Shown piece after piece: positions 1-53,163 of a DNA stretch of 53,163 bases; position 1 is the stretch's first letter; each line of letters begins with the position of its first letter. The notes beneath the pieces were generated by a model that saw nothing but the letters and a program-made list of their open reading frames with translations, made no database searches and was not told the origin of the DNA. The translations under genes and the position numbers were made by a program. Source of the DNA: Verrucomicrobiota bacterium. GTDB lineage: Bacteria > Verrucomicrobiota > Verrucomicrobiia > Opitutales > UBA2995. The stretch is from assembly GCA_027622555.1 (NCBI GenBank), contig JAQBYJ010000030.1, positions 1 to 53,163 on the forward strand. The letters run 5' to 3'.

Positions 1-11
1 CTCCTGTCTTG

Positions 12-31
12 GCCTGAGCAATGTCGAAGGG
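12..31. repeat. TTCGACAAGCTCAGG-type dispersed repeat, degenerate copy
   Basis: GCCTGAGCAATGTCGAAGGG is a variant of the imperfect palindrome CCTGAGCTTGTCGAAGGGG found at 15428, and other variants occur at 16180, 24388, 26313 and 26718. The stretch 1-254 holds no gene that I can support, only this repeat and the hairpin at 71-98. Confidence 0.5.
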
Positions 32-70
32 TTCAAATAAAAAAATGAACGAACCAACCTTTCAGGATAT

Positions 71-98
71 CGGACCGCACGGCGTGTCGGTCCTACCT
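71..98. repeat. Hairpin element ending in CCTACC
   Basis: GGACCG at 72-77 pairs with CGGTCC at 89-94. Inside, CAC pairs with GTG around a GGC loop, with one bulged T. The element ends in CCTACC, like other GTAGG/CCTAC-bounded hairpins in this window (7408, 9036, 19173, 29255). Confidence 0.5.
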
Positions 99-254
99 CA
101 TGATTCGTATCAATTGTCCATTCGTGGTTAAGGAATCATTACAATATCTGTGCCTATCTGAGCAATCTGTGGTTAGGTTAAACTTTGGTTTCGGCCTTGC
201 TGCTCTGAGCAATTTTTTGGCCAAAGAATCGGCCGGGTAAATTCCTACAACCGA

Positions 255-1079
255 TTACTCTATAAGCCCGAAAAAACGGCACCCTTCCAGCACCCCGCTG
301 GTGGCTTGTCCTTCAGCAACGTAAAGTCGGTCTTCCAGCTGGCGTGGCCCAAGTACCTTGCGAACCCGATCCGCCAGACCCTTACTCGCATTGGCCACGA
401 TAATGGCACGAAATCCACTCACCAATGCGGCAAAGTCGTTGCCCGAATCGCCTGAAAAAATGACTTCGTCAGGCGTAAAGTCGGCATGCGTACTCAACCA
501 CAATAACGCGTACGCCTTGGATACTCCATCGGGCAAGACATCAAGGAGCCCGCAATTCAGAAACGGATCGAGGCTTCCCATACAATGATAGGGCAGACCT
601 GCATTCTTAAGCATCCCATTAATGGTGTCGACCAACCCATCGACGATCTCCGAAGCGGACTCGTAACTGATCTTGAATCTCTGTTGGTCATCGGGTGACT
701 GAAGTTTCAATCCGGGGATGGATTGCAACAGTGTTTCAATGACTTCCCGGTCGACGTCGCCTGATAACTCTACGAGATGATCCTCATAGGAGTCGAAGGT
801 CTCGAATCCCCGATCAGTTTGATGATAGATGGAACTGCCCACATCACAAATGATCCAATCCGGCACCGGCATCCGGTAGTCATCAATTGCTTGAAGGACA
901 GATTCGTAGTGCCTCCCAGTGGCAAAGACCAACCCGATGTCGGTCCGATTTCGAGCCTCGGAAATAGCCTGTAAAGCAGCGACATTTTCAGGATGTTCCG
1001 AAAGTGGAATCAGGGTTCCATCCAGATCGGTAGCTAACCATCGGGGCGAAATTTCCTTTTGAGGGTTGAAATAATTCAT
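255..1079 (-). CDS. Sucrose-6-phosphate phosphatase-like HAD-IIB hydrolase
   Basis: This 274-aa cytoplasmic HAD phosphatase probably hydrolyses sucrose-6-phosphate to sucrose. HAD motif I is D18-L-D-G-T, and the late acidic motif GDSGND lies near residue 208 with a C2-type cap between them, as in sucrose-phosphate phosphatase. The length fits a free-standing enzyme. It is divergent from the fructokinase (82-bp gap) that precedes the sucrose-phosphate synthase gene, which supports the substrate. That synthase has lost most of its own fused HAD domain, so this protein may supply the missing activity. A related HAD-IIB sugar phosphatase cannot be excluded. Confidence 0.8.
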   Translation of the reverse strand: MNYFNPQKEISPRWLATDLDGTLIPLSEHPENVAALQAISEARNRTDIGLVFATGRHYESVLQAIDDYRMPVPDWIICDVGSSIYHQTDRGFETFDSYEDHLVELSGDVDREVIETLLQSIPGLKLQSPDDQQRFKISYESASEIVDGLVDTINGMLKNAGLPYHCMGSLDPFLNCGLLDVLPDGVSKAYALLWLSTHADFTPDEVIFSGDSGNDFAALVSGFRAIIVANASKGLADRVRKVLGPRQLEDRLYVAEGQATSGVLEGCRFFGLIE

Positions 1080-1161
1080 GATCCAGAGTGGTATAGGCGG
1101 TGGAGGTTGAGAGGCTAGGCGGAAGCACTACCAACTCAATAAAATTACTCCTCCTCTGACT

Positions 1162-2061
1162 ATGTCACCTGAACAACCACTTGAAAACAGAACCCATACC
1201 AAAACAAACACTCCTCTCATCGTATTCGGTGAGGTGCTCTACGATTGCTTTCCCGATGGGAAGCGCGTGCTGGGAGGCGCACCCTTCAACGTTGCCTGGG
1301 GATTAAAAGGGCTCGGACAGGATCCGTTGTTTGTAAGTGCGGTTGGGAAAGATAAGGATGGCGAATCGATTCGTCGCCAAATGGAAAACTGGGGCATGAA
1401 CATGACCGGTTTACAAACCGATCCGGAGCATCCGACCGGCAAGGTGGAAGTAACCATTGAAGCGAACGAACCTTCATACGAGATACTTGAAAACAGTGCA
1501 TGGGACTACGTCATTGACCAGGGTATTTCCACCAACGGGCTGATTTACCACGGTTTGCTTTCTTTGAGAAACGAACGGTCACATGCGACGCTGAAAGCGA
1601 TCTGCAAGCGTTCATCGGCCCAACGTTTTTTCGACGTCAATTTGCGGCCTCCCTACGATTCTATGGAAACGGTACAACCCTGGTTGGCGGGAGTAGACTG
1701 GTTAAAGCTTAACCTGGATGAACTCGGAGAACTGGCGGGCACTCCGGTCTCCTTCGACGACTGCAAGGATGCTGTGAATGCGCTTCGCAAGCAGTATGAT
1801 ATTCAAAACGTTTTGCTAACCGCCGGCAGTCAAGGCGCTCGTATCATCGGGGCCATAGGCGAAGCCGCCTGTATTCCCGCACCCAAACCTAATCCCCTTG
1901 TCGATACGGTAGGTGCCGGCGATTCCTTTTCTGTTTATACCATCCACGGAATCCTGACAGGCATTCCTTTGGAATCCCTCATCACGCGGGCAAGCAAATT
2001 CGCGTCCAAAGTGTGCGGTCTCCAGGGGGCAACCACCGACGAGGTTAATTTCTACCACTAA
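1162..2061 (+). CDS. PfkB-family fructokinase
   Basis: This 299-aa cytoplasmic sugar kinase most likely phosphorylates fructose. The N-terminal GEVLYDCFPDG is followed by the GGAPFN substrate-binding motif, and the PfkB signature DTVGAGDSF near residues 249-257 carries the catalytic Asp and the anion hole. The family is ribokinase-like, and the context (sucrose-phosphate synthase starting 5 bp downstream, a sucrose-phosphate phosphatase-like gene divergent upstream) points to fructose rather than ribose or adenosine. I see no strong ribosome binding site before the ATG at 1162. It is probably co-transcribed with the synthase gene. Confidence 0.87.
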   Translation: MSPEQPLENRTHTKTNTPLIVFGEVLYDCFPDGKRVLGGAPFNVAWGLKGLGQDPLFVSAVGKDKDGESIRRQMENWGMNMTGLQTDPEHPTGKVEVTIEANEPSYEILENSAWDYVIDQGISTNGLIYHGLLSLRNERSHATLKAICKRSSAQRFFDVNLRPPYDSMETVQPWLAGVDWLKLNLDELGELAGTPVSFDDCKDAVNALRKQYDIQNVLLTAGSQGARIIGAIGEAACIPAPKPNPLVDTVGAGDSFSVYTIHGILTGIPLESLITRASKFASKVCGLQGATTDEVNFYH

Positions 2062-2066
2062 TTGCT

Positions 2067-3722
2067 ATGGCCACAGAAAAAGGACTACATATTGCACTGA
2101 TCAGTTTGCACGGACTCATAAGAGGTGAGGAACAGGAGCTCGGTCGTGACGAAGATACCGGAGGACAAACGCGTTACGTATTGGAATTGGCGCGAGCACT
2201 GGCTGAACGCAAAACCGTGGACCGGGTGGATCTCATCACACGTCAGGTTATTGATGCTAAAGTTTCGGATGACTATGCAAGGCTGGAGGAACCGATCGCG
2301 GAAAAAGCCTATATAGTCCGTATTCCGTTTGGCCCAAAACGTTACCTGGGCAAGACAAAGCTCTGGCCCTACATGGAGGTCTTTGTCGATCAATGCCTCA
2401 ACCACTTTCAACGAACCCGGACCGTACCCGACATCATCCATGGTCACTATGCAGATGCCGGCTATGGCGGGGGGCAATTGGCACGGTTACTGGGTATTCC
2501 ATTTGTCTTTACCGGACATTCGTTGGGACGGGTGAAGAAACAGCGCCTTGAAGAGTCGGGGCTGAGTCTGGAGAAAATTGAAGCACGTTATGCGATCTCC
2601 ACCCGTATAGAAGCCGAGGAATTTGCGCTGGAATCCTGCTCACTGATATGCACCAGCACTCACCAAGAGGTAAAAGAACAGTACGAGCAATACGAACACT
2701 ATATTCCCGAACGTATGGAGGTGATTCCTCCCGGAGTCGATCTTAGTAACTTTCGTCCGCCTCATGAAGACGATAAGGAGCCCCAGTTGGCAAAAGACAT
2801 AAAGGCTTTTCTCCACGAGCCGGACAAACCGATGATCGTGGCGATGGCACGACCCGATGAACGGAAAAACCTGGAAATGCTGGTCCGGGTATTCGGGGAA
2901 TCTCCCGCGCTGCAGCGCGAAGCCAACCTGGTCCTTATCATGGGTTCCCGGGATGACCTGCGGGAGATGCCGCCCGGTCAACGCAATGTGTTATTAAATG
3001 TCCTCACCTTGATCGACGTCTACGATATCTATGGCAAAGTTGCCTACCCGAAGAAGCACAAGTCCGACGACGTCGCCCCGCTTTATCGGGAGATTACCCG
3101 CTCCCGAGGTGTATTCATCAATGCGGCGATGACAGAGCCATTTGGCCTGACACTTTTGGAAGCAGCAGCGAGTGGTACTCCGATTGTAGCAACTAACGAT
3201 GGAGGCCCCAGCGACATCATTGCGAAATGCAAGAACGGAATCCTCGTCGATCCCTTCGATCAGAAAGCAATCGAAAAAGCCCTTATGCATGCATTGATTG
3301 AGCCGGAACAATGGAATACATGGTCAAAAGCCGGTCTTGAAAACGTGAGCAAACACTACTCCTGGAAACGTCATGTTAAGCGTTATCTAAGAGACGTTGG
3401 GGAGGTGTTGCAAGAGGCGGGAAAACCCCAACCCATTGCCCTCGGCCGAAAGACACGCCGCCTGCCGCAAATCGATCGCCTCATCATTGCAGATATTGAC
3501 AACACACTGACAGGGGATGACGAAGCCATGCATGAATTACTGAAAAGCCTCCACCACCTCACTACTCCTTCGATTTTATATCCAACCGGAACGCCCAAGA
3601 AAAATAATCAGAGAGTTGACCCAATTAAAAGAAGACACCAAGGTGACAATTGGGAGTTTCCATTCTTCACCAGATACTATCGAATCAGCACCTATACCCT
3701 TTCTAATAAATCTGACCCCTAA
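2067..3722 (+). CDS. Sucrose-phosphate synthase with truncated C-terminal phosphatase domain
   Basis: This GT4 glycosyltransferase (551 aa) probably makes sucrose-6-phosphate from UDP-glucose and fructose-6-phosphate. The N-terminal HGLIRGEEQELGRDEDTGGQ is the synthase-type donor and acceptor loop, followed by HGHYADAGYGG, FTGHSLGRVK and, in the second Rossmann domain, EPFGLTLLEAAASGTPIVATNDGGP. Near residues 472-485 the start of the fused HAD phosphatase is visible (ADIDNTLTGDDEA). About ten residues later the sequence becomes unrelated and stops about 55 residues on, where fused enzymes carry roughly 230 more residues. The glycosyltransferase half looks intact. The tail looks like a deletion or replacement, leaving the phosphatase step to the gene at 255-1079. 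Confidence 0.88.
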   Translation: MATEKGLHIALISLHGLIRGEEQELGRDEDTGGQTRYVLELARALAERKTVDRVDLITRQVIDAKVSDDYARLEEPIAEKAYIVRIPFGPKRYLGKTKLWPYMEVFVDQCLNHFQRTRTVPDIIHGHYADAGYGGGQLARLLGIPFVFTGHSLGRVKKQRLEESGLSLEKIEARYAISTRIEAEEFALESCSLICTSTHQEVKEQYEQYEHYIPERMEVIPPGVDLSNFRPPHEDDKEPQLAKDIKAFLHEPDKPMIVAMARPDERKNLEMLVRVFGESPALQREANLVLIMGSRDDLREMPPGQRNVLLNVLTLIDVYDIYGKVAYPKKHKSDDVAPLYREITRSRGVFINAAMTEPFGLTLLEAAASGTPIVATNDGGPSDIIAKCKNGILVDPFDQKAIEKALMHALIEPEQWNTWSKAGLENVSKHYSWKRHVKRYLRDVGEVLQEAGKPQPIALGRKTRRLPQIDRLIIADIDNTLTGDDEAMHELLKSLHHLTTPSILYPTGTPKKNNQRVDPIKRRHQGDNWEFPFFTRYYRISTYTLSNKSDP

Positions 3723-3746
3723 CGTTTTACATTATCCATTCTTCTT

Positions 3747-5027
3747 ATGAGTACTAAATCCAACAGACGAACTTTTCTAAAAACCGCCGCCGTGGCGATC
3801 GGGATGCCCACTATTATCCCCGCCAGTGCACTTGGTAAAAACGGAGCCGTGGCACCCAGCAACCGACTTGTCATGGGTGGCATCGGTATTGGGCCACGTG
3901 GGAGAAAGGTCCTCTCTTGTTTCCTTCAGCAACCGGACGTGCAATTCGTAATGATCGCCGATGCCCAAGAAGAGCGCCGCGAGATCGTACGACGCCTGGT
4001 CAACCGGGAGTACAAGAATGAGGACTGCTCGAAGGTTCGCGATATGTATGAAGTTCTGGCTCAAGACGACATCGACATCGTACAAGTTACCACTGGCGAC
4101 CGTTGGCATACCTTGGGAACCATCCTGGCGGCAAAAGCAGGCAAGGATGTCTATTGCGAGAAGCCCTGTAGCATGACCATCCGCGAAACGCAGGATCTCG
4201 CCGATGCCGTCAATCGCTATGGCCGGGTATTCCAGGCGGGCACCCAACGACGCAACGTAGACAATTTTCAGTTTGCAGCCCACCTGGCTCGCAGCGGAAA
4301 GCTGGGGAATATCCATACCGTGAATGCCGGGATTTTGAAACTAGTACCCGATATGGATTGGCTCCCTGAAGAGCCCCTCCCCGATCCGGATATCTGTGAT
4401 TGGGATCGTTGGCTCGGTCCAGCTCCCTGGCGTCCTTACAACCTGAAATACGTGCAAGGAAGATGGCGCGGACACTATGACTTCCATGGTGGAGCAGGTT
4501 TGCCCGAATGGGGCTCGCATACCATCGACCTCTGCCAATGGGCAGCGAGTGCCGATGAAACGGTACCTGTCAAATACGAGTATGAAGGCGACAACATCAT
4601 TGGCACCTACGAAAATGGCATCAAATTGGTATTGCGGCTTTCCGGATTTAAGGAAGAAGGCGATTGGAAGGTCCCTGGCACTTGTCCTGTAAAATTTGAA
4701 GGAGACGAAGGTTGGGTCGAAGCCGGTGACCATGGCAACCTGGTAGCCAGTTCAGATTCTCTTCTTGAAGGTCAACCGACAGATTCCATTTACGGAACCG
4801 ATCCGATCAAACACGTACGCGAATTTCTCGACTGCGTTAAGACACGGGAAAAACCGGCAGCGAATCAGGACATCACACGGCAAGGGCACATTGCCTGTCA
4901 TGCTGCAGCGATTGGCTGGCAGCTGGGACGCACAGTAGAGTTCGATCCTAAGACCGAAACCTTTATCAACGACGAGGAAGCCAATCGTATGTGCAGCCGC
5001 TCTCTCCGCGAACCCTGGCATGTTTAA
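3747..5027 (+). CDS. Tat-exported Gfo/Idh/MocA-family oxidoreductase
   Basis: This 426-aa NAD(P)-dependent sugar or inositol oxidoreductase probably acts in the periplasm. The N-terminus NRRTFLKTAAVAIG is a Tat-type twin-arginine signal followed by a hydrophobic stretch. A Rossmann fold with GGIGIGPRG follows, and the family motif E138-K-P sits in CEKPCSM. The C-terminal half has the usual alpha/beta dimerisation domain. Exported members are abundant in Verrucomicrobiota and Planctomycetota, and their substrates are mostly unknown; oxidation at C3 of glycosides is one known activity. The start is 24 bp after the synthase stop, and a HEAT-repeat gene follows after 19 bp, a common pairing. Confidence 0.88.
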   Translation: MSTKSNRRTFLKTAAVAIGMPTIIPASALGKNGAVAPSNRLVMGGIGIGPRGRKVLSCFLQQPDVQFVMIADAQEERREIVRRLVNREYKNEDCSKVRDMYEVLAQDDIDIVQVTTGDRWHTLGTILAAKAGKDVYCEKPCSMTIRETQDLADAVNRYGRVFQAGTQRRNVDNFQFAAHLARSGKLGNIHTVNAGILKLVPDMDWLPEEPLPDPDICDWDRWLGPAPWRPYNLKYVQGRWRGHYDFHGGAGLPEWGSHTIDLCQWAASADETVPVKYEYEGDNIIGTYENGIKLVLRLSGFKEEGDWKVPGTCPVKFEGDEGWVEAGDHGNLVASSDSLLEGQPTDSIYGTDPIKHVREFLDCVKTREKPAANQDITRQGHIACHAAAIGWQLGRTVEFDPKTETFINDEEANRMCSRSLREPWHV

Positions 5028-5046
5028 TCCTCTTTTTGAGCAATAG

Positions 5047-5673
5047 ATGAATTCACCTCGCTTTTTACTTATACCTCTTTTGGTTCTGGCCACAAGTATT
5101 GCCAACGCTTCCACCGACTGGGATGAAGAGTCTGCTCTCGCAGCTCTTGCGGTAACCGCCCAAGCAAGAGCGGAAGCCTGTCAGGCGTTAGCCGTGGTTG
5201 GCGGTCCCAAATCGGTCCCGGTCTTGGCGGGTCTCCTGAACGACAGACAGCTCGCAGCCTATGCTCGCACAGCACTGGAAGTTATTGACGACCCTTCAGC
5301 TGGGCAAGCACTTCGCGATGCATTGCCAAACCTTGAAGGACAACTCTTGATCGGAGTCATCACCTCAATTGGAGCACGTCGCGACCGAGAAGCGGTATCG
5401 GCACTTATTGAATTGGTAGCCGACCCCAAACGGGGAGCCGGCGAAGCAGCTCTGGTTGCTTTGGCGAGGATCGGTGGACGAGAACCACTGACAACAGTGA
5501 TCACGATTATGACAGGTGGGCCAGAAGAACTACGCATACCTGCTGCTCACGCAGCTTTGTTGGCTGCCGATATAATATCTAAGCGCGGCAATAAGAATGT
5601 AGCGGAACAATTATTGCAGCAGGTTCAAAATGCCGATCTGCCCGAGCATATCAAACAAGCAGCGAAGTTCTGA
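5047..5673 (+). CDS. Secreted HEAT-repeat protein, possibly C-terminally shortened
   Basis: This 208-aa protein has a signal peptide (LLIPLLVLATSIANA) followed by repeating helix pairs of HEAT/PBS-lyase type, each about 31 residues, such as CQALAVVGGPKSVPVLAGLL, ARTALEVIDDPSAGQALRDAL and ALVALARIGGREPL. HEAT solenoids bind proteins; no enzyme motif is visible. It lies 19 bp after the oxidoreductase gene and was probably co-transcribed. It ends in LPEHIKQAAKF, in the middle of what resembles another repeat, while many exported relatives are several times longer. It may therefore be a truncated remnant. That last point is inference. Confidence 0.75.
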   Translation: MNSPRFLLIPLLVLATSIANASTDWDEESALAALAVTAQARAEACQALAVVGGPKSVPVLAGLLNDRQLAAYARTALEVIDDPSAGQALRDALPNLEGQLLIGVITSIGARRDREAVSALIELVADPKRGAGEAALVALARIGGREPLTTVITIMTGGPEELRIPAAHAALLAADIISKRGNKNVAEQLLQQVQNADLPEHIKQAAKF

Positions 5674-5754
5674 GTTTAGAAAACAGAGCTACTGTCTAAG
5701 CGTCGGTCTCCGAAGAACGGTGGCACTGGTTAGAATCTCCAAACTTACACCCAT

Positions 5755-6459
5755 ATGCCAACAATCGTTATCACCGGAGCCAATCGGGGTCTAGGCCTTG
5801 AGTTTGCCAAACAATATCATGCCGACGGATGGAAGGTAATCGCCTGTTGTCGGAATCCGGATACAGCTACTGTATTGTCCGAATCTGGTGTCACGGTTCG
5901 AGCGTTGGACATGCTGGACTCGACTGCGATTGATGCCTTTGCCCTGTCACTTGAAAATGAAGTAGTGGACCTGCTTATTAACAATGCAGCGATAAAGGAC
6001 AGGGTTGAAATCGAAGGATTCTCAGGAATCGACGAAGCCGATTGGATTGAGGGTTTCCGGGTCAACGTCATTGGGCCGGTTCTTTTAACCAAAGCTTTGA
6101 TTCCTAATCTATCGGCTTCCGAAAACCCGGTTGCTGCGATCATCGGAAGCCAACAAGGCTGCCTGCAAACCTACGAGACGGGAGGCACTTACCTTTACCG
6201 AACAACGAAAGCAGCAACCCATGCTGCCGCTGTGCTTCTCGCCATGGACCTGAAAGAATTTGGAATACCTTTTGTTGCCCTACGACCGGGCCACACCAAG
6301 ACCGATATGGGCGGACCCAACGCTCCTTACGAGATCGACGATTCCGTTACCCTGATGCGCAAGGTGCTGGCGAATGTGGACATGGAGCAAAGCGGACGTT
6401 TCATTGATCGGAGTGGCGCACTCATTCCCTGGAGTTTGGATAAAGACCTGAACGAATAA
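5755..6459 (+). CDS. Short-chain dehydrogenase/reductase (SDR)
   Basis: This 234-aa classical SDR is a cytoplasmic NAD(P)-dependent oxidoreductase of unknown substrate. It has the cofactor motif T7-GANRGLG, the NNAA motif, and the catalytic Y148-R-T-T-K152 with a serine (GSQQG) upstream. The sequence resembles the C-factor/CsgA-like branch of SDRs. An 80-bp gap separates it from the HEAT-repeat gene, so it may be an independent unit. A strong hairpin that could terminate transcription lies 51 bp after its stop. Confidence 0.85.
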   Translation: MPTIVITGANRGLGLEFAKQYHADGWKVIACCRNPDTATVLSESGVTVRALDMLDSTAIDAFALSLENEVVDLLINNAAIKDRVEIEGFSGIDEADWIEGFRVNVIGPVLLTKALIPNLSASENPVAAIIGSQQGCLQTYETGGTYLYRTTKAATHAAAVLLAMDLKEFGIPFVALRPGHTKTDMGGPNAPYEIDDSVTLMRKVLANVDMEQSGRFIDRSGALIPWSLDKDLNE

Positions 6460-6510
6460 CAGTTTGAAGAGATATGCCGCTTGCTCGAAAATCTAACACT
6501 GCCGTTAAAC

Positions 6511-6540
6511 AAAGAAGGAGCCTCAAGAGGCACCTTCTTT
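6511..6540. terminator. Bidirectional hairpin terminator
   Basis: AAAGAAGG(A)GCCTC pairs with GAGGC(A)CCTTCTTT around a 2-nt AA loop, with a single symmetric A/A mismatch, a 14-position stem. It lies between the stop of the SDR (6459) and the stop of the convergent PEP-CTERM gene (6575). The T/A tracts at both ends suit termination in both directions. Confidence 0.8.
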
Positions 6541-6574
6541 TGGAAATATGTGACGGATAAATTCCGTATATCCT

Positions 6575-7294
6575 TTAACTACGTGCTGCCATTTTCTTTC
6601 TGCGGAGAGCAACAACCACGATCAGAAAACCCGCACCGATGATGCCGTAGGTAGAAGGTTCGGGTACTGCACCGCTTTCGAGCGATTTAACAGACAAGCG
6701 AAATGCACCTTCAAATTCTAGAAAGAGAAAATCATCTTCTCCCAATACCAAATCATCGGTTGAAAAAAAGATAATGGGAAAATCTCCAAAATCATAATCA
6801 ATATCTCCAGCGTCCAGACCATAAGGCGCTGGCCATACAATATCGGTAAGTCCTGTAAGGCTGTTATAACCAGCAATAAGCTCAGCAAGCGTCCCCGTCT
6901 CCGAAAGCCCGCCACCAATTAAGCTGGAAATGCCATTTATGATTTCAAGAGGAGTCGCCGTTCCAAGCTCATGGGATGCACCAAAGAAATCCCCTGCTTC
7001 CCCTGAATGATACTCCTCGTCTCCAATTTTATAATCAAGGTAGTAATGAACACCGATTTCAAAACACCATCTATAATAGATTTCAAAATCAATACCTCCC
7101 GGATCGCCAGCATCAAAATCAACGAGAATAGCCCCAAGACCAATTCCACCGGGGTCACCGCTGCCGCCGCCAGAGAATGCCACATCGGCCCAGGCGACAA
7201 CGTCATCACCGACAGGACCAAATAATTGAGCGCTCCCATAATTGGGAGCAACTGCCAGATTCAGAAGCAGAACGAGTAATTGTAGTTTTTTCAT
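6575..7294 (-). CDS. PEP-CTERM sorting-domain protein
   Basis: This 239-aa surface protein is a predicted exosortase substrate. It has an N-terminal signal peptide (LQLLVLLLNLAVAPNYGSAQ) and a classical C-terminal sorting signal: VPEPSTYG, one hydrophobic helix (IIGAGFLIVVVAL) and the basic tail RRKK. The middle is acidic and rich in Gly, Asp and Phe, with no recognisable catalytic domain. Such proteins are cut at PEP and attached to or released from the envelope, and are often linked to exopolysaccharide. It stands alone between convergent and divergent neighbours, and no exosortase gene is in the window. Confidence 0.88.
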   Translation of the reverse strand: MKKLQLLVLLLNLAVAPNYGSAQLFGPVGDDVVAWADVAFSGGGSGDPGGIGLGAILVDFDAGDPGGIDFEIYYRWCFEIGVHYYLDYKIGDEEYHSGEAGDFFGASHELGTATPLEIINGISSLIGGGLSETGTLAELIAGYNSLTGLTDIVWPAPYGLDAGDIDYDFGDFPIIFFSTDDLVLGEDDFLFLEFEGAFRLSVKSLESGAVPEPSTYGIIGAGFLIVVVALRRKKMAARS

Positions 7295-7407
7295 AATTCA
7301 AAATCTGGGCTACCGGATCCAACGAATTCCCATTGGTGAGTGGATGGTTTTTCAGCACAGAATTCTTTGGACTGATTCTCTACAGAAAAAGTCACCTCAC
7401 TCCTTTT

Positions 7408-7493
7408 GTAGGAGACTTTATCCGCGACCTTTTGTTCAAATGCCAAGCTGGGGCTTGGCGTTCCCAGGGGTCGCGAACAAATTTGCTTCCTAC
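7408..7493. repeat. Composite palindromic element with GCCAAGCTGGGGCTTGGC hairpin
   Basis: The outer arms run from GTAGGAG (7408) to TTCCTAC (7493) and include CGCGACC matching GGTCGCG, forming an imperfect inverted repeat. The core GCCAAGC-TGGG-GCTTGGC (from 7442) is a perfect 7-bp hairpin followed by GTTCCCAGG. The core recurs at 26996 and 38338. Apart from this, the gene-free stretch 7295-7729 shows nothing else I can name. Confidence 0.75.
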
Positions 7494-7729
7494 GCTTTGC
7501 CCATACTTTCGTTTTTGAATTCCATAACACCGAGGTCTTGACCGACACCGAAGTGAAAAACGATCACACCCATTCAAGCTGACCTCCAAATGCTTCGGTT
7601 GACTCGCCTCAGGAAATGGGATAAATCCAGACGCTTGAAACACACACTCAGCCTCCAGCCTATCAGGACAATGAGACATCTCTCGTTCGGGCGCTGACTA
7701 CCTCCATTTTAGGAAAGAAAAACAAACCC

Positions 7730-8542
7730 ATGTTCCGTCGATTTTTTGTAGTGGCTCTACTATGCGCCACAGCTGCCGCAAGCCTTGTTTTGGCTCAACG
7801 GTTCGATCGTGGACGACAACGACCCATCCCCGACCGCAGTGGATTTCCGATGTGGGAAAACGATCCGGATTACGAGGAGGATGTATTTACTTTTGCACGT
7901 ATCCGATACACGCCGCACTACTTCCGGGGTTGGGATGGTGATTACCCGGAGGCGGATTGGAACATCTCTTATCGTCTTCAGCAACTGACTTCAATCAAAG
8001 TAAATCCGAATCCCGCTATCGTCGAGCTGACGGATCCTGAGTTACTTAATTATCCGTTCATTTTCATTATAGCTCCAATGTCGGTGATCTTTACCGATGC
8101 CGAGGCTGAGGCCTTGAGGAAGTATTTGTTGAACGGCGGGTTCCTGATGGTTGATGAGTTTTGGGGGAGAGAGCAATGGAACCACTTCTACCTTCAACTC
8201 AAGCGGGTACTGCCTGATCATGAGCCGAGAGAGCTGCCGTTGGAGCACGAAATTTTCCATAACGTTTTCAACTTGAAGGAAAAGCCACAAGTAACCGCGA
8301 TTCACTTTTGGCGACAGGGATTAAAGTATCATCCGGTTGCCGGAATCGAGCAGGACCCTGACCCACACTTCTACGGAATCTTCGATAAAAAAGGTCGAAT
8401 GATGGTTATACTTTGTCACAACAACGACCTCGTTGATGGATGGGAGCGCGAAGGAGAAGACATAGAATTTTTTCGCCAGTACTCAGAAAAATTTTCCTTC
8501 CCCATGGGGATCAATATTTTTTTCTATGCGATGACTCACTGA
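7730..8542 (+). CDS. Secreted DUF4159 domain protein
   Basis: This 270-aa exported protein has an N-terminal signal peptide (FFVVALLCATAAASLVLAQ). The mature part has the DUF4159 pattern: FTFARIRYTPHY near the start, YPFIFIIAP, and LRKYLLNGGFLMVDEFWG, which resembles a glutamine-amidotransferase-like flavodoxin fold. The GINIFFYAMTH end is typical of the family. DUF4159 proteins are common in Verrucomicrobiota and Planctomycetota, often near MoxR/vWA genes; here no such genes are adjacent and the function is unknown. It has its own upstream region and stands alone. Confidence 0.8.
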   Translation: MFRRFFVVALLCATAAASLVLAQRFDRGRQRPIPDRSGFPMWENDPDYEEDVFTFARIRYTPHYFRGWDGDYPEADWNISYRLQQLTSIKVNPNPAIVELTDPELLNYPFIFIIAPMSVIFTDAEAEALRKYLLNGGFLMVDEFWGREQWNHFYLQLKRVLPDHEPRELPLEHEIFHNVFNLKEKPQVTAIHFWRQGLKYHPVAGIEQDPDPHFYGIFDKKGRMMVILCHNNDLVDGWEREGEDIEFFRQYSEKFSFPMGINIFFYAMTH

Positions 8543-8689
8543 TTACTGCTTAGGACGTTTTAAGCACACAGCAGACTTCCGGATCCGTTTAAAGAAATGC
8601 TCAAGAGTTGGTCCTAAATCACCGATTTTATCCGAGGCACCGGCCAGGAAATCAGCCTTCTCCTACAAATTGAGATGTTACCGAATACG

Positions 8690-8884
8690 TTCTACCGAAT
8701 TCTGGTAGAGTAATCTGGGTGGGTATCACCAACAACGCCACCACAGGTGATCACCACCCGCATAACTTTGCGTCGCTTCCCACGTCGCTCAGCTATGACG
8801 GGCGTACCAAGTCAGTTCCTTCCAGAAGGCGGCAAGGTGTCACACCTGCACACTGACACCTTGATCTTCTTTTTCTTCGCTCAT
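8690..8884 (-). pseudogene. Decayed 5' end of a TolB/TPR paralogue
   Basis: Reading from an ATG at 8884, the strand gives MSEEKEDQGVSVQV and a stop, then in the same frame HLAAFWKEL, matching LAAFWQEL of the array paralogues. After roughly 34 unrelated bases it continues with KRRKVMRVVIT (about 8750-8786), matching KRRKVMRVAITYA. Similarity fades near 8690 and the rest of the gene is missing. Its ATG overlaps the stop of the next remnant in a TGATG, as in a translationally coupled tandem pair. The remaining part of the gene-free stretch 8543-8883 shows nothing else. Confidence 0.7.
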
Positions 8885-9034
8885 CAATCCTCCAACAACT
8901 TATCAAACCGCGGATTCCCGTGCAGCCGGTCGAAGATGAAGAGACAGTCCAGTTCCTGATTGATTAAAAGGGTACCCTCCATCTTGCTGGCGGCTTCCAG
9001 CGTTTTGTGAGGGCCTTGTCGTCCTCGCTGGGGA
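8884..9034 (-). pseudogene. Decayed 3' tail of a TolB/TPR paralogue
   Basis: The last 38 codons read LEAASKMEGTLLINQELD then CLFIFDRLHGNPRFDKLLED and a stop, closely matching the conserved C-terminus of the array paralogues. Just upstream, EDDKAL continues the match in another frame, so a frameshift is present before homology ends near 9034. The body of this copy is gone; a GTAGG-bounded hairpin and the DUF4143 ATPase gene lie where it should be. Confidence 0.8.
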
Positions 9035-9035
9035 C

Positions 9036-9066
9036 GTAGGTAGGGAGGCAGCGTCCTCGCTGCGCC
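9036..9066. repeat. GTAGG-bounded hairpin element
   Basis: GTAGGTAGGGAG is followed by GCAGCG-TCCT-CGCTGC, a perfect 6-bp hairpin at 9048-9063. It resembles the other GTAGG/CCTAC-bounded hairpins and sits exactly where homology to the paralogue tail ends. Confidence 0.5.
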
Positions 9067-9186
9067 GGGTATTTCTGGCATCCTGACGGCATCGCGGGAC
9101 GAGATAGCCCTACCACTTGGGGTTTCTGAAAGCGGCAGACAGTTGAGGATCGCTGCTTTTTTGTAGGAGAGCAGTCCGGTTGATCT

Positions 9187-9219
9187 TTACAATAATGGAT
9201 TAAGGTTCCATTATTGTAA
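9187..9219. promoter_or_regulatory. 13-bp perfect inverted repeat, candidate operator
   Basis: TTACAATAATGGA (9187-9199) and TCCATTATTGTAA (9207-9219) are perfect inverted repeats with a 7-bp spacer. The right arm ends 10 bp before the ATG of the DUF4143 ATPase gene. The position suits an operator or a regulatory hairpin over the translation start. The other DUF4143 gene has a similar arrangement at 36596-36615. Confidence 0.6.
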
Positions 9220-9229
9220 TAATAGCCTT

Positions 9230-10378
9230 ATGATCGAAAGAGATGCATCTCAAAAACTGAAGCAACTGGCGGAAGGATTCCCGGTGATTGCGCTTACCGG
9301 TCCTCGTCAATCGGGGAAAACCACCCTGGTGCGGGAGCTTTTCAAAGAGCATGATTACCTGAGCCTTGAAGACCTGGATGTGAGGGAGGAAGCCCGGGAG
9401 GATCCACGTGGTTTTTTGCGACGGCAGCAAAAGGATTTTATTCTGGACGAAGTGCAACATGTGCCCGAGTTGTTTAACTACCTGCAGAGTCAGGTGGACG
9501 AAACCCGGCGAATGGGTGGAGTCGTTTTGACGGGCTCTCAGAATTTTCTGCTCATGGAGCGCATCACGCAAAGTCTTGCCGGCCGGATTGGGCTGCTTCC
9601 TTTGCTGCCGTTTTCCTGGAGCGAACTAAGGAACGATCCTATCAGCGAAAAGTCGGTAAACGAGGTGCTGTTTGCCGGTGCCTATCCTCCCATTTTCGAC
9701 CGGCAAGTCAGCCCGGCCGATTGGTATTCCCGGTATGTGCAAACGTATATTGACCGGGACGCCCGGTTGATTCGGAACATTGGGGACCTTTCCCGCTTTC
9801 AGCGCTTTGTGAAACTCTGTGCGGGCCGCATTGGACAACTGGTAAACTTCACCAGTCTGGCTTCTGATTGCGGTGTCGACACCAAAACGGCCCAGTCCTG
9901 GATGTCGGTTCTGGAGGAAAGCTACATTGTCCTTCTGCTTCAACCGCATCACAGGAATTTCAATAAGCGCCTGGTTAAACAGCCAAAGCTTTATTTTGTG
10001 GATACGGGAGTAGCGTGCGCTTTGCTTGGTTTGGAAAATGCGGACCAGCTATCGACCCACTACCTGCGGGGAGGACTTTTTGAAAACTGGGTTATCATGG
10101 AGCGTCTGAAAAAACGATTCAACGCCGGGCAAAGGAGCAACCTCTACTTTTGGCGGAGCAACACCGGTCATGAAATCGATTTACTGCAGGAGGATGGTCC
10201 ATTGATACATGCCTGCGAGATCAAGGTTGGTGAAACGCTTCAGCAGGACTGGCTAAAGGGGCTGCAATGGTTCCAACGAATTGCGGAACCTGCCCCGAGC
10301 TTGGAACTTGTCTACGGAGGTGAGCGAACTTCTGAGATGAAGGGCGTTACTATCACGCCGTGGAGAAAGATGGACTAG
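9230..10378 (+). CDS. AAA ATPase with DUF4143 C-terminal domain
   Basis: This 382-aa ATPase has Walker A G24-PRQSGKTT, Walker B FILD73-E74 and the sensor-like VLTGSQNFLL. A helical or winged-helix middle (LASDCGVDTKTAQSWMSVLEESYIV) is followed by the DUF4143 region with FWRSNTGHEIDLL and EIKVG, which resembles a PD-(D/E)xK-like fold (E-x-D...E-x-K). The family is widespread and often mobile; its function is not established. The stop TAG overlaps the convergent stop of paralogue P1 within the palindrome CTAG (10375-10378). A perfect inverted repeat precedes the start. It separates a paralogue tail remnant from P1, as if inserted between them. Confidence 0.85.
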   Translation: MIERDASQKLKQLAEGFPVIALTGPRQSGKTTLVRELFKEHDYLSLEDLDVREEAREDPRGFLRRQQKDFILDEVQHVPELFNYLQSQVDETRRMGGVVLTGSQNFLLMERITQSLAGRIGLLPLLPFSWSELRNDPISEKSVNEVLFAGAYPPIFDRQVSPADWYSRYVQTYIDRDARLIRNIGDLSRFQRFVKLCAGRIGQLVNFTSLASDCGVDTKTAQSWMSVLEESYIVLLLQPHHRNFNKRLVKQPKLYFVDTGVACALLGLENADQLSTHYLRGGLFENWVIMERLKKRFNAGQRSNLYFWRSNTGHEIDLLQEDGPLIHACEIKVGETLQQDWLKGLQWFQRIAEPAPSLELVYGGERTSEMKGVTITPWRKMD

Positions 10379-12468
10379 TCCTCCAACAACCTATCAAACC
10401 GCGGATTCCCCCGCAGGCGGTCGAAGATGAAGAGACAGTCAATTTCCCGGCTGATGAAAAGTTGACTCTTCATTTGCGTTGCGCTTTCCAGCGTTTCGAT
10501 GGCCTGGTCGTTTTCTCCGAGGACCAGGTAAGCAATGGCAATGAGCACTTCACAGGCCGCCTGTTGCTGAAACCGCCAATAGTCGGTATTACTCACCTCC
10601 CGTGTTGTTGCGATTCGTTGAATCATGAGTTCCCGGTCTCCTTCCAAGGCATGGCAAATGGCCAAGTCCGCCCAATACCAAGGTTGTGCTAGCGGGTTCA
10701 TGTCCACAAGGCCTTGCAGGTGAGGTTTGGCTTCGGCGACTTTATCGAGGCAATTCTGCGTTTCTCCCAGTTCAAACCAGAGTAAGGCAGTTACCAGGTC
10801 CTTGGATCCAAAGCAGATCGAATATTGACTGTCAAAGTGGCGATTACTCAGGTTTTCGATGAGTCGCAGACTCGTTCTGTGGTTTCGTGAGTAAAGTATA
10901 TCAAAAGATTGTCCGCTTTGCGTTTTTGAAGAGAAAGGAATAAGGGCCCGAGTTTTGAAATAAGCTTCTCGATCACCCGTTAAGTTAAATATTTCCAAGT
11001 CCCAGGAGCTTTTCCATTGTTCGCTGACATCGGTCCTTGCCGCCTGTCTGTCAATAAAAGCCCTGGCTTCATCCCGTTTCCCTTGCTTCAAATATATGGT
11101 GGGCAGCCACCCTATGCCTGTAATATCTACAGAATTGGGATCGAGACGTAAGACAGCTTCGTAATAGTGCTGGGCCTCCGCCAGGCGTCCGGAGAAGTAA
11201 TAGGCTCTTCCAAGGTTGGCATTTATCTCCCGAGAGTTTGGATAAATAACCATGGCATTCAGCAAATGACGGATGGATAACTCCCAATCCTGGTATTCCC
11301 GGAAGGCCAGGATGGATTCAGCAACGTGTCCATAAGGCAGGTCAGGTCCGGTTCGCTTGGCTTCTTCCAGAGCATGATGCGCCTTGGCCAGAAGTGCCGG
11401 ATCATTTCGGCCCTTCGCCGTATCCCACCAAAAGACGCACTCAATGACCAACTGTGCCCAGGCTTCGGAATAGTTAGGGTCGAGGGCTACGGCTTTTTCC
11501 AGCAACTCGATCTTCTGGTCTCCATCCGCAGTCCCTTGGTACTGCAATTCGCGAAACTTGAGGACATAGTCGTAGGCTTCCAGATTGTCGGTGGGGCGGC
11601 GTTCGATTTGAGCGACTTCCTCCGGGGAAAGTATTGTTTCCAGTTTGTCGGCAATCTCTTTGGCAATTTCGGTTTGGATGGCAAAAATGTCGTCCAAATC
11701 CCTCGTGTAGTTCTGGGCCCAGAGGTGCTGATCTGTACTGGCATCAATCAACTGAGCGGTGATACGCACACGATTGCCAACCCTCCGGACAGATCCTTCA
11801 ACCAGGTAACGCACACCCAGTTCTTTACCAATCTCGGAGAGACTCAACATCGAGTCCCGGTAGCGAAGCGTAGAAGTCCGGGAAATGACCTGAAATGTTC
11901 TGACGTGAGACAGGTTGGTCAGCACATCCTCATGTACCCCATCTGCAAAGAATGCATTCTCCTCATCCGGACTCATATTGGCGAAGGGAAGAACGGCGAT
12001 GGAGTTGTCGGTGTCCAACAGCACAGAGCTTGGAGCGGAGAGCGGAGAGTCCGGAGTGTCCGCTCGAAAATAAAAGAAGATGGCTAAGGCGCCGAAAATC
12101 AAAGTCGGAGCCGCCGCGGCAAACGCGAAAGCCATCCAGTTGCGTTTGCGTTCCTGGTTTTTGGATACCGGCACTTCGCCCTGCTCTTCCCGGGCGTGCT
12201 TGGTCGTCTTGATCCCGTCCGGTGTAAGCTCAAAAGCCCAGGCTAGGATGATGGCTAAAGGAAAACCCAGTATCACCATCAACACCACAAAGCGGAATGC
12301 CCACACCGGTATGCCAAAGCTCGCAAACGTGGTCGAAGCCACCTGAATAATCAGCCACGCGACTACGGCATAGGTGATCGCCACCCGCATGACCTTGCGG
12401 CGCTTCAGTTCGGCACAGAAGGCGGAGAGGCTGGTCCTGGGTTTATCGGTTTTTGAGTCGTTTTCCAT
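10375..12468 (-). CDS. Array paralogue P1: membrane-anchored TolB/FlgO-like and TPR protein
   Basis: This 697-aa protein starts with a short basic cytosolic segment (LKRRKVMR). It has predicted membrane helices at about 29-47, 57-79 and 111-134, with a positively charged loop between the second and third, so the rest should be periplasmic. Residues 155-290 match the TolB N-terminal/FlgO-like domain (SIAVLPFANMSPDEENAFFADG, YLVEGSVRRVG, QHLWAQNY, DIFAIQ). TPR-like helices fill 300-650, and the conserved tail FIFDRLRGNPRFDRLLED ends it. No catalytic, cyclase or DNA-binding domain is seen. It is divergent from a HigBA pair (186-bp gap). In relatives the TolB-like part is often joined to regulatory output domains, which are absent here. 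Confidence 0.85.
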   Translation of the reverse strand: MENDSKTDKPRTSLSAFCAELKRRKVMRVAITYAVVAWLIIQVASTTFASFGIPVWAFRFVVLMVILGFPLAIILAWAFELTPDGIKTTKHAREEQGEVPVSKNQERKRNWMAFAFAAAAPTLIFGALAIFFYFRADTPDSPLSAPSSVLLDTDNSIAVLPFANMSPDEENAFFADGVHEDVLTNLSHVRTFQVISRTSTLRYRDSMLSLSEIGKELGVRYLVEGSVRRVGNRVRITAQLIDASTDQHLWAQNYTRDLDDIFAIQTEIAKEIADKLETILSPEEVAQIERRPTDNLEAYDYVLKFRELQYQGTADGDQKIELLEKAVALDPNYSEAWAQLVIECVFWWDTAKGRNDPALLAKAHHALEEAKRTGPDLPYGHVAESILAFREYQDWELSIRHLLNAMVIYPNSREINANLGRAYYFSGRLAEAQHYYEAVLRLDPNSVDITGIGWLPTIYLKQGKRDEARAFIDRQAARTDVSEQWKSSWDLEIFNLTGDREAYFKTRALIPFSSKTQSGQSFDILYSRNHRTSLRLIENLSNRHFDSQYSICFGSKDLVTALLWFELGETQNCLDKVAEAKPHLQGLVDMNPLAQPWYWADLAICHALEGDRELMIQRIATTREVSNTDYWRFQQQAACEVLIAIAYLVLGENDQAIETLESATQMKSQLFISREIDCLFIFDRLRGNPRFDRLLED

Positions 12469-12629
12469 AAAGGCAATGAGATGAGTGACGAATCTCTACA
12501 GATTAAGTAGGAAAATAGGTTGCGGACTCAAGCATCGAAGTAGCAGGAATGTTAAAGAAAATCATGGCCGAAAGACCATTGCTTTTGACAAGCTTCAAGA
12601 TAATCAGAGGAATATTAGCTTGATATATC

Positions 12630-12646
12630 CTATTACAATGTAATAG
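12630..12646. promoter_or_regulatory. Palindromic operator candidate upstream of higBA
   Basis: CTATTACA-A-TGTAATAG is a perfect 8-bp palindrome with a single central base. It ends 8 bp before the toxin start at 12655 and lies in the divergent promoter region shared with P1. HigA-type antitoxins commonly repress their own operon through such sites. Confidence 0.65.
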
Positions 12647-12654
12647 CTTTAATT

Positions 12655-12987
12655 ATGTTCATTTTTGTCGAGCATCCCACGTTCACCCGGAAAATCACAG
12701 AACTGTTTTCAGATGAAGACTATCGAAAGTTTCAAAATCACCTCGCCGCAAATCCAACGTTAGGGGACGTAATTCCAGGTTTTGGAGGTCTTCGGAAACT
12801 TCGTTGGGGAGCAAGAGGTAAAGGAAAGCGCGGGGGTGCAAGAATTATTTATCTACTGGTTCCCAAACCGGCAATCATCTATCTATTTTATGTATATACT
12901 AAGGGAGACATCACCGACATGAGTGCTGAACAAAAGCGGCGTGTCGCCCAGGCAATTAAGCAAATCAAGGAGGAATACAGACAATGA
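12655..12987 (+). CDS. RelE/HigB-family toxin
   Basis: This 110-aa protein of the RelE/ParE fold (HigB-2-like) would be a ribosome-dependent mRNA endonuclease. The pattern GLRKLRWGARGKGKRGGARIIY followed by a hydrophobic strand (IIYLFYVYTKGD) and a C-terminal helix is typical. The toxin-first order is characteristic of HigBA, and the downstream antitoxin overlaps by 4 bp (ATGA). A palindrome lies just upstream. It is divergent from P1, on the strand opposite to every paralogue. Confidence 0.88.
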   Translation: MFIFVEHPTFTRKITELFSDEDYRKFQNHLAANPTLGDVIPGFGGLRKLRWGARGKGKRGGARIIYLLVPKPAIIYLFYVYTKGDITDMSAEQKRRVAQAIKQIKEEYRQ

Positions 12988-13310
12988 AAAACAAGGATAT
13001 TAAATTTGAACCTGATGATTTTTTAAAGGCGGTCGAAGAGGTGCGAGATCACGTCCAGGGAAAGCGAAAAATCACGCTCCGGACTACAACAATCAATTTA
13101 CCCGAACCGGCTCCTGAAATCACACCCGAAGAAATAGTTGCTGCCCGCGAAGCCCTGAACCTAAGTCAGCCTGTTTTTGCTCAACTGCTCAATGTGCCCA
13201 CTGTAACTGCTATCAGCTGGGAAAAAGGGCGTCGAAAACCATCCGGCGCGGCGTTGAGGTTATTGCAAATTGTCCGAACACATCCCGAAGTACTTTTAGA
13301 AGCGAGTTGA
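12984..13310 (+). CDS. HigA/NadS-like helix-turn-helix antitoxin
   Basis: This 108-aa antitoxin has a C-terminal Xre-type HTH (EIVAAREALNLSQPVFAQLL, then VPTVTAISWEKGRRKPSG). A flexible N-terminal half probably wraps the toxin. It overlaps the toxin gene by 4 bp. Expected roles are toxin neutralisation and repression through the palindrome at 12630. It ends 64 bp before the convergent stop of paralogue P2. Confidence 0.88.
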   Translation: MKNKDIKFEPDDFLKAVEEVRDHVQGKRKITLRTTTINLPEPAPEITPEEIVAAREALNLSQPVFAQLLNVPTVTAISWEKGRRKPSGAALRLLQIVRTHPEVLLEAS

Positions 13311-13374
13311 TTGATCCTGAGATTTAGCAGTTCACCCAAGTGATTCAAAAATTCAGCTGGTTGTTGTGCATCGT

Positions 13375-15516
13375 TCACCAATCCTCCAACAACGCATCAA
13401 AGCGCGGATTGCCCCTCAGGCGGTCGAAGATGAACCACATGCCGATCTCGCGATTAAGAAGAATGAGGCTATCCTGCCGACAGGCTGCCTCCAGGATGTC
13501 GATGGCCTTTTCGGTGTCCCCAAGAATGAGGTAGGCGGTGGCAATATGCGCTTCGGTTTGTGCGCTCATCGTGTATTGGCGCTTTTGCTCAATGACTTTT
13601 TCTCTGGCTGCGCTAATACCCGCCTCCATTCGGCTCCGATCGCCTTCCAGGGCGTAACACATGGGCAGCTGTGACCAGGTGAACGGATCGGCGAGTGGAT
13701 CGGCCTGGGTGTATTCTTCCAGGTAAGTCTTCATCGTTTTGGTTTCGATCAGCCATTTTTCCCGATCTCCCAGTTCGAAGTAAACGAGAGCTCCTATCAT
13801 AGCTCGTTGCCCCATGGACAACCCATAGGGAAATCGAAAAGTTTCTGCCGCAAATGGCTCTATTTGCATATAATTTAAAATGACAGAGTAATCTCGTAAA
13901 ATAAGTGCTGAGAGCCGATCGCGATCTGGATTTTCGTCCTCAGCATCCAACCGTTGGAGTTCAAGCTTCAGCACCTCCATGTCTCCTGTTTCCAGGTAGT
14001 TTGACCGGGCGAGTTGCTGTTGAAAGACTTTCGGACTAATGGATTTTTCAAGCAACGCATGGTCTTGATCCCAAAGTCCCAGTCGTTGGTAAGCAAAAGA
14101 TAAATATATTCTATTGGCACCGTTAAATGGGTCGGAGCTCTGTGCTTCTTCCAATAAAATCCGAGCCTCCGCGATGCGCCCATTTATAAGGAACCTCCTG
14201 GCGAGTCTGGTTTTTGCGTCCAGGAAATTGGGGTCCAGAACCAGGGCCCTGGAGAGAAGATCTATTTCTATTTCCGCATATTCCTCCCCAATATTTCCCA
14301 GGAAACTTTTGGTGTAGAGACCAAGCGCAGAACCTGAGCTCAAGCGCTCCACTTCAGCAAAAGCATAGAGCGCACTATGAAGTAGCTGGGTATTCTGGCG
14401 TCGCGACTCTTCATCCCTCCAGTGAAAGATTCGATTTTGGGCCAAAAAAGACCAGGCCTCGGCAAAGTCAGGATCGAGTCTCACGGCTTTTTCAACCAGC
14501 TCGATTTTCTTTAAGCGATTGCCACTCCCTCCACCTGTTTGACGTGCCTGCACATAATAACCATAAGCTTCCTGGTTCTCGGTGGGACGGTAGTCGATCT
14601 TCTCGATCTCTTCGGGCGATAGGACCGCCTGAAGCTGGCCCGCGATGTCCTTGGCCACCGCTGCCTGGATGGCAAAGATGTCGTCCAACTTTCGATCGTA
14701 ATTCTCGGCCCAGAGGTGTTGGTCATTTTGCGAATCGATCAACTGGACGGTGACAAGCACCTGATCCCCCGCTTTCCGGACCGAGCCTTCCACCAGGTAG
14801 CGGACCCCCAATTCGGCACCGATCTCCTTCATGGTCTTAACGGTGTTGCGGTATTGCAAGGTGGAGGTGCGGGAAATAACAAAGAGCTCACGCACCTTCG
14901 ATAAGTTCGACAGAATATCCTCATGCACCCCATCGGCAAAGAACGCGTTCGCGGCATCCGGACTCATGTTGGAGAGGGGGAGGACGGCAATCGACTTTTC
15001 AGTCGATTGGGTTATCAGGTTATTGGTTAATGGTTCCTGGGATTCTTGGGCGGGTTTGGCCTGGAAATAAAAGAATAGTGCCAGCGCACCGAAGATGAGG
15101 GTGGGGATCAAGGCTCCCACCAGGTAGGCCATCCAGTTGCGTTTCTTCTGTTGAGTATCCGACAGGGGCATTTCGCCCTGTTCTTCGCGAGCGTGCCTGG
15201 TGGTTTTAATACCGTCCGGCGTCAGCTCGAAAGCCCAGGCCAGGATGATGGCAAGAGGGAATCCCAGGATGACACATAAAGTCACCAGCCGAAATGCCCA
15301 CTTGGGAATGTCAAACCAGCCGAAGGTAGAAGATGCGATCTGGATAATCAGCCACGCCACCACCGCATAGGTGATCGCTACGCGGGTGACCTTGCGGCGC
15401 TTCAGCTCGGCCCAGAAGGCGCTCAGTCCTGAGCTTGTCGAAGGGGCGAGGCCGGTGGGCGGTGAGCCTGTCGAATCCGATGGATTTTGATCTTTAGACG
15501 GCTGCTGGTCACTCAT
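13375..15516 (-). CDS. Array paralogue P2: membrane-anchored TolB/FlgO-like and TPR protein
   Basis: This 713-aa protein has the same architecture as P1: basic LKRRKVTRVAITYA, three predicted helices, SIAVLPLSNMSPDAANAFFADG, YLVEGSVRKAG, QHLWAENYDRKLDDIFAIQ, then divergent TPRs and the tail FIFDRLRGNPRFDALLEDW. The N-terminal linker DSTGSPPTGLAPSTSSGLS is encoded by two copies of the TTCGACAAGCTCAGG-type palindrome (15428-15446 and 15461-15477), so repeat DNA has become coding sequence. Its ATG overlaps the stop of the nucleotidyltransferase gene (ATGA), which makes translational coupling likely. Confidence 0.85.
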   Translation of the reverse strand: MSDQQPSKDQNPSDSTGSPPTGLAPSTSSGLSAFWAELKRRKVTRVAITYAVVAWLIIQIASSTFGWFDIPKWAFRLVTLCVILGFPLAIILAWAFELTPDGIKTTRHAREEQGEMPLSDTQQKKRNWMAYLVGALIPTLIFGALALFFYFQAKPAQESQEPLTNNLITQSTEKSIAVLPLSNMSPDAANAFFADGVHEDILSNLSKVRELFVISRTSTLQYRNTVKTMKEIGAELGVRYLVEGSVRKAGDQVLVTVQLIDSQNDQHLWAENYDRKLDDIFAIQAAVAKDIAGQLQAVLSPEEIEKIDYRPTENQEAYGYYVQARQTGGGSGNRLKKIELVEKAVRLDPDFAEAWSFLAQNRIFHWRDEESRRQNTQLLHSALYAFAEVERLSSGSALGLYTKSFLGNIGEEYAEIEIDLLSRALVLDPNFLDAKTRLARRFLINGRIAEARILLEEAQSSDPFNGANRIYLSFAYQRLGLWDQDHALLEKSISPKVFQQQLARSNYLETGDMEVLKLELQRLDAEDENPDRDRLSALILRDYSVILNYMQIEPFAAETFRFPYGLSMGQRAMIGALVYFELGDREKWLIETKTMKTYLEEYTQADPLADPFTWSQLPMCYALEGDRSRMEAGISAAREKVIEQKRQYTMSAQTEAHIATAYLILGDTEKAIDILEAACRQDSLILLNREIGMWFIFDRLRGNPRFDALLEDW
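15428..15477. repeat. Two palindromic repeat units inside P2 coding sequence
   Basis: CCTGAGCTTGTCGAAGGGG (15428-15446) and GGTGAGCCTGTCGAATC (15461-15477) are variants of the dispersed TTCGACAAGCTCAGG palindrome. They encode the PSTSSGL and DSTGSP parts of the cytosolic linker before the first membrane helix. P6 has the same two units at 26718-26737 and 26751-26767. Confidence 0.7.
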
Positions 15517-15965
15517 TCTACATCCTCTCCAAGACTTTCCAGATCAGCCAAGTCTTTCAATCGCCCACTGCTTCGTTTATTGAGAACAAAGTCCTCATAA
15601 CTAATAAATGGAACCGACAATTCGTCCAAAACGAGTTCTATTTTATTGGAGTAGCATTCTAAAAACTCCACACCGGTTGCCTCCGTAATGATTTCTATTC
15701 TCATGGGCGGAGACCCCATTCTGAACACATTTCCCTTTTCGCGAAAAAAATCCTTGGAAACTTCCTTCGGGACACCGAAAGCAAACAGCGCGTTCAACAA
15801 TCGATCCAGGTTTGTTTCGTTGGAACCAATCCAGATATCCATATCTCCGGTTGCTCGAACATAACCATGAACACCCAGAGCCCAACCGCCTACAACGAGA
15901 TACTCAACCTGCTTTTCGATTAATAAACTCAGGAATTCTCTGAAGTCGTCCGGTAGCTGCTTCAT
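15513..15965 (-). CDS. MNT/AbiEii-type nucleotidyltransferase
   Basis: This 150-aa protein of the polymerase-beta nucleotidyltransferase fold has YLVVGG26-27WALGVHGYVRATG, D41-M-D43 metal ligands, a third strand with RIEIITEATGV, and a helical end (FVLNKRSSGRLKDLADLE). Relatives transfer nucleotides to proteins or tRNAs, and several act as toxins or antitoxins. The preceding small gene (15904-16098) is its usual partner and overlaps it by 62 bp. The stop overlaps the start of P2 in ATGA. A decayed copy of the same pair lies at 43915-44322. Confidence 0.8.
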   Translation of the reverse strand: MKQLPDDFREFLSLLIEKQVEYLVVGGWALGVHGYVRATGDMDIWIGSNETNLDRLLNALFAFGVPKEVSKDFFREKGNVFRMGSPPMRIEIITEATGVEFLECYSNKIELVLDELSVPFISYEDFVLNKRSSGRLKDLADLESLGEDVE

Positions 15966-16098
15966 CGCCCCAAAAAGCCACTCGAAGTTGTTGGATGCAA
16001 GCGATCCTTTCGGTTGGAGTTAGTTTCCTGCAATCCTCGAGATAATCTTTGCCGGAGTCCGCTTGTTTTCCCATCTGGACTGAGATTTGTTTGCCCAT
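15904..16098 (-). CDS. Small partner protein of the nucleotidyltransferase
   Basis: This 64-aa protein has the pattern DSGKDYLEDCRKLTPTERIA then CIQQLRVAFWGDE...GRLQRI. It matches the small protein often found just before DUF6036/MNT-type nucleotidyltransferases (general form: YW...TP.ERL..V..LR..Y.G..RLQR). The 62-bp overlap with the downstream gene and that pattern argue that it is real rather than a shadow. A role as antitoxin or regulator of the enzyme is inference. Confidence 0.6.
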   Translation of the reverse strand: MGKQISVQMGKQADSGKDYLEDCRKLTPTERIACIQQLRVAFWGDEAATGRLQRIPEFINRKAG

Positions 16099-16142
16099 TC
16101 TTAAATTTCATTTTTTGGCTATCATTCTTCAACCTTTTTATT

Positions 16143-16176
16143 ATTCCTCCAACAACGCATCAAAGCGCGGATTCCT
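16143..16176 (-). pseudogene. Remnant paralogue tail
   Basis: The 34 bp encode NPRFDALLEE and a stop on the minus strand, and match the end of P2 base by base over most of its length. The match ends at a CCTGAGCAAAGCCGAAGGG palindrome. It lies about 60 bp downstream of the intact tail of P3, so two tails stand in tandem. Confidence 0.65.
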
Positions 16177-16179
16177 TTA

Positions 16180-16200
16180 CCCTGAGCAAAGCCGAAGGGC
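16180..16200. repeat. TTCGACAAGCTCAGG-type palindrome
   Basis: CCCTGAGCAAAGCCGAAGGG forms an imperfect hairpin and is followed by CCTTTGCC. It marks the point where the tail remnant at 16143-16176 loses homology. Confidence 0.6.
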
Positions 16201-16233
16201 CTTTGCCTTTTAATGAAAATCAACGTATGCATG

Positions 16234-18402
16234 TTAATCTTTAAGTAGCGCGTCGAATCTTGGATTTCCCCGCAGCCGGTCGAAGATGAACCAGAGGTCG
16301 AGCTCGCGGTTCACGAAGAGGGGGCCGTCCATTTTGCTGGCGGCTTCCAGGGTTGAGAGGGCTTGGTCGTGGTCGCCGAGAACCAACTGGGAAACGGCGA
16401 TCTGTACCTCGGATTTGGCGTGATCTCTATAACTTCTCCTCGCGGTCAATACGACCTTACGGGCCTGCTCAATCGCTTTTTTCATTTCCTCACCATCGCC
16501 CAGCAGGGCATAACAAATAGCCAAGCTTGCCCATTCATCTGCCGCTTGATACTCCGTGCCGGCCAAGCTATTGACCAGGAAATCCTTGGCCTTTTGAGCC
16601 GCGAGTATTGAGTCCTCTTTTTCACCCAGCTCAAAATGGATCAGGCTCATCATCAGATCCACGGGCTCAAATGTGAGATCATTACCCCAGCTAAAGAATT
16701 CAAACCCTTGGTTATCCCAGTTCTCAAATAGAATCCTGGCTTGCTCCAAGTTTCGTTTTTGCAGCGAAGACCATGCCTTTCCATAAGCATCATCCAAAAT
16801 CCCGGGAAGCCTTTCCATATTTTCAACAAAGGCCCGTTTATCTCCGCTGGAAAGATATTCCATTTCGATCAACATTCTTCTGTCACCGGTTCGCTTGTAC
16901 CGTTTTGTCGACAAGTCCCGCGCCTGTTCCCAAAGGCCTCGTTCTGCATATACCCTTATAAGCAATTGCTCGACTATTTGATCCAGTGGATCGGATTGGA
17001 GGTATTCCTCGAATAGTTGCTGTGCTTCTACCAAACGACCCAGCAAAAAGTATTCTCGCCCCAATGGTCTCTTGGCCAAGGTAAAACCTGGGTCCATAGC
17101 CAAGGTTTTAAGCAACAGATTAATTTTTTCTTCCCCATCTTGATTCACCAAATCCTCATAAAACGACTGAGCCCAGGGGATGAATGCGTTATTGGGATCT
17201 AACCTTTGAGCTATTTGAAGCGCATTCCTTGATTTGGCTACAATTTCGGGGTCATCTCTTCCTGAAAACAAACATTCAACCGACAAGAATGCCCACGCTT
17301 CAGCAAACTCAGGATCCAGGTTCACCGCCTGCTCCAATAACTCGACTTTTTCATCCCAACTGCCTCCGGTTGTGTGGGTCAACTGGCGGTGTTTCAGAAA
17401 CAAGTCGTAGGCTTTCTGATTCTCAGTAGGTATATGGTCAATCAATTCGATCTCTTCCGGGGAAAGAATGGTTCGGAGCTTACCGGCAATCTCTTTGGCG
17501 ATAGCCGCTTGTATGGCAAAGATGTCATCCAGTTTCCGGTTGTAGCTCTCTGCCCAGAGATGACCTCCGGTTTGGCTGTCGATCAACTGAACGGTTACCA
17601 GAACCTGATCATTGGCCCGGCGCACGGAACCCTCGACCAGATAACGGACTCCCAGTTCCTCTCCGATCTGCTGAAGTGTTTTTACGGTATCCCGATACTG
17701 AAGGGTTGAAGTTCTTCCGATAACCAAAAGTTCCTTGATCCTTGAAAGGTTGGTTAACACATCCTCATGTACCCCATCGGCAAAGAAGGCATTCTCCGGA
17801 TCGGGGGACATGTTGGCGAGGGGGAGGACGGCAATGGATTTGTCCAAGTCTGCGACTTGGAGGGACGTGGGACGAGTGTCGGGGGGCGATCCGCCTCCTG
17901 AGACATCCGGCGAGACAGGGGGACCTGATCGAAAGTAGAAGAACAGGGCCAGCGCACCGAAGATGAAAGTGGGAATGGCTGCTCCGAATGCCAGGGTCAG
18001 CCACTTGCGTTTGTTCGTAAATTCATCCGCGGTCGGGGAATCCTTTTTCTCCTGCTGGGCGACCTTGGTGGTCTTTATCCCATCCGGGGTTAGCTCGAAG
18101 GCCCAGGCGATGATCAACGAAACGGGGAATCCCAGCAACACCATCAGCACCACAAACCGAAACGCCCAATCCGGGATACCGAATCCTTCAAAGGTGGTTG
18201 CGGCAATCTGGATGATCAACCAGGCCACCACCGCGTAGACAGTACCTACCCGCACGACGTGCCGGCGCTTCAGCTCTTGCCAGAAGCCCGCGAGGCCGGA
18301 AGGAGGCGATTTTGACTTTCGGAAATTCTGCTGGGAAATACTTTCCTTAGTTTCGTAAGCCCCGTTTTTGGAAAGCGGCTTTTGATCGCCGTTTGGTTCC
18401 AC
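16234..18402 (-). CDS. Array paralogue P3: membrane-anchored TolB/FlgO-like and TPR protein
   Basis: This 722-aa protein starts at a GTG. The N-terminal region (LKRRHVVRVGTVYAVVAW, three helices, then TNKRKWLTLAFGAAIPT) is almost identical to P4, as is the tail (KMDGPLF, RELDLWFIFDRLRGNPRF). The TPR middle, about residues 310-650, differs strongly from P4. A CCAAGTC-TGC-GACTTGG hairpin (17844-17860) encodes VADLD just before SIAVLPLANMSPD. The gene follows an RHH/PIN pair after 34 bp on the same strand, so the three are probably one operon. A tail remnant lies downstream. Confidence 0.85.
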   Translation of the reverse strand: MEPNGDQKPLSKNGAYETKESISQQNFRKSKSPPSGLAGFWQELKRRHVVRVGTVYAVVAWLIIQIAATTFEGFGIPDWAFRFVVLMVLLGFPVSLIIAWAFELTPDGIKTTKVAQQEKKDSPTADEFTNKRKWLTLAFGAAIPTFIFGALALFFYFRSGPPVSPDVSGGGSPPDTRPTSLQVADLDKSIAVLPLANMSPDPENAFFADGVHEDVLTNLSRIKELLVIGRTSTLQYRDTVKTLQQIGEELGVRYLVEGSVRRANDQVLVTVQLIDSQTGGHLWAESYNRKLDDIFAIQAAIAKEIAGKLRTILSPEEIELIDHIPTENQKAYDLFLKHRQLTHTTGGSWDEKVELLEQAVNLDPEFAEAWAFLSVECLFSGRDDPEIVAKSRNALQIAQRLDPNNAFIPWAQSFYEDLVNQDGEEKINLLLKTLAMDPGFTLAKRPLGREYFLLGRLVEAQQLFEEYLQSDPLDQIVEQLLIRVYAERGLWEQARDLSTKRYKRTGDRRMLIEMEYLSSGDKRAFVENMERLPGILDDAYGKAWSSLQKRNLEQARILFENWDNQGFEFFSWGNDLTFEPVDLMMSLIHFELGEKEDSILAAQKAKDFLVNSLAGTEYQAADEWASLAICYALLGDGEEMKKAIEQARKVVLTARRSYRDHAKSEVQIAVSQLVLGDHDQALSTLEAASKMDGPLFVNRELDLWFIFDRLRGNPRFDALLKD
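17844..17860. repeat. In-frame hairpin CCAAGTC-N3-GACTTGG in P3
   Basis: A perfect 7-bp hairpin lies inside the coding sequence of the linker that joins the third membrane helix to the TolB-like domain. The same hairpin occurs at the same place in P6 (26293-26309) and is absent from P1, P2, P4 and P5. Confidence 0.65.
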
Positions 18403-18436
18403 GATTTATCGAAGTGAGGTCATCGTTCGAGCGCTA

Positions 18437-18832
18437 TCAATACTTTAAGTGGCCCAGGAAATTCTTGGGATTTACGGCCGGGATTGGGGATTTTTTGTAA
18501 TCCGCAAGATTTCGGCTGATGATGAAATCCGCCCCCCAAGCCATGGCAGCAGAGGCTTGCAAAGCATCCTCCAGATCCGCCATCGGCAACGCAAGTGCCC
18601 GATGAGCCTCTTTTGTTGCTACTGGCGCGACCTCCACGATCGACAATAATAACTTCAAAAAATCGCGACCACTGTCCTTTAAAAGGTATGCACAGTTTGA
18701 AATTGAATGCCAGGCGATGGCGGCCTGGCCACCTTTCTCAGCCCAACGCAACACATCTGCGCTCTCGGCGAAAAAGGCTGGCCGACGCAATGCCACATCC
18801 AGCAGCACGTCAGTATCAATTAGCCCTTTCAT
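18437..18832 (-). CDS. PIN-domain (VapC-like) toxin
   Basis: This 131-aa PIN-fold ribonuclease starts MKGLID6-TDVLLDVALRRP with the first acidic ligand. The second acidic cluster lies in MADLEDALQASAA, and the family end GADFIISRNLADYKKSPIPAVNP follows. The gene overlaps the antitoxin stop by 1 nt (TGATG). P3 starts 34 bp downstream on the same strand. Confidence 0.87.
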   Translation of the reverse strand: MKGLIDTDVLLDVALRRPAFFAESADVLRWAEKGGQAAIAWHSISNCAYLLKDSGRDFLKLLLSIVEVAPVATKEAHRALALPMADLEDALQASAAMAWGADFIISRNLADYKKSPIPAVNPKNFLGHLKY

Positions 18833-19059
18833 CAGCGAAGGTATTTTTTTTGCAGTGCCTCTTGTTTTGTATCCCCGGACTTGGATGGCTTGAGCGTCGA
18901 GCTACCAATCATCGAATCTACGATGGAACCGTCTGGTTCCTGCTGTTCGGAAAGAAGACTTTCAATGAGCCCGGAAACGCTGGCCCTTCGTCGTCGAGCA
19001 AGGCGTTTGGCCCGCTCATGTATTTTCGGATCGAGAGTTATGGTGACTCTGCTTTTCAT
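18832..19059 (-). CDS. Ribbon-helix-helix antitoxin
   Basis: This 75-aa protein starts with an RHH/CopG-like DNA-binding domain: MKSRVTITLDPKIHERAKRL, then ARRRRASVSGLIESLL. The polar C-terminal tail probably binds the PIN toxin. The first gene of the pair is preceded within 4 bp by an inverted repeat (19063-19089) that is a likely autoregulatory operator. Confidence 0.85.
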   Translation of the reverse strand: MKSRVTITLDPKIHERAKRLARRRRASVSGLIESLLSEQQEPDGSIVDSMIGSSTLKPSKSGDTKQEALQKKYLR

Positions 19060-19062
19060 AGG

Positions 19063-19089
19063 TATGCATTGAAAAAATAATAATGCATA
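19063..19089. promoter_or_regulatory. Inverted repeat, candidate RHH operator
   Basis: TATGCATT (19063-19070) and AATGCATA (19082-19089) are perfect inverted 8-mers separated by 11 AT-rich bases. They lie 3 bp upstream of the antitoxin start, so binding would block initiation of the operon. Confidence 0.65.
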
Positions 19090-19172
19090 TTGTCAAGTTG
19101 GCTGTCTGAGACCTCGGGGATTCTTTGTGCGGGGTAAACCGTCTTACGACTCTCCGAGTTCCGAGGCAAATT

Positions 19173-19291
19173 GTAGGAGTAGCGGTTTTAGCTGCGAAAC
19201 GAGAACCTGGGATTCCCGACTATACCGAGGAGCTTGCTCCGACAGCGAAGCGTTTCGAGTGCAACGACACCAACACAACAGTCGGTCCTAC
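19173..19291. repeat. GTAGGA/TCCTAC-bounded palindromic region
   Basis: GTAGGAG at 19173 and TCCTAC ending at 19291 bound a stretch with several short inverted segments, among them GAGGAGCTTGCTCC and GCGAAGCGTTTCG. No coding pattern is convincing. This element and the tail remnant at 19379-19475 account for most of the gene-free stretch 19090-19487. Confidence 0.5.
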
Positions 19292-19378
19292 ATATGTTCA
19301 TGAAAAGTAATTCCCCGAAGAAAAAATCGGACCAGACACCATAATGTATCCCTACCCTCCAAAACCTCGCGCTTTACT

Positions 19379-19475
19379 TTATCTTTCCAACAATTTATCC
19401 AACCGCGGATTCCCCGCCTTGCCGCGCCATAGCCCATTGGGCGACGGCGGGAGCCGTGTCGAAAGGTCGAAAATG
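19379..19475 (-). pseudogene. Remnant paralogue tail with internal insertion
   Basis: The minus strand reads GNPRLDKLLER and a stop (19379-19417). After roughly 46 foreign bases that form a hairpin-rich GC segment, the match to the paralogues resumes with the bases for FDLS (about 19463-19475). It stands 12 bp downstream of the intact tail of P4. Confidence 0.65.
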
Positions 19476-19487
19476 AGCGCATAAATA

Positions 19488-21596
19488 TTAATCTTTTAGT
19501 AAGGCGTCAAATCTCGGATTACCTCTTAGCCGGTCGAAGATGAACCAGAGGTCGAGCTCGCGGCTGACGAAGAGAGGACCGTCCATCTTGCTGGCGGCTT
19601 CCAGAATTTGGATGGCTTTGTCGTGATTCCCGAGGACGAGGAAAACAATGGCGCTCATAACCTCGAACTCCGTCATTTGATTTAGGCTTGAAGGTTTCTT
19701 CGCTCTGCCTTCGCTCAATAGTGACATTGCTCGTTCACGATCACCCATCAGTCCGTGGCAAATTGCCAACTTTGCCCACTGATTTACACTGGCATTTGGT
19801 CGGGCGCTTGATTCCGCCAATTTGAGCCTGGCTTTTTCCGCTTCGGTCATCCACGCCGTTCGATCACTGCGTTCGAAGTGAACAAGCGCTTTAGCCAGTT
19901 CCCGGGGGGAGATAGCCAGATCGCTGAATATGCCAAAATCCAGGCTAGTGTTGGACGGATCCATTTCGGAGAGGCTGTTCAGTGCGCGGTCGTAATCCCG
20001 GGAGATGAGGGCCATTTCGCATTGGGTTTTTGGACTATCCAGGTAACCGGGTATTTGGCCGATCCCTTCGAGGAGCGCATTTTTGTCTCCGGTTTGGAAA
20101 TACTCCGTGGCAACTTTCCTTTCCAACCAGTAGTCCTCCAATTCTCCTCCCCGTGCGACGTTTTTCCGGGTTAATTCGTTGGCTTTGTCCCACGAGCGAA
20201 GCCTTTGGTAGGTTCTTAGAAGGAAGGTGTTGACCCTGCGGGATAGAGGGTCCGTGCGAAGCATGCTTTCAAAATAATATGCCGCCTCAGAATATCGCCT
20301 CATACCTAGATATTGCCTCCCTAATTGAAACTGAGCATAAAAATGATTGGGGTCCATGGAGAGGATACGCAACAGCAGGCGTATGGCCCCTTCAGTATCC
20401 TCTTCCTCTAATAATAGAAATTCGGTTTTTGCAAAAAGAACATCCGGCGAATCCGGTGCCAATTTTTCCGCTTCCTTGAGCGCTGCGTGAGCCTTAGCCA
20501 AAACCTCATCCGCATCCTTCTCTCTGATCCCCCTGATGCGCCCCCACCAAAACATGCTTTCATTTGCCAGAAGCGCCCAGGCTTCAGCAAAATTGGGATC
20601 GAGGGCCACGCTTTGCTCCAAGGCCGTGATTTTCGCTTCGCCCCCGTCGGGGCCGGCCGTTTCGATCAACTGCCGGGCCTTCACATAATAATCATAGGCT
20701 TCCTGGTTCTTGGTGAGCCGTCTTTCGATCTGGACGATTTCCTCAGGAGAAATCACCGCCTGCAATCGGCCGGCAACGTCCTTTGCAATAGAGGCCTGGA
20801 TCGCAAAAATATCATCAAGCTCCCGGCTATAATTCTCCGCCCAGATGTGGCCTTCGGTCCGGGCGTCGATCAACTGAACGGTTACCAGCACCCGGTCGCG
20901 GGCGCGCCGGACCGAGCCTTCCAAAAGGTAGCGCACGTTCAATTCTTCACCGATTTGCTGGAGGGTTTTAACCGTGTCCCGGTATTGCAGGGTCGAGGTA
21001 CGTCCGATGACATGCAGCTCCTTGATCTTCGAAAGGTTGGTTAAGACATCCTCATGCACCCCGTCGGCAAAAAACGCGTTCTCCGGGTCGGGACTCATGT
21101 TTGTAAGGGGAAGGACAGCAATCGACTTGTCCAGTTCGGTGAATTGATTGGACGAGGGAACTGTATCGGAACGGAAATAGAAGTACAAAGCCAGAGTTCC
21201 AAAAATGAGGGTTGGAATGGCTGCTCCGAATGCCAGGGTCAGCCACTTGCGTTTGTTCGTAAATTCATCCGCGGTCGGGGAATCCTTTTTCACCTGCTGG
21301 GCGACCTTGGTCGTTTTGATCCCTTCAGGTGTCAGTTCGAAGGCCCAGGCGATGATCAGCGAAACAGGGAAACCCAGCAACACCATCAGCACCACAAACC
21401 GAAACGCCCAGTCCGGTATACCAAAACCTTCAAAGGTGGTTGCGGCAATCTGGATGATCAACCAGGCCACGACGGCATAAACGGTTCCCACCCGGACGAC
21501 ATGACGCCGCTTCAACTCTTGCCAGAAGGCGGAGAAGCCCGTGGGCTTGGGATGATCAGCGGGTTGGGGAGGATCAGGAGAAGAATCGTTATCCAT
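19488..21596 (-). CDS. Array paralogue P4: membrane-anchored TolB/FlgO-like and TPR protein
   Basis: This 702-aa protein has a GGAAGGAA ribosome binding site 8 bp before the ATG. The basic N-terminus, three helices and TolB-like domain (SIAVLPLTNMSPDPENAFFADG, YLLEGSVRRAR, GHIWAENYSRELDDIFAIQ) closely match P3, and so does the tail (EAASKMDGPLFVSRELDLWF). The TPR middle is distinct, with a GRQYLGMRRYSEAAYYFESM repeat. The gene follows DUF4926 after 26 bp on the same strand, suggesting an operon DUF6883-DUF4926-P4. Confidence 0.85.
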   Translation of the reverse strand: MDNDSSPDPPQPADHPKPTGFSAFWQELKRRHVVRVGTVYAVVAWLIIQIAATTFEGFGIPDWAFRFVVLMVLLGFPVSLIIAWAFELTPEGIKTTKVAQQVKKDSPTADEFTNKRKWLTLAFGAAIPTLIFGTLALYFYFRSDTVPSSNQFTELDKSIAVLPLTNMSPDPENAFFADGVHEDVLTNLSKIKELHVIGRTSTLQYRDTVKTLQQIGEELNVRYLLEGSVRRARDRVLVTVQLIDARTEGHIWAENYSRELDDIFAIQASIAKDVAGRLQAVISPEEIVQIERRLTKNQEAYDYYVKARQLIETAGPDGGEAKITALEQSVALDPNFAEAWALLANESMFWWGRIRGIREKDADEVLAKAHAALKEAEKLAPDSPDVLFAKTEFLLLEEEDTEGAIRLLLRILSMDPNHFYAQFQLGRQYLGMRRYSEAAYYFESMLRTDPLSRRVNTFLLRTYQRLRSWDKANELTRKNVARGGELEDYWLERKVATEYFQTGDKNALLEGIGQIPGYLDSPKTQCEMALISRDYDRALNSLSEMDPSNTSLDFGIFSDLAISPRELAKALVHFERSDRTAWMTEAEKARLKLAESSARPNASVNQWAKLAICHGLMGDRERAMSLLSEGRAKKPSSLNQMTEFEVMSAIVFLVLGNHDKAIQILEAASKMDGPLFVSRELDLWFIFDRLRGNPRFDALLKD

Positions 21597-21622
21597 TCAA
21601 CCAATTCCTTCCTTGTCCATAA

Positions 21623-21838
21623 TCAAGCAGCAATGGGAGAGTGATGTAAGACAATCAGCTCCTCCTCCTTCAAGGCAACCATGGCATAGGATTTACCAGA
21701 ATCGTCTGAAAACTCTACTTCGTAGACGCCTTTATCCAGGATTTCCACGACTGTCCCGACTTGCCCCATTACTAATCCATGCTCTGGAGCATCGTGGAGG
21801 AGAGCTACAACTTCCAGTTCTTTGATTCCTGTTTTCAT
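21623..21838 (-). CDS. DUF4926 domain protein
   Basis: This 71-aa protein is MKTGIKELEVVALLHDAPEH followed by GLVMGQVGTVVEIL and YEVEFSDDSGKSYAMVAL. This is a small SH3-like beta-barrel pattern typical of DUF4926. I chose the ATG at 21838, 2 bp after the stop of the DUF6883 gene, over an upstream in-frame ATG inside that gene. DUF4926 and DUF6883 genes are often adjacent. By analogy with the other pairs here it may be the antitoxin or immunity half, which is inference. Confidence 0.75.
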   Translation of the reverse strand: MKTGIKELEVVALLHDAPEHGLVMGQVGTVVEILDKGVYEVEFSDDSGKSYAMVALKEEELIVLHHSPIAA

Positions 21839-21840
21839 TT

Positions 21841-22185
21841 CTATTCTATAATCCGTAAAACATAACAACTGGTTAATCGAGGAATTTCCTCACTGGGTTT
21901 TACGATCCAGGAGGTTCTGACTACAGCTTTTGTTCCTGATCTTTCTACGCTGATATCAACACTATATCGTTGGCCATAGGTATCGCGCTGAGTCGCTACA
22001 CAGGGCGAGGTCAATATCCCTTTTTCGATCATGGTTTGCAGGTCCTCAGCCTCTTCGACGGTGATGCCCAGCGCAGTCTCGAAAACTCTCGCTTTATGCT
22101 TTCCCCTTGGGTGAGCAGGGCTGAGACAATAATCCGTCAGTTTTCGCATATCAATGATGGCGTTCTTTGAATTCGGGAGGATCAC
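21841..22185 (-). CDS. DUF6883 domain protein, candidate toxin
   Basis: This 114-aa protein has the family pattern NAIIDMRKLTDYCLSPAHPR then GKHKARVFETALGI, with the late strands QRYSVDISVERSG and VRTSWIVKP. DUF6883 modules are also known as C-terminal parts of polymorphic toxins, which fits a toxin role here. No catalytic residues can be named with confidence. It is directly followed by DUF4926 and then by paralogue P4. Confidence 0.72.
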   Translation of the reverse strand: MILPNSKNAIIDMRKLTDYCLSPAHPRGKHKARVFETALGITVEEAEDLQTMIEKGILTSPCVATQRDTYGQRYSVDISVERSGTKAVVRTSWIVKPSEEIPRLTSCYVLRIIE

Positions 22186-22203
22186 TGGTTTTGAAATATG
22201 GGT

Positions 22204-22368
22204 TCAGATGATGAAAGTCGATTCAGGCTCCACTTCGCCTCGCAAGGTTGCCAAAAGTTTTATCCTTTGCTTCGCGGTCTTCGGTGCTGACACATGCGTG
22301 CCCTCCGTAGCTGGCGAAGCGGTGGGGGGACCACTGACACCTGGATCCTGTTTATGTTCATCGCTCAT
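22204..22368 (-). pseudogene. Probable headless start of a lost paralogue
   Basis: A 54-codon reading frame starts at 22368 in an ATGA overlap with the stop of P5. It begins MSDEHKQDPGVSGPPTASPA, much like the P2 start MSDQQPSKDQNPSDSTGSPP, but never reaches LKRRK. The rest (APKTAKQRIKLLATLRGEV) comes from repeat-like DNA containing CCCTCCGTAGC and GGCGAAG. I read it as the cytosolic linker of a deleted paralogue between P5 and P4. A small independent protein is the alternative. Confidence 0.4.
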
Positions 22369-24476
22369 AACTTATCCAGATCCAACGGTTGACTGTTAGC
22401 CGGGTCATTGAGGATGGCTTGGAAACCGGGATGGTCGCGCAGCGGCCAGAAATCGAGGCAGCGGCGCATCCAGTGGACGTTCAGGTTGCTGGGTATTTTG
22501 ATGAGACGTGCCAGTTCCGCCACGGCCTCATTCTGGTGTCCGAGCCAGGCCAGGGCAATGGCTCGGTCGACTGAAAGTTCTACGCCATGAAAACTATCAA
22601 TTTGTTCATTCACCAGGATACTTGCCCGCTCGAATGCATTCAAGGAAGCCTCTTCATTGCCTAGCAACGCTTCGATTGAACCGAGATCACCAAGGGTATT
22701 ATAGTCCAGGAGAGCCGTTTCGGATTTTAAACTCAGGGTATCCCGGTAGGCTGTCAGTATGGGGCGCGCAGCTGACACATCTCCATTGACCAGGTGCGCG
22801 ACGCCAAGACGCCATGAATTGCTCCGGCCCTTGAACTGGCCAAACGTTTCGGAATCGTCTGCCTGGTCGTCCCGAGCGATTAATCTCAGCGTGGCACTCA
22901 CATCGCCAAAAACCCAGGCCAGCTCGGTTTTTTGCTGGAGAGAGAGCTCATCCGATTCTTCAAACGCGGATGTTTTACCTTCCATCACAAAGTCCTTGTA
23001 GATGTTTCCCAAGAGAGCGCCTTCCTGACTCATTATAATTTGATACTGAGACGATGTAAACCAATCATGTATGTAGGCATTGGTGGTTCGAAGGAAACCC
23101 AGACTACTGCTTGGATCGAGACGATGAGCCTTTTCAAAGTTTTCAATCGATTCTCTCCATCTGCCGTCCCGTCGATAGACCAGCCCCAGGAATTCATAAA
23201 CGCGCGCTTCATTGGGAAGCTTGTTTTTAACCTGCCGATAGAAGTATTCCGCAATCCAGTATTCCCTAAGGCAGCCGTAGTTAAAATACCCAATCGCTAG
23301 TAAGACTTCCGGGCTTTCAGGATCGATTTTGAACGCTCTCCTGGTGGCTTCCCTTGCCCGCATCATCGTAGCTGGGGTTCTATCCCTGCTGGTTATATAA
23401 AGCGTGGAATACGAAGCTGACAATCGCGTCCAGGCAAGGGTGAAATTCGGATCCAGAGCCACCGCCTCTTCCATGAGTTGAATGTGCTCTTTACTGCGGC
23501 GATCAAACGTAAGCGCTTTTAAGTAAAGATCATAGGCCTTCAGATTTGCAGTCGGCTTCTTCTCCAGGCGCTGGTTCTCCTCGGGCGAAAGCACCGCCTT
23601 CAACGACTGGGAAATCTCCCGGGCCAGCTGCGATTGCACGGCAAATACCTCCTTGAATTCTCCATCATAGTTTTTGGCCCAGAGGTGTTCATCGGTTCCT
23701 GCCTGAATCAACTGGGTGGTCAGTCGAAAATCGTTCCCGATCTTTTGAACACTGCCCTCCAGGATATAAGCCACGTTTAACTCCTCTGCGATGACAGGAA
23801 TCGACTTGTTCGAATCCCGGTAGGGCATGACCGAGGTGCGCGAGGTAACCCGCAAATCTCCCAGGTTGGCCAAAGTCGTTAGAATAGTTTCGTGGATGCC
23901 ATCCGCGAAGTAGGCGTTCTCCGCGTCGGGACTCATGTTGGTAAATGGCAGGACGGCAATCGACTTATCCGTAGCAGAGCGCGAAGAGCTAAGAGCCGAG
24001 AGCTCAGAGTCCGATGACTTTGCCTGGAAGAAAAATATGAGAGCCAGGGCGCCGAATATGAGAGTGGGAACGGCAGCAGCGAAGAGGAGGGAGAACCAGT
24101 TGCGTTTCTTTTCGTGAGCTTTTGAAACCTCCGTTACCTCTGCTTCCTGTGCAACTTTTGTCGTCTTAATCCCTTCCGGTGTCAGTTCAAACGCCCAGGC
24201 CAAAATAACGGCCACCGGGAAGAAGATACAGAGCATGATCACCACAAACCGGTAAGCCCATTCCGGTATCCCAAAGCTCCCAAAAGTCGCATTCGCCACC
24301 TGGATAATCAGCCATGCGACGATGGCATAGGTGATCGCCACCCGCATGACTTTGCGGCGTTTCAGCTCAGCCCAAAAGGCGCCCAGTCCTGAGCGCTTCG
24401 ACTGAGCTCGCCGAAGTCCTGTCGAAGGGGTGGGCTCCGTCTTTGTGGGATTTGAATCTGTAGGTGGGTCGGACAT
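22365..24476 (-). CDS. Array paralogue P5: membrane-anchored TolB/FlgO-like and TPR protein
   Basis: This 703-aa protein has the same head (LKRRKVMRVAITYAIVAWLI, three helices, SIAVLPFTNMSPDAENAYFADG, YILEGSVQKIG, EHLWAKNYDGEFKEVFAVQ) and TPRs. It lacks the common tail and ends WPLRDHPGFQAILNDPANSQ, as in other subfamilies. The N-terminal linker STGLRRAQSKRSGLGAF is encoded by an expanded palindrome (24388-24430). Its ATG is 6 bp after the P6 stop, so P6 and P5 probably form an operon. It is not next to a toxin-antitoxin-like pair on its 5' side. Confidence 0.85.
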   Translation of the reverse strand: MSDPPTDSNPTKTEPTPSTGLRRAQSKRSGLGAFWAELKRRKVMRVAITYAIVAWLIIQVANATFGSFGIPEWAYRFVVIMLCIFFPVAVILAWAFELTPEGIKTTKVAQEAEVTEVSKAHEKKRNWFSLLFAAAVPTLIFGALALIFFFQAKSSDSELSALSSSRSATDKSIAVLPFTNMSPDAENAYFADGIHETILTTLANLGDLRVTSRTSVMPYRDSNKSIPVIAEELNVAYILEGSVQKIGNDFRLTTQLIQAGTDEHLWAKNYDGEFKEVFAVQSQLAREISQSLKAVLSPEENQRLEKKPTANLKAYDLYLKALTFDRRSKEHIQLMEEAVALDPNFTLAWTRLSASYSTLYITSRDRTPATMMRAREATRRAFKIDPESPEVLLAIGYFNYGCLREYWIAEYFYRQVKNKLPNEARVYEFLGLVYRRDGRWRESIENFEKAHRLDPSSSLGFLRTTNAYIHDWFTSSQYQIIMSQEGALLGNIYKDFVMEGKTSAFEESDELSLQQKTELAWVFGDVSATLRLIARDDQADDSETFGQFKGRSNSWRLGVAHLVNGDVSAARPILTAYRDTLSLKSETALLDYNTLGDLGSIEALLGNEEASLNAFERASILVNEQIDSFHGVELSVDRAIALAWLGHQNEAVAELARLIKIPSNLNVHWMRRCLDFWPLRDHPGFQAILNDPANSQPLDLDKL
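24388..24430. repeat. Expanded palindromic repeat in P5 coding sequence
   Basis: CCTGAGCGCTTCGACTGAGC and the following CTCGCCGAAGTCCTGTCGAA up to GGGG are nested variants of the TTCGACAAGCTCAGG element. They are translated as the linker STGLRRAQSKRSG before the first membrane helix. Confidence 0.65.
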
Positions 24477-24482
24477 AATAGG

Positions 24483-25340
24483 TTACCTGGTTACCCGCTC
24501 CGGGATCGGTGGCAGTTCGCCGTTGGCTTCCATGTCCCGAATGCGCTTGAGCTGGATGGCCAGTTCCTGTTTTCGCTTTTCGGCCATGGCCTTATATTCG
24601 GGATTGTTTTCCAAGCGCTTTGGCCAGTCACTCTGTTCCAGATCGTAGGGCGATCCTCCACTGTCGAAATAGTTGCGGATGGATTTTAGGGCTTGCTGAT
24701 CGTCCCCCGCCAATGCGTGCAGCGTTGCTTCAAATTTAAAGCGCGCCATGGATGGAATCCGTGAACTGGCTGCAGTCAGGAATCCTTTGATCAGCTGGTT
24801 GGCCTGCTCGGGTTGTCCGGTCGCCAACAATATTTTAATTACAGCTGTCGGTTCCCTACGATCCCTCCAACTAGTTTCAGGAGACCGCTGGAAGAGTGAG
24901 GGATAAGCCTGCTCCATAACAGCACGGGCCTTCTCGGGATTGCCTGAAGAGATATATAAGTCCGAAAGCTGATTGAGTCTTTCAGGACCACCTGTTCTTT
25001 CGGGGTATTTCTTTAGTAATTCTAAAGCGATTTGCTCGAATGCCTCATCGTCGCCTGCGATATGAAACTTCCTGCCTCTAAAAGCGGCCTGTAAGTACGG
25101 ATCCAGTTGGGTTTCCAGATACCGGTCGATCCACCCTAGGGCTGTCACCTTGTCTCCCAGGGATAGATAGGCGTCGCTGAGAAAATCATTAACATTCTGG
25201 GCGGTAGGGTCCAACGCAAGTTGCTTCCGATGGGCAATGATCGCATCGTCGAAACGGCCAAGATTTCGGTTATAAAGACTTCCAAGCTTAAGTTGGGCGG
25301 CAGCGCTCTCCGGGTTCTGTTCCGCGAAGGATGCTCTCAC
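24483..25340 (-). CDS. Array paralogue P6, C-terminal part after a frameshift
   Basis: This 285-aa reading frame opens with a GTG overlapping the stop of the N-terminal part (GTGA). It consists of TPR helices (LKLGSLYNRNLGRFDDAIIA, YISSGNPEKARAVMEQAY) and ends DWPKRLENNPEYKAMAEKRK plus a short tail, a different C-terminus from P1-P4. Upstream in this frame LGQWTEALQV continues the TPR pattern into the other piece, so the two are one broken gene. P5 starts 6 bp downstream. Confidence 0.75.
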   Translation of the reverse strand: MRASFAEQNPESAAAQLKLGSLYNRNLGRFDDAIIAHRKQLALDPTAQNVNDFLSDAYLSLGDKVTALGWIDRYLETQLDPYLQAAFRGRKFHIAGDDEAFEQIALELLKKYPERTGGPERLNQLSDLYISSGNPEKARAVMEQAYPSLFQRSPETSWRDRREPTAVIKILLATGQPEQANQLIKGFLTAASSRIPSMARFKFEATLHALAGDDQQALKSIRNYFDSGGSPYDLEQSDWPKRLENNPEYKAMAEKRKQELAIQLKRIRDMEANGELPPIPERVTR

Positions 25341-26797
25341 CTGTAAGGCTTCTGTCCACTGTCCAAGGCCTCAAAACTTTCAGCCAGGCGGTCCTGTGCT
25401 AATTCATGCTTAGGGTCCAATTCATAGGCTTGGCGATAAAGTGCGGCAATCTCCAACGATTGGTCCGGATGCTCTCTGCCCATAAATCCTGCATATTCGG
25501 AAAGCGCATCCGGGTTGTTAGGATCTAGCTCAATGGCTCTATTGAAGGCACGCTCCGCAGCCAGGTTGTCTCCTTGAAAATATTTCAAACCCGCCACGGC
25601 CAAATGAGCCTCACTCAGGGTGTCGTCCAATTCCAAAGCCTTGAGGATATGCGGTTCCGCTTTTGCCGCTTGCAGATCTCTCGGCAGACCGGAGAATCTG
25701 GCATCTGTCAAAATGTTTCGTGCGAGCGCCGCATGCGCCATGGCAAACTTGGGGTCGAGGGAGATGGCCTCCTCGAAATAGTGAATCGCTTCCGCAAAAT
25801 CGATCCTGGATCGTTTTTCCAATTTTTCCTTCCCCCTGAAATAAGCTTCCAACGCCGCAAGGTTGTCCGTCGGCAGCTTTTCCAATTGTTCCGCCTCAGC
25901 GGGTGAGAGTATGGCCTTGAGGGCCTGGGCGATGGTCCGGGTGATCTCGCTCTGGATCTCGAACACGTTTTCGGCGGTTAGCTCCCGGGTGTAGGTTTCC
26001 GCCCAAAGGTGCCTGTCGGCCGCCGCCTCGATGAGCTGCACATTAATCCGGATCTGGTTGCCCGCCCGTTGAACCCCGCCTTCGAGTATGTGGTTCACCT
26101 GTAATTCTTCCCCAATGTTTGGAATGGACTTCGTCGTCCCCCGGTAGCCCATCACCGAGGTCCGGGAAATCGTTTTGATATCCCGGATACGGGAAATCTG
26201 GGAGAGTAACTCGTCGTGAATCCCGTCCGTGAAGAACAGGTCCTCCTCCCGGTTGCTGCGGTTGTCGAAAGGCAGGACGGCAATGGATTTTTCCAAGTCT
26301 TCGACTTGGGGCCCATTCGACGAGCTCAGGGCAGGGGACGAGTGGTCGGTCCGGAAATAAAGGAAGAGGGCCAGAGTGCCAAAAATTAAAGTGGGCAGGC
26401 CTGCCGCATAAAGGATGGTGAGCCAGTTGCGTTTGCGTTCCTGGGTTTTGGATACGGGGACTTCGCCCTGTTCCTCCCGGGCGTGTTTGGTGGTCTTGAT
26501 CCCATCCGGAGTCAGCTCAAAGGCCCAGGCGATAATCACCGCCAGGGGGAATCCCAGAATGACACAGAGCGTAACCAACCTGAATGCCCAAGCCGGTATG
26601 TCGAACCAGCCGAACGTTGAGGAAGCCACCTGGATAATCAACCACGCCACCACCGCATAGGTGATGGCCACCCGCATGACCTTGCGGCGCTTCAGCTCCT
26701 GCCAGAAGGCGGCCAGTCCTGAGCTTTGTCGATGGGAGAGGCCGGTCTGCGGTGAGCCTGTCGAATCCGAGGGCGGCTTTTTTTCTTCTTCGGTCAT
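25337..26797 (-). CDS. Array paralogue P6, N-terminal part before a frameshift
   Basis: This 486-aa piece carries the full head: LKRRKVMRVAITYAVVAWLI, three helices, SIAVLPFDNRSNREEDLFFTDG, HILEGGVQRAG, RHLWAETYTRELTAENVFEIQ, then TPRs up to AESFEALDSGQKPYR. Restoring one base near 25363-25371 turns EALDSGQ into EALGQWTEALQVRA, which continues smoothly in the next reading frame. The intact protein would be about 770 aa. Its linkers contain four units of dispersed palindromes (26293, 26313, 26718, 26751). The cause could be a real mutation or a sequencing error. Confidence 0.8.
   Translation of the reverse strand: MTEEEKKPPSDSTGSPQTGLSHRQSSGLAAFWQELKRRKVMRVAITYAVVAWLIIQVASSTFGWFDIPAWAFRLVTLCVILGFPLAVIIAWAFELTPDGIKTTKHAREEQGEVPVSKTQERKRNWLTILYAAGLPTLIFGTLALFLYFRTDHSSPALSSSNGPQVEDLEKSIAVLPFDNRSNREEDLFFTDGIHDELLSQISRIRDIKTISRTSVMGYRGTTKSIPNIGEELQVNHILEGGVQRAGNQIRINVQLIEAAADRHLWAETYTRELTAENVFEIQSEITRTIAQALKAILSPAEAEQLEKLPTDNLAALEAYFRGKEKLEKRSRIDFAEAIHYFEEAISLDPKFAMAHAALARNILTDARFSGLPRDLQAAKAEPHILKALELDDTLSEAHLAVAGLKYFQGDNLAAERAFNRAIELDPNNPDALSEYAGFMGREHPDQSLEIAALYRQAYELDPKHELAQDRLAESFEALDSGQKPYR
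26293..26331. repeat. Two palindromic repeats in the P6 linker
   Basis: CCAAGTC-TTC-GACTTGG (26293-26309) is the same hairpin as in P3. It is followed by CCATTCGACGAGCTCAGGG (26313-26331), a TTCGACAAGCTCAGG-type unit. Together they encode the linker before SIAVLP. Confidence 0.65.
26718..26767. repeat. Two palindromic repeat units in the P6 N-terminal linker
   Basis: CCTGAGCTTTGTCGATGGG (from 26718) and GGTGAGCCTGTCGAATC (26751-26767) match the units in P2 at 15428 and 15461, in the same order and at almost the same spacing. They encode SHRQSSGL and DSTGSP. Confidence 0.65.
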
Positions 26798-26969
26798 TGG
26801 GTTGTTTTAGGGGAGCGATTTCCCAGGAGGTAAATGCATAGAGCGCAGGAGATTCCTACATATCAACGAAGATCCCGGCACGATACAAGTCTGGATGTTC
26901 AACTGACATTTCTTAAAAATGGTGGAGGTAGCTTTCTGCCGAAACGATGGTCAACAGATTCACGAAATC

Positions 26970-27024
26970 GGCAGCATGCTGCCTCCTACTAACAATGCCA
27001 AGCTGGGGCTTGGCGTTCCCAGGG
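26970..27024. repeat. Palindrome plus GCCAAGCTGGGGCTTGGC hairpin
   Basis: GGCAGCATGCTGCC (26970-26983) is a perfect 14-bp palindrome followed by TCCTAC. TGCCAAGCTGGGGCTTGGC starts at 26996 and continues GTTCCCAGGG to 27024, identical to the core at 7441. It lies between P6 and the PIG-L gene. Confidence 0.75.
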
Positions 27025-27043
27025 AGATCGTAGCTTTTAACCC

Positions 27044-27886
27044 TCAATCCGCTGCCGGTAAAAATGGAAACAACCGTTTCACCGCTTCAGCATCCATGGG
27101 CGAACCATATTCACAGGCTTCGAAGCATTCCGCGTTTTCAATGCTTGATCCTTTTTCTTGCCCGTATGTCCGGATAAGCAAGCAACGAGCGTCTTCATTT
27201 ATAACGCAATGGTCCTGCACAAATGGCTTGAGAGCGGCTATCCGTTCTTCGAGATCTTCGGGCACGACTATATTCGCCTGACCGATCCAGGGTAGCCATT
27301 CGTACATTTGCGACACATGACAATCCAGCATGCGGACTTTGGTATTGAAAACGGCATCGATATTCACCGCCACATCTGCCTGGAAAGGAATGGGCTTTTG
27401 AAAATGGTCTGAAAAGTAGGCAATAACCGGCATGGTTTCCAGTCGCGGTGATTCGGGGCAAATATTCGGAACACTCACCAGGAAAGAACAATCCTGAACC
27501 AACTGTGATGTGTATCGATGATCGGGATGATAATCATTGGGTCGGTGGGTAAGAATCAGATCCGGGCGAAACTCGCGGATCACTCGCATCAGTTTATTGC
27601 GCTCCTCCAATCCAGGGACCAGCTGACCATCATGATTATCCATTACCAGGTATTCGATACCGGCTACACGCCCAGCCGCCTCGGCTTCGGAGGTGCGGCG
27701 CTTCACCAGCTCCTCACCTGACATCTCATGGTGTCCCGCGTCACCATTGGTTACGGAAACAAATTGAACCGCACAACCAGACTGAGCCCAGAGCACGGCG
27801 CTGCCACCTGCTTTAACATCGCAATCGTCCGGGTGAGCACCAAGCGCGAGAATACGGGGAGGATTAATTGGTTGAGCATTTGTCAT
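27044..27886 (-). CDS. PIG-L family N-deacetylase (LmbE-like)
   Basis: This 280-aa zinc-dependent deacetylase probably removes N-acetyl groups from amino sugars. It has the metal motif AHPDDCD near residues 16-22, TNGDAGHH, and RPNDYHPDHRYTSQLV with the late His ligands. No signal peptide is seen. The start lies 3 bp after the stop of the upstream sulfatase, so co-translation is likely, and the pair suggests processing of a sulfated and acetylated amino sugar. The exact substrate is unknown. Confidence 0.87.
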   Translation of the reverse strand: MTNAQPINPPRILALGAHPDDCDVKAGGSAVLWAQSGCAVQFVSVTNGDAGHHEMSGEELVKRRTSEAEAAGRVAGIEYLVMDNHDGQLVPGLEERNKLMRVIREFRPDLILTHRPNDYHPDHRYTSQLVQDCSFLVSVPNICPESPRLETMPVIAYFSDHFQKPIPFQADVAVNIDAVFNTKVRMLDCHVSQMYEWLPWIGQANIVVPEDLEERIAALKPFVQDHCVINEDARCLLIRTYGQEKGSSIENAECFEACEYGSPMDAEAVKRLFPFLPAAD

Positions 27887-27889
27887 AGG

Positions 27890-29254
27890 TCATTTGGGCC
27901 AATAGGGCGATGGAGATCGGGCGGTTTCAAGGTAGGATTCTATGTGCTTAATAACTTGTGGATGCTGGCCAGCGATGTTGGTCATTTCTTTGAGGTCCTT
28001 GGTAACCCGATACAACTCGAGCGGTTCGTTTTGTTTAAGTCGAAGTGCTTTATAGTCACCGTAGCGGACCGCCTGCTGAAATCCCCGTTCGAAGAATTCC
28101 CAATAGAGGAATTCGTGTTCTTCGTGAGCATCTCCGAGCAAGGTGGGAACGATGGAAGTTCCGTCGATATTCATGGGCGGATTCAACGCGGCCAGATGGG
28201 CGGCCGTAGGTAGAAAGTCCCAGAAGGCCCAGACCTTGTCGCTCACCGTGTTGGCCTCAATATTGCCCGGCCACCGAGCAATCATCGGCACGCGCACTCC
28301 CCCATCGGTAAGATCGCGTTTCCAACCACGCAATGGTCCGGGGCTTTTCAGAATCGTTTCGTACTCCTCGATAAGATTCGCACCACGGAAATAATAGATC
28401 TCGGCTCCGTTGTCGCTGGTGAAAAACACGATGGTCTGCTCATCAATATTCAAATCCCGGAGCAATGCCATGATACGGCCCACATCGCTATCCATCCGCG
28501 TAACCATGGCGGCATAGTTCTTCACATCCTGTGGCCAAAGCTTGTTCGAGTAAGGGGCGTCCGAGGCGATCTCATACCGCCCATGCGGAATGGTATAGGC
28601 CACGTAGAGAAAGAACGGGTTGTCTTTATTATCCCGAATAAACTCAAGGGAGAAATCGGTAAACTGATCGTGTATCCATTCTTTCTGATGACCGCCCAAA
28701 TTGCCGTCCAGGGAAACCATGGTTTCATTGCGCCAGATGTACTCGGGATAATAGCCGTGGGCATGCCGCTGGTCCAAAAAGCCAAGCCACTCGTCAAATC
28801 CCTGTTTGTTCGGAATCCCACTGGTTCCTGCCTGACCCAGCCCCCACTTTCCGGTGACTCCGGTGGCATAACCAGCCGTTTTCAAAATTTCCGCCACCGT
28901 TACGTCCTCATCCCGAAGAGGTACGCTCACCGGGCTACGCTCCGGGCCTTCCCATCCCCCATTTCCACGCACACGCGAGTGCCCGGTATGAAGACCGGTC
29001 ATCAAAACACATCGGGTCGGCGCACAAACTGTACTACCCGCGTAGGTCTGGGTAAAGCGCATGCCTTCCGCAGCAAGTCGGTCGATGTGGGGCGTTTGGA
29101 TTTCTTTCTGCCCGTAGCAGCCCAAATCACCATAGCCCAGATCGTCAGCCATAATAAAGATGATGTTGGGACGGCTGGTTTCAGCGTTGAGAAAAACAGC
29201 TTGAAGCAAGAGAAGGCCAAGCAAAAAACGCACGGGCAGTATGCACTTTCTCAA
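27890..29254 (-). CDS. Arylsulfatase A-like sulfatase
   Basis: This exported type I sulfatase has about 454 aa from a proposed TTG start. It has signal peptide LLGLLLLQAVFLNA, metal ligands in MADDLGYGD and the formylglycine motif C77-A-P-T-R, followed by GKWGLG and TSDNGAE. The open frame extends to an ATG at 29377 that overlaps the previous stop (TAATG). Residues encoded by 29255-29317 come from an inserted palindrome, however, and would put the signal peptide about 50 residues inside. TTG 29254 or GTG 29233 is therefore likelier, though neither has a strong ribosome binding site. A PIG-L gene follows after 3 bp. Confidence 0.87.
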   Translation of the reverse strand: MRKCILPVRFLLGLLLLQAVFLNAETSRPNIIFIMADDLGYGDLGCYGQKEIQTPHIDRLAAEGMRFTQTYAGSTVCAPTRCVLMTGLHTGHSRVRGNGGWEGPERSPVSVPLRDEDVTVAEILKTAGYATGVTGKWGLGQAGTSGIPNKQGFDEWLGFLDQRHAHGYYPEYIWRNETMVSLDGNLGGHQKEWIHDQFTDFSLEFIRDNKDNPFFLYVAYTIPHGRYEIASDAPYSNKLWPQDVKNYAAMVTRMDSDVGRIMALLRDLNIDEQTIVFFTSDNGAEIYYFRGANLIEEYETILKSPGPLRGWKRDLTDGGVRVPMIARWPGNIEANTVSDKVWAFWDFLPTAAHLAALNPPMNIDGTSIVPTLLGDAHEEHEFLYWEFFERGFQQAVRYGDYKALRLKQNEPLELYRVTKDLKEMTNIAGQHPQVIKHIESYLETARSPSPYWPK

Positions 29255-29317
29255 GGTAGGGCGGTGTTGCCAACACCGCCGATCTGTAGACGGCTCGTTT
29301 GGCAAACAAGCCCTACC
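29255..29317. repeat. Nested palindrome GGTAGGGC...GCCCTACC
   Basis: The outer arms GGTAGGGC (29255-29262) and GCCCTACC (29310-29317) are perfect inverted repeats. Inside lies GGCGGTGTTG-C-CAACACCGCC (29260-29280), a perfect 10-bp hairpin. It sits at the 5' end of the sulfatase gene and probably displaced the original start region. Confidence 0.75.
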
Positions 29318-29376
29318 TGATGCAAAGAGAGCAACCCACCTAGATATGAAACTCGAAGCGATGGAATGTGTATACA

Positions 29377-30237
29377 TTATTGTGAGATCCGATCAGCCGC
29401 CAACCAGGCTTGCAACTCTGCAGTCAAAGAAGCCACGAGTTTTGGATGTTCAAACATCACATCGTTCAGCTCGTTGGGATCGGCAATGACATCGTACAAT
29501 TCCACTGGCTTGCCATCGAGAGCGAGGAGTTTCCACTGGCCACGCTTCACCACTTCTGTAGCAAAGGGCTCGGGCTTCGGGTAATGACGTTGCAATTGTT
29601 TATACAGTATCATCTGCCAGAAAACGGTTCCGCGTTCCTCATTGGTTGGAGCAGGTGCGCCCTTCATGTGAGGCAAGAGACTCAAGCCATCGAGTTCCTG
29701 TGTGCCAGGTATCTGAATACCTGCTGCTTCACAAATCGTTGGTAATAAATCGGTCGAGTGGCCCAGCACTCTGCTTTGTTGACCGGATGGAATCTGATCA
29801 GGCCAGCGAGCTAACATGGGCACGCGAATGCCGCCCTCGTGTAAATCAGTCTTTCCCCCTTTGAGACTTCCAATGTGCCCTTCCCAGGCAGCTCCACTGT
29901 CACTCGTGAATAGCACCAGTGTGTTTTCCGCGATACCCAATTCATCAAGCTTGTTGAGAACCTGGCCCACCTTTGCATCCATGTGCTGCATCATGGACCG
30001 GAAACGATGTTGATCATCGGAAATCCCTTTCGCCTCAGTGTCAGACCAATGCGGCTCGGGAGCCGGTTCGTAAGGCGTGTGTGGAACCAGCCACCACAGA
30101 TTTAGGAAAAAGGAAAACAGTCTCATAGGAAGTGTTCAATGATGGTCTGCTCGCTTATGATCTCGCAAGCTTTGAAAGGGACATAGTCTCCCTCATTATA
30201 AATCGAATCCAGGAGGTTTTGAAGATTTGAAATCCAA
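29377..30237 (-). pseudogene. 5'-truncated sulfatase
   Basis: The clear reading frame (29377-30126, 249 aa) starts inside a sulfatase at SFFLNLWWLVPHTPYEP and runs to the normal C-terminus, with TSDSGAAWEGH, the GGIRVPMLARWP segment and ELYDVIADPNE. The N-terminal third with the nucleophile CxPxR and signal peptide is absent, so it cannot be active. Just upstream, 30123-30237 in another frame reads EGDYVPFKACEIISEQTIIE, which may be decayed sulfatase sequence. At 30238 it abuts the stop of the SEC-C gene, marking the breakpoint. Confidence 0.75.
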
Positions 30238-31167
30238 TTATTTACCGCAGCACTTCTTATACTTTTTCCCACTGCCACACGGGCAGGGTTCATTGCGGCC
30301 GATTTTGCGTTCGGGTCGTAGGTAGGGAACGTCTGAATACCCACCGATGTTGGCAGGTTCATCGCGCACGGGAACGTATTCTTTAGGTTTCTTTTGTCGT
30401 TTGGCTTTATCAACCACATACTTATCGGTGAAACAATACCACTTTGATATTTCCCTATGAATGTCATCTGCGAAACGGAAACGATGGTCGCGAGTAAAGT
30501 AGGGCCTTTCATTGTCCAGCCTGGATAACACGTCCAGCAAGTTGTCCACACTCTCATCAGCCAAACCTTCCAGATAAGCCCGTTTTATTAGATCCCGATG
30601 CTCGCTTAAACACAGATCGACCGAGACGCCAACCGCTCCATCCCAAACAAAAGAGGGTTCCTTCTCCAGTTTGAAATCGTAAAGTTCACTTAAATAGCTG
30701 GAAAGCGCATCTCGCGAATAATGCCCTTTCAAACATAAGGTACCCAGAGCTTCAATCGCGGCGGACCTGGCAAAAGGATCGGCGTCAAGATCCTCCACCA
30801 CCAGTTTAAGCGCCTCAGGATCATCGCAACATAGAGAAGCGAGCATAAGATGCAGACCTTCGGTAATAACATCCCCCAACAAATCATCCGACAAGGGGTG
30901 CCGGGCCAAGGCAATCATCATTGGCTTAGCCTTTTTCTCCCTAAATTGTGCCAGAAGATACATAGCATAGAGAGACAGCATGTATTCATACTCATCGATC
31001 GCCTCCTCTGTATGAGTCAACATCCATTCCAGAGCTGCCAGAAGATGCGGGGTGGCTTCCTCGCGGCGGAGAATCACTTCATCAATTTCTTCTCTCGGAT
31101 ATCCCTCCCCCAGGTACAACAGCGGCTTCAGAAAATCAGGAACGTCGAAAAACTGTTTACGGCTCAT
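30238..31167 (-). CDS. DUF1186 protein with C-terminal SEC-C motif
   Basis: This 309-aa protein has a helical DUF1186-like N-terminal body ([51 protein letters not shown]) and ends in a canonical SEC-C zinc motif, [17 protein letters not shown] motifs bind zinc and often mediate contact with SecB or ribosomes. No secretion signal is seen, and the function of the family is unknown. Its stop marks the border with the truncated sulfatase. Confidence 0.82.
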
Positions 31168-31405
31168 AGCGAAAAAGAAATTAGAACCGTCTCATTATTC
31201 GTTTGCCAATAAAAGAATGATATTCAGTCTTACAGCAACGATACATAGGAGAAACCAAAAAGATAGGGTGGAAAGTTTCATTGGTTATACTTTGGCCAGG
31301 CGAGAACAGTAAATAAAGGTACAAATTTGGATTCCCTCCTAGCCGCAAAAAATCTAGGGTAAATCTTTAAACATTTTCCAATCCCCTAACCCCAATCAGT
31401 ACGAA

Positions 31406-32794
31406 ATGAATCAAACGATGAACCCCATGACACGACGTAGTTTTCTCGGAGCAGCTGCTGCTGCCGGAGCGATGAACCTGATAAACGTTTCCAGCGCACA
31501 GACAAGGACGAGACCTTCCAAGACGCCAAACCCGCCGAAGAACCGGACTTATCCGCTGGAAGGCATCGCACGGCAGAACATCAAGATCACCGACCTGAAA
31601 ATGACGCCGCTGACTTACGTGATGAAGCCGTCCGAGTATTGGTCAACCGCCCAATATGATTGCTGGCGAACCGATTCTATCCTGGTGGAGGTTTTCACCG
31701 ATCAGGGCATCACGGGTATCGGGGGTTCCAGCCAGTACGGTGGACCTGAAGAGATGATGGCCTATTTCAACAAAGTGATCCGCCCCATGATGATCGGGAA
31801 AAATCCTTTTGATGTGGAGTTGCTGGCTACCGGGCCGAGTTATGGCCGCATCGGAAATGAATGGTTCCACAAGAGCTGCGCCTGGTCGGGAGTGGACTGC
31901 GCGCTGTGGGACATTATCGGCAAAGCCACCGGCATGCCCGTATACAAATTACTCGCCACCGACAACGAACCGGATCCCCATGTGCGCATTTACGCCAGCG
32001 GAGGAGTCGATTGGAAATTTTACGATCACCCGGAGTCGCTGATCGAGGAGGGTTTGCGTTATAAGGAACAGGGATACACCGCCTTCAAGTTTCGCAAGGG
32101 GACCGACTGGAAGTTCAGTGATATGAACATAAAGAAATACGTATCCTTTCTCTACAAGTTGCGGGAGGCGGTCGGCCCGGACATGGACCTGATGCAGGAG
32201 TCCATGGGCGGCTCCGGACATACGGTGGATGAAATCGTCGAACAATTTTGCCCGGTGCTGGAGGAACTCGATTTTCTTTGGTTTGAAGAACCGGTGAGCC
32301 GATCCCTGGACGAACAGACCATTCTGGATCACATCAAGATCAACGAGGCGATGCCCAACGTGATGGTCTCGGGCGGGGAAACGAAAACCAACCGTTTCCA
32401 ATTCAAGGAGTGGCTTGACCGCAACGCTCTGGATATCCCACAACCTGACGCCAATAACATGGGATTAACGGAGTCCTGGTATGTGGCCCGGATGGCTCAC
32501 CTCCTGGGCAAGTACTGTGTGCCACACAACTGGCACGGAGGCCTGACTACCATGGCCAACGCCCATTTCACCGCGGCCATTCCAAACCGGCTTATGTGCG
32601 AGTTGAACCAGACGGTGAATCCGTTGACGACAGAAGTGTTCGTCGAGCCGCTCGTGGCCGTGAACGGTTACATGGACCTTCCGGACAAACCCGGATTCGG
32701 AGTCGAACTCGCCCCTGACCTGGAAAAACGATTCCCCTTTGTCCCCGGCCCAGCCATGAGTTTTCGTAAACCGAATCCGGAGATAAAACAGTAA
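31406..32794 (+). CDS. Tat-exported enolase-superfamily (mandelate racemase-like) enzyme
   Basis: This 462-aa acid-sugar dehydratase or epimerase-like enzyme has a Tat signal (MTRRSFLGAAAAAGAMNL). The barrel carries the Lys-bearing strand AFKFRKG around residues 227-232, acidic strand ends at LMQES, WFEEP and SGGE, and the late HNWHGG, which together suit a Mg-dependent proton-abstraction site. Export of such enzymes is common in Verrucomicrobiota and Planctomycetota. Substrate unknown; probably an aldonic or uronic acid. The M23-PKD gene follows on the same strand. Confidence 0.85.
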   Translation: MNQTMNPMTRRSFLGAAAAAGAMNLINVSSAQTRTRPSKTPNPPKNRTYPLEGIARQNIKITDLKMTPLTYVMKPSEYWSTAQYDCWRTDSILVEVFTDQGITGIGGSSQYGGPEEMMAYFNKVIRPMMIGKNPFDVELLATGPSYGRIGNEWFHKSCAWSGVDCALWDIIGKATGMPVYKLLATDNEPDPHVRIYASGGVDWKFYDHPESLIEEGLRYKEQGYTAFKFRKGTDWKFSDMNIKKYVSFLYKLREAVGPDMDLMQESMGGSGHTVDEIVEQFCPVLEELDFLWFEEPVSRSLDEQTILDHIKINEAMPNVMVSGGETKTNRFQFKEWLDRNALDIPQPDANNMGLTESWYVARMAHLLGKYCVPHNWHGGLTTMANAHFTAAIPNRLMCELNQTVNPLTTEVFVEPLVAVNGYMDLPDKPGFGVELAPDLEKRFPFVPGPAMSFRKPNPEIKQ

Positions 32795-32873
32795 GAGCTA
32801 AAGAAGATTAATGGATCAGTTCCAGGCAGGTAAGTGCTTGCGAATTTCAGGCACTCTGACAAACAGGAAGCTT

Positions 32874-34403
32874 ATGTCTTCTCCGTGCAACTACCCTAGG
32901 CCAGTGGCCGTTACCATAACCGGTAGACTTATTCTCGCCGCCGCCTTTTCAGTACTCGGACTACTCGTTTTGGTAGGCACCGATGTTTCTGCGCAACCCA
33001 CCCGCGAACCCATCGTACGGGTGGTGGATATGAATCTCGGTGAATCAGCCAAGGTAACATTGAGCAACGGGGACACTGTCCGGGTTAAGCTGGTAGACTT
33101 GGTTGAGGAAACCGATTCGCTACGCGCGGCTATTCGTTCGGCCTTGGTGACGGTTGAGGTAAACGGTAAAACAGTGCAGTTGTCGTCCGGCAATTACAAC
33201 CTGCCGCTAGAGGTAGGTGATGTGCAGATCGATTGTCCCATAACACGAGGGTATCGTTCCAACAGCCGGCGCGACGTGTGGGCACTTGAAAAGGATGTCC
33301 GGCTGCGTCTATGGCCGACGAACTCTCCGCTTATCGACCCGACAACGTTTACTTACCCGGTCAAACAAAGGTGGTTCGCCACTTACACGCAAATGTCGAA
33401 CGAACCGACTTACGTGGACGGTGGAGAGCAGCCAAACAGCAAGGACATTTATTACCACAACGACCTGGATTTCGGTGGTTGCGAAGGCCTGATCGACGTG
33501 GTGGCCGCCACCGATGGACTCGTCGTTTCAAGTGGTGAAAACACATTGCCAGGCTATGAGGATTCGCCGGTGAACCAACGCTATGATGTGGTCTACTTGT
33601 TGGATGACCGTGGTTGGTATTATCGCTACAGTCACCTCTTCAGTATTGGTGATGCGATTACACCGGGTGCTAGGGTAACGATGGGACAAAAGATGGGTGT
33701 GTTGGGAAAAGAGGGTGGCAGCGGAGGATGGTCACACTTGCATTTTGGCATCGTCAGCCGTCAACCGTCCGGTAATTGGGGGACTCAGGATGCCTATGCC
33801 TTCGTTTGGGAAACTTATTTGCGCGAAAACAAACCGGCCCTTATTGCCGTGGCCCGCCCGCATCATTTGAACGCCATTGGGGAGAAAGTTATACTCGATG
33901 CCTCAAAGTCGTGGAGCGCATCAGGCCGAATAGCCTCTTATAATTGGACCTTCACAGATGGATCAAAAGCAACCGGATCCACTGTAGAGCGCTCTTATGA
34001 TAAACCCGGCATGTACACGGAAACTCTTCGGATAGAAGATGCACAAGGAAACATAGATTTCGATTTCGCGGTCGTGCAGGTAGTCGATCCCTCCAAGCCG
34101 GATGAGCTCCCACCATCGATCCACCCGACGTATTCGCCCACTACCGGCATCCATTCTGGTGATCGTGTGACTTTCAAGGTTCGTACCTTTCGAACCACGG
34201 ACGGCGAAGAAGTTTGGGACTTTGGCGATGGATCAAGGCCTGTCACTGTTAAATCCGACGGCAACGTCCATAAACTCGCAAAAGATGGTTATGCGGTGAC
34301 TGAACACACGTTTAAGAAACCCGGTGTTTACCTTGTTCGAGTCCAAAGAACCAATGCGCGAGGCGAAACTGCCGTCGGTTGTCTTGCGGTACATGTGGAG
34401 TAA
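32874..34403 (+). CDS. M23-family metallopeptidase with PKD domains
   Basis: This 509-aa secreted protein starts at an ATG with AGGAAG upstream, 63 bp inside the longest reading frame. The signal peptide (LILAAAFSVLGLLVLVGTDVSA) is followed by an N-terminal strand-rich region. The lysostaphin-type peptidase has H195-x3-D199 (HNDLDFGG) and H288-L-H290, with VVAATDGLVVSSG typical of M23. Two PKD-like beta domains follow (LDASKSWSASGRIASYNWTF; WDFGDGSRPV). M23 enzymes cut peptide bridges, often in peptidoglycan; PKD domains suggest binding to surface polymers. Confidence 0.82.
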   Translation: MSSPCNYPRPVAVTITGRLILAAAFSVLGLLVLVGTDVSAQPTREPIVRVVDMNLGESAKVTLSNGDTVRVKLVDLVEETDSLRAAIRSALVTVEVNGKTVQLSSGNYNLPLEVGDVQIDCPITRGYRSNSRRDVWALEKDVRLRLWPTNSPLIDPTTFTYPVKQRWFATYTQMSNEPTYVDGGEQPNSKDIYYHNDLDFGGCEGLIDVVAATDGLVVSSGENTLPGYEDSPVNQRYDVVYLLDDRGWYYRYSHLFSIGDAITPGARVTMGQKMGVLGKEGGSGGWSHLHFGIVSRQPSGNWGTQDAYAFVWETYLRENKPALIAVARPHHLNAIGEKVILDASKSWSASGRIASYNWTFTDGSKATGSTVERSYDKPGMYTETLRIEDAQGNIDFDFAVVQVVDPSKPDELPPSIHPTYSPTTGIHSGDRVTFKVRTFRTTDGEEVWDFGDGSRPVTVKSDGNVHKLAKDGYAVTEHTFKKPGVYLVRVQRTNARGETAVGCLAVHVE

Positions 34404-34497
34404 ACAGAGTTATCCAAAATGAATAATCAGGTCCAAGAAACAACTTACTGTATATCCTAACTCGATTTTTTAGAATACATGTGCTAACCAATACAAA

Positions 34498-35301
34498 ATG
34501 TTCTCATCTACCCTACCCCGCTGCCTTGCTTTCTCAGGCCTTATTTTAGTCCAAGGATTACTCACCTTGAATGGCGCTGGAGAAACCGCGCCAACCACTC
34601 GCCTGAATTTTGGCGACTATCCGGAAGAGCCAGGATTTATAAAACTTTTCAATGGCAAAGACCTGACAGGTTGGGATGGTCAACCAGGATCGTGGACGGT
34701 GGAGGATGGTGTCATCCAATGCACAGGCAAAGGCATGGCTCGCAACTGGCTCATCTGGCGTGGATTCGGTGCAGCCGATTTCGAACTTCGCCTCGATTTT
34801 CGTTACCGTAAAGGCAACTCGGGCGTTCAGGTGCGCAGTTCCGACCTCGGCGACTGGCAGGTACGTGGCTATCAGGTAGAAGTTTCACCACCCGAGGGGA
34901 TGGGGCTTTGGCACCACTCGCTCATGTCTCCGGATATTGAAATTCAAAACACCCGGAAGCACCTGGCCACCGCCGGACAACGAGTGACCATCGCCCAAGA
35001 TGGAACCAAGGTGGTCGAACAATTTGAAAAAGCCGAAACCATCCAGGCGCACTACAAGGTTGGCGAATGGAATACGATGCGGGTGATCGTTCAGGACAAC
35101 CGCCTCATCCAGATCATCAATGGAAAAATGTTCTCGGATGCAACGGACGACCAGGCCGGTTTTTCATCGGACACCGGGGTCATCGCTTTTCAGGATCATG
35201 GCAAGGGAGCGGACGTCGCGTTCAGGAATATCCGGATCAAGATAATTGAACCTGTCGTAGAACTGAAAGCACCCAAAGCGAAGACGCCTGTAAAACACTG
35301 A
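34498..35301 (+). CDS. DUF1080 (3-keto-disaccharide hydrolase) domain protein
   Basis: This 267-aa exported concanavalin-like protein has the signal peptide FSGLILVQGLLTLNGAG, then FIKLFNGKDLTGWDG, WTVEDGVIQCTGKG, RYRKGNSGVQVRSSD, GYQVEV and RNIRIKII, the hallmark strands of DUF1080. Some members cleave 3-keto-glycosides made by oxidoreductases. In this window a GMC dehydrogenase and Gfo/Idh proteins could make such substrates, but none is adjacent. It stands alone with a 94-bp upstream gap. Confidence 0.87.
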   Translation: MFSSTLPRCLAFSGLILVQGLLTLNGAGETAPTTRLNFGDYPEEPGFIKLFNGKDLTGWDGQPGSWTVEDGVIQCTGKGMARNWLIWRGFGAADFELRLDFRYRKGNSGVQVRSSDLGDWQVRGYQVEVSPPEGMGLWHHSLMSPDIEIQNTRKHLATAGQRVTIAQDGTKVVEQFEKAETIQAHYKVGEWNTMRVIVQDNRLIQIINGKMFSDATDDQAGFSSDTGVIAFQDHGKGADVAFRNIRIKIIEPVVELKAPKAKTPVKH

Positions 35302-35420
35302 CGGCCATCGTTGATGTATCCCCTGCTTATCCGCACCAGTTGGTATCTTGTCTGTTTGTCGGCTAGCACATCAGCAGCGGACCGACCAAGCCCTTCGGGC
35401 CTAGTTCGAGCCGCCTCCCT

Positions 35421-36584
35421 TTACTCCAGGGAATCAAGAAATTGGGTTAGACCCATGGCTGTGACCGACTCCGAAAGAGGATAGGAATTCCCTTCAGGAA
35501 TCAGGTAGGTGCCTCTCGTTGCCTCGAGCGTACTCATGCTTTCGATAAACCCAGGAGTCAGTTTTGGAGAAAGCGTGCGTTTGATTTCGATCGCGTGCTT
35601 CTCGCCCGAGGCATTTTCCAATACCAGATCCACTTCGGCACCCGCGTGAGTGCGGTAGTGAGTGCAAATCGTACTCGAAGGAAGTAAGGCAAGTATCTGT
35701 TCGATACAATAACCCTCCCAGGAATGACCACAGATTGGGTGGCCAAGAACTTTTTCCAAGCCATGTAATCCGACAAGAGCATGGAGTAAGCCTGTATCAC
35801 GCCAGTAGACTTTGGGCGCTTTCACAAGTCGTTTTCCTGCATTGCGACTCCAGGCCGAAAGGGTGCGCACAAGGTAAAGCCCTTCGAGTAGTTCCAGATA
35901 GCGACGGGCGGTCTTTCCATCAATTCCCAGAGATGCACCGAGTTTGCTCAGATTCAAAGTAGCTCCCTGCTGATGCGCGAGCATGGAACAGAAGCGGAGC
36001 AGCTGTAGTGGTGTTGCAGCTACGCCCAGTTGAGGCAAGTCGCGCTCAACATAGCTGGTTATAAAGTCATCGCACCACTGGTTTGCAGAAGCGTCGTCTT
36101 CAGCTAGAAAACTTTCAGGGTATCCTCCCCGGTACCAATGTTGGTCGATGGTGGCATTTGGGTTTTTCAACTCAGTGAGATTCAATGGATGCAATTCCAG
36201 GTAGCTGATCCGACCAGCCAGTGTTTCCGAGCTTTGCATCAACAGGTCCGGGGAGGCTGATCCCAGGATTAAAAATTGAGAAGCCTTCTCACCCTTTCGT
36301 CGACGCTCATCTACCAGGCTTCTGAGCACTGGGAAAACTTCAGGGAGACGCTGAATCTCATCAAGAATCACGAGGTGATCATCAAGCTTGCTCAGGTAAA
36401 GCTCGGGATCGTCAAGCTTAGCAATGTCCGAAGGGCGTTCAAGATCCAGATAATGAGAGGGCTTGTCCAATTTCAAACTACGGGCCAGGGTTGTTTTACC
36501 CACCTGCCGCGAACCCAAGAGCGCCACCACTGGTGTTCGGGAGATTCTTTGAATAAGCGTAGATTCCAATCTTCGAGTTAGCAT
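35421..36584 (-). CDS. AAA ATPase with DUF4143 C-terminal domain, second copy
   Basis: This 387-aa protein has Walker A G24-SRQVGKTT and Walker B LVILD75-E76, then LILGSASPDLL and a helical middle with KLGASLGIDGKTARRYLELL. The DUF4143 end has THAGAEVDLVLE and AIEIKRT, again an E-x-D...E-x-K pattern. It is the same family as 9230-10378 but clearly divergent. It is flanked by exported carbohydrate genes on the other strand, and an inverted repeat lies 11 bp before its start, mirroring the first copy. Confidence 0.87.
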   Translation of the reverse strand: MLTRRLESTLIQRISRTPVVALLGSRQVGKTTLARSLKLDKPSHYLDLERPSDIAKLDDPELYLSKLDDHLVILDEIQRLPEVFPVLRSLVDERRRKGEKASQFLILGSASPDLLMQSSETLAGRISYLELHPLNLTELKNPNATIDQHWYRGGYPESFLAEDDASANQWCDDFITSYVERDLPQLGVAATPLQLLRFCSMLAHQQGATLNLSKLGASLGIDGKTARRYLELLEGLYLVRTLSAWSRNAGKRLVKAPKVYWRDTGLLHALVGLHGLEKVLGHPICGHSWEGYCIEQILALLPSSTICTHYRTHAGAEVDLVLENASGEKHAIEIKRTLSPKLTPGFIESMSTLEATRGTYLIPEGNSYPLSESVTAMGLTQFLDSLE

Positions 36585-36595
36585 ATGCCTAGAAT

Positions 36596-36615
36596 ATGCG
36601 GAATCTATTCCGTAT
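36596..36615. promoter_or_regulatory. Inverted repeat, candidate operator of the second DUF4143 gene
   Basis: ATGCGGAAT (36596-36604) and ATTCCGTAT (36607-36615) are inverted with one mismatch and a 2-bp centre. They lie 11 bp upstream of the minus-strand start at 36584. The sequence differs from the site at 9187-9219 but the position is nearly identical. Confidence 0.5.
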
Positions 36616-36697
36616 TTACAAGGTTAAAACCATTAGATTCCCTTGCGGTCTTCCGGACTCGACACAGAAATAACTCTGCAGTTTCATAGGAGTCGCT

Positions 36698-38218
36698 GTG
36701 GTCCTTTTTCGAATGAACTTCCTTTCAAGCCTGCTTGTCCTTTTCTTCGCTGTCAGCGGATATGCCGCAGTAGGCAGACCCGACATCCTTATGATCGCCA
36801 TCGACGACCTCCGACCGATGCTGGGGTGTTACGGCGACGCGCGAGCCGTTACACCCAACATAGATCGGCTCGCAGCCAGGAGCGTGGTTTTTGATCGGGC
36901 CTACTGCCAGTATGCGAAATGCGGTCCCTCCCGCCTATCGATCATGACCGGACTTCGCCCCGATTCCATTGGTGTATTCAGCCATGGTGAAAATGATGTA
37001 GCTGCATTCCGCAATCGCAGATCTGACGCCATTTCAATGGCCCGGTGGTTCAAAGACCAGGGTTACCACACCCAAAGCTTCGGCAAAGTGGACCATGACG
37101 GTTGGGCTATTGAATCAGACTGGTCAGAATCTATTTTCGCCGGACGGGAAAAAGAAGGACTGGAGATCTTCGACGAAACGAATCCAGGTGGCCCATCGAT
37201 TATTGCCGATCGTTTGGAGTGTCCGGTGAAACAAAGTCCGGATGTGGCGGATGATTATTTCTTCGCTGGACGAATGACGAACCAGGTCTTGGCAGCCTTG
37301 CACACGAGGGCAGAAGAGAAGCCCCAGTTCATAGCCGTCGGATTCCGGAAACCACATGTTCCATACATTGCACCGAAACGTTATTTCGATCTCCATCAAC
37401 CCGATGAAACGTGGCTCGCGAAGAACCCGATGCCTGCAACCGGATCACCTGTCATGGCCTGGTTCAATTCCGATGGTTACGTGGGGTCGGCAAAGCGGAT
37501 TGGCCTCACTATGCCGGATATACCTAACCATGAGGAAGGAATCGATTGGAACGGATACGAGATGCGGAGTTACGTTGGCGTTCCAAACGAAGGTGCTATT
37601 CCAACTTCGCTGCAGTTGGAACTCCTTCAGGCCTACGCAGCATGCGTCAGCTATGTGGATGCCCAGGTCGGACGACTCATGGAGGAGCTGGAGAGAAGCA
37701 ATCGCCTGGACAAAACGATTATCCTTCTCTGGTCCGATCATGGTTATCATCTGGGCGAGCAAAGTGCCTGGACCAAAATGACCAATTTCGAAATTGCGAC
37801 CCGGGTCCCTCTGATGATTGCTGCTCCAGGAATCAAACCCGGACGGACAAATACCCTCTCCGAATTGGTGGACCTTTACCCAACCTTGTGTGATCTGGCC
37901 GGCATCGAAGCGCCCAAAAATCTGGAAGGTAAAACGCTCGTCCCAGTCCTTGAAAAGCCTTCGAAAACATTCTCCTCAGTCGCGTTGAGTCAACACGTCC
38001 GCTTTAAGGAAAGATACATGGGCCGGGCTCTACGGACTGACAGATATCGCTTCGTGCTGTGGGAAGACTCCAAGACTGGACAGATCGTGGAACGCGAATT
38101 GTATGACCACAACGCCGATCCGTTGGAGACCATGAATTTGGCTGGCAATTCAAATCAGCAAAAACGCGTGGAGAAGTTGGAAAAGCAACTAGGTGAGGCT
38201 TACGCATATTCGAAATGA
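36698..38218 (+). CDS. Iduronate-2-sulfatase-like sulfatase
   Basis: This 506-aa exported sulfatase starts at a GTG supported by AGGAG five bases upstream. The signal peptide is SSLLVLFFAVSGYA. The N-terminal AIDDLRPMLGCYGD is typical of iduronate-2-sulfatase relatives, and the formylglycine site is C75-G-P-S-R, with later FGKVDH, GFRKPHVPY and LWSDHGYHLGEQ. The substrate is likely a 2-O-sulfated uronic or hexose unit, by analogy only. It stands alone between the DUF4143 gene and the GMC operon. Confidence 0.88.
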   Translation: MVLFRMNFLSSLLVLFFAVSGYAAVGRPDILMIAIDDLRPMLGCYGDARAVTPNIDRLAARSVVFDRAYCQYAKCGPSRLSIMTGLRPDSIGVFSHGENDVAAFRNRRSDAISMARWFKDQGYHTQSFGKVDHDGWAIESDWSESIFAGREKEGLEIFDETNPGGPSIIADRLECPVKQSPDVADDYFFAGRMTNQVLAALHTRAEEKPQFIAVGFRKPHVPYIAPKRYFDLHQPDETWLAKNPMPATGSPVMAWFNSDGYVGSAKRIGLTMPDIPNHEEGIDWNGYEMRSYVGVPNEGAIPTSLQLELLQAYAACVSYVDAQVGRLMEELERSNRLDKTIILLWSDHGYHLGEQSAWTKMTNFEIATRVPLMIAAPGIKPGRTNTLSELVDLYPTLCDLAGIEAPKNLEGKTLVPVLEKPSKTFSSVALSQHVRFKERYMGRALRTDRYRFVLWEDSKTGQIVERELYDHNADPLETMNLAGNSNQQKRVEKLEKQLGEAYAYSK

Positions 38219-38337
38219 AATGGTTAACTTTTCTCAAACTAATACTCACTTCTGTTGTGAATCACTATCCATTCTAGAACTAACACATGTTTCATATGAC
38301 GGTTTCCGCTGTTTGAGCTGTGGGGTTCAGTTATAAA

Positions 38338-38365
38338 TGCCAAGCTGGGGCTTGGCGTTCCCAGG
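38338..38365. repeat. GCCAAGCTGGGGCTTGGC hairpin, third copy
   Basis: TGCCAAGCTGGGGCTTGGC followed by GTTCCCAGG is identical over these 28 bases to the copies at 7441 and 26996. It lies 78 bp upstream of the GMC oxidoreductase gene. Confidence 0.8.
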
Positions 38366-38443
38366 ATTGCAGCTACTCCTAACTTTTAAAGGCGACAACA
38401 ATCATGGAAAAGGTTTTCTTAATCCAAGTTCCCCAAATCAATC

Positions 38444-40258
38444 ATGCCCGTTATTTCCCCAAATGAAATCCAATCCAACTACGATGTGGTAATCGTGGGT
38501 TCGGGTGCCGGTGGCGGTCAGGTCGCTTATCTTCTGGCCATGGCAGGCATCAAGACTCTGGTCCTCGAAGCAGGCCGGATGTTTGATCCGGTTCGGGAAA
38601 CGGCCATGTTTCACACCCCCGATCAGGCACCTCTGCGCGAGGAGCCAACGCCGGATAAACAGTACGGCTTTTACGACGCTTCCATCACATCCGGCTGGGA
38701 CATCCCCGGCGAACCGTACACCAACGCGAGTAAAGAGGAGAAACGAGAGTTTCACTGGTGGCGGCAGCGAATGATGGGCGGACGGACCAACCACTGGGGC
38801 AGAGTTTCCCTGCGCAATGGATCTTACGATTTCAAAACTAACTCGCGCCAAGGAGTCGGTTTCGATTGGCCCATCACCTACGACGACCTGGCGCCGTATT
38901 ACGACAAAGTGGAAATGCTTGTGGGGATTTTTGGTGCCAGCGAAGGGATCGAAAATTCCCCGGATTCATCTCCCGGAGTCCTGCTGCCTCCACCTCCCTT
39001 CCGCGCTGGAGAATTGCTTGCCAAGGAGCGGGGCAAGAAACTGGGGATTCCCGTCCTGCCGGTTCACCGGGCAGTGCTCACCCAACGCCAGGATGCCGAT
39101 ACCCTTCCGGCAAAACTTCACCCGGGGAATGCGAAAGCTCAACGCCTTTTGGCTGAAAACATGAGGATGCGCTCAGCCTGCTTGTTTGCTACCGATTGCC
39201 ATCGCGGTTGTTCGGTCGGCGCAGCCTTTGATTCGACCACCACTTTGTTGAGACCCGCATTGAAATCCGGCAACCTCGACATACTGCCCAATGCCATGGT
39301 CCGGAATGTGACGGTTGATAAATCTGGCAAGGCCAGTGGAGTCAGCTACATCGACAAGGTCGATGGAAGGGAACATCAGGTCAAAGGGCGTGTTGTCGTG
39401 CTCGCGGCGAGTGCCTATGAAACCGCTCGACTGTTGCTGAACTCGAAGTCCAACCGTTTTCCTGACGGACTGGGAAACTCCAGCGGAAAGGTTGGCAAAT
39501 ACATCACCGACTCGATCAGCAGCCGCTTCAGCGCACAAATACCGGCTCTGGAAAATCTCCCCATACACAATGAAGATAGCGTAGTTGGGCAGCAGGCCTA
39601 CGTTCCCTTCTGGCTCTGCAAGGAACAAGCGGCGGGCAAACTCGATTTTCCCGGCGGCTACAAATTCATCATGGTAAGCGGTCGCAAAATGCCGAATCTC
39701 AACACCGGTAAAAGTTTTGATTCGCTCTCGGACAGCGATGGTATTCCCTTCGGCAAAAAGTTAAAGGAAGATGCCCGACGTTATTACGGGTCGATGCAAG
39801 GAATTGGCGCACAAGGTGCCATGGCCGCCAACGATGACTGCTTCTGCGAACTGGATCCCGAGGTAAAAGACCAGTGGGGCATCCCCGCCCTGCGCTTTCA
39901 TTGGAAGTTTTCTGAAGACGATATAAAGCAGGTTGCCCACCAACAGGAAATGATGGGCAACCTGCTTGAAGCCATGGAGGCCAAATTCAACCGTCCGCCC
40001 GACACGGAAAACCCGCTCAAGGCAGTCAAGGAAGGCGGCCAAACCATTCACGAGGTGGGCGGGGCGATCATGGGAGCGAATGCTTCGAACTCGGTAACCA
40101 ACCAATGGTGTCAGACCTGGGACGTACCCAATGTTTTTATCGCCGATGGTGCTCCCTTTCCCGGTACGGCGGATAAGAACCCCACCCTGACCATCATGGC
40201 CCTGGCCTGGCGCACCGCGGACCACCTGATCGGGGAAATTAAGAAAGGAAACATCTAG
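38444..40258 (+). CDS. GMC-family FAD-dependent sugar dehydrogenase (large subunit)
   Basis: This 604-aa flavoprotein has the FAD dinucleotide motif G19-SGAGG24, VLEAGR, GGRTNHWGRVSLR and the family end FPGTADKNPTLTIMALAWRT. It resembles gluconate 2-dehydrogenase and other GMC large subunits that oxidise sugars or sugar acids. It has no signal peptide. The partner small subunit, encoded 124 bp downstream, has a Tat signal and could carry the complex across the membrane. Electrons would pass to a cytochrome subunit, which is absent from the window. Confidence 0.88.
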   Translation: MPVISPNEIQSNYDVVIVGSGAGGGQVAYLLAMAGIKTLVLEAGRMFDPVRETAMFHTPDQAPLREEPTPDKQYGFYDASITSGWDIPGEPYTNASKEEKREFHWWRQRMMGGRTNHWGRVSLRNGSYDFKTNSRQGVGFDWPITYDDLAPYYDKVEMLVGIFGASEGIENSPDSSPGVLLPPPPFRAGELLAKERGKKLGIPVLPVHRAVLTQRQDADTLPAKLHPGNAKAQRLLAENMRMRSACLFATDCHRGCSVGAAFDSTTTLLRPALKSGNLDILPNAMVRNVTVDKSGKASGVSYIDKVDGREHQVKGRVVVLAASAYETARLLLNSKSNRFPDGLGNSSGKVGKYITDSISSRFSAQIPALENLPIHNEDSVVGQQAYVPFWLCKEQAAGKLDFPGGYKFIMVSGRKMPNLNTGKSFDSLSDSDGIPFGKKLKEDARRYYGSMQGIGAQGAMAANDDCFCELDPEVKDQWGIPALRFHWKFSEDDIKQVAHQQEMMGNLLEAMEAKFNRPPDTENPLKAVKEGGQTIHEVGGAIMGANASNSVTNQWCQTWDVPNVFIADGAPFPGTADKNPTLTIMALAWRTADHLIGEIKKGNI

Positions 40259-40382
40259 CACTTTTTAGAATGAATGATGACTCATTTCTTAAAATTATTT
40301 GCGGCAGAGCAGGATGCATCGCCACTAAAAGAGGTAGGGCTATTGCGTCCTCGCAGTGCCGTCGTTAGGACAAAGATATAAC

Positions 40383-41045
40383 ATGAATAAGGAAAACAAC
40401 TTTCCACGTATCAACCGCCGTGAAGCATTGAAGTGGATTGCTTCGGCGGCAACCTCCTTGCCTGCACTTGGCGCGTCTTCTCTACCCTTAACCCAAGCTT
40501 CGGCAAGTACTGTCACAGCACAGGGCTACGGACCCGATCCAGATCTTCTTAAGATCTACCGCCCGGGTGATCTTTGGCCACTCACCTTGAGCGATGAACA
40601 GCGGCGAATAGTCATCGCTTTGTGCGATATTATTATGCCGTCCGACGACCAGTCACCTAGTGCTTCGTCTTTGGGCGTTCACGATTTTGTAGATGAATGG
40701 ATCAGCTCGCCTTATCCGGACCAGGCGAAAGACCGGAAGCTCATCCTGCAAGGCCTTCCCGGGCTGGATGAAGAAGCGCAAAGGCAAGGAGCCAAAAACT
40801 TTGTGTCCCTGAAACTCGCCGAACAAACAGCGATCTGCCAAGAACTTGCCCGATCAGCAAAAGCGAGTAACAAAAAGTTTCCCGGCAATTTCTTTTATCT
40901 TATGCGCAACCTGATCGCCGGCGGATACTACACCACTCCGGCCGGGATGAAGGATATTGGCTACACCGGCAATGTCGCCCGGACACACGCCCCTGCTCCG
41001 CCACCGGAAGCTTTGGCACACCTTGGACTCAAGGGAGAGAAGTAA
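40383..41045 (+). CDS. Gluconate 2-dehydrogenase subunit 3-like protein, Tat signal
   Basis: This small subunit (220 aa) starts at ATG 40383, 27 bp inside the longest reading frame, because the Tat signal NRREALKWIASAATSLPALG then sits near the N-terminus. The mature part has the subunit-3 pattern LTLSDEQRRIVIALCDIIMP, GVHDFVDEWISSPY and the late FFYLMRNLIAGGYYTTPAGM. It forms a complex with the GMC subunit. The GTAGGGCTATTGCG repeat-like segment lies between the two genes. Confidence 0.87.
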   Translation: MNKENNFPRINRREALKWIASAATSLPALGASSLPLTQASASTVTAQGYGPDPDLLKIYRPGDLWPLTLSDEQRRIVIALCDIIMPSDDQSPSASSLGVHDFVDEWISSPYPDQAKDRKLILQGLPGLDEEAQRQGAKNFVSLKLAEQTAICQELARSAKASNKKFPGNFFYLMRNLIAGGYYTTPAGMKDIGYTGNVARTHAPAPPPEALAHLGLKGEK

Positions 41046-41199
41046 AACATCTCAGCAGAGCCGGAGGCTCTGGCCCGACCATTTCACCAGAACAGAAGGC
41101 AGGGCTATTGCGCGTGCCAAGCCGTAGCCTGTTTGAGCGAAGGTTGGGCCTCGTTATGCCGCCGTATCTTCCAATAAGCGCATGACTTCCATTTATTCT

Positions 41200-41856
41200 T
41201 CAAATTCTCCCCACACCTGCTTCAGAAAAAATGTCACTCAAGTTCCGGTAACAAATCCTGGCCGCGTTCTCCGGATCGTATCCTTCCGCACGCCAAACCA
41301 GTGAACTGACTTCCGGACAAATTTCTCCGCGATAGCCTCCTTCATAAAACAGGGAAAGGACACGTGCATGATCGACGGTTCCTGACTGTCCAGGAAGTTC
41401 GAATACCACCTTCTCATTTTCCTGAACTGCATCTTTCATCACAACATAACTCGTGTATGGCAAAGCCATATCGACTGTGCTTTCGATGGACATATCACGG
41501 AAGGCGAAATGGCTATAATCGTAGACCATTCGCAGCTTGGGATTGTCGCCAAGTTCATGAATCATCCACACGGCTTCATCAGGTGTGGACATCGCGTGAC
41601 CTCGGTGTGGTTTAATTGCGAGGGTAATGCCCGCCGCGGCGGCAAGTTCCAGCCACTGCCCCACCCGGTCGCGAAATAAATTCTTTTTCTGGCCCCACTT
41701 CCCACCACCCAAAACACCTTGAATCAGCGGAAGGTTATCCACCTTAAGATCATGGGCTAACTCAAGAAGCCGTTTGACCCAATCCAAATTACTTTGCTGT
41801 TTTTTGACCTCCTCACTCGGAGTCGGCAGTCCCATGAGAGCACCCAGGCAGCGCAA
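41200..41856 (-). pseudogene. Sugar phosphate isomerase/epimerase-like TIM barrel, 5' part lost
   Basis: The 218-aa frame covers the second half of a xylose-isomerase-like barrel: LDWVKRLLELAHDLKV, GITLAIKPHRGHAMSTPDEA, RMVYDYSHF, KDAVQ and YRGEICPEVSS. Full proteins of this kind have about 280-320 residues after the signal. The beginning in another frame (41813-41917) is an intact Tat lipoprotein signal, but the first strands of the barrel are missing between them. A deletion with a frameshift explains both pieces, so activity is unlikely. Confidence 0.7.
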
Positions 41857-41917
41857 GAATGCTTAGTATAGCGCAGCTGCCACCCTTCAACCAGTTTCTT
41901 CGTGAAATAACTTTCAT
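41813..41917 (-). pseudogene. Orphaned Tat/lipoprotein signal of the decayed isomerase
   Basis: Starting at ATG 41917 with GGAG six bases upstream, 34 codons read MKVISRRNWLKGGSCAILSI then LALPGCSHGTADSE and a stop. SRRNWLK is a twin-arginine motif and LPGC a lipobox. It overlaps the 5' end of the isomerase frame in another reading frame, so the intact gene began here and encoded an exported lipoprotein. Confidence 0.65.
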
Positions 41918-41964
41918 TCAGGCTCCATTGAATTGTGAAAAGGCACATACTAAATCGATTAAAG

Positions 41965-42723
41965 CTAACGACCGATTAGTCTCCCTATGCGGTAATTGAT
42001 ATAGCGCTTCGCCCGCATGAGCTTTAACGATAGCTTCTCGCTATGGGATGCCGGTGCAACATAGATAATTCCAGAGCGGAGCTTATCAAATGGTTCTGGC
42101 AAATCCGGGGAATTAATTTCATTCAACAAGTCGTTGAGCGCCACCACTAAAGCGTCCAAACCAAGTTTACCGGCAATTTCCGATGTCATCTGCAATCGCT
42201 GGCGAGTGCGATCCAGGGAAACATTCTCCGAATAGATAAAAGCCCTGTCAGCATTTTCCTCCACCTCATGTGCCAATCGCATCCAAATGAGACGGCGTTC
42301 CCCTTCGGAAATGTTTTCCTGAGGGGTCTGAAGCAAGCGTTCGATGTCACCGGGACCATTCCATTCCAAGCTAGGAAAATCGTACACAATTTGTTCCACC
42401 TCTTCTCCGACAATGTTTCGCACCATTTGACGCTTTTTAGAAGAAACACCTCTAGTTCCGTCTCCAAATTCGCCGAGTGAATAGGCGGAATGCAGTAGAC
42501 CGGCCACGACTTCCTGAATTCTCCCTCCACTGTGTGCTATCACACTGGCAGTTCCAACAAGATGAGATATAAACGTTTTTCCGTTCGCACGGTACTGACC
42601 GGTAAAAATTATAACGACTAACTCGTAAGCTTCGCGAACCGTATTTAGATCGTCCCTACTAGATCCTCGCTGATGAAGTTGATTATACAATTGGATAATT
42701 GTTTGTGCAGGAGTAAAAGTCAT
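41965..42723 (-). CDS. DUF6817 (HD-like) protein
   Basis: This 252-aa protein has a metal-dependent-phosphohydrolase-like helical pattern: FISHLVGTASVIAHSGGR, VVAGLLHSAYSLGEFGDG and IVGEEVEQIVYDF. This resembles the HD-fold region of RelA/SpoT relatives and the DUF6817 family. The histidines and the HSAY variant of HD suggest altered or lost metal chemistry. The PFDKLRSG peptide near residue 216 is encoded by a degenerate TTCGACAAGCTCAGG-type repeat (42071-42092). The function is unknown. It lies in a run of minus-strand genes with larger gaps. Confidence 0.65.
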   Translation of the reverse strand: MTFTPAQTIIQLYNQLHQRGSSRDDLNTVREAYELVVIIFTGQYRANGKTFISHLVGTASVIAHSGGRIQEVVAGLLHSAYSLGEFGDGTRGVSSKKRQMVRNIVGEEVEQIVYDFPSLEWNGPGDIERLLQTPQENISEGERRLIWMRLAHEVEENADRAFIYSENVSLDRTRQRLQMTSEIAGKLGLDALVVALNDLLNEINSPDLPEPFDKLRSGIIYVAPASHSEKLSLKLMRAKRYINYRIGRLIGR

Positions 42724-42804
42724 TAAGCAAAATCATTAAAATTATGTGTGGCTTATTTCCGCTCGGAAAAAGATCTGATGGCAAAATTTATTCATAACAG
42801 GCAT

Positions 42805-43875
42805 CTAAGCACTCAACTTGAATATAGAGTCTGACTTATAAAGTAACACTTCGTTGAAGACAGTACAAGCCCCCAATAACTTTCCATCCGCGGAGAAACC
42901 GACACCCTTTGGACCCTCTTCACCCACCAGGGTAGCGATCGAAGCCATTTTGCGCATAGGCTCATGCTTGGAAGGTAGGCGATGCACCTCAACACTGCCA
43001 TTTTCATCAGTTACTGCCATAAAGGGATCCTTAGGATGAAAGGCAACTGAGTGAAGTGCCCGATCACCAAAGTGATAAACATGAGCTGGTTCACTTTCTA
43101 TTCCGGGATTACCCCCGCTATGGCATTTAAAAAGTGATATCCCGGATTTCCCTTTGGGGTCTTCATTTAAATAAAATTCCTTGTAAGTAACTATGAGCGA
43201 CTCTCCATCTGATGAAAAATCGATACCCTGTGGCGTCGCCAGACCGTGAAGGACTAATTCTTCGACAGGGATTGACTGAAAAGGTACCGATTCAAATTCA
43301 AAACTGGTTCCTTTCCTTCGATAAAGCGTAATACCAAATCGACCACGGTTGGCAACCGCCAGCCAATTGCCTGAAGGATGAATGGCCACTCCTCCTGGAT
43401 AGCTCAACCTGGATTCATCTCCCCAAATATGAAAAACCGGTTCTACTTCTTTTTGATCCACGTTGTCGGCGGAGCTCAATTCAAACACTGCCAATGAATG
43501 GCAATCGCGCCCAACTCCGATAACATAGTTTTCGCATGGAGTGAAAATCGCATCGTGCACAAAGTTTAGCCATTTGCCGTTGATAATAGAGCAAGTGGGG
43601 ATTGAATCGAATTGGTCTTTGGAGTCGCTCGACTTTGAATAAACAGTCAAAGAAGAACCACCAGAGTTTCCGACGACGATGTGGTTTCCAGATTTACTAA
43701 ATGCAACCGATTCAGGACGCAGTAGCCCAGACATGCTTCCAGTAATCGAACGATATGGAACAGGTAATCCCATTAAAAAAGCCCAAATCCAAGGAAACGG
43801 AAGTCTTCTCCTCGCTGCTGAAAGAACTCTTTCGAATAAGCGTCGTGGTTTAGATTTGTTATGCAGGATGGCCAT
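42805..43875 (-). CDS. Seven-bladed beta-propeller protein, function unknown
   Basis: This 356-aa protein has regular propeller blades, each with a pattern like ESVAFSKSGNHIVVGNSGG, PGGVAIHPSGNWLAVANRG, PQGIDFSSDGESLIVTY, HSVAFHPKDPFMAVTDENG and PKGVGFSADGKLLGACTVF. This resembles lactonase or YVTN/SMP-30-like folds. The N-terminus (RRLFERVLSAARRRLPFPWI) is basic and amphipathic and is no clear signal peptide. The sequence does not show which small molecule or partner it binds. It is unusual in being surrounded by decayed genes. Confidence 0.65.
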   Translation of the reverse strand: MAILHNKSKPRRLFERVLSAARRRLPFPWIWAFLMGLPVPYRSITGSMSGLLRPESVAFSKSGNHIVVGNSGGSSLTVYSKSSDSKDQFDSIPTCSIINGKWLNFVHDAIFTPCENYVIGVGRDCHSLAVFELSSADNVDQKEVEPVFHIWGDESRLSYPGGVAIHPSGNWLAVANRGRFGITLYRRKGTSFEFESVPFQSIPVEELVLHGLATPQGIDFSSDGESLIVTYKEFYLNEDPKGKSGISLFKCHSGGNPGIESEPAHVYHFGDRALHSVAFHPKDPFMAVTDENGSVEVHRLPSKHEPMRKMASIATLVGEEGPKGVGFSADGKLLGACTVFNEVLLYKSDSIFKLSA

Positions 43876-43914
43876 ATAAATAGGAACTTCGGATACTTTA
43901 TGAGAAGCCGGTAA

Positions 43915-44091
43915 TCATGAATGAGAATTGGATCTGGAAGAGACAAAAATACCACCGCCCAATTGATTTAACAAAGGATTGATAGAAGAAGGAAAAATAA
44001 CAGCGTAACCACCGACGACCAAGTAATCCACGCTGTTGGCGTTGAGCGCCTTTATAAAATCCAGAAAGTCCGGGTTTAGGTCAATGTCCAT
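43915..44091 (-). pseudogene. Truncated MNT-type nucleotidyltransferase
   Basis: A 58-codon frame starts MDIDLNPDFLDFIKALNANS followed by VDYLVVGGYAV, the same beginning as the intact nucleotidyltransferase at 15513-15965 (DDFREFLSLL, YLVVGGWAL). It breaks down into unrelated residues before the DxD metal motif. It begins 3 bp after its partner gene, so a second copy of the pair existed here and has decayed. Confidence 0.7.
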
Positions 44092-44094
44092 GGT

Positions 44095-44322
44095 CTACCG
44101 TTTTCGGGCTCTATGGACAGTCTTGTCGAGACGAGGTGGAAATGCATAAGGATATCCGTATGCGACGCTATTGAGATAAGCAGCAGCAGAAAATCGATCG
44201 GCAACTGGCTGTCGCGACCAATACTCAGAGTTTCGCTCTTCAGTTTGAGCGTGCGAGCGCATACTAAAGGCACTTCGGTCGAGTCGAAAGCGTTCCATTT
44301 GAATACGCTGCAAATTGCTCAT
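44095..44322 (-). CDS. Small partner protein of the truncated nucleotidyltransferase
   Basis: This 75-aa protein (start chosen at ATG 44322; an upstream ATG would overlap the divergent sulfatase region) has SEYWSRQPVADRFSAAAYLN followed by SVAYGY and RLDKTVHRARKR. This is the spacing YW..(Q/T)P..R....LR..YGY..RL.R of the small proteins that precede DUF6036-like nucleotidyltransferases. Its enzyme partner is broken, so it may be a leftover antidote or may be decaying. Confidence 0.55.
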   Translation of the reverse strand: MSNLQRIQMERFRLDRSAFSMRSHAQTEERNSEYWSRQPVADRFSAAAYLNSVAYGYPYAFPPRLDKTVHRARKR

Positions 44323-44434
44323 AGCTTGATCAATGCAAAAGACCCGATAAATCCGAGCAATGTCCAATGTTTTCATTGTGCTTGCTGGAGTTCCGTCAGT
44401 TTCAGAATATCCATATCACTTCATGAATTGCCTA

Positions 44435-45871
44435 ATGACGCCCAAGTTTCTTCTTTCAATTATCTTTTTCATCGGATTCGGCCTTTGTGCAAAGCAGCCC
44501 AACATCCTTTTCTTCCTCGTCGATGACCTTGGCTACATGGACATAGGGGCGAACAATCCCGACACCTTCTACGAGACACCCAACATCGATCAACTCGCGG
44601 CAACCGGTATGCGTTTCACCGATGGGTATGCAGCCAATCCTGTGTGTAGTCCGACGCGTTACAGCATTATGACCGGCAAGTATCCCAGCCGGGTCGATGC
44701 GACCAATTTTTTCTCGGGAGCTAGGGAAGGATTATTCAAACCCGCTCCGCTGAATGACGTGATGGCATTAGAAGAAGTTACCCTGGCAGAAGCACTCAAG
44801 ACAGTAGGCTACAAAACCTTCTTCGCCGGGAAATGGCACCTCGGTTCCACAGAAGAATACTGGCCAGAGAACCAAGGCTTCGAGATCAACAAAGGTGGTT
44901 GGGCACTTGGTGCGCCTAGGTACGGAAGTAAGTATTTCTCTCCTTATGGAAATCCACGCCTGGAGGATGGGCCTGAAGGCGAACACCTACCCCATCGACT
45001 GGCCGACGAAACGATGAAGTTCATGGAAGACAACAAGGACGGACCGTTTTTAGCCTACCTTTCCTTTTATTCGGTTCATACACCTTTGATGGCACCCGAC
45101 CACCTGGTTAAAAAATACGAGGAGAAAGCGAAACGACTTGGCCTCGTGGGCAAAAAAGAATTTGCCCATGAAGAACAGGTCCTGCCGATTCAACAGGAAC
45201 GCCAGGTTCGCATTTCTCAACAGCACGCCATTTACGCCGCTATGATGGAATCGATGGATACGAACCTTGGGCGCGTGCTGGATAAACTCGAAGCGCTCGG
45301 GATCGCGGACAATACCATCGTTTGTTTTACCTCAGACAACGGTGGTCTCTCCACCAGCGAGGGTCTGCCTACTTCCAACCTCCCGTTGCGTGGCGGCAAG
45401 GGCTGGACTTACGAAGGTGGCATCCGCGAACCCTACCTCATCAAATGGCCGGGAGTAACCAAACCCGGAAGCGTTAACACCACACCCGTCTGCAGTATCG
45501 ATTTTTACCCCACACTTCTGGAAATCGCCGGAGCGGATTTCGATCACCCCATTGATGGGATCTCCCTTGTTCCGGAATTACGTCAAAACGGTTCTATCGA
45601 ACGCGAGGCCCTCTACTGGCACTATCCTCATTACAGCAATCAGGGAGGTATTCCTTCAGGGGCCATCCGCATGGGAGATTGGAAACTCATCGAACGCTAC
45701 GAAGACGGACGCCTGCATCTGTATAACTTGAAGGACGATATCGGAGAAAAGAACGACCTGGCAGAGAAACACCCCGATCGCGTTTCCTCAATGAAAGCCA
45801 GGCTACATACATGGTATCGTGAAGTAGACGCAAAATTCCTTCGACCAAAAGAACCCTGGAGGCCGAAATGA
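44435..45871 (+). CDS. Arylsulfatase A-like sulfatase
   Basis: This 478-aa sulfatase has signal peptide FLLSIIFFIGFGLCA, then NILFFLVDDLGYMDIGANN and the nucleophile motif C71-S-P-T-R with YSIMTGKYPSR. GKWHLG, YSVHTPLMAPD, TSDNGGLST and HLYNLKDDIGEKNDLAE complete the family set. I prefer the ATG at 44435 because upstream starts would bury the signal peptide, although none has a strong ribosome binding site. It faces away from the decayed nucleotidyltransferase pair. Confidence 0.88.
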   Translation: MTPKFLLSIIFFIGFGLCAKQPNILFFLVDDLGYMDIGANNPDTFYETPNIDQLAATGMRFTDGYAANPVCSPTRYSIMTGKYPSRVDATNFFSGAREGLFKPAPLNDVMALEEVTLAEALKTVGYKTFFAGKWHLGSTEEYWPENQGFEINKGGWALGAPRYGSKYFSPYGNPRLEDGPEGEHLPHRLADETMKFMEDNKDGPFLAYLSFYSVHTPLMAPDHLVKKYEEKAKRLGLVGKKEFAHEEQVLPIQQERQVRISQQHAIYAAMMESMDTNLGRVLDKLEALGIADNTIVCFTSDNGGLSTSEGLPTSNLPLRGGKGWTYEGGIREPYLIKWPGVTKPGSVNTTPVCSIDFYPTLLEIAGADFDHPIDGISLVPELRQNGSIEREALYWHYPHYSNQGGIPSGAIRMGDWKLIERYEDGRLHLYNLKDDIGEKNDLAEKHPDRVSSMKARLHTWYREVDAKFLRPKEPWRPK

Positions 45872-46034
45872 AGGGAAAGAGAAAAAATATTCACAGGCTG
45901 TCAAGAATACCGCGCACTGGACTTAGCTGACCTGGTTAATATACAAGACCAGACGTCGAATGGTCCCGACGTCATACTGTGCCTTAATAGAGTAGTGCAC
46001 AAAGGAAAGATCATTTTCCTACATCGGATGAATA

Positions 46035-47117
46035 CTATAGATATGTTATCAGTCTAGGGTTTTTCCAGTTCTTAACTACAGGCGACCTGAATTTACATTG
46101 AATTATGCCTTCCTTTTTAAGTTGGCTGATTACAGGTGCCGCCAGCTTACATGTGACTCCAGACTCAAAGCAAAGCTCGGCTATATCCATTTCGTTCGCA
46201 AATCGCTTTTCTCTAAAGCCATCAGATAATGCCTCTTCAAAGACAGCAATTTTCTTTGGAACCATCACATCCAAATTCAACAAAAGCTCGTCTTCTTTAA
46301 TCTTTTCGCGATCAACATCGAAGTTTGCTTCTCCAGCTATCTTGTCATTTTTCCATGCAACCTCCAAAAACTTGTTAATACCCAATGGATGCTTACTCCC
46401 AAAAATTAATCCGTAAATATTCCCAGAGTCCTTTTTAATTGAAAAATGACCTAAGTAAACTTTTGAAGACGGAGGTATCAGATTCTTGTAATATCTGAAG
46501 GCTTCTCTATGGATATGAAAAGAGTCCTCCGGCTTGCCGATTTTCTGCTTTATTGCAGGATGATCTCTAAACCTATGGAGAGTATTTGTAGAAAGAAAAA
46601 AGATAAAGTCTGCTCGTGGGCAATTAATCAAGGTGCTAAAAACACTATCGCTAACTGCATCAACCCCACATTGATCTGCTATGAGTAACTTGGCTATTCT
46701 TCGATTATTTAAGATGTTTCCATTCTCTTTTAGAGCTGATTCAAAATCGATAGACCGAATATCTAAAGCAACTCCTGTTACCGTAAGGCCTTCATTTTCA
46801 ATTTTGGATTTCAGGTGATCTATCTTTCCCCTATCGAGATCAAAGAAATGAACAACCTTTTTAACGTTCTCCCAACTTGCTAGACGCTGATCAAGCGCTC
46901 CTTGAAGCTGCTTAAGAATTCGTACCGGTGAACCAGATACGTTATTTGCGTCTTGTCCAGGCCCCGCAAAGAAATCGAAAATGTGCAATTCGTCAAAAGG
47001 AGCATCTGGTCGCGATAAAAATACTGGAATCCATGCTTTAACGTAGGCCTCGAATATTTCCAACTTTGTCAGTGTTCCTCCATCATACGGATTATCGTGA
47101 AAGTCGCAAGCCTTCAT
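46035..47117 (-). CDS. Three-Cys-motif partner protein TcmP
   Basis: This 360-aa protein matches the TcmP family: LTKLEIFEAYVKAWIPVFLS at the start, HIFDFFAGPGQD with a methyltransferase-like strand, LLIADQCGV, and FIFFLSTNTLHRF. TcmP is named for its companion, a three-cysteine protein, and that gene lies directly upstream (4-bp gap). The function is unknown. The DNA is visibly AT-rich: 46321-46380 has 21 G or C in 60. Confidence 0.85.
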   Translation of the reverse strand: MKACDFHDNPYDGGTLTKLEIFEAYVKAWIPVFLSRPDAPFDELHIFDFFAGPGQDANNVSGSPVRILKQLQGALDQRLASWENVKKVVHFFDLDRGKIDHLKSKIENEGLTVTGVALDIRSIDFESALKENGNILNNRRIAKLLIADQCGVDAVSDSVFSTLINCPRADFIFFLSTNTLHRFRDHPAIKQKIGKPEDSFHIHREAFRYYKNLIPPSSKVYLGHFSIKKDSGNIYGLIFGSKHPLGINKFLEVAWKNDKIAGEANFDVDREKIKEDELLLNLDVMVPKKIAVFEEALSDGFREKRFANEMDIAELCFESGVTCKLAAPVISQLKKEGIIQCKFRSPVVKNWKNPRLITYL

Positions 47118-47121
47118 CTAA

Positions 47122-47910
47122 TCAAGCGAAACTAAGGTGAGAGAGTAAATCGAGCCGCCTTTCCTTCGAGGCAACCTCGTTGACAGCAGACTCAGGAAAC
47201 TCGCTGTAAGTCCTGCCATCAAGTTCACGACCCGTTTCCTTTTTTCGAACTCCTCCCCATTGTTTGAAAAAGAAGGGTACTTTGTATGAACAGCAAAGCT
47301 TGCGAATATTTCTTACCCATTCCTTTTTCAGAGGGCGAGCACCTCTGCCACTTTCTCCGCCAACTATCACCCAATCAATACCGGATAAGTCGAAAGTGCC
47401 AAGGTCTTCTAATAGCGGCTCAACAGACAGAAAGGTATGCGTTGGGTTAGATCTTCTTAGTTCCGAGACACGTGGAATACCATACTGCTTATCCTCTACA
47501 CTAACTCCCCACCAAATATGCGAGGCTTCCGCACCTTTCTTCAGCTTCCCAGCCAGCAGGTTAGCCATACGCGTGGATCGCTTGGTGAGAATCTGGTATG
47601 TATGCCAATTGGCCGCCAGCATTACATCTACTACCTTTTCAATATACTCATCGGATATGTCTTCGTGAAATAGATCGCTCATTGAGTTCACAAAGATCTT
47701 CTTCGGACGAGACCAGCGAATAGGATCACCCAATTTTTCAGGAACGAGTCTAAGATCGAACCCAAACTCAAACGGATGTCCAAGAGTTCCTCTAAATCTT
47801 TCAGCAAGAGTCTCCGCGTAACAGTGCTTACAACCCGGACTTACCTTGGTACATCCCCGCACTGGATTCCATGTCGCATCTGTCCATTCTATTTTAGATG
47901 TTTGACTCAT
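47122..47910 (-). CDS. Phage Gp37/Gp68-family three-cysteine protein (DUF5131)
   Basis: This 262-aa protein starts with IEWTDATWNPVRGCTKVSPG followed by CKHCYAE, giving C-x7-C-x2-C as in radical-SAM-like Gp37/Gp68 proteins. Later motifs are IFVNSMSDLFHEDI, QILTKRS, WWGVSVED, VEPLLEDLG, VIVGGESG and FFFKQWGG. The family is common in phages and mobile islands, and no reaction has been proven. It forms an operon with tcmP. Lower G+C than neighbours suggests recent transfer. Confidence 0.88.
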   Translation of the reverse strand: MSQTSKIEWTDATWNPVRGCTKVSPGCKHCYAETLAERFRGTLGHPFEFGFDLRLVPEKLGDPIRWSRPKKIFVNSMSDLFHEDISDEYIEKVVDVMLAANWHTYQILTKRSTRMANLLAGKLKKGAEASHIWWGVSVEDKQYGIPRVSELRRSNPTHTFLSVEPLLEDLGTFDLSGIDWVIVGGESGRGARPLKKEWVRNIRKLCCSYKVPFFFKQWGGVRKKETGRELDGRTYSEFPESAVNEVASKERRLDLLSHLSFA

Positions 47911-48102
47911 GTGATTTTATGTTCACTACTTTTCTATCGATTACAATCTTAAATTCAGCACAACCGCCCATTAATGAATCCAACGATGGGAGGAATATCC
48001 TCATTTATTTAGCACATTGTATATCAGGGTCAATGGAATGAGGTGTGCGAGACGTGACTGATGGTTTGGTTCAATTGACCTTATGCCCTACCAACAATAG
48101 AA

Positions 48103-49524
48103 TCAGTCGGGAATCCGAAGACTGAGCGGTTTTTGCCAGGTGTCCGGCGGGTTGATATCCACATGATCCAGCACCGGTTTTTGAGTCTCTCTGAATGCTA
48201 CCATTTGAGCCAATAAGTCTTTCACCACTTTCGGGTTCCTGGATGCGACATTCTTTGTTTCGTAGGGATCATCTTGAATGCGATAAAGCTCGATGGAGGC
48301 ATCCCGCATTGGATCGTCCACCATTCTGATGCTCGGACCAAGCCGAACCAGTTTCCAATCTCTGGTGTTGACCGCATTGCGTTCAAAAGGGATTTCGCGG
48401 TCGGGGTTCGTTTCATTTTGAGGAATCCTCTGACCCTGAAAGTAGGAATGGAATACCCAATCCTTCCGTTTTTCTTTTCCTTGAAGCACGTCCAAAACAT
48501 CCTCTCCGTCAAAAGGATTACCCGAGGGTGCACCACCGATTATACGAAGTATCGTGGGAAACACATCGATGTAGCGAATCGGTTCTGTCAGTTTTCGACC
48601 TCCTTTGATTTCTGCGGGCCATCTCAATGCTGCAGCGACCCGGATTCCGCCCTCATAAACGGACCATTTTCCATCTCGCAAGGGATCATTCAGTGAGCCG
48701 GTCGGTACGGCTCCGCCGTTGTCAGATGATAACAGCAGGAGAGTATTATCGGTGGCGCCGGTGCGATCCAAAGCATCGAGAATGGCTCCTACCTGCTCAT
48801 CGAGTGACGTCATCATCGCAGCCTTTTCACGGCGGAGTGTGTTCTTTATTTCTGGAAACAAGTCATAGTGCTTTTGCAAATAATCGTTGGGTGTATGAAT
48901 GGCATTGAAAGCGACATAGAGAAAGAAAGGTGACTCATCACCTTCGGCCTCTTCAATTACCCGAACCGCCTCTTCACCGATCAGCTCAGTGCTGTAACCG
49001 GGTTCGTAGTTTAACTCCCAATTTTTATGCCAATCATGCAGACCCACAGTGCTATGATCAAAAAAACCGATAGCCCCACCCGCATGCCCCAGAAAAGAAG
49101 TAAAGCCTTTGCTTAAGGGATGATTCTGTCGGCGCAACCAACCCAAATGCCACTTCCCGGTGATGGCACGCGTCTTATAACCTGCCTCCGCCAAGGATGC
49201 CGGAATCATCACCTCATCATCGGGAATGGATCGCGTCCCCCAGGTTTTAACCGTCACGCGTTGCAGTCCATAGCGAATCGGATATCGCCCCGTCATCAAA
49301 CCTGCCCGAGTCGAGGAGCAGAGAGAAGTGACATAAAAACGATCGAGCTCCACACCCTCGTGGGCGATACGATCGATATTGGGCGTGGGAAACTCGGCTC
49401 CGTGGTATCCCACGTCCTTCCAGCCCATATCGTCGGTTAATATAATAACGATGTTCGGTTTACCTGCACCGTAGGATGAACTGAGAAAAACAAGAAAGAG
49501 AAGTGAGCGAATAAACCAGAGCAT
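48103..49524 (-). CDS. Arylsulfatase B-like sulfatase with atypical CSSTR site
   Basis: This 473-aa exported sulfatase has signal peptide LLFLVFLSSSYGA, then NIVIILTDDMGWKDVGYHG. GKWHLGWLRRQ, FNAIHTPNDYL and LSSDNGGAVPTG are normal. At the nucleophile motif it has C69-S-S-T-R, where the standard CxPxR carries Pro. The codon TCG is one step from CCG. The formylglycine-generating enzyme prefers Pro or Ala there, so maturation may be weak or may depend on another system. The rest of the fold looks intact. Confidence 0.85.
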   Translation of the reverse strand: MLWFIRSLLFLVFLSSSYGAGKPNIVIILTDDMGWKDVGYHGAEFPTPNIDRIAHEGVELDRFYVTSLCSSTRAGLMTGRYPIRYGLQRVTVKTWGTRSIPDDEVMIPASLAEAGYKTRAITGKWHLGWLRRQNHPLSKGFTSFLGHAGGAIGFFDHSTVGLHDWHKNWELNYEPGYSTELIGEEAVRVIEEAEGDESPFFLYVAFNAIHTPNDYLQKHYDLFPEIKNTLRREKAAMMTSLDEQVGAILDALDRTGATDNTLLLLSSDNGGAVPTGSLNDPLRDGKWSVYEGGIRVAAALRWPAEIKGGRKLTEPIRYIDVFPTILRIIGGAPSGNPFDGEDVLDVLQGKEKRKDWVFHSYFQGQRIPQNETNPDREIPFERNAVNTRDWKLVRLGPSIRMVDDPMRDASIELYRIQDDPYETKNVASRNPKVVKDLLAQMVAFRETQKPVLDHVDINPPDTWQKPLSLRIPD

Positions 49525-49626
49525 AGGGCACCATTGAAAAATGGAAAAGGAAACTAGGCAAGAGATTTACCTATGAGTTCTCATCCTCCCCAGCTTTATT
49601 GACCTTCCGCAACACCCCGAATTGAG

Positions 49627-50754
49627 TCAACCGATGGCTGCTACCGATTCCCGCACAGACTTGAGAAATACGGGTACTTCCTTCAAGGGTTCATAGTCTG
49701 TGGTCTTGCCGGCGGAAAGCGTTTCAATGGGAAGGTAGCCGCGATACCCGGAGTGCCTGATAATCCCCATCAATCGATTCAGATCGGTTGGCTTAAACAT
49801 GGACATTTGATACGGAGATACGGTTGCTCGAACAAATTCCTTGATCTGAAAGTTTACTGCAAACGGCATGACGCTTTCGATATCCTGATACGGATCAGGT
49901 GTGAGAAAGTATCCGGTATCGACGATGACGCCGATCCATTTTGAATCTACTGCCTGGATCAGCTCTACCGTTTCATCTGCGGTTTTTAAAAAATCACCGT
50001 GATTTTGGATGCCGATGATTACACCCATCTTTTTGCCGTGTTCTGCGAGCTCTTTCAGGTCGTCCACCATCCACTTCATTTTTTCAGCGCGCCACTGTTT
50101 GAGTTTCTTGGCCTTCTCTTCTCGAGCAGGATCGTTCGGCTTGATATGTTCCGCCATCAGATAGGAGGGTTCCAAGCCTGTGAATACTCGAATCACCGGA
50201 GCACCAAGCCGAGCCGCTACCTCAGTCCAAACTTTAATCCGCTCAATATCTTTCTCTATCAACTCACGATCGCCGCCTTCATCTTTGCTGAAGACAATTC
50301 CTTCTTTCCCTTTACGATCGAAGGGAACACCGGTTAATGAATTGCCGATACCTGTTCCACTGATTGGCAAGCCCAGGTCCGCAGCCCTACGTCGAATGTT
50401 GTCCACAAAATTGTCAGGAGGAGTTGTTGCTTCCTTAGATGAGTAATTAGGAAAGTAGTAGCCCGTGATATCCACCGCGTCGAATCGATGGTCCGGATGG
50501 GCGCAGTAATCGAGCAATTCAAAGAGCGTCATTCCCGGGCCTTTCCTTTTCAAGGCTACCGCATTCAACATCTTTGCAAAGGAGTATGCATTCAGTCCAA
50601 TTTGCATCGGCTCGGATGCTTGAAAGATTCGAGAAGGAATCTGCTGCGCCATCAGTGGGCATCTATATCCTGCCGCGGTCGCCACGCCAAAAACCGTGGC
50701 AGATTTAATAAACGATCTGCGAGTCAAGGCAGTTGAGTTTATAAAAGTTTTCAC
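49627..50754 (-). CDS. Tat-exported sugar phosphate isomerase/epimerase-like protein
   Basis: This 375-aa TIM barrel starts at a GTG (50754), giving the Tat signal TRRSFIKSATVFGVATAAG. The barrel motifs are IGLNAYSF, FDAVDITGYYFPNY, GLPISGTGIG, APVIRVFTG, GVIIGIQNHGDF, WIGVIVDTGYF and GYLPIETLS, where acidic and His ends can hold a metal. A longer frame reaches a TTG at 50802. It is divergent from a sulfatase gene (202-bp gap) and probably acts on a desulfated or keto sugar in the periplasm. Confidence 0.82.
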   Translation of the reverse strand: MKTFINSTALTRRSFIKSATVFGVATAAGYRCPLMAQQIPSRIFQASEPMQIGLNAYSFAKMLNAVALKRKGPGMTLFELLDYCAHPDHRFDAVDITGYYFPNYSSKEATTPPDNFVDNIRRRAADLGLPISGTGIGNSLTGVPFDRKGKEGIVFSKDEGGDRELIEKDIERIKVWTEVAARLGAPVIRVFTGLEPSYLMAEHIKPNDPAREEKAKKLKQWRAEKMKWMVDDLKELAEHGKKMGVIIGIQNHGDFLKTADETVELIQAVDSKWIGVIVDTGYFLTPDPYQDIESVMPFAVNFQIKEFVRATVSPYQMSMFKPTDLNRLMGIIRHSGYRGYLPIETLSAGKTTDYEPLKEVPVFLKSVRESVAAIG

Positions 50755-50956
50755 AGGAATAAGTGCGCTAAGAAAAAGTCCGTGCAGCAACAGCTCTAAC
50801 AAATGGCGATACCAAGAGCCAGGTCAAGATAGAGAATTTTCTCCTCATCTTGACGCGACCCACATCCAGTCTAAATTGGGTGGTTTCGTGTTTCAGGATT
50901 GTCGTAAGCGTTAAACGACATATCAAAACAAGGCTGAAACCGTCTTCCATTTTACA

Positions 50957-52393
50957 ATGAATCGACCTCCAAACATTTTGTGGATCTGCAGCGACCAACA
51001 GCGTGTGGATACTCTGGGCTGTTATGGGAACACTCAAACACATACCCCACACATCGATAAACTTGCTGCCAATGGCGTCCGCTTCGATCACGTCTATTGC
51101 CAAAGTCCTATTTGCACCCCAAGCCGTTCCAGTTTTCTTACCGGACGGTATCCGCGTACGTGTCGTGGACGTCAAAACGGAGCCGATCTGCCAGGTAGCG
51201 AACGACTGGTCACCAAGCTACTGGCGGAAGCTGGGTATTATTGCGGGCTTGTAGGGAAGCTTCACCTACGCGCTTGCCATGCGGATACTTGTCCTGACGA
51301 AGAAGAACGTCTTGATGACGGCTACTCCGAGTTCAATTGGTCCCATAGTCATGCCGACAACTGGACTTCTCGCAAATTCCATGAATGGTACGAAGCAAAA
51401 GGGTATAAGCATGAGAAGCGGCTCCATCCTGAATGTGAGCATGTGGAGATTGGCCCACCGGCGGAGTTCCACCAAACCACCTGGTGTGGAGAATTGGCAT
51501 CCGATTTCATTTCGAAAAACGAGGCGAGTGAGCAACCCTGGCTCTATTCGGTTAACTTTTTTGATCCTCACCACAGCTTCAATCCACCCGAAGCATACCT
51601 AAACCGATACCTGGATCGTCTGGATGAAATTGAGCTGCCTCACTACTCACCAGGTGAACTGGAAAATAAGCCCAGCTATCAGACGATTGATCACCATGGG
51701 GCTTACGATGGAAATTTTTATTCCTACGCTTCTATGACAGATAAGGATCACCGGTTTGTGAAGGCCGCCTATTGGGCTATGTGCGACTTGATCGACGACC
51801 AGGTGGGGCGGATGATGCAAGCTCTCGAAGCTTCCGGCCAACTCGACAATACTTTGGTTATATTCATGTCCGACCATGGCGAGATGATGGGTGACCATGG
51901 GATTTATTTGAAAGGCCCGCATTTTTATGAACCGGCCGTTAAGGTTCCTTTCATCGTCAGCTGGCCGGGGCGGATTGCTCCCGGCGTTTCCGATGCACTC
52001 GTGGAGTTGTTCGACATAGCACCGACTTTAATGGAGGCTGCCGGTCTCAAACCTTACGAGGGCATGCAGGCTAAGAGCCTATGGCCTTTGCTGGCAGATG
52101 GAGCCGATCGTAACGTGCATCGGAAGGACATTTATTCCGAGTATTATAATGCGATGGTTTGGTATGACCCCAGTCCTCATGTCACCATGTTAAGAACTGA
52201 GAACGCAAAAATCACTGTTGATCACACCGGGAATACAGGGGAGTTATACGACCTGATGTCCGATCCGGGAGAAATTAAAAACCTCTGGAAGGATCCTAAG
52301 CATCAAAATTTGAAGGCGGATCTTCTGCTTCGTTTATGCCACCGCATGGCCTGGACCGTTGACCCACTTCCTCTACGGATCGGTCGTCATTGA
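50957..52393 (+). CDS. Cytoplasmic-type sulfatase (choline-sulfatase/arylsulfatase family)
   Basis: This 478-aa sulfatase lacks a signal peptide: the first residues MNRPPNILWICSDQQRVDTL enter the fold at once, unlike the four other intact sulfatases here. The site is C53-T-P-S-R. VGKLHL, FFDPHHSFNPP and FMSDHGEMMGDHG continue the pattern, and the end GELYDLMSDPGEIKNLW is complete. A cytosolic sulfatase would act on small imported sulfated sugars, whereas the others face the periplasm. The missing export signal is seen; its biological meaning is inferred. Confidence 0.88.
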   Translation: MNRPPNILWICSDQQRVDTLGCYGNTQTHTPHIDKLAANGVRFDHVYCQSPICTPSRSSFLTGRYPRTCRGRQNGADLPGSERLVTKLLAEAGYYCGLVGKLHLRACHADTCPDEEERLDDGYSEFNWSHSHADNWTSRKFHEWYEAKGYKHEKRLHPECEHVEIGPPAEFHQTTWCGELASDFISKNEASEQPWLYSVNFFDPHHSFNPPEAYLNRYLDRLDEIELPHYSPGELENKPSYQTIDHHGAYDGNFYSYASMTDKDHRFVKAAYWAMCDLIDDQVGRMMQALEASGQLDNTLVIFMSDHGEMMGDHGIYLKGPHFYEPAVKVPFIVSWPGRIAPGVSDALVELFDIAPTLMEAAGLKPYEGMQAKSLWPLLADGADRNVHRKDIYSEYYNAMVWYDPSPHVTMLRTENAKITVDHTGNTGELYDLMSDPGEIKNLWKDPKHQNLKADLLLRLCHRMAWTVDPLPLRIGRH

Positions 52394-52511
52394 TACTGCC
52401 ATTCCGAACCAAGCAGTAAGGATTCGGGCGCTTAATCTCGAATCTATTTTTATAGGATGAACACGGATACAATCCAATAAATGGAACAAGTGATACCTAA
52501 AGAAGTGTTCC

Positions 52512-53163
52512 TTACCGGAACGCATCGAGGACGAAGTCCGGCAGGCGTTTGTCTTTGGTGTTGATGATTTTGACCTCCTTATCGTTTTTCAGTTTTGGTC
52601 CGGGTGTGCTGCGGCCGTTCGCAATCTGCTTTTTTAATATGGCGACCATTTGCTTGACCCGATCCGGATGGTCGGCGGCGAGATTGTGGTCTTCATGCGG
52701 ATCGCTGGCAAGATTGAACAGTTGAACAAAGGGCGCCTTGAGGAAGTCGGACTCCTTGGGCTTGCCTGAGAATTGATCCAACGCGCTTCGCCAGGCATCT
52801 TGCGGCGTGGGCTCATTACCGGCGCCATTCTCTGAATCGGCTGGCATTCCACTGCCTGGACACAAACACAATTTCCAATCTCCATCCCGCACGACAAACG
52901 GGACAACGGATTGCATGATCAGATTTTGACGTGTGCCTGTCGCACCGGGATCGCGCAGGAGTTTGGCGAAACTAATGGAATCCGGCGCTTCGTCTTTTGC
53001 CAATTTAACAGATGTTAGTTCCGCAAAGGTTGCCATAAAATCGTTCAGACCGACCAAGGCATCACTCGTAGTTCCCTTAGGAACAACACCCGGCCACCAG
53101 GCGATGAGTGGGATGCGCAATCCACCTTCATAAACAGAAAACTTGTAACCGCGATGCGGTCCA
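52512..53163 (-). CDS. Sulfatase, C-terminal part cut by window edge
   Basis: The frame is open to the last base. It contains YEGGLRIPLIAWWPGVVPKG, LNDFMATFAELTSV, VVRDGDWKLCLCPGSG and LFNLASDPHEDHNLAADHPD, the C-terminal region of an arylsulfatase A-like enzyme. The active site lies beyond the window, so its integrity cannot be judged. Confidence 0.85.
   Translation of the reverse strand, partial: GPHRGYKFSVYEGGLRIPLIAWWPGVVPKGTTSDALVGLNDFMATFAELTSVKLAKDEAPDSISFAKLLRDPGATGTRQNLIMQSVVPFVVRDGDWKLCLCPGSGMPADSENGAGNEPTPQDAWRSALDQFSGKPKESDFLKAPFVQLFNLASDPHEDHNLAADHPDRVKQMVAILKKQIANGRSTPGPKLKNDKEVKIINTKDKRLPDFVLDAFR

What the first reader, a model, noticed from the sequence alone, without database searches (positions are those of the whole stretch)
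43915..44322. Second, decayed copy of the nucleotidyltransferase pair 28 kb away
Seen: a small partner-like gene followed 3 bp later by a truncated nucleotidyltransferase that breaks after VVGGYAV. This shows that the pair moves or duplicates within the genome and that the enzyme half is lost first, as expected for a harmful component (inference).
Basis: partly seen in the sequence, partly recalled or inferred. Interest (0 to 1): 0.5.

Follow-up and report, generated by a model that had tools for sequence, protein, structure and literature searches.

The report
Decayed copy of toxin-like gene pair
This is the wreck of a very common but little-studied bacterial two-gene module that looks like a toxin and its antidote: the enzyme gene has been cut off while the small antidote-like gene is still whole, a pattern that recurs in related genomes and points to which half is harmful.

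Summary
On the minus strand an intact 67-aa partner ORF (44095-44298) is followed 3 nt later by a DUF6036-type nucleotidyltransferase (NTase) cut after native codon 33, before the catalytic D-x-D; 25 unrelated codons follow. The partners of the two window pairs are homologous (E 5.8e-7). It is not a copy of the 15.5-kb pair: the genome's six copies fall into three clades, and this one is sister to an intact pair in another species. The module is widespread: of 80 NTase loci from many phyla, 78 have the partner directly upstream, nearly always overlapping the NTase start. None of 22 partners matches a Pfam, NCBIfam or PHROG model. The NTase best resembles MenT1, the tRNA-modifying toxin of MenAT1, with corresponding active-site residues. 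In two genome sets, 43 loci have a broken NTase; the partner is open in 38 (35 on a stricter view), and no NTase with upstream room lacked a small upstream ORF. Best explanation: a MenAT1-like toxin-antitoxin module losing its toxin (toxicity untested). dN/dS shows the truncation here is recent, so continued selection on the partner is unproven.

The parts
44095..44298 (-). small partner (antitoxin candidate), 67 aa, intact reading frame; ends 3 nt before the NTase start codon
43993..44091 (-). native 5' part of the truncated nucleotidyltransferase, codons 1-33 (...VVGGYAVIF); D-x-D and the C-terminal Lys/Asp motifs are missing
43915..43992 (-). unrelated tail: 25 foreign codons and stop after the break
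15513..15965 (-). intact DUF6036-type nucleotidyltransferase of the other pair, 150 aa, active-site residues present
15904..16098 (-). intact partner of the other pair, 64 aa, overlapping the NTase start by 62 nt in another frame
42805..43875 (-). gene downstream of the break (beta-propeller, NHL/WD40-like); no homologue at E<=1e-20 in five other genus genomes
44360..45871 (+). divergent sulfatase upstream of the pair

Best explanation
The feature is a recently broken copy of a conserved two-gene module: a small partner protein and, overlapping or directly after it, a minimal nucleotidyltransferase with a MenT1-like fold and active site. Shown: the anatomy, the homology, the near-invariable pairing and the one-sided pattern of decay. 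Inferred: the NTase is a growth-arresting toxin (most likely one that adds nucleotides to tRNA, as MenT1 does) and the partner is its antitoxin, made first and translationally coupled through the overlap, binding across the active site. If so, a lesion in the NTase is tolerated because the antidote alone is harmless, whereas loss of the partner beside a working NTase is not; this copy lost its catalytic residues by a truncation after codon 33 and survives as an orphan antitoxin-like gene.
For: Pairing: the partner profile hits directly upstream in 78 of 80 NTase loci from named genomes of many phyla, one of the other two having no upstream DNA; the partner stop lies 41-59 nt past the start of the NTase match, in the +2 frame, in 77 of the 78. 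Fold: AlphaFold model pLDDT 92; Foldseek top match is MenT1 in the MenAT1 complex, E 2.5e-5; VIA-align Z 12.9 and 12.6 for MenT1, tied with Thermotoga TM1012 at 12.3 and above ANT(2'') at 9.7. Profile against PDB sequences: MenT1 E 1e-4, the only hit below 0.01. Active site: MenT1 T39, D41, K137, D152 align with T39, D41, K130, D141 of the intact window NTase, invariant in 13 of 13 sequences; in a wider set of 30, T39, K130 and D141 stay invariant and D41 is in at least 90%. D41A, K137A and D152A abolish MenT1 toxicity (PMC10435456, section 7). Organisation: MenA1 is also a short (68 aa) antitoxin encoded upstream of its toxin. Decay census: order set (372 genomes): 45 partner loci, 29 with an uninterrupted NTase and 16 with a broken one, partner open in 13 of the 16; phylum set (387 genomes): 80 partner loci outside the order, 50 with a full NTase, 27 broken, 3 set aside, partner open in 25 of the 27. 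By the same rule the partner is open in 29 of 29 and 50 of 50 loci with a full NTase. From the NTase side: all 32 strong C-terminal matches of the order set have the partner; of 57 NTase matches without a profile-level partner in the phylum set, the 55 with upstream room all have a small ORF at or near the expected place. P(0 partner-only lesions of 43) is 8e-6 under a length-proportional null.
Against: No toxicity or binding was measured. The partner is not detectably related to MenA1 (no hit at E<=10 in PDB sequences; no Foldseek match with E below 4 for a middling model of pLDDT 76). Aminoglycoside and lincosamide nucleotidyltransferases share the fold, and Pfam Aminoglyc_resit weakly matches 8 of 13 members. 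dN/dS in the 33 remnant codons (0.11 against the G002 pair) is no higher than in the partner (0.18), so the truncation is recent and does not show that the orphan partner is under selection. The partner is itself damaged in 5 of the 43 broken loci (C11, G075:C118, G242:C28, G618:C279, G681:C271), and in 3 more (G605:C38, G505:C15, G549:C60) its first 10-14 profile positions are unmatched; a few others lack the last positions (G644:C66, G475:C1, G616:C97). Some lesions do remove partner-side sequence: an internal NTase fragment without partner (G322:C237), G618:C279 and a C-terminal piece G491:C34 (not inspected). In 37 of the 55 phylum-set cases the upstream ORF is judged a partner by position only, and not all of those NTases were checked to be complete. 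NTase classes were assigned partly by reading translations; independence assumed is approximate (several loci share a genome).
Confidence: 0.6

Rival explanations
1. Not a toxin-antitoxin pair: the NTase is an ordinary enzyme (RNA, nucleotide or antibiotic modification, or stress/defence) with a small helper subunit; it is dispensable, and the NTase is hit more often because it is more than twice as long.
For: Same fold as ANT(2'') and LnuA; dN/dS shows the loss here is recent, so an intact partner may simply not have decayed yet; toxicity untested.
Against: A length-proportional null predicts about 24% partner-only lesions; 0 of 43 were seen. 10 of 12 mapped NTase breaks fall in the first 43 of 147 columns, close behind the partner's end. 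The residues essential for MenT1 toxicity are conserved.
Confidence: 0.27
2. Roles reversed: the small partner is the toxin and the NTase is an antitoxin that modifies it, as in HEPN-MNT (type VII) systems.
For: MNT proteins do act as antitoxins that nucleotidylate HEPN toxins (PMC7641770 and PMC11586414, starts of abstracts in a search listing).
Against: The partner persists with an open frame in 38 of 43 loci where the NTase is broken, which should be harmful if it were the toxin; none of 22 partners matches any Pfam model, HEPN included.
Confidence: 0.06
3. The break after GGYA[V/L] is a recurrent recombination site or the end of a mobile unit: three of the genome's six copies end there.
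For: C11 and C20 end after the same codon and this copy two codons later; a REP-like hairpin lies about 15 nt past the C20 break.
Against: Against close relatives the break here is two codons later; the sequences after the three breaks do not resemble each other; breaks elsewhere in the order lie at columns 9-78; no separate C-terminal half was found in the genome at the thresholds used.
Confidence: 0.04
4. Assembly artefact: the truncation is a misjoin in a fragmented assembly.
For: The genome is in 238 contigs; no reads were available.
Against: The break lies inside a 53-kb contig; comparable truncations occur in many other assemblies.
Confidence: 0.03

Closest known systems
MenAT1 (Rv0078B-Rv0078A) of Mycobacterium tuberculosis, short antitoxin plus tRNA-modifying NTase toxin (PMC10435456, PMC11375011)
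   Same: Small antitoxin encoded upstream of a minimal NTase; same fold; corresponding active-site residues including the T39 phosphoacceptor; 16-19% identity in structural alignments.
   Different: Partner not detectably related to MenA1; NTase about 45 aa shorter (150 against 196); the window NTase is matched by Pfam DUF6036 and not by AbiEii; function untested.
AbiE (type IV TA; AbiEi/AbiEii)
   Same: NTase; PADLOC AbiEii models weakly match 4 of 13 members.
   Different: Partners are 59-70 aa with no AbiEi or other Pfam domain (22 tested); the NTase is about half the length of the 290-310-position models, of which only some 65 positions match.
HEPN-MNT (type VII TA)
   Same: Two small genes, one a minimal NTase.
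   Different: Partner matches no HEPN model, and it is the NTase, not the partner, that is lost.
Orphan antitoxins of Klebsiella pneumoniae (PMC7192599, passages)
   Same: Antitoxin-like genes left without a paired toxin are common there (2253 occurrences).
   Different: Those belong to other, partly tested TA families.

Membership tests
Pfam DUF6036 (PF19502) nucleotidyltransferases | Score above the curated cut-off | tested here: met
   Intact window NTase 31.5 bits against a cut-off of 23.6; 11 of 13 family members match at E<=0.01. The 58-aa remnant itself gives no match.
MenT toxins (DUF1814) | NTase core with GG...T-x-D-x-D and C-terminal Lys and Asp motifs | tested here: met
   Aligned to MenT1 T39/D41/K137/D152; invariant in 13 of 13, D41 at least 90% in 30. 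Met by the intact pair; lost in the decayed copy.
MenT toxins (DUF1814) | Match to the DUF1814/AbiEii model (that DUF1814 is now AbiEii, PF08843, is recalled) | tested here: not met
   No AbiEii match at E<=1 for the window NTase; 2 of 13 members, best E 0.0013.
MenAT1 | MenA1-related antitoxin | tested here: inconclusive
   No PDB sequence hit to MenA1 at E<=10; no Foldseek match, but the partner model is of middling quality.
MenAT / toxin-antitoxin systems | Toxin arrests growth and antitoxin neutralises it | not testable with these tools
   Needs expression assays.
MenAT / toxin-antitoxin systems | Conserved two-gene unit; toxin not found without antitoxin | tested here: met
   78 of 80 loci paired; partner open in 29 of 29 and 50 of 50 loci with a full NTase; small upstream ORF in 55 of 55 further NTase matches with room.
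AbiE (type IV) | AbiEi/COG5340-type antitoxin | tested here: not met
   Partners 59-70 aa; 0 of 22 match any Pfam model at 0.01.
HEPN-MNT (type VII) | HEPN-domain partner | tested here: not met
   0 of 22 partners match any Pfam model at 0.01; the HEPN catalytic motif was not looked for separately.

The most novel reading that the evidence does not exclude
The orphan partners are not passing debris but kept by selection: NTase genes are eroded up to the partner's stop codon, and the partner is held as an immunity (anti-addiction) gene against intact copies in the same or invading genomes. One overlapping toxin-antitoxin family, missing from the family libraries searched, would then be continually converted into resident antidotes across many phyla.
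Probability: 0.2. Interest if true: 0.65.

Novelty: new variant of a known kind. Interest (0 to 1): 0.42.

Why it matters
The decayed copy by itself is ordinary. None of 22 partners tested has a model in Pfam, NCBIfam or PHROGs, and the NTase is filed as 'of unknown function'. The one-sided decay gives a testable assignment of roles, and the MenT1-like active site gives a concrete biochemical prediction (nucleotide addition to tRNA, possible auto-phosphorylation at T39). It would extend the MenAT kind of translation control well beyond mycobacteria.

Tried and rejected
Recurrent break point: the three truncations of this genome looked like a site-specific event; set aside because the exact positions differ against close relatives, the sequences after the breaks do not resemble each other, and breaks elsewhere are spread.

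Within-genome copying of the 15.5-kb pair: rejected for this copy by the tree. Shared surroundings: the downstream gene has no homologue at E<=1e-20 in five other genus genomes; the sulfatase has a 78% match in G003, but only the sulfatase is shared there, so no empty site could be shown. Selection on the orphan partner by dN/dS: uninformative, since the remnant NTase codons are as constrained as the partner. Partner homology to MenA1 or another solved structure: none found; the hits listed are mostly antibody chains, a viral late protein and a haemagglutinin component over short stretches, and are taken as chance. Mobile carriers: no phage record matches the window NTase at E<=1e-6 and 9 of 72,556 plasmid records do at E<=1e-10.

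Dropped before counting: two partner matches whose translations look unrelated (G329:C50, G251:C62); three phylum-set loci, one at a contig end (G542:C582) and two (G630:C22, G512:C8) where the match lies after, not before, an NTase. The 57 unpartnered NTases of the phylum set were picked by eye from the list, which was itself cut at its end; two of the 57 (L365, L405) lie at contig ends and two (L394, L406) met looser criteria only.

Literature: no paper of the library contains 'DUF6036'; searches on MNT/antitoxin, MenA1/MenT1, DUF2204 and orphan antitoxins showed no listing that names this small partner; absence from print is claimed only for these searches, of which at most 20 papers each were listed. 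PMC10435456: outline, sections 6, 7 and 11 and passages read; PMC11375011: abstract and passages; PMC2701414 and PMC7192599: passages; all others only in listings.

Full report
What is there. On the minus strand at 44298-43915 lies a 67-aa ORF (MERFRLDRSAFSMRSH...RARKR), its stop, 3 nt, and an ATG that opens a 58-aa frame. The first 33 codons of that frame are the N-terminus of a nucleotidyltransferase (NTase) up to GGYAVIF; the remaining 25 do not fit the family. The catalytic D-x-D and everything after it are missing. The pair on contig C7 of the same genome is the intact form of this architecture: DNA similarity of 72% runs from the partner's ATG to 3 nt past GGYAV and then stops. The other window pair (NTase 15513-15965, partner 15904-16098) is intact but built differently: its genes overlap by 62 nt.

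All copies in the genome. An N-terminal profile finds six clear copies (E<=3.1e-15; the next candidate has E 0.2; the profile was built from five of the six): C7 and the 15.5-kb pair intact; C64 with an internal deletion between two short repeats beginning GCAACCGG; and three cut near GGYA[V/L]: this one, C11 (partner also decayed) and C20 (partner open). A tree of partner plus NTase N-terminus places the six in three clades, at least three label changes being forced by well-supported branches; this copy is sister to an intact pair in another species of the genus (G002:C725, support 97/82), with C7 next (99/87), while the 15.5-kb pair groups with C64, a copy of another genus genome (G005) and others. 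The two window pairs are therefore old paralogues, not a recent copy and its source. C64 is close to the 15.5-kb pair in sequence and the similarity continues into the adjoining gene, which suggests a duplication, although the tree does not make them exclusive sisters.

The partners are one family. Profile-profile comparison of the two partner types gives probability 92%, E 5.8e-7 over 43 columns. A profile built without any member of this subtype still hits this partner at E 1.2e-5 and the C7 partner at 2.3e-7. None of 22 partners matches Pfam, NCBIfam or PHROGs at E<=0.01.

How general the pair is. The partner profile hits directly upstream in 78 of the 80; one of the two others has no upstream DNA. 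In 77 of the 78 the partner's stop lies 41-59 nt past the start of the NTase match, in the +2 frame. Here and in a few relatives the partner instead ends just before the NTase.

Which half is lost. Three profiles (NTase N-terminus, partner, NTase C-terminus) were run over the same 372 genomes of the order. Of 45 partner loci (47 rows less two that look unrelated), 29 have an uninterrupted NTase and 16 a broken or missing one. With one rule for all (a start codon, and the partner profile matched from position 16 or less to within 10 of its end), the partner is open in 13 of the 16 and in 29 of the 29. From the C-terminal side, 32 matches below E 1e-26 were found and all 32 have the partner; one internal NTase fragment (G322:C237) has none. 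A second set of 387 genomes of the phylum gave 91 partner rows, 11 of them in the order and already counted; of the other 80, 50 have a full NTase and 30 do not. Of these 30, three were set aside; in the other 27 the partner is open in 25 by the same rule, and it is open in 50 of the 50 with a full NTase. Three of the 25 (G605:C38, G505:C15, G549:C60) have an unmatched N-terminus and could be counted as damaged, which would leave 35 of 43 open overall instead of 38. Six loci carry internal deletions that leave both ends of the NTase (G605:C145, G562:C28, G505:C15, G507:C94, G604:C82, G644:C66). In the opposite direction, 57 NTase matches of that set without a profile-level partner were inspected: 18 are recognised by partner HMMs at E<=0.01; 53 have a small ORF of at least 45 aa ending at -20 to +62 of the NTase start, two more have one by looser criteria (L394, L406), and two lie at contig ends. 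So no NTase with enough upstream DNA lacked an upstream small ORF. Under a simple length-proportional null, 0 partner-only lesions of 43 has probability 8e-6, and 10 of 12 mapped breaks within the first 43 of 147 columns has p 1.6e-4; both assume independence.

What limits this. dN/dS between this copy and G002:C725 is 0.18 in the partner and 0.11 in the 33 remnant NTase codons. The remnant is thus still as constrained as a working gene, the truncation is recent, and an intact partner here does not prove that it is being kept. For the pair G002:C776/C801, both with broken NTases, the partner gives 0.09-0.11, with the same caveat. The assembly is fragmented and was not checked against reads.

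What it probably does. The model of the intact window NTase (pLDDT 92) matches MenT1 of M. tuberculosis best (Foldseek E 2.5e-5; VIA-align Z 12.9, rmsd 3.3 over 135 residues, tied with TM1012 at 12.3). By profile, MenT1 is the only solved structure below E 0.01. The MenT1 residues T39, D41, K137 and D152 correspond to T39, D41, K130 and D141 here, invariant in 13 of 13 family members; in a wider set of 30, D41 is in at least 90% and the other three in all. In MenT1, D41A, K137A and D152A abolish toxicity, T39 is phosphorylated in the presence of MenA1, and MenA1 is a 68-aa antitoxin encoded upstream. The working hypothesis is a MenAT1-like toxin-antitoxin pair with an antitoxin of a different or unrecognisably diverged family. 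The partner model (pLDDT 76) shows two helices, 17-24 and 28-43, and no solved relative. That the partner outlives the NTase speaks against the reversed roles of HEPN-MNT systems.

Verdict. The decayed copy is ordinary; the family it belongs to is a widespread, apparently unnamed variant of the NTase toxin-antitoxin kind.

Noticed in passing
window 12655-13310 (+): A second toxin-antitoxin-like pair: RelE-like gene (PF06296, E 4e-4, below its cut-off) and an MqsA/HTH-type antitoxin (PF15731, E 1.4e-7), overlapping by 4 nt.
   Followed up: partly
window 10375-21596 (-): Tandem array of four related membrane TPR-like proteins (SIAVLPxxNMSPD motif) with the intact NTase pair, the RelE/MqsA-like pair and a PIN-domain gene (18437-18832) lodged between them; the C64 copy sits beside the same kind of gene (the TPR label is recalled).
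   Followed up: no
L014 (G000:C20) positions 1018, 2820, 3985: REP-like hairpins (GTAGGAGCGGCTTTATGCCGCGAT type); one lies about 15 nt after the truncated NTase of C20.
   Followed up: no
window 46035-47910 (-): A DUF5131 gene (47122-47910, PF07505, E 8e-94) followed 4 nt later by a 360-aa gene with no Pfam match at E<=0.001.
   Followed up: no
window 9230-10378 (+) and 35421-36584 (-): Two AAA_14/DUF4143 ATPase genes; a similar-looking protein is encoded near the C20 remnant (by eye).
   Followed up: no
several of L355-L383 and L408 (phylum-set NTase loci): A divergent partner subtype with a ...SRL..VWPLT.EV.SLS...ERRLQR... pattern keeps the same +53 overlap, so position is conserved although sequence is not.
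   Followed up: partly
G217:C90 (L123): An internal deletion fuses the partner frame to what look like the last codons of the NTase (..TNLEELRKRNK), a natural partner-NTase tail fusion.
   Followed up: no
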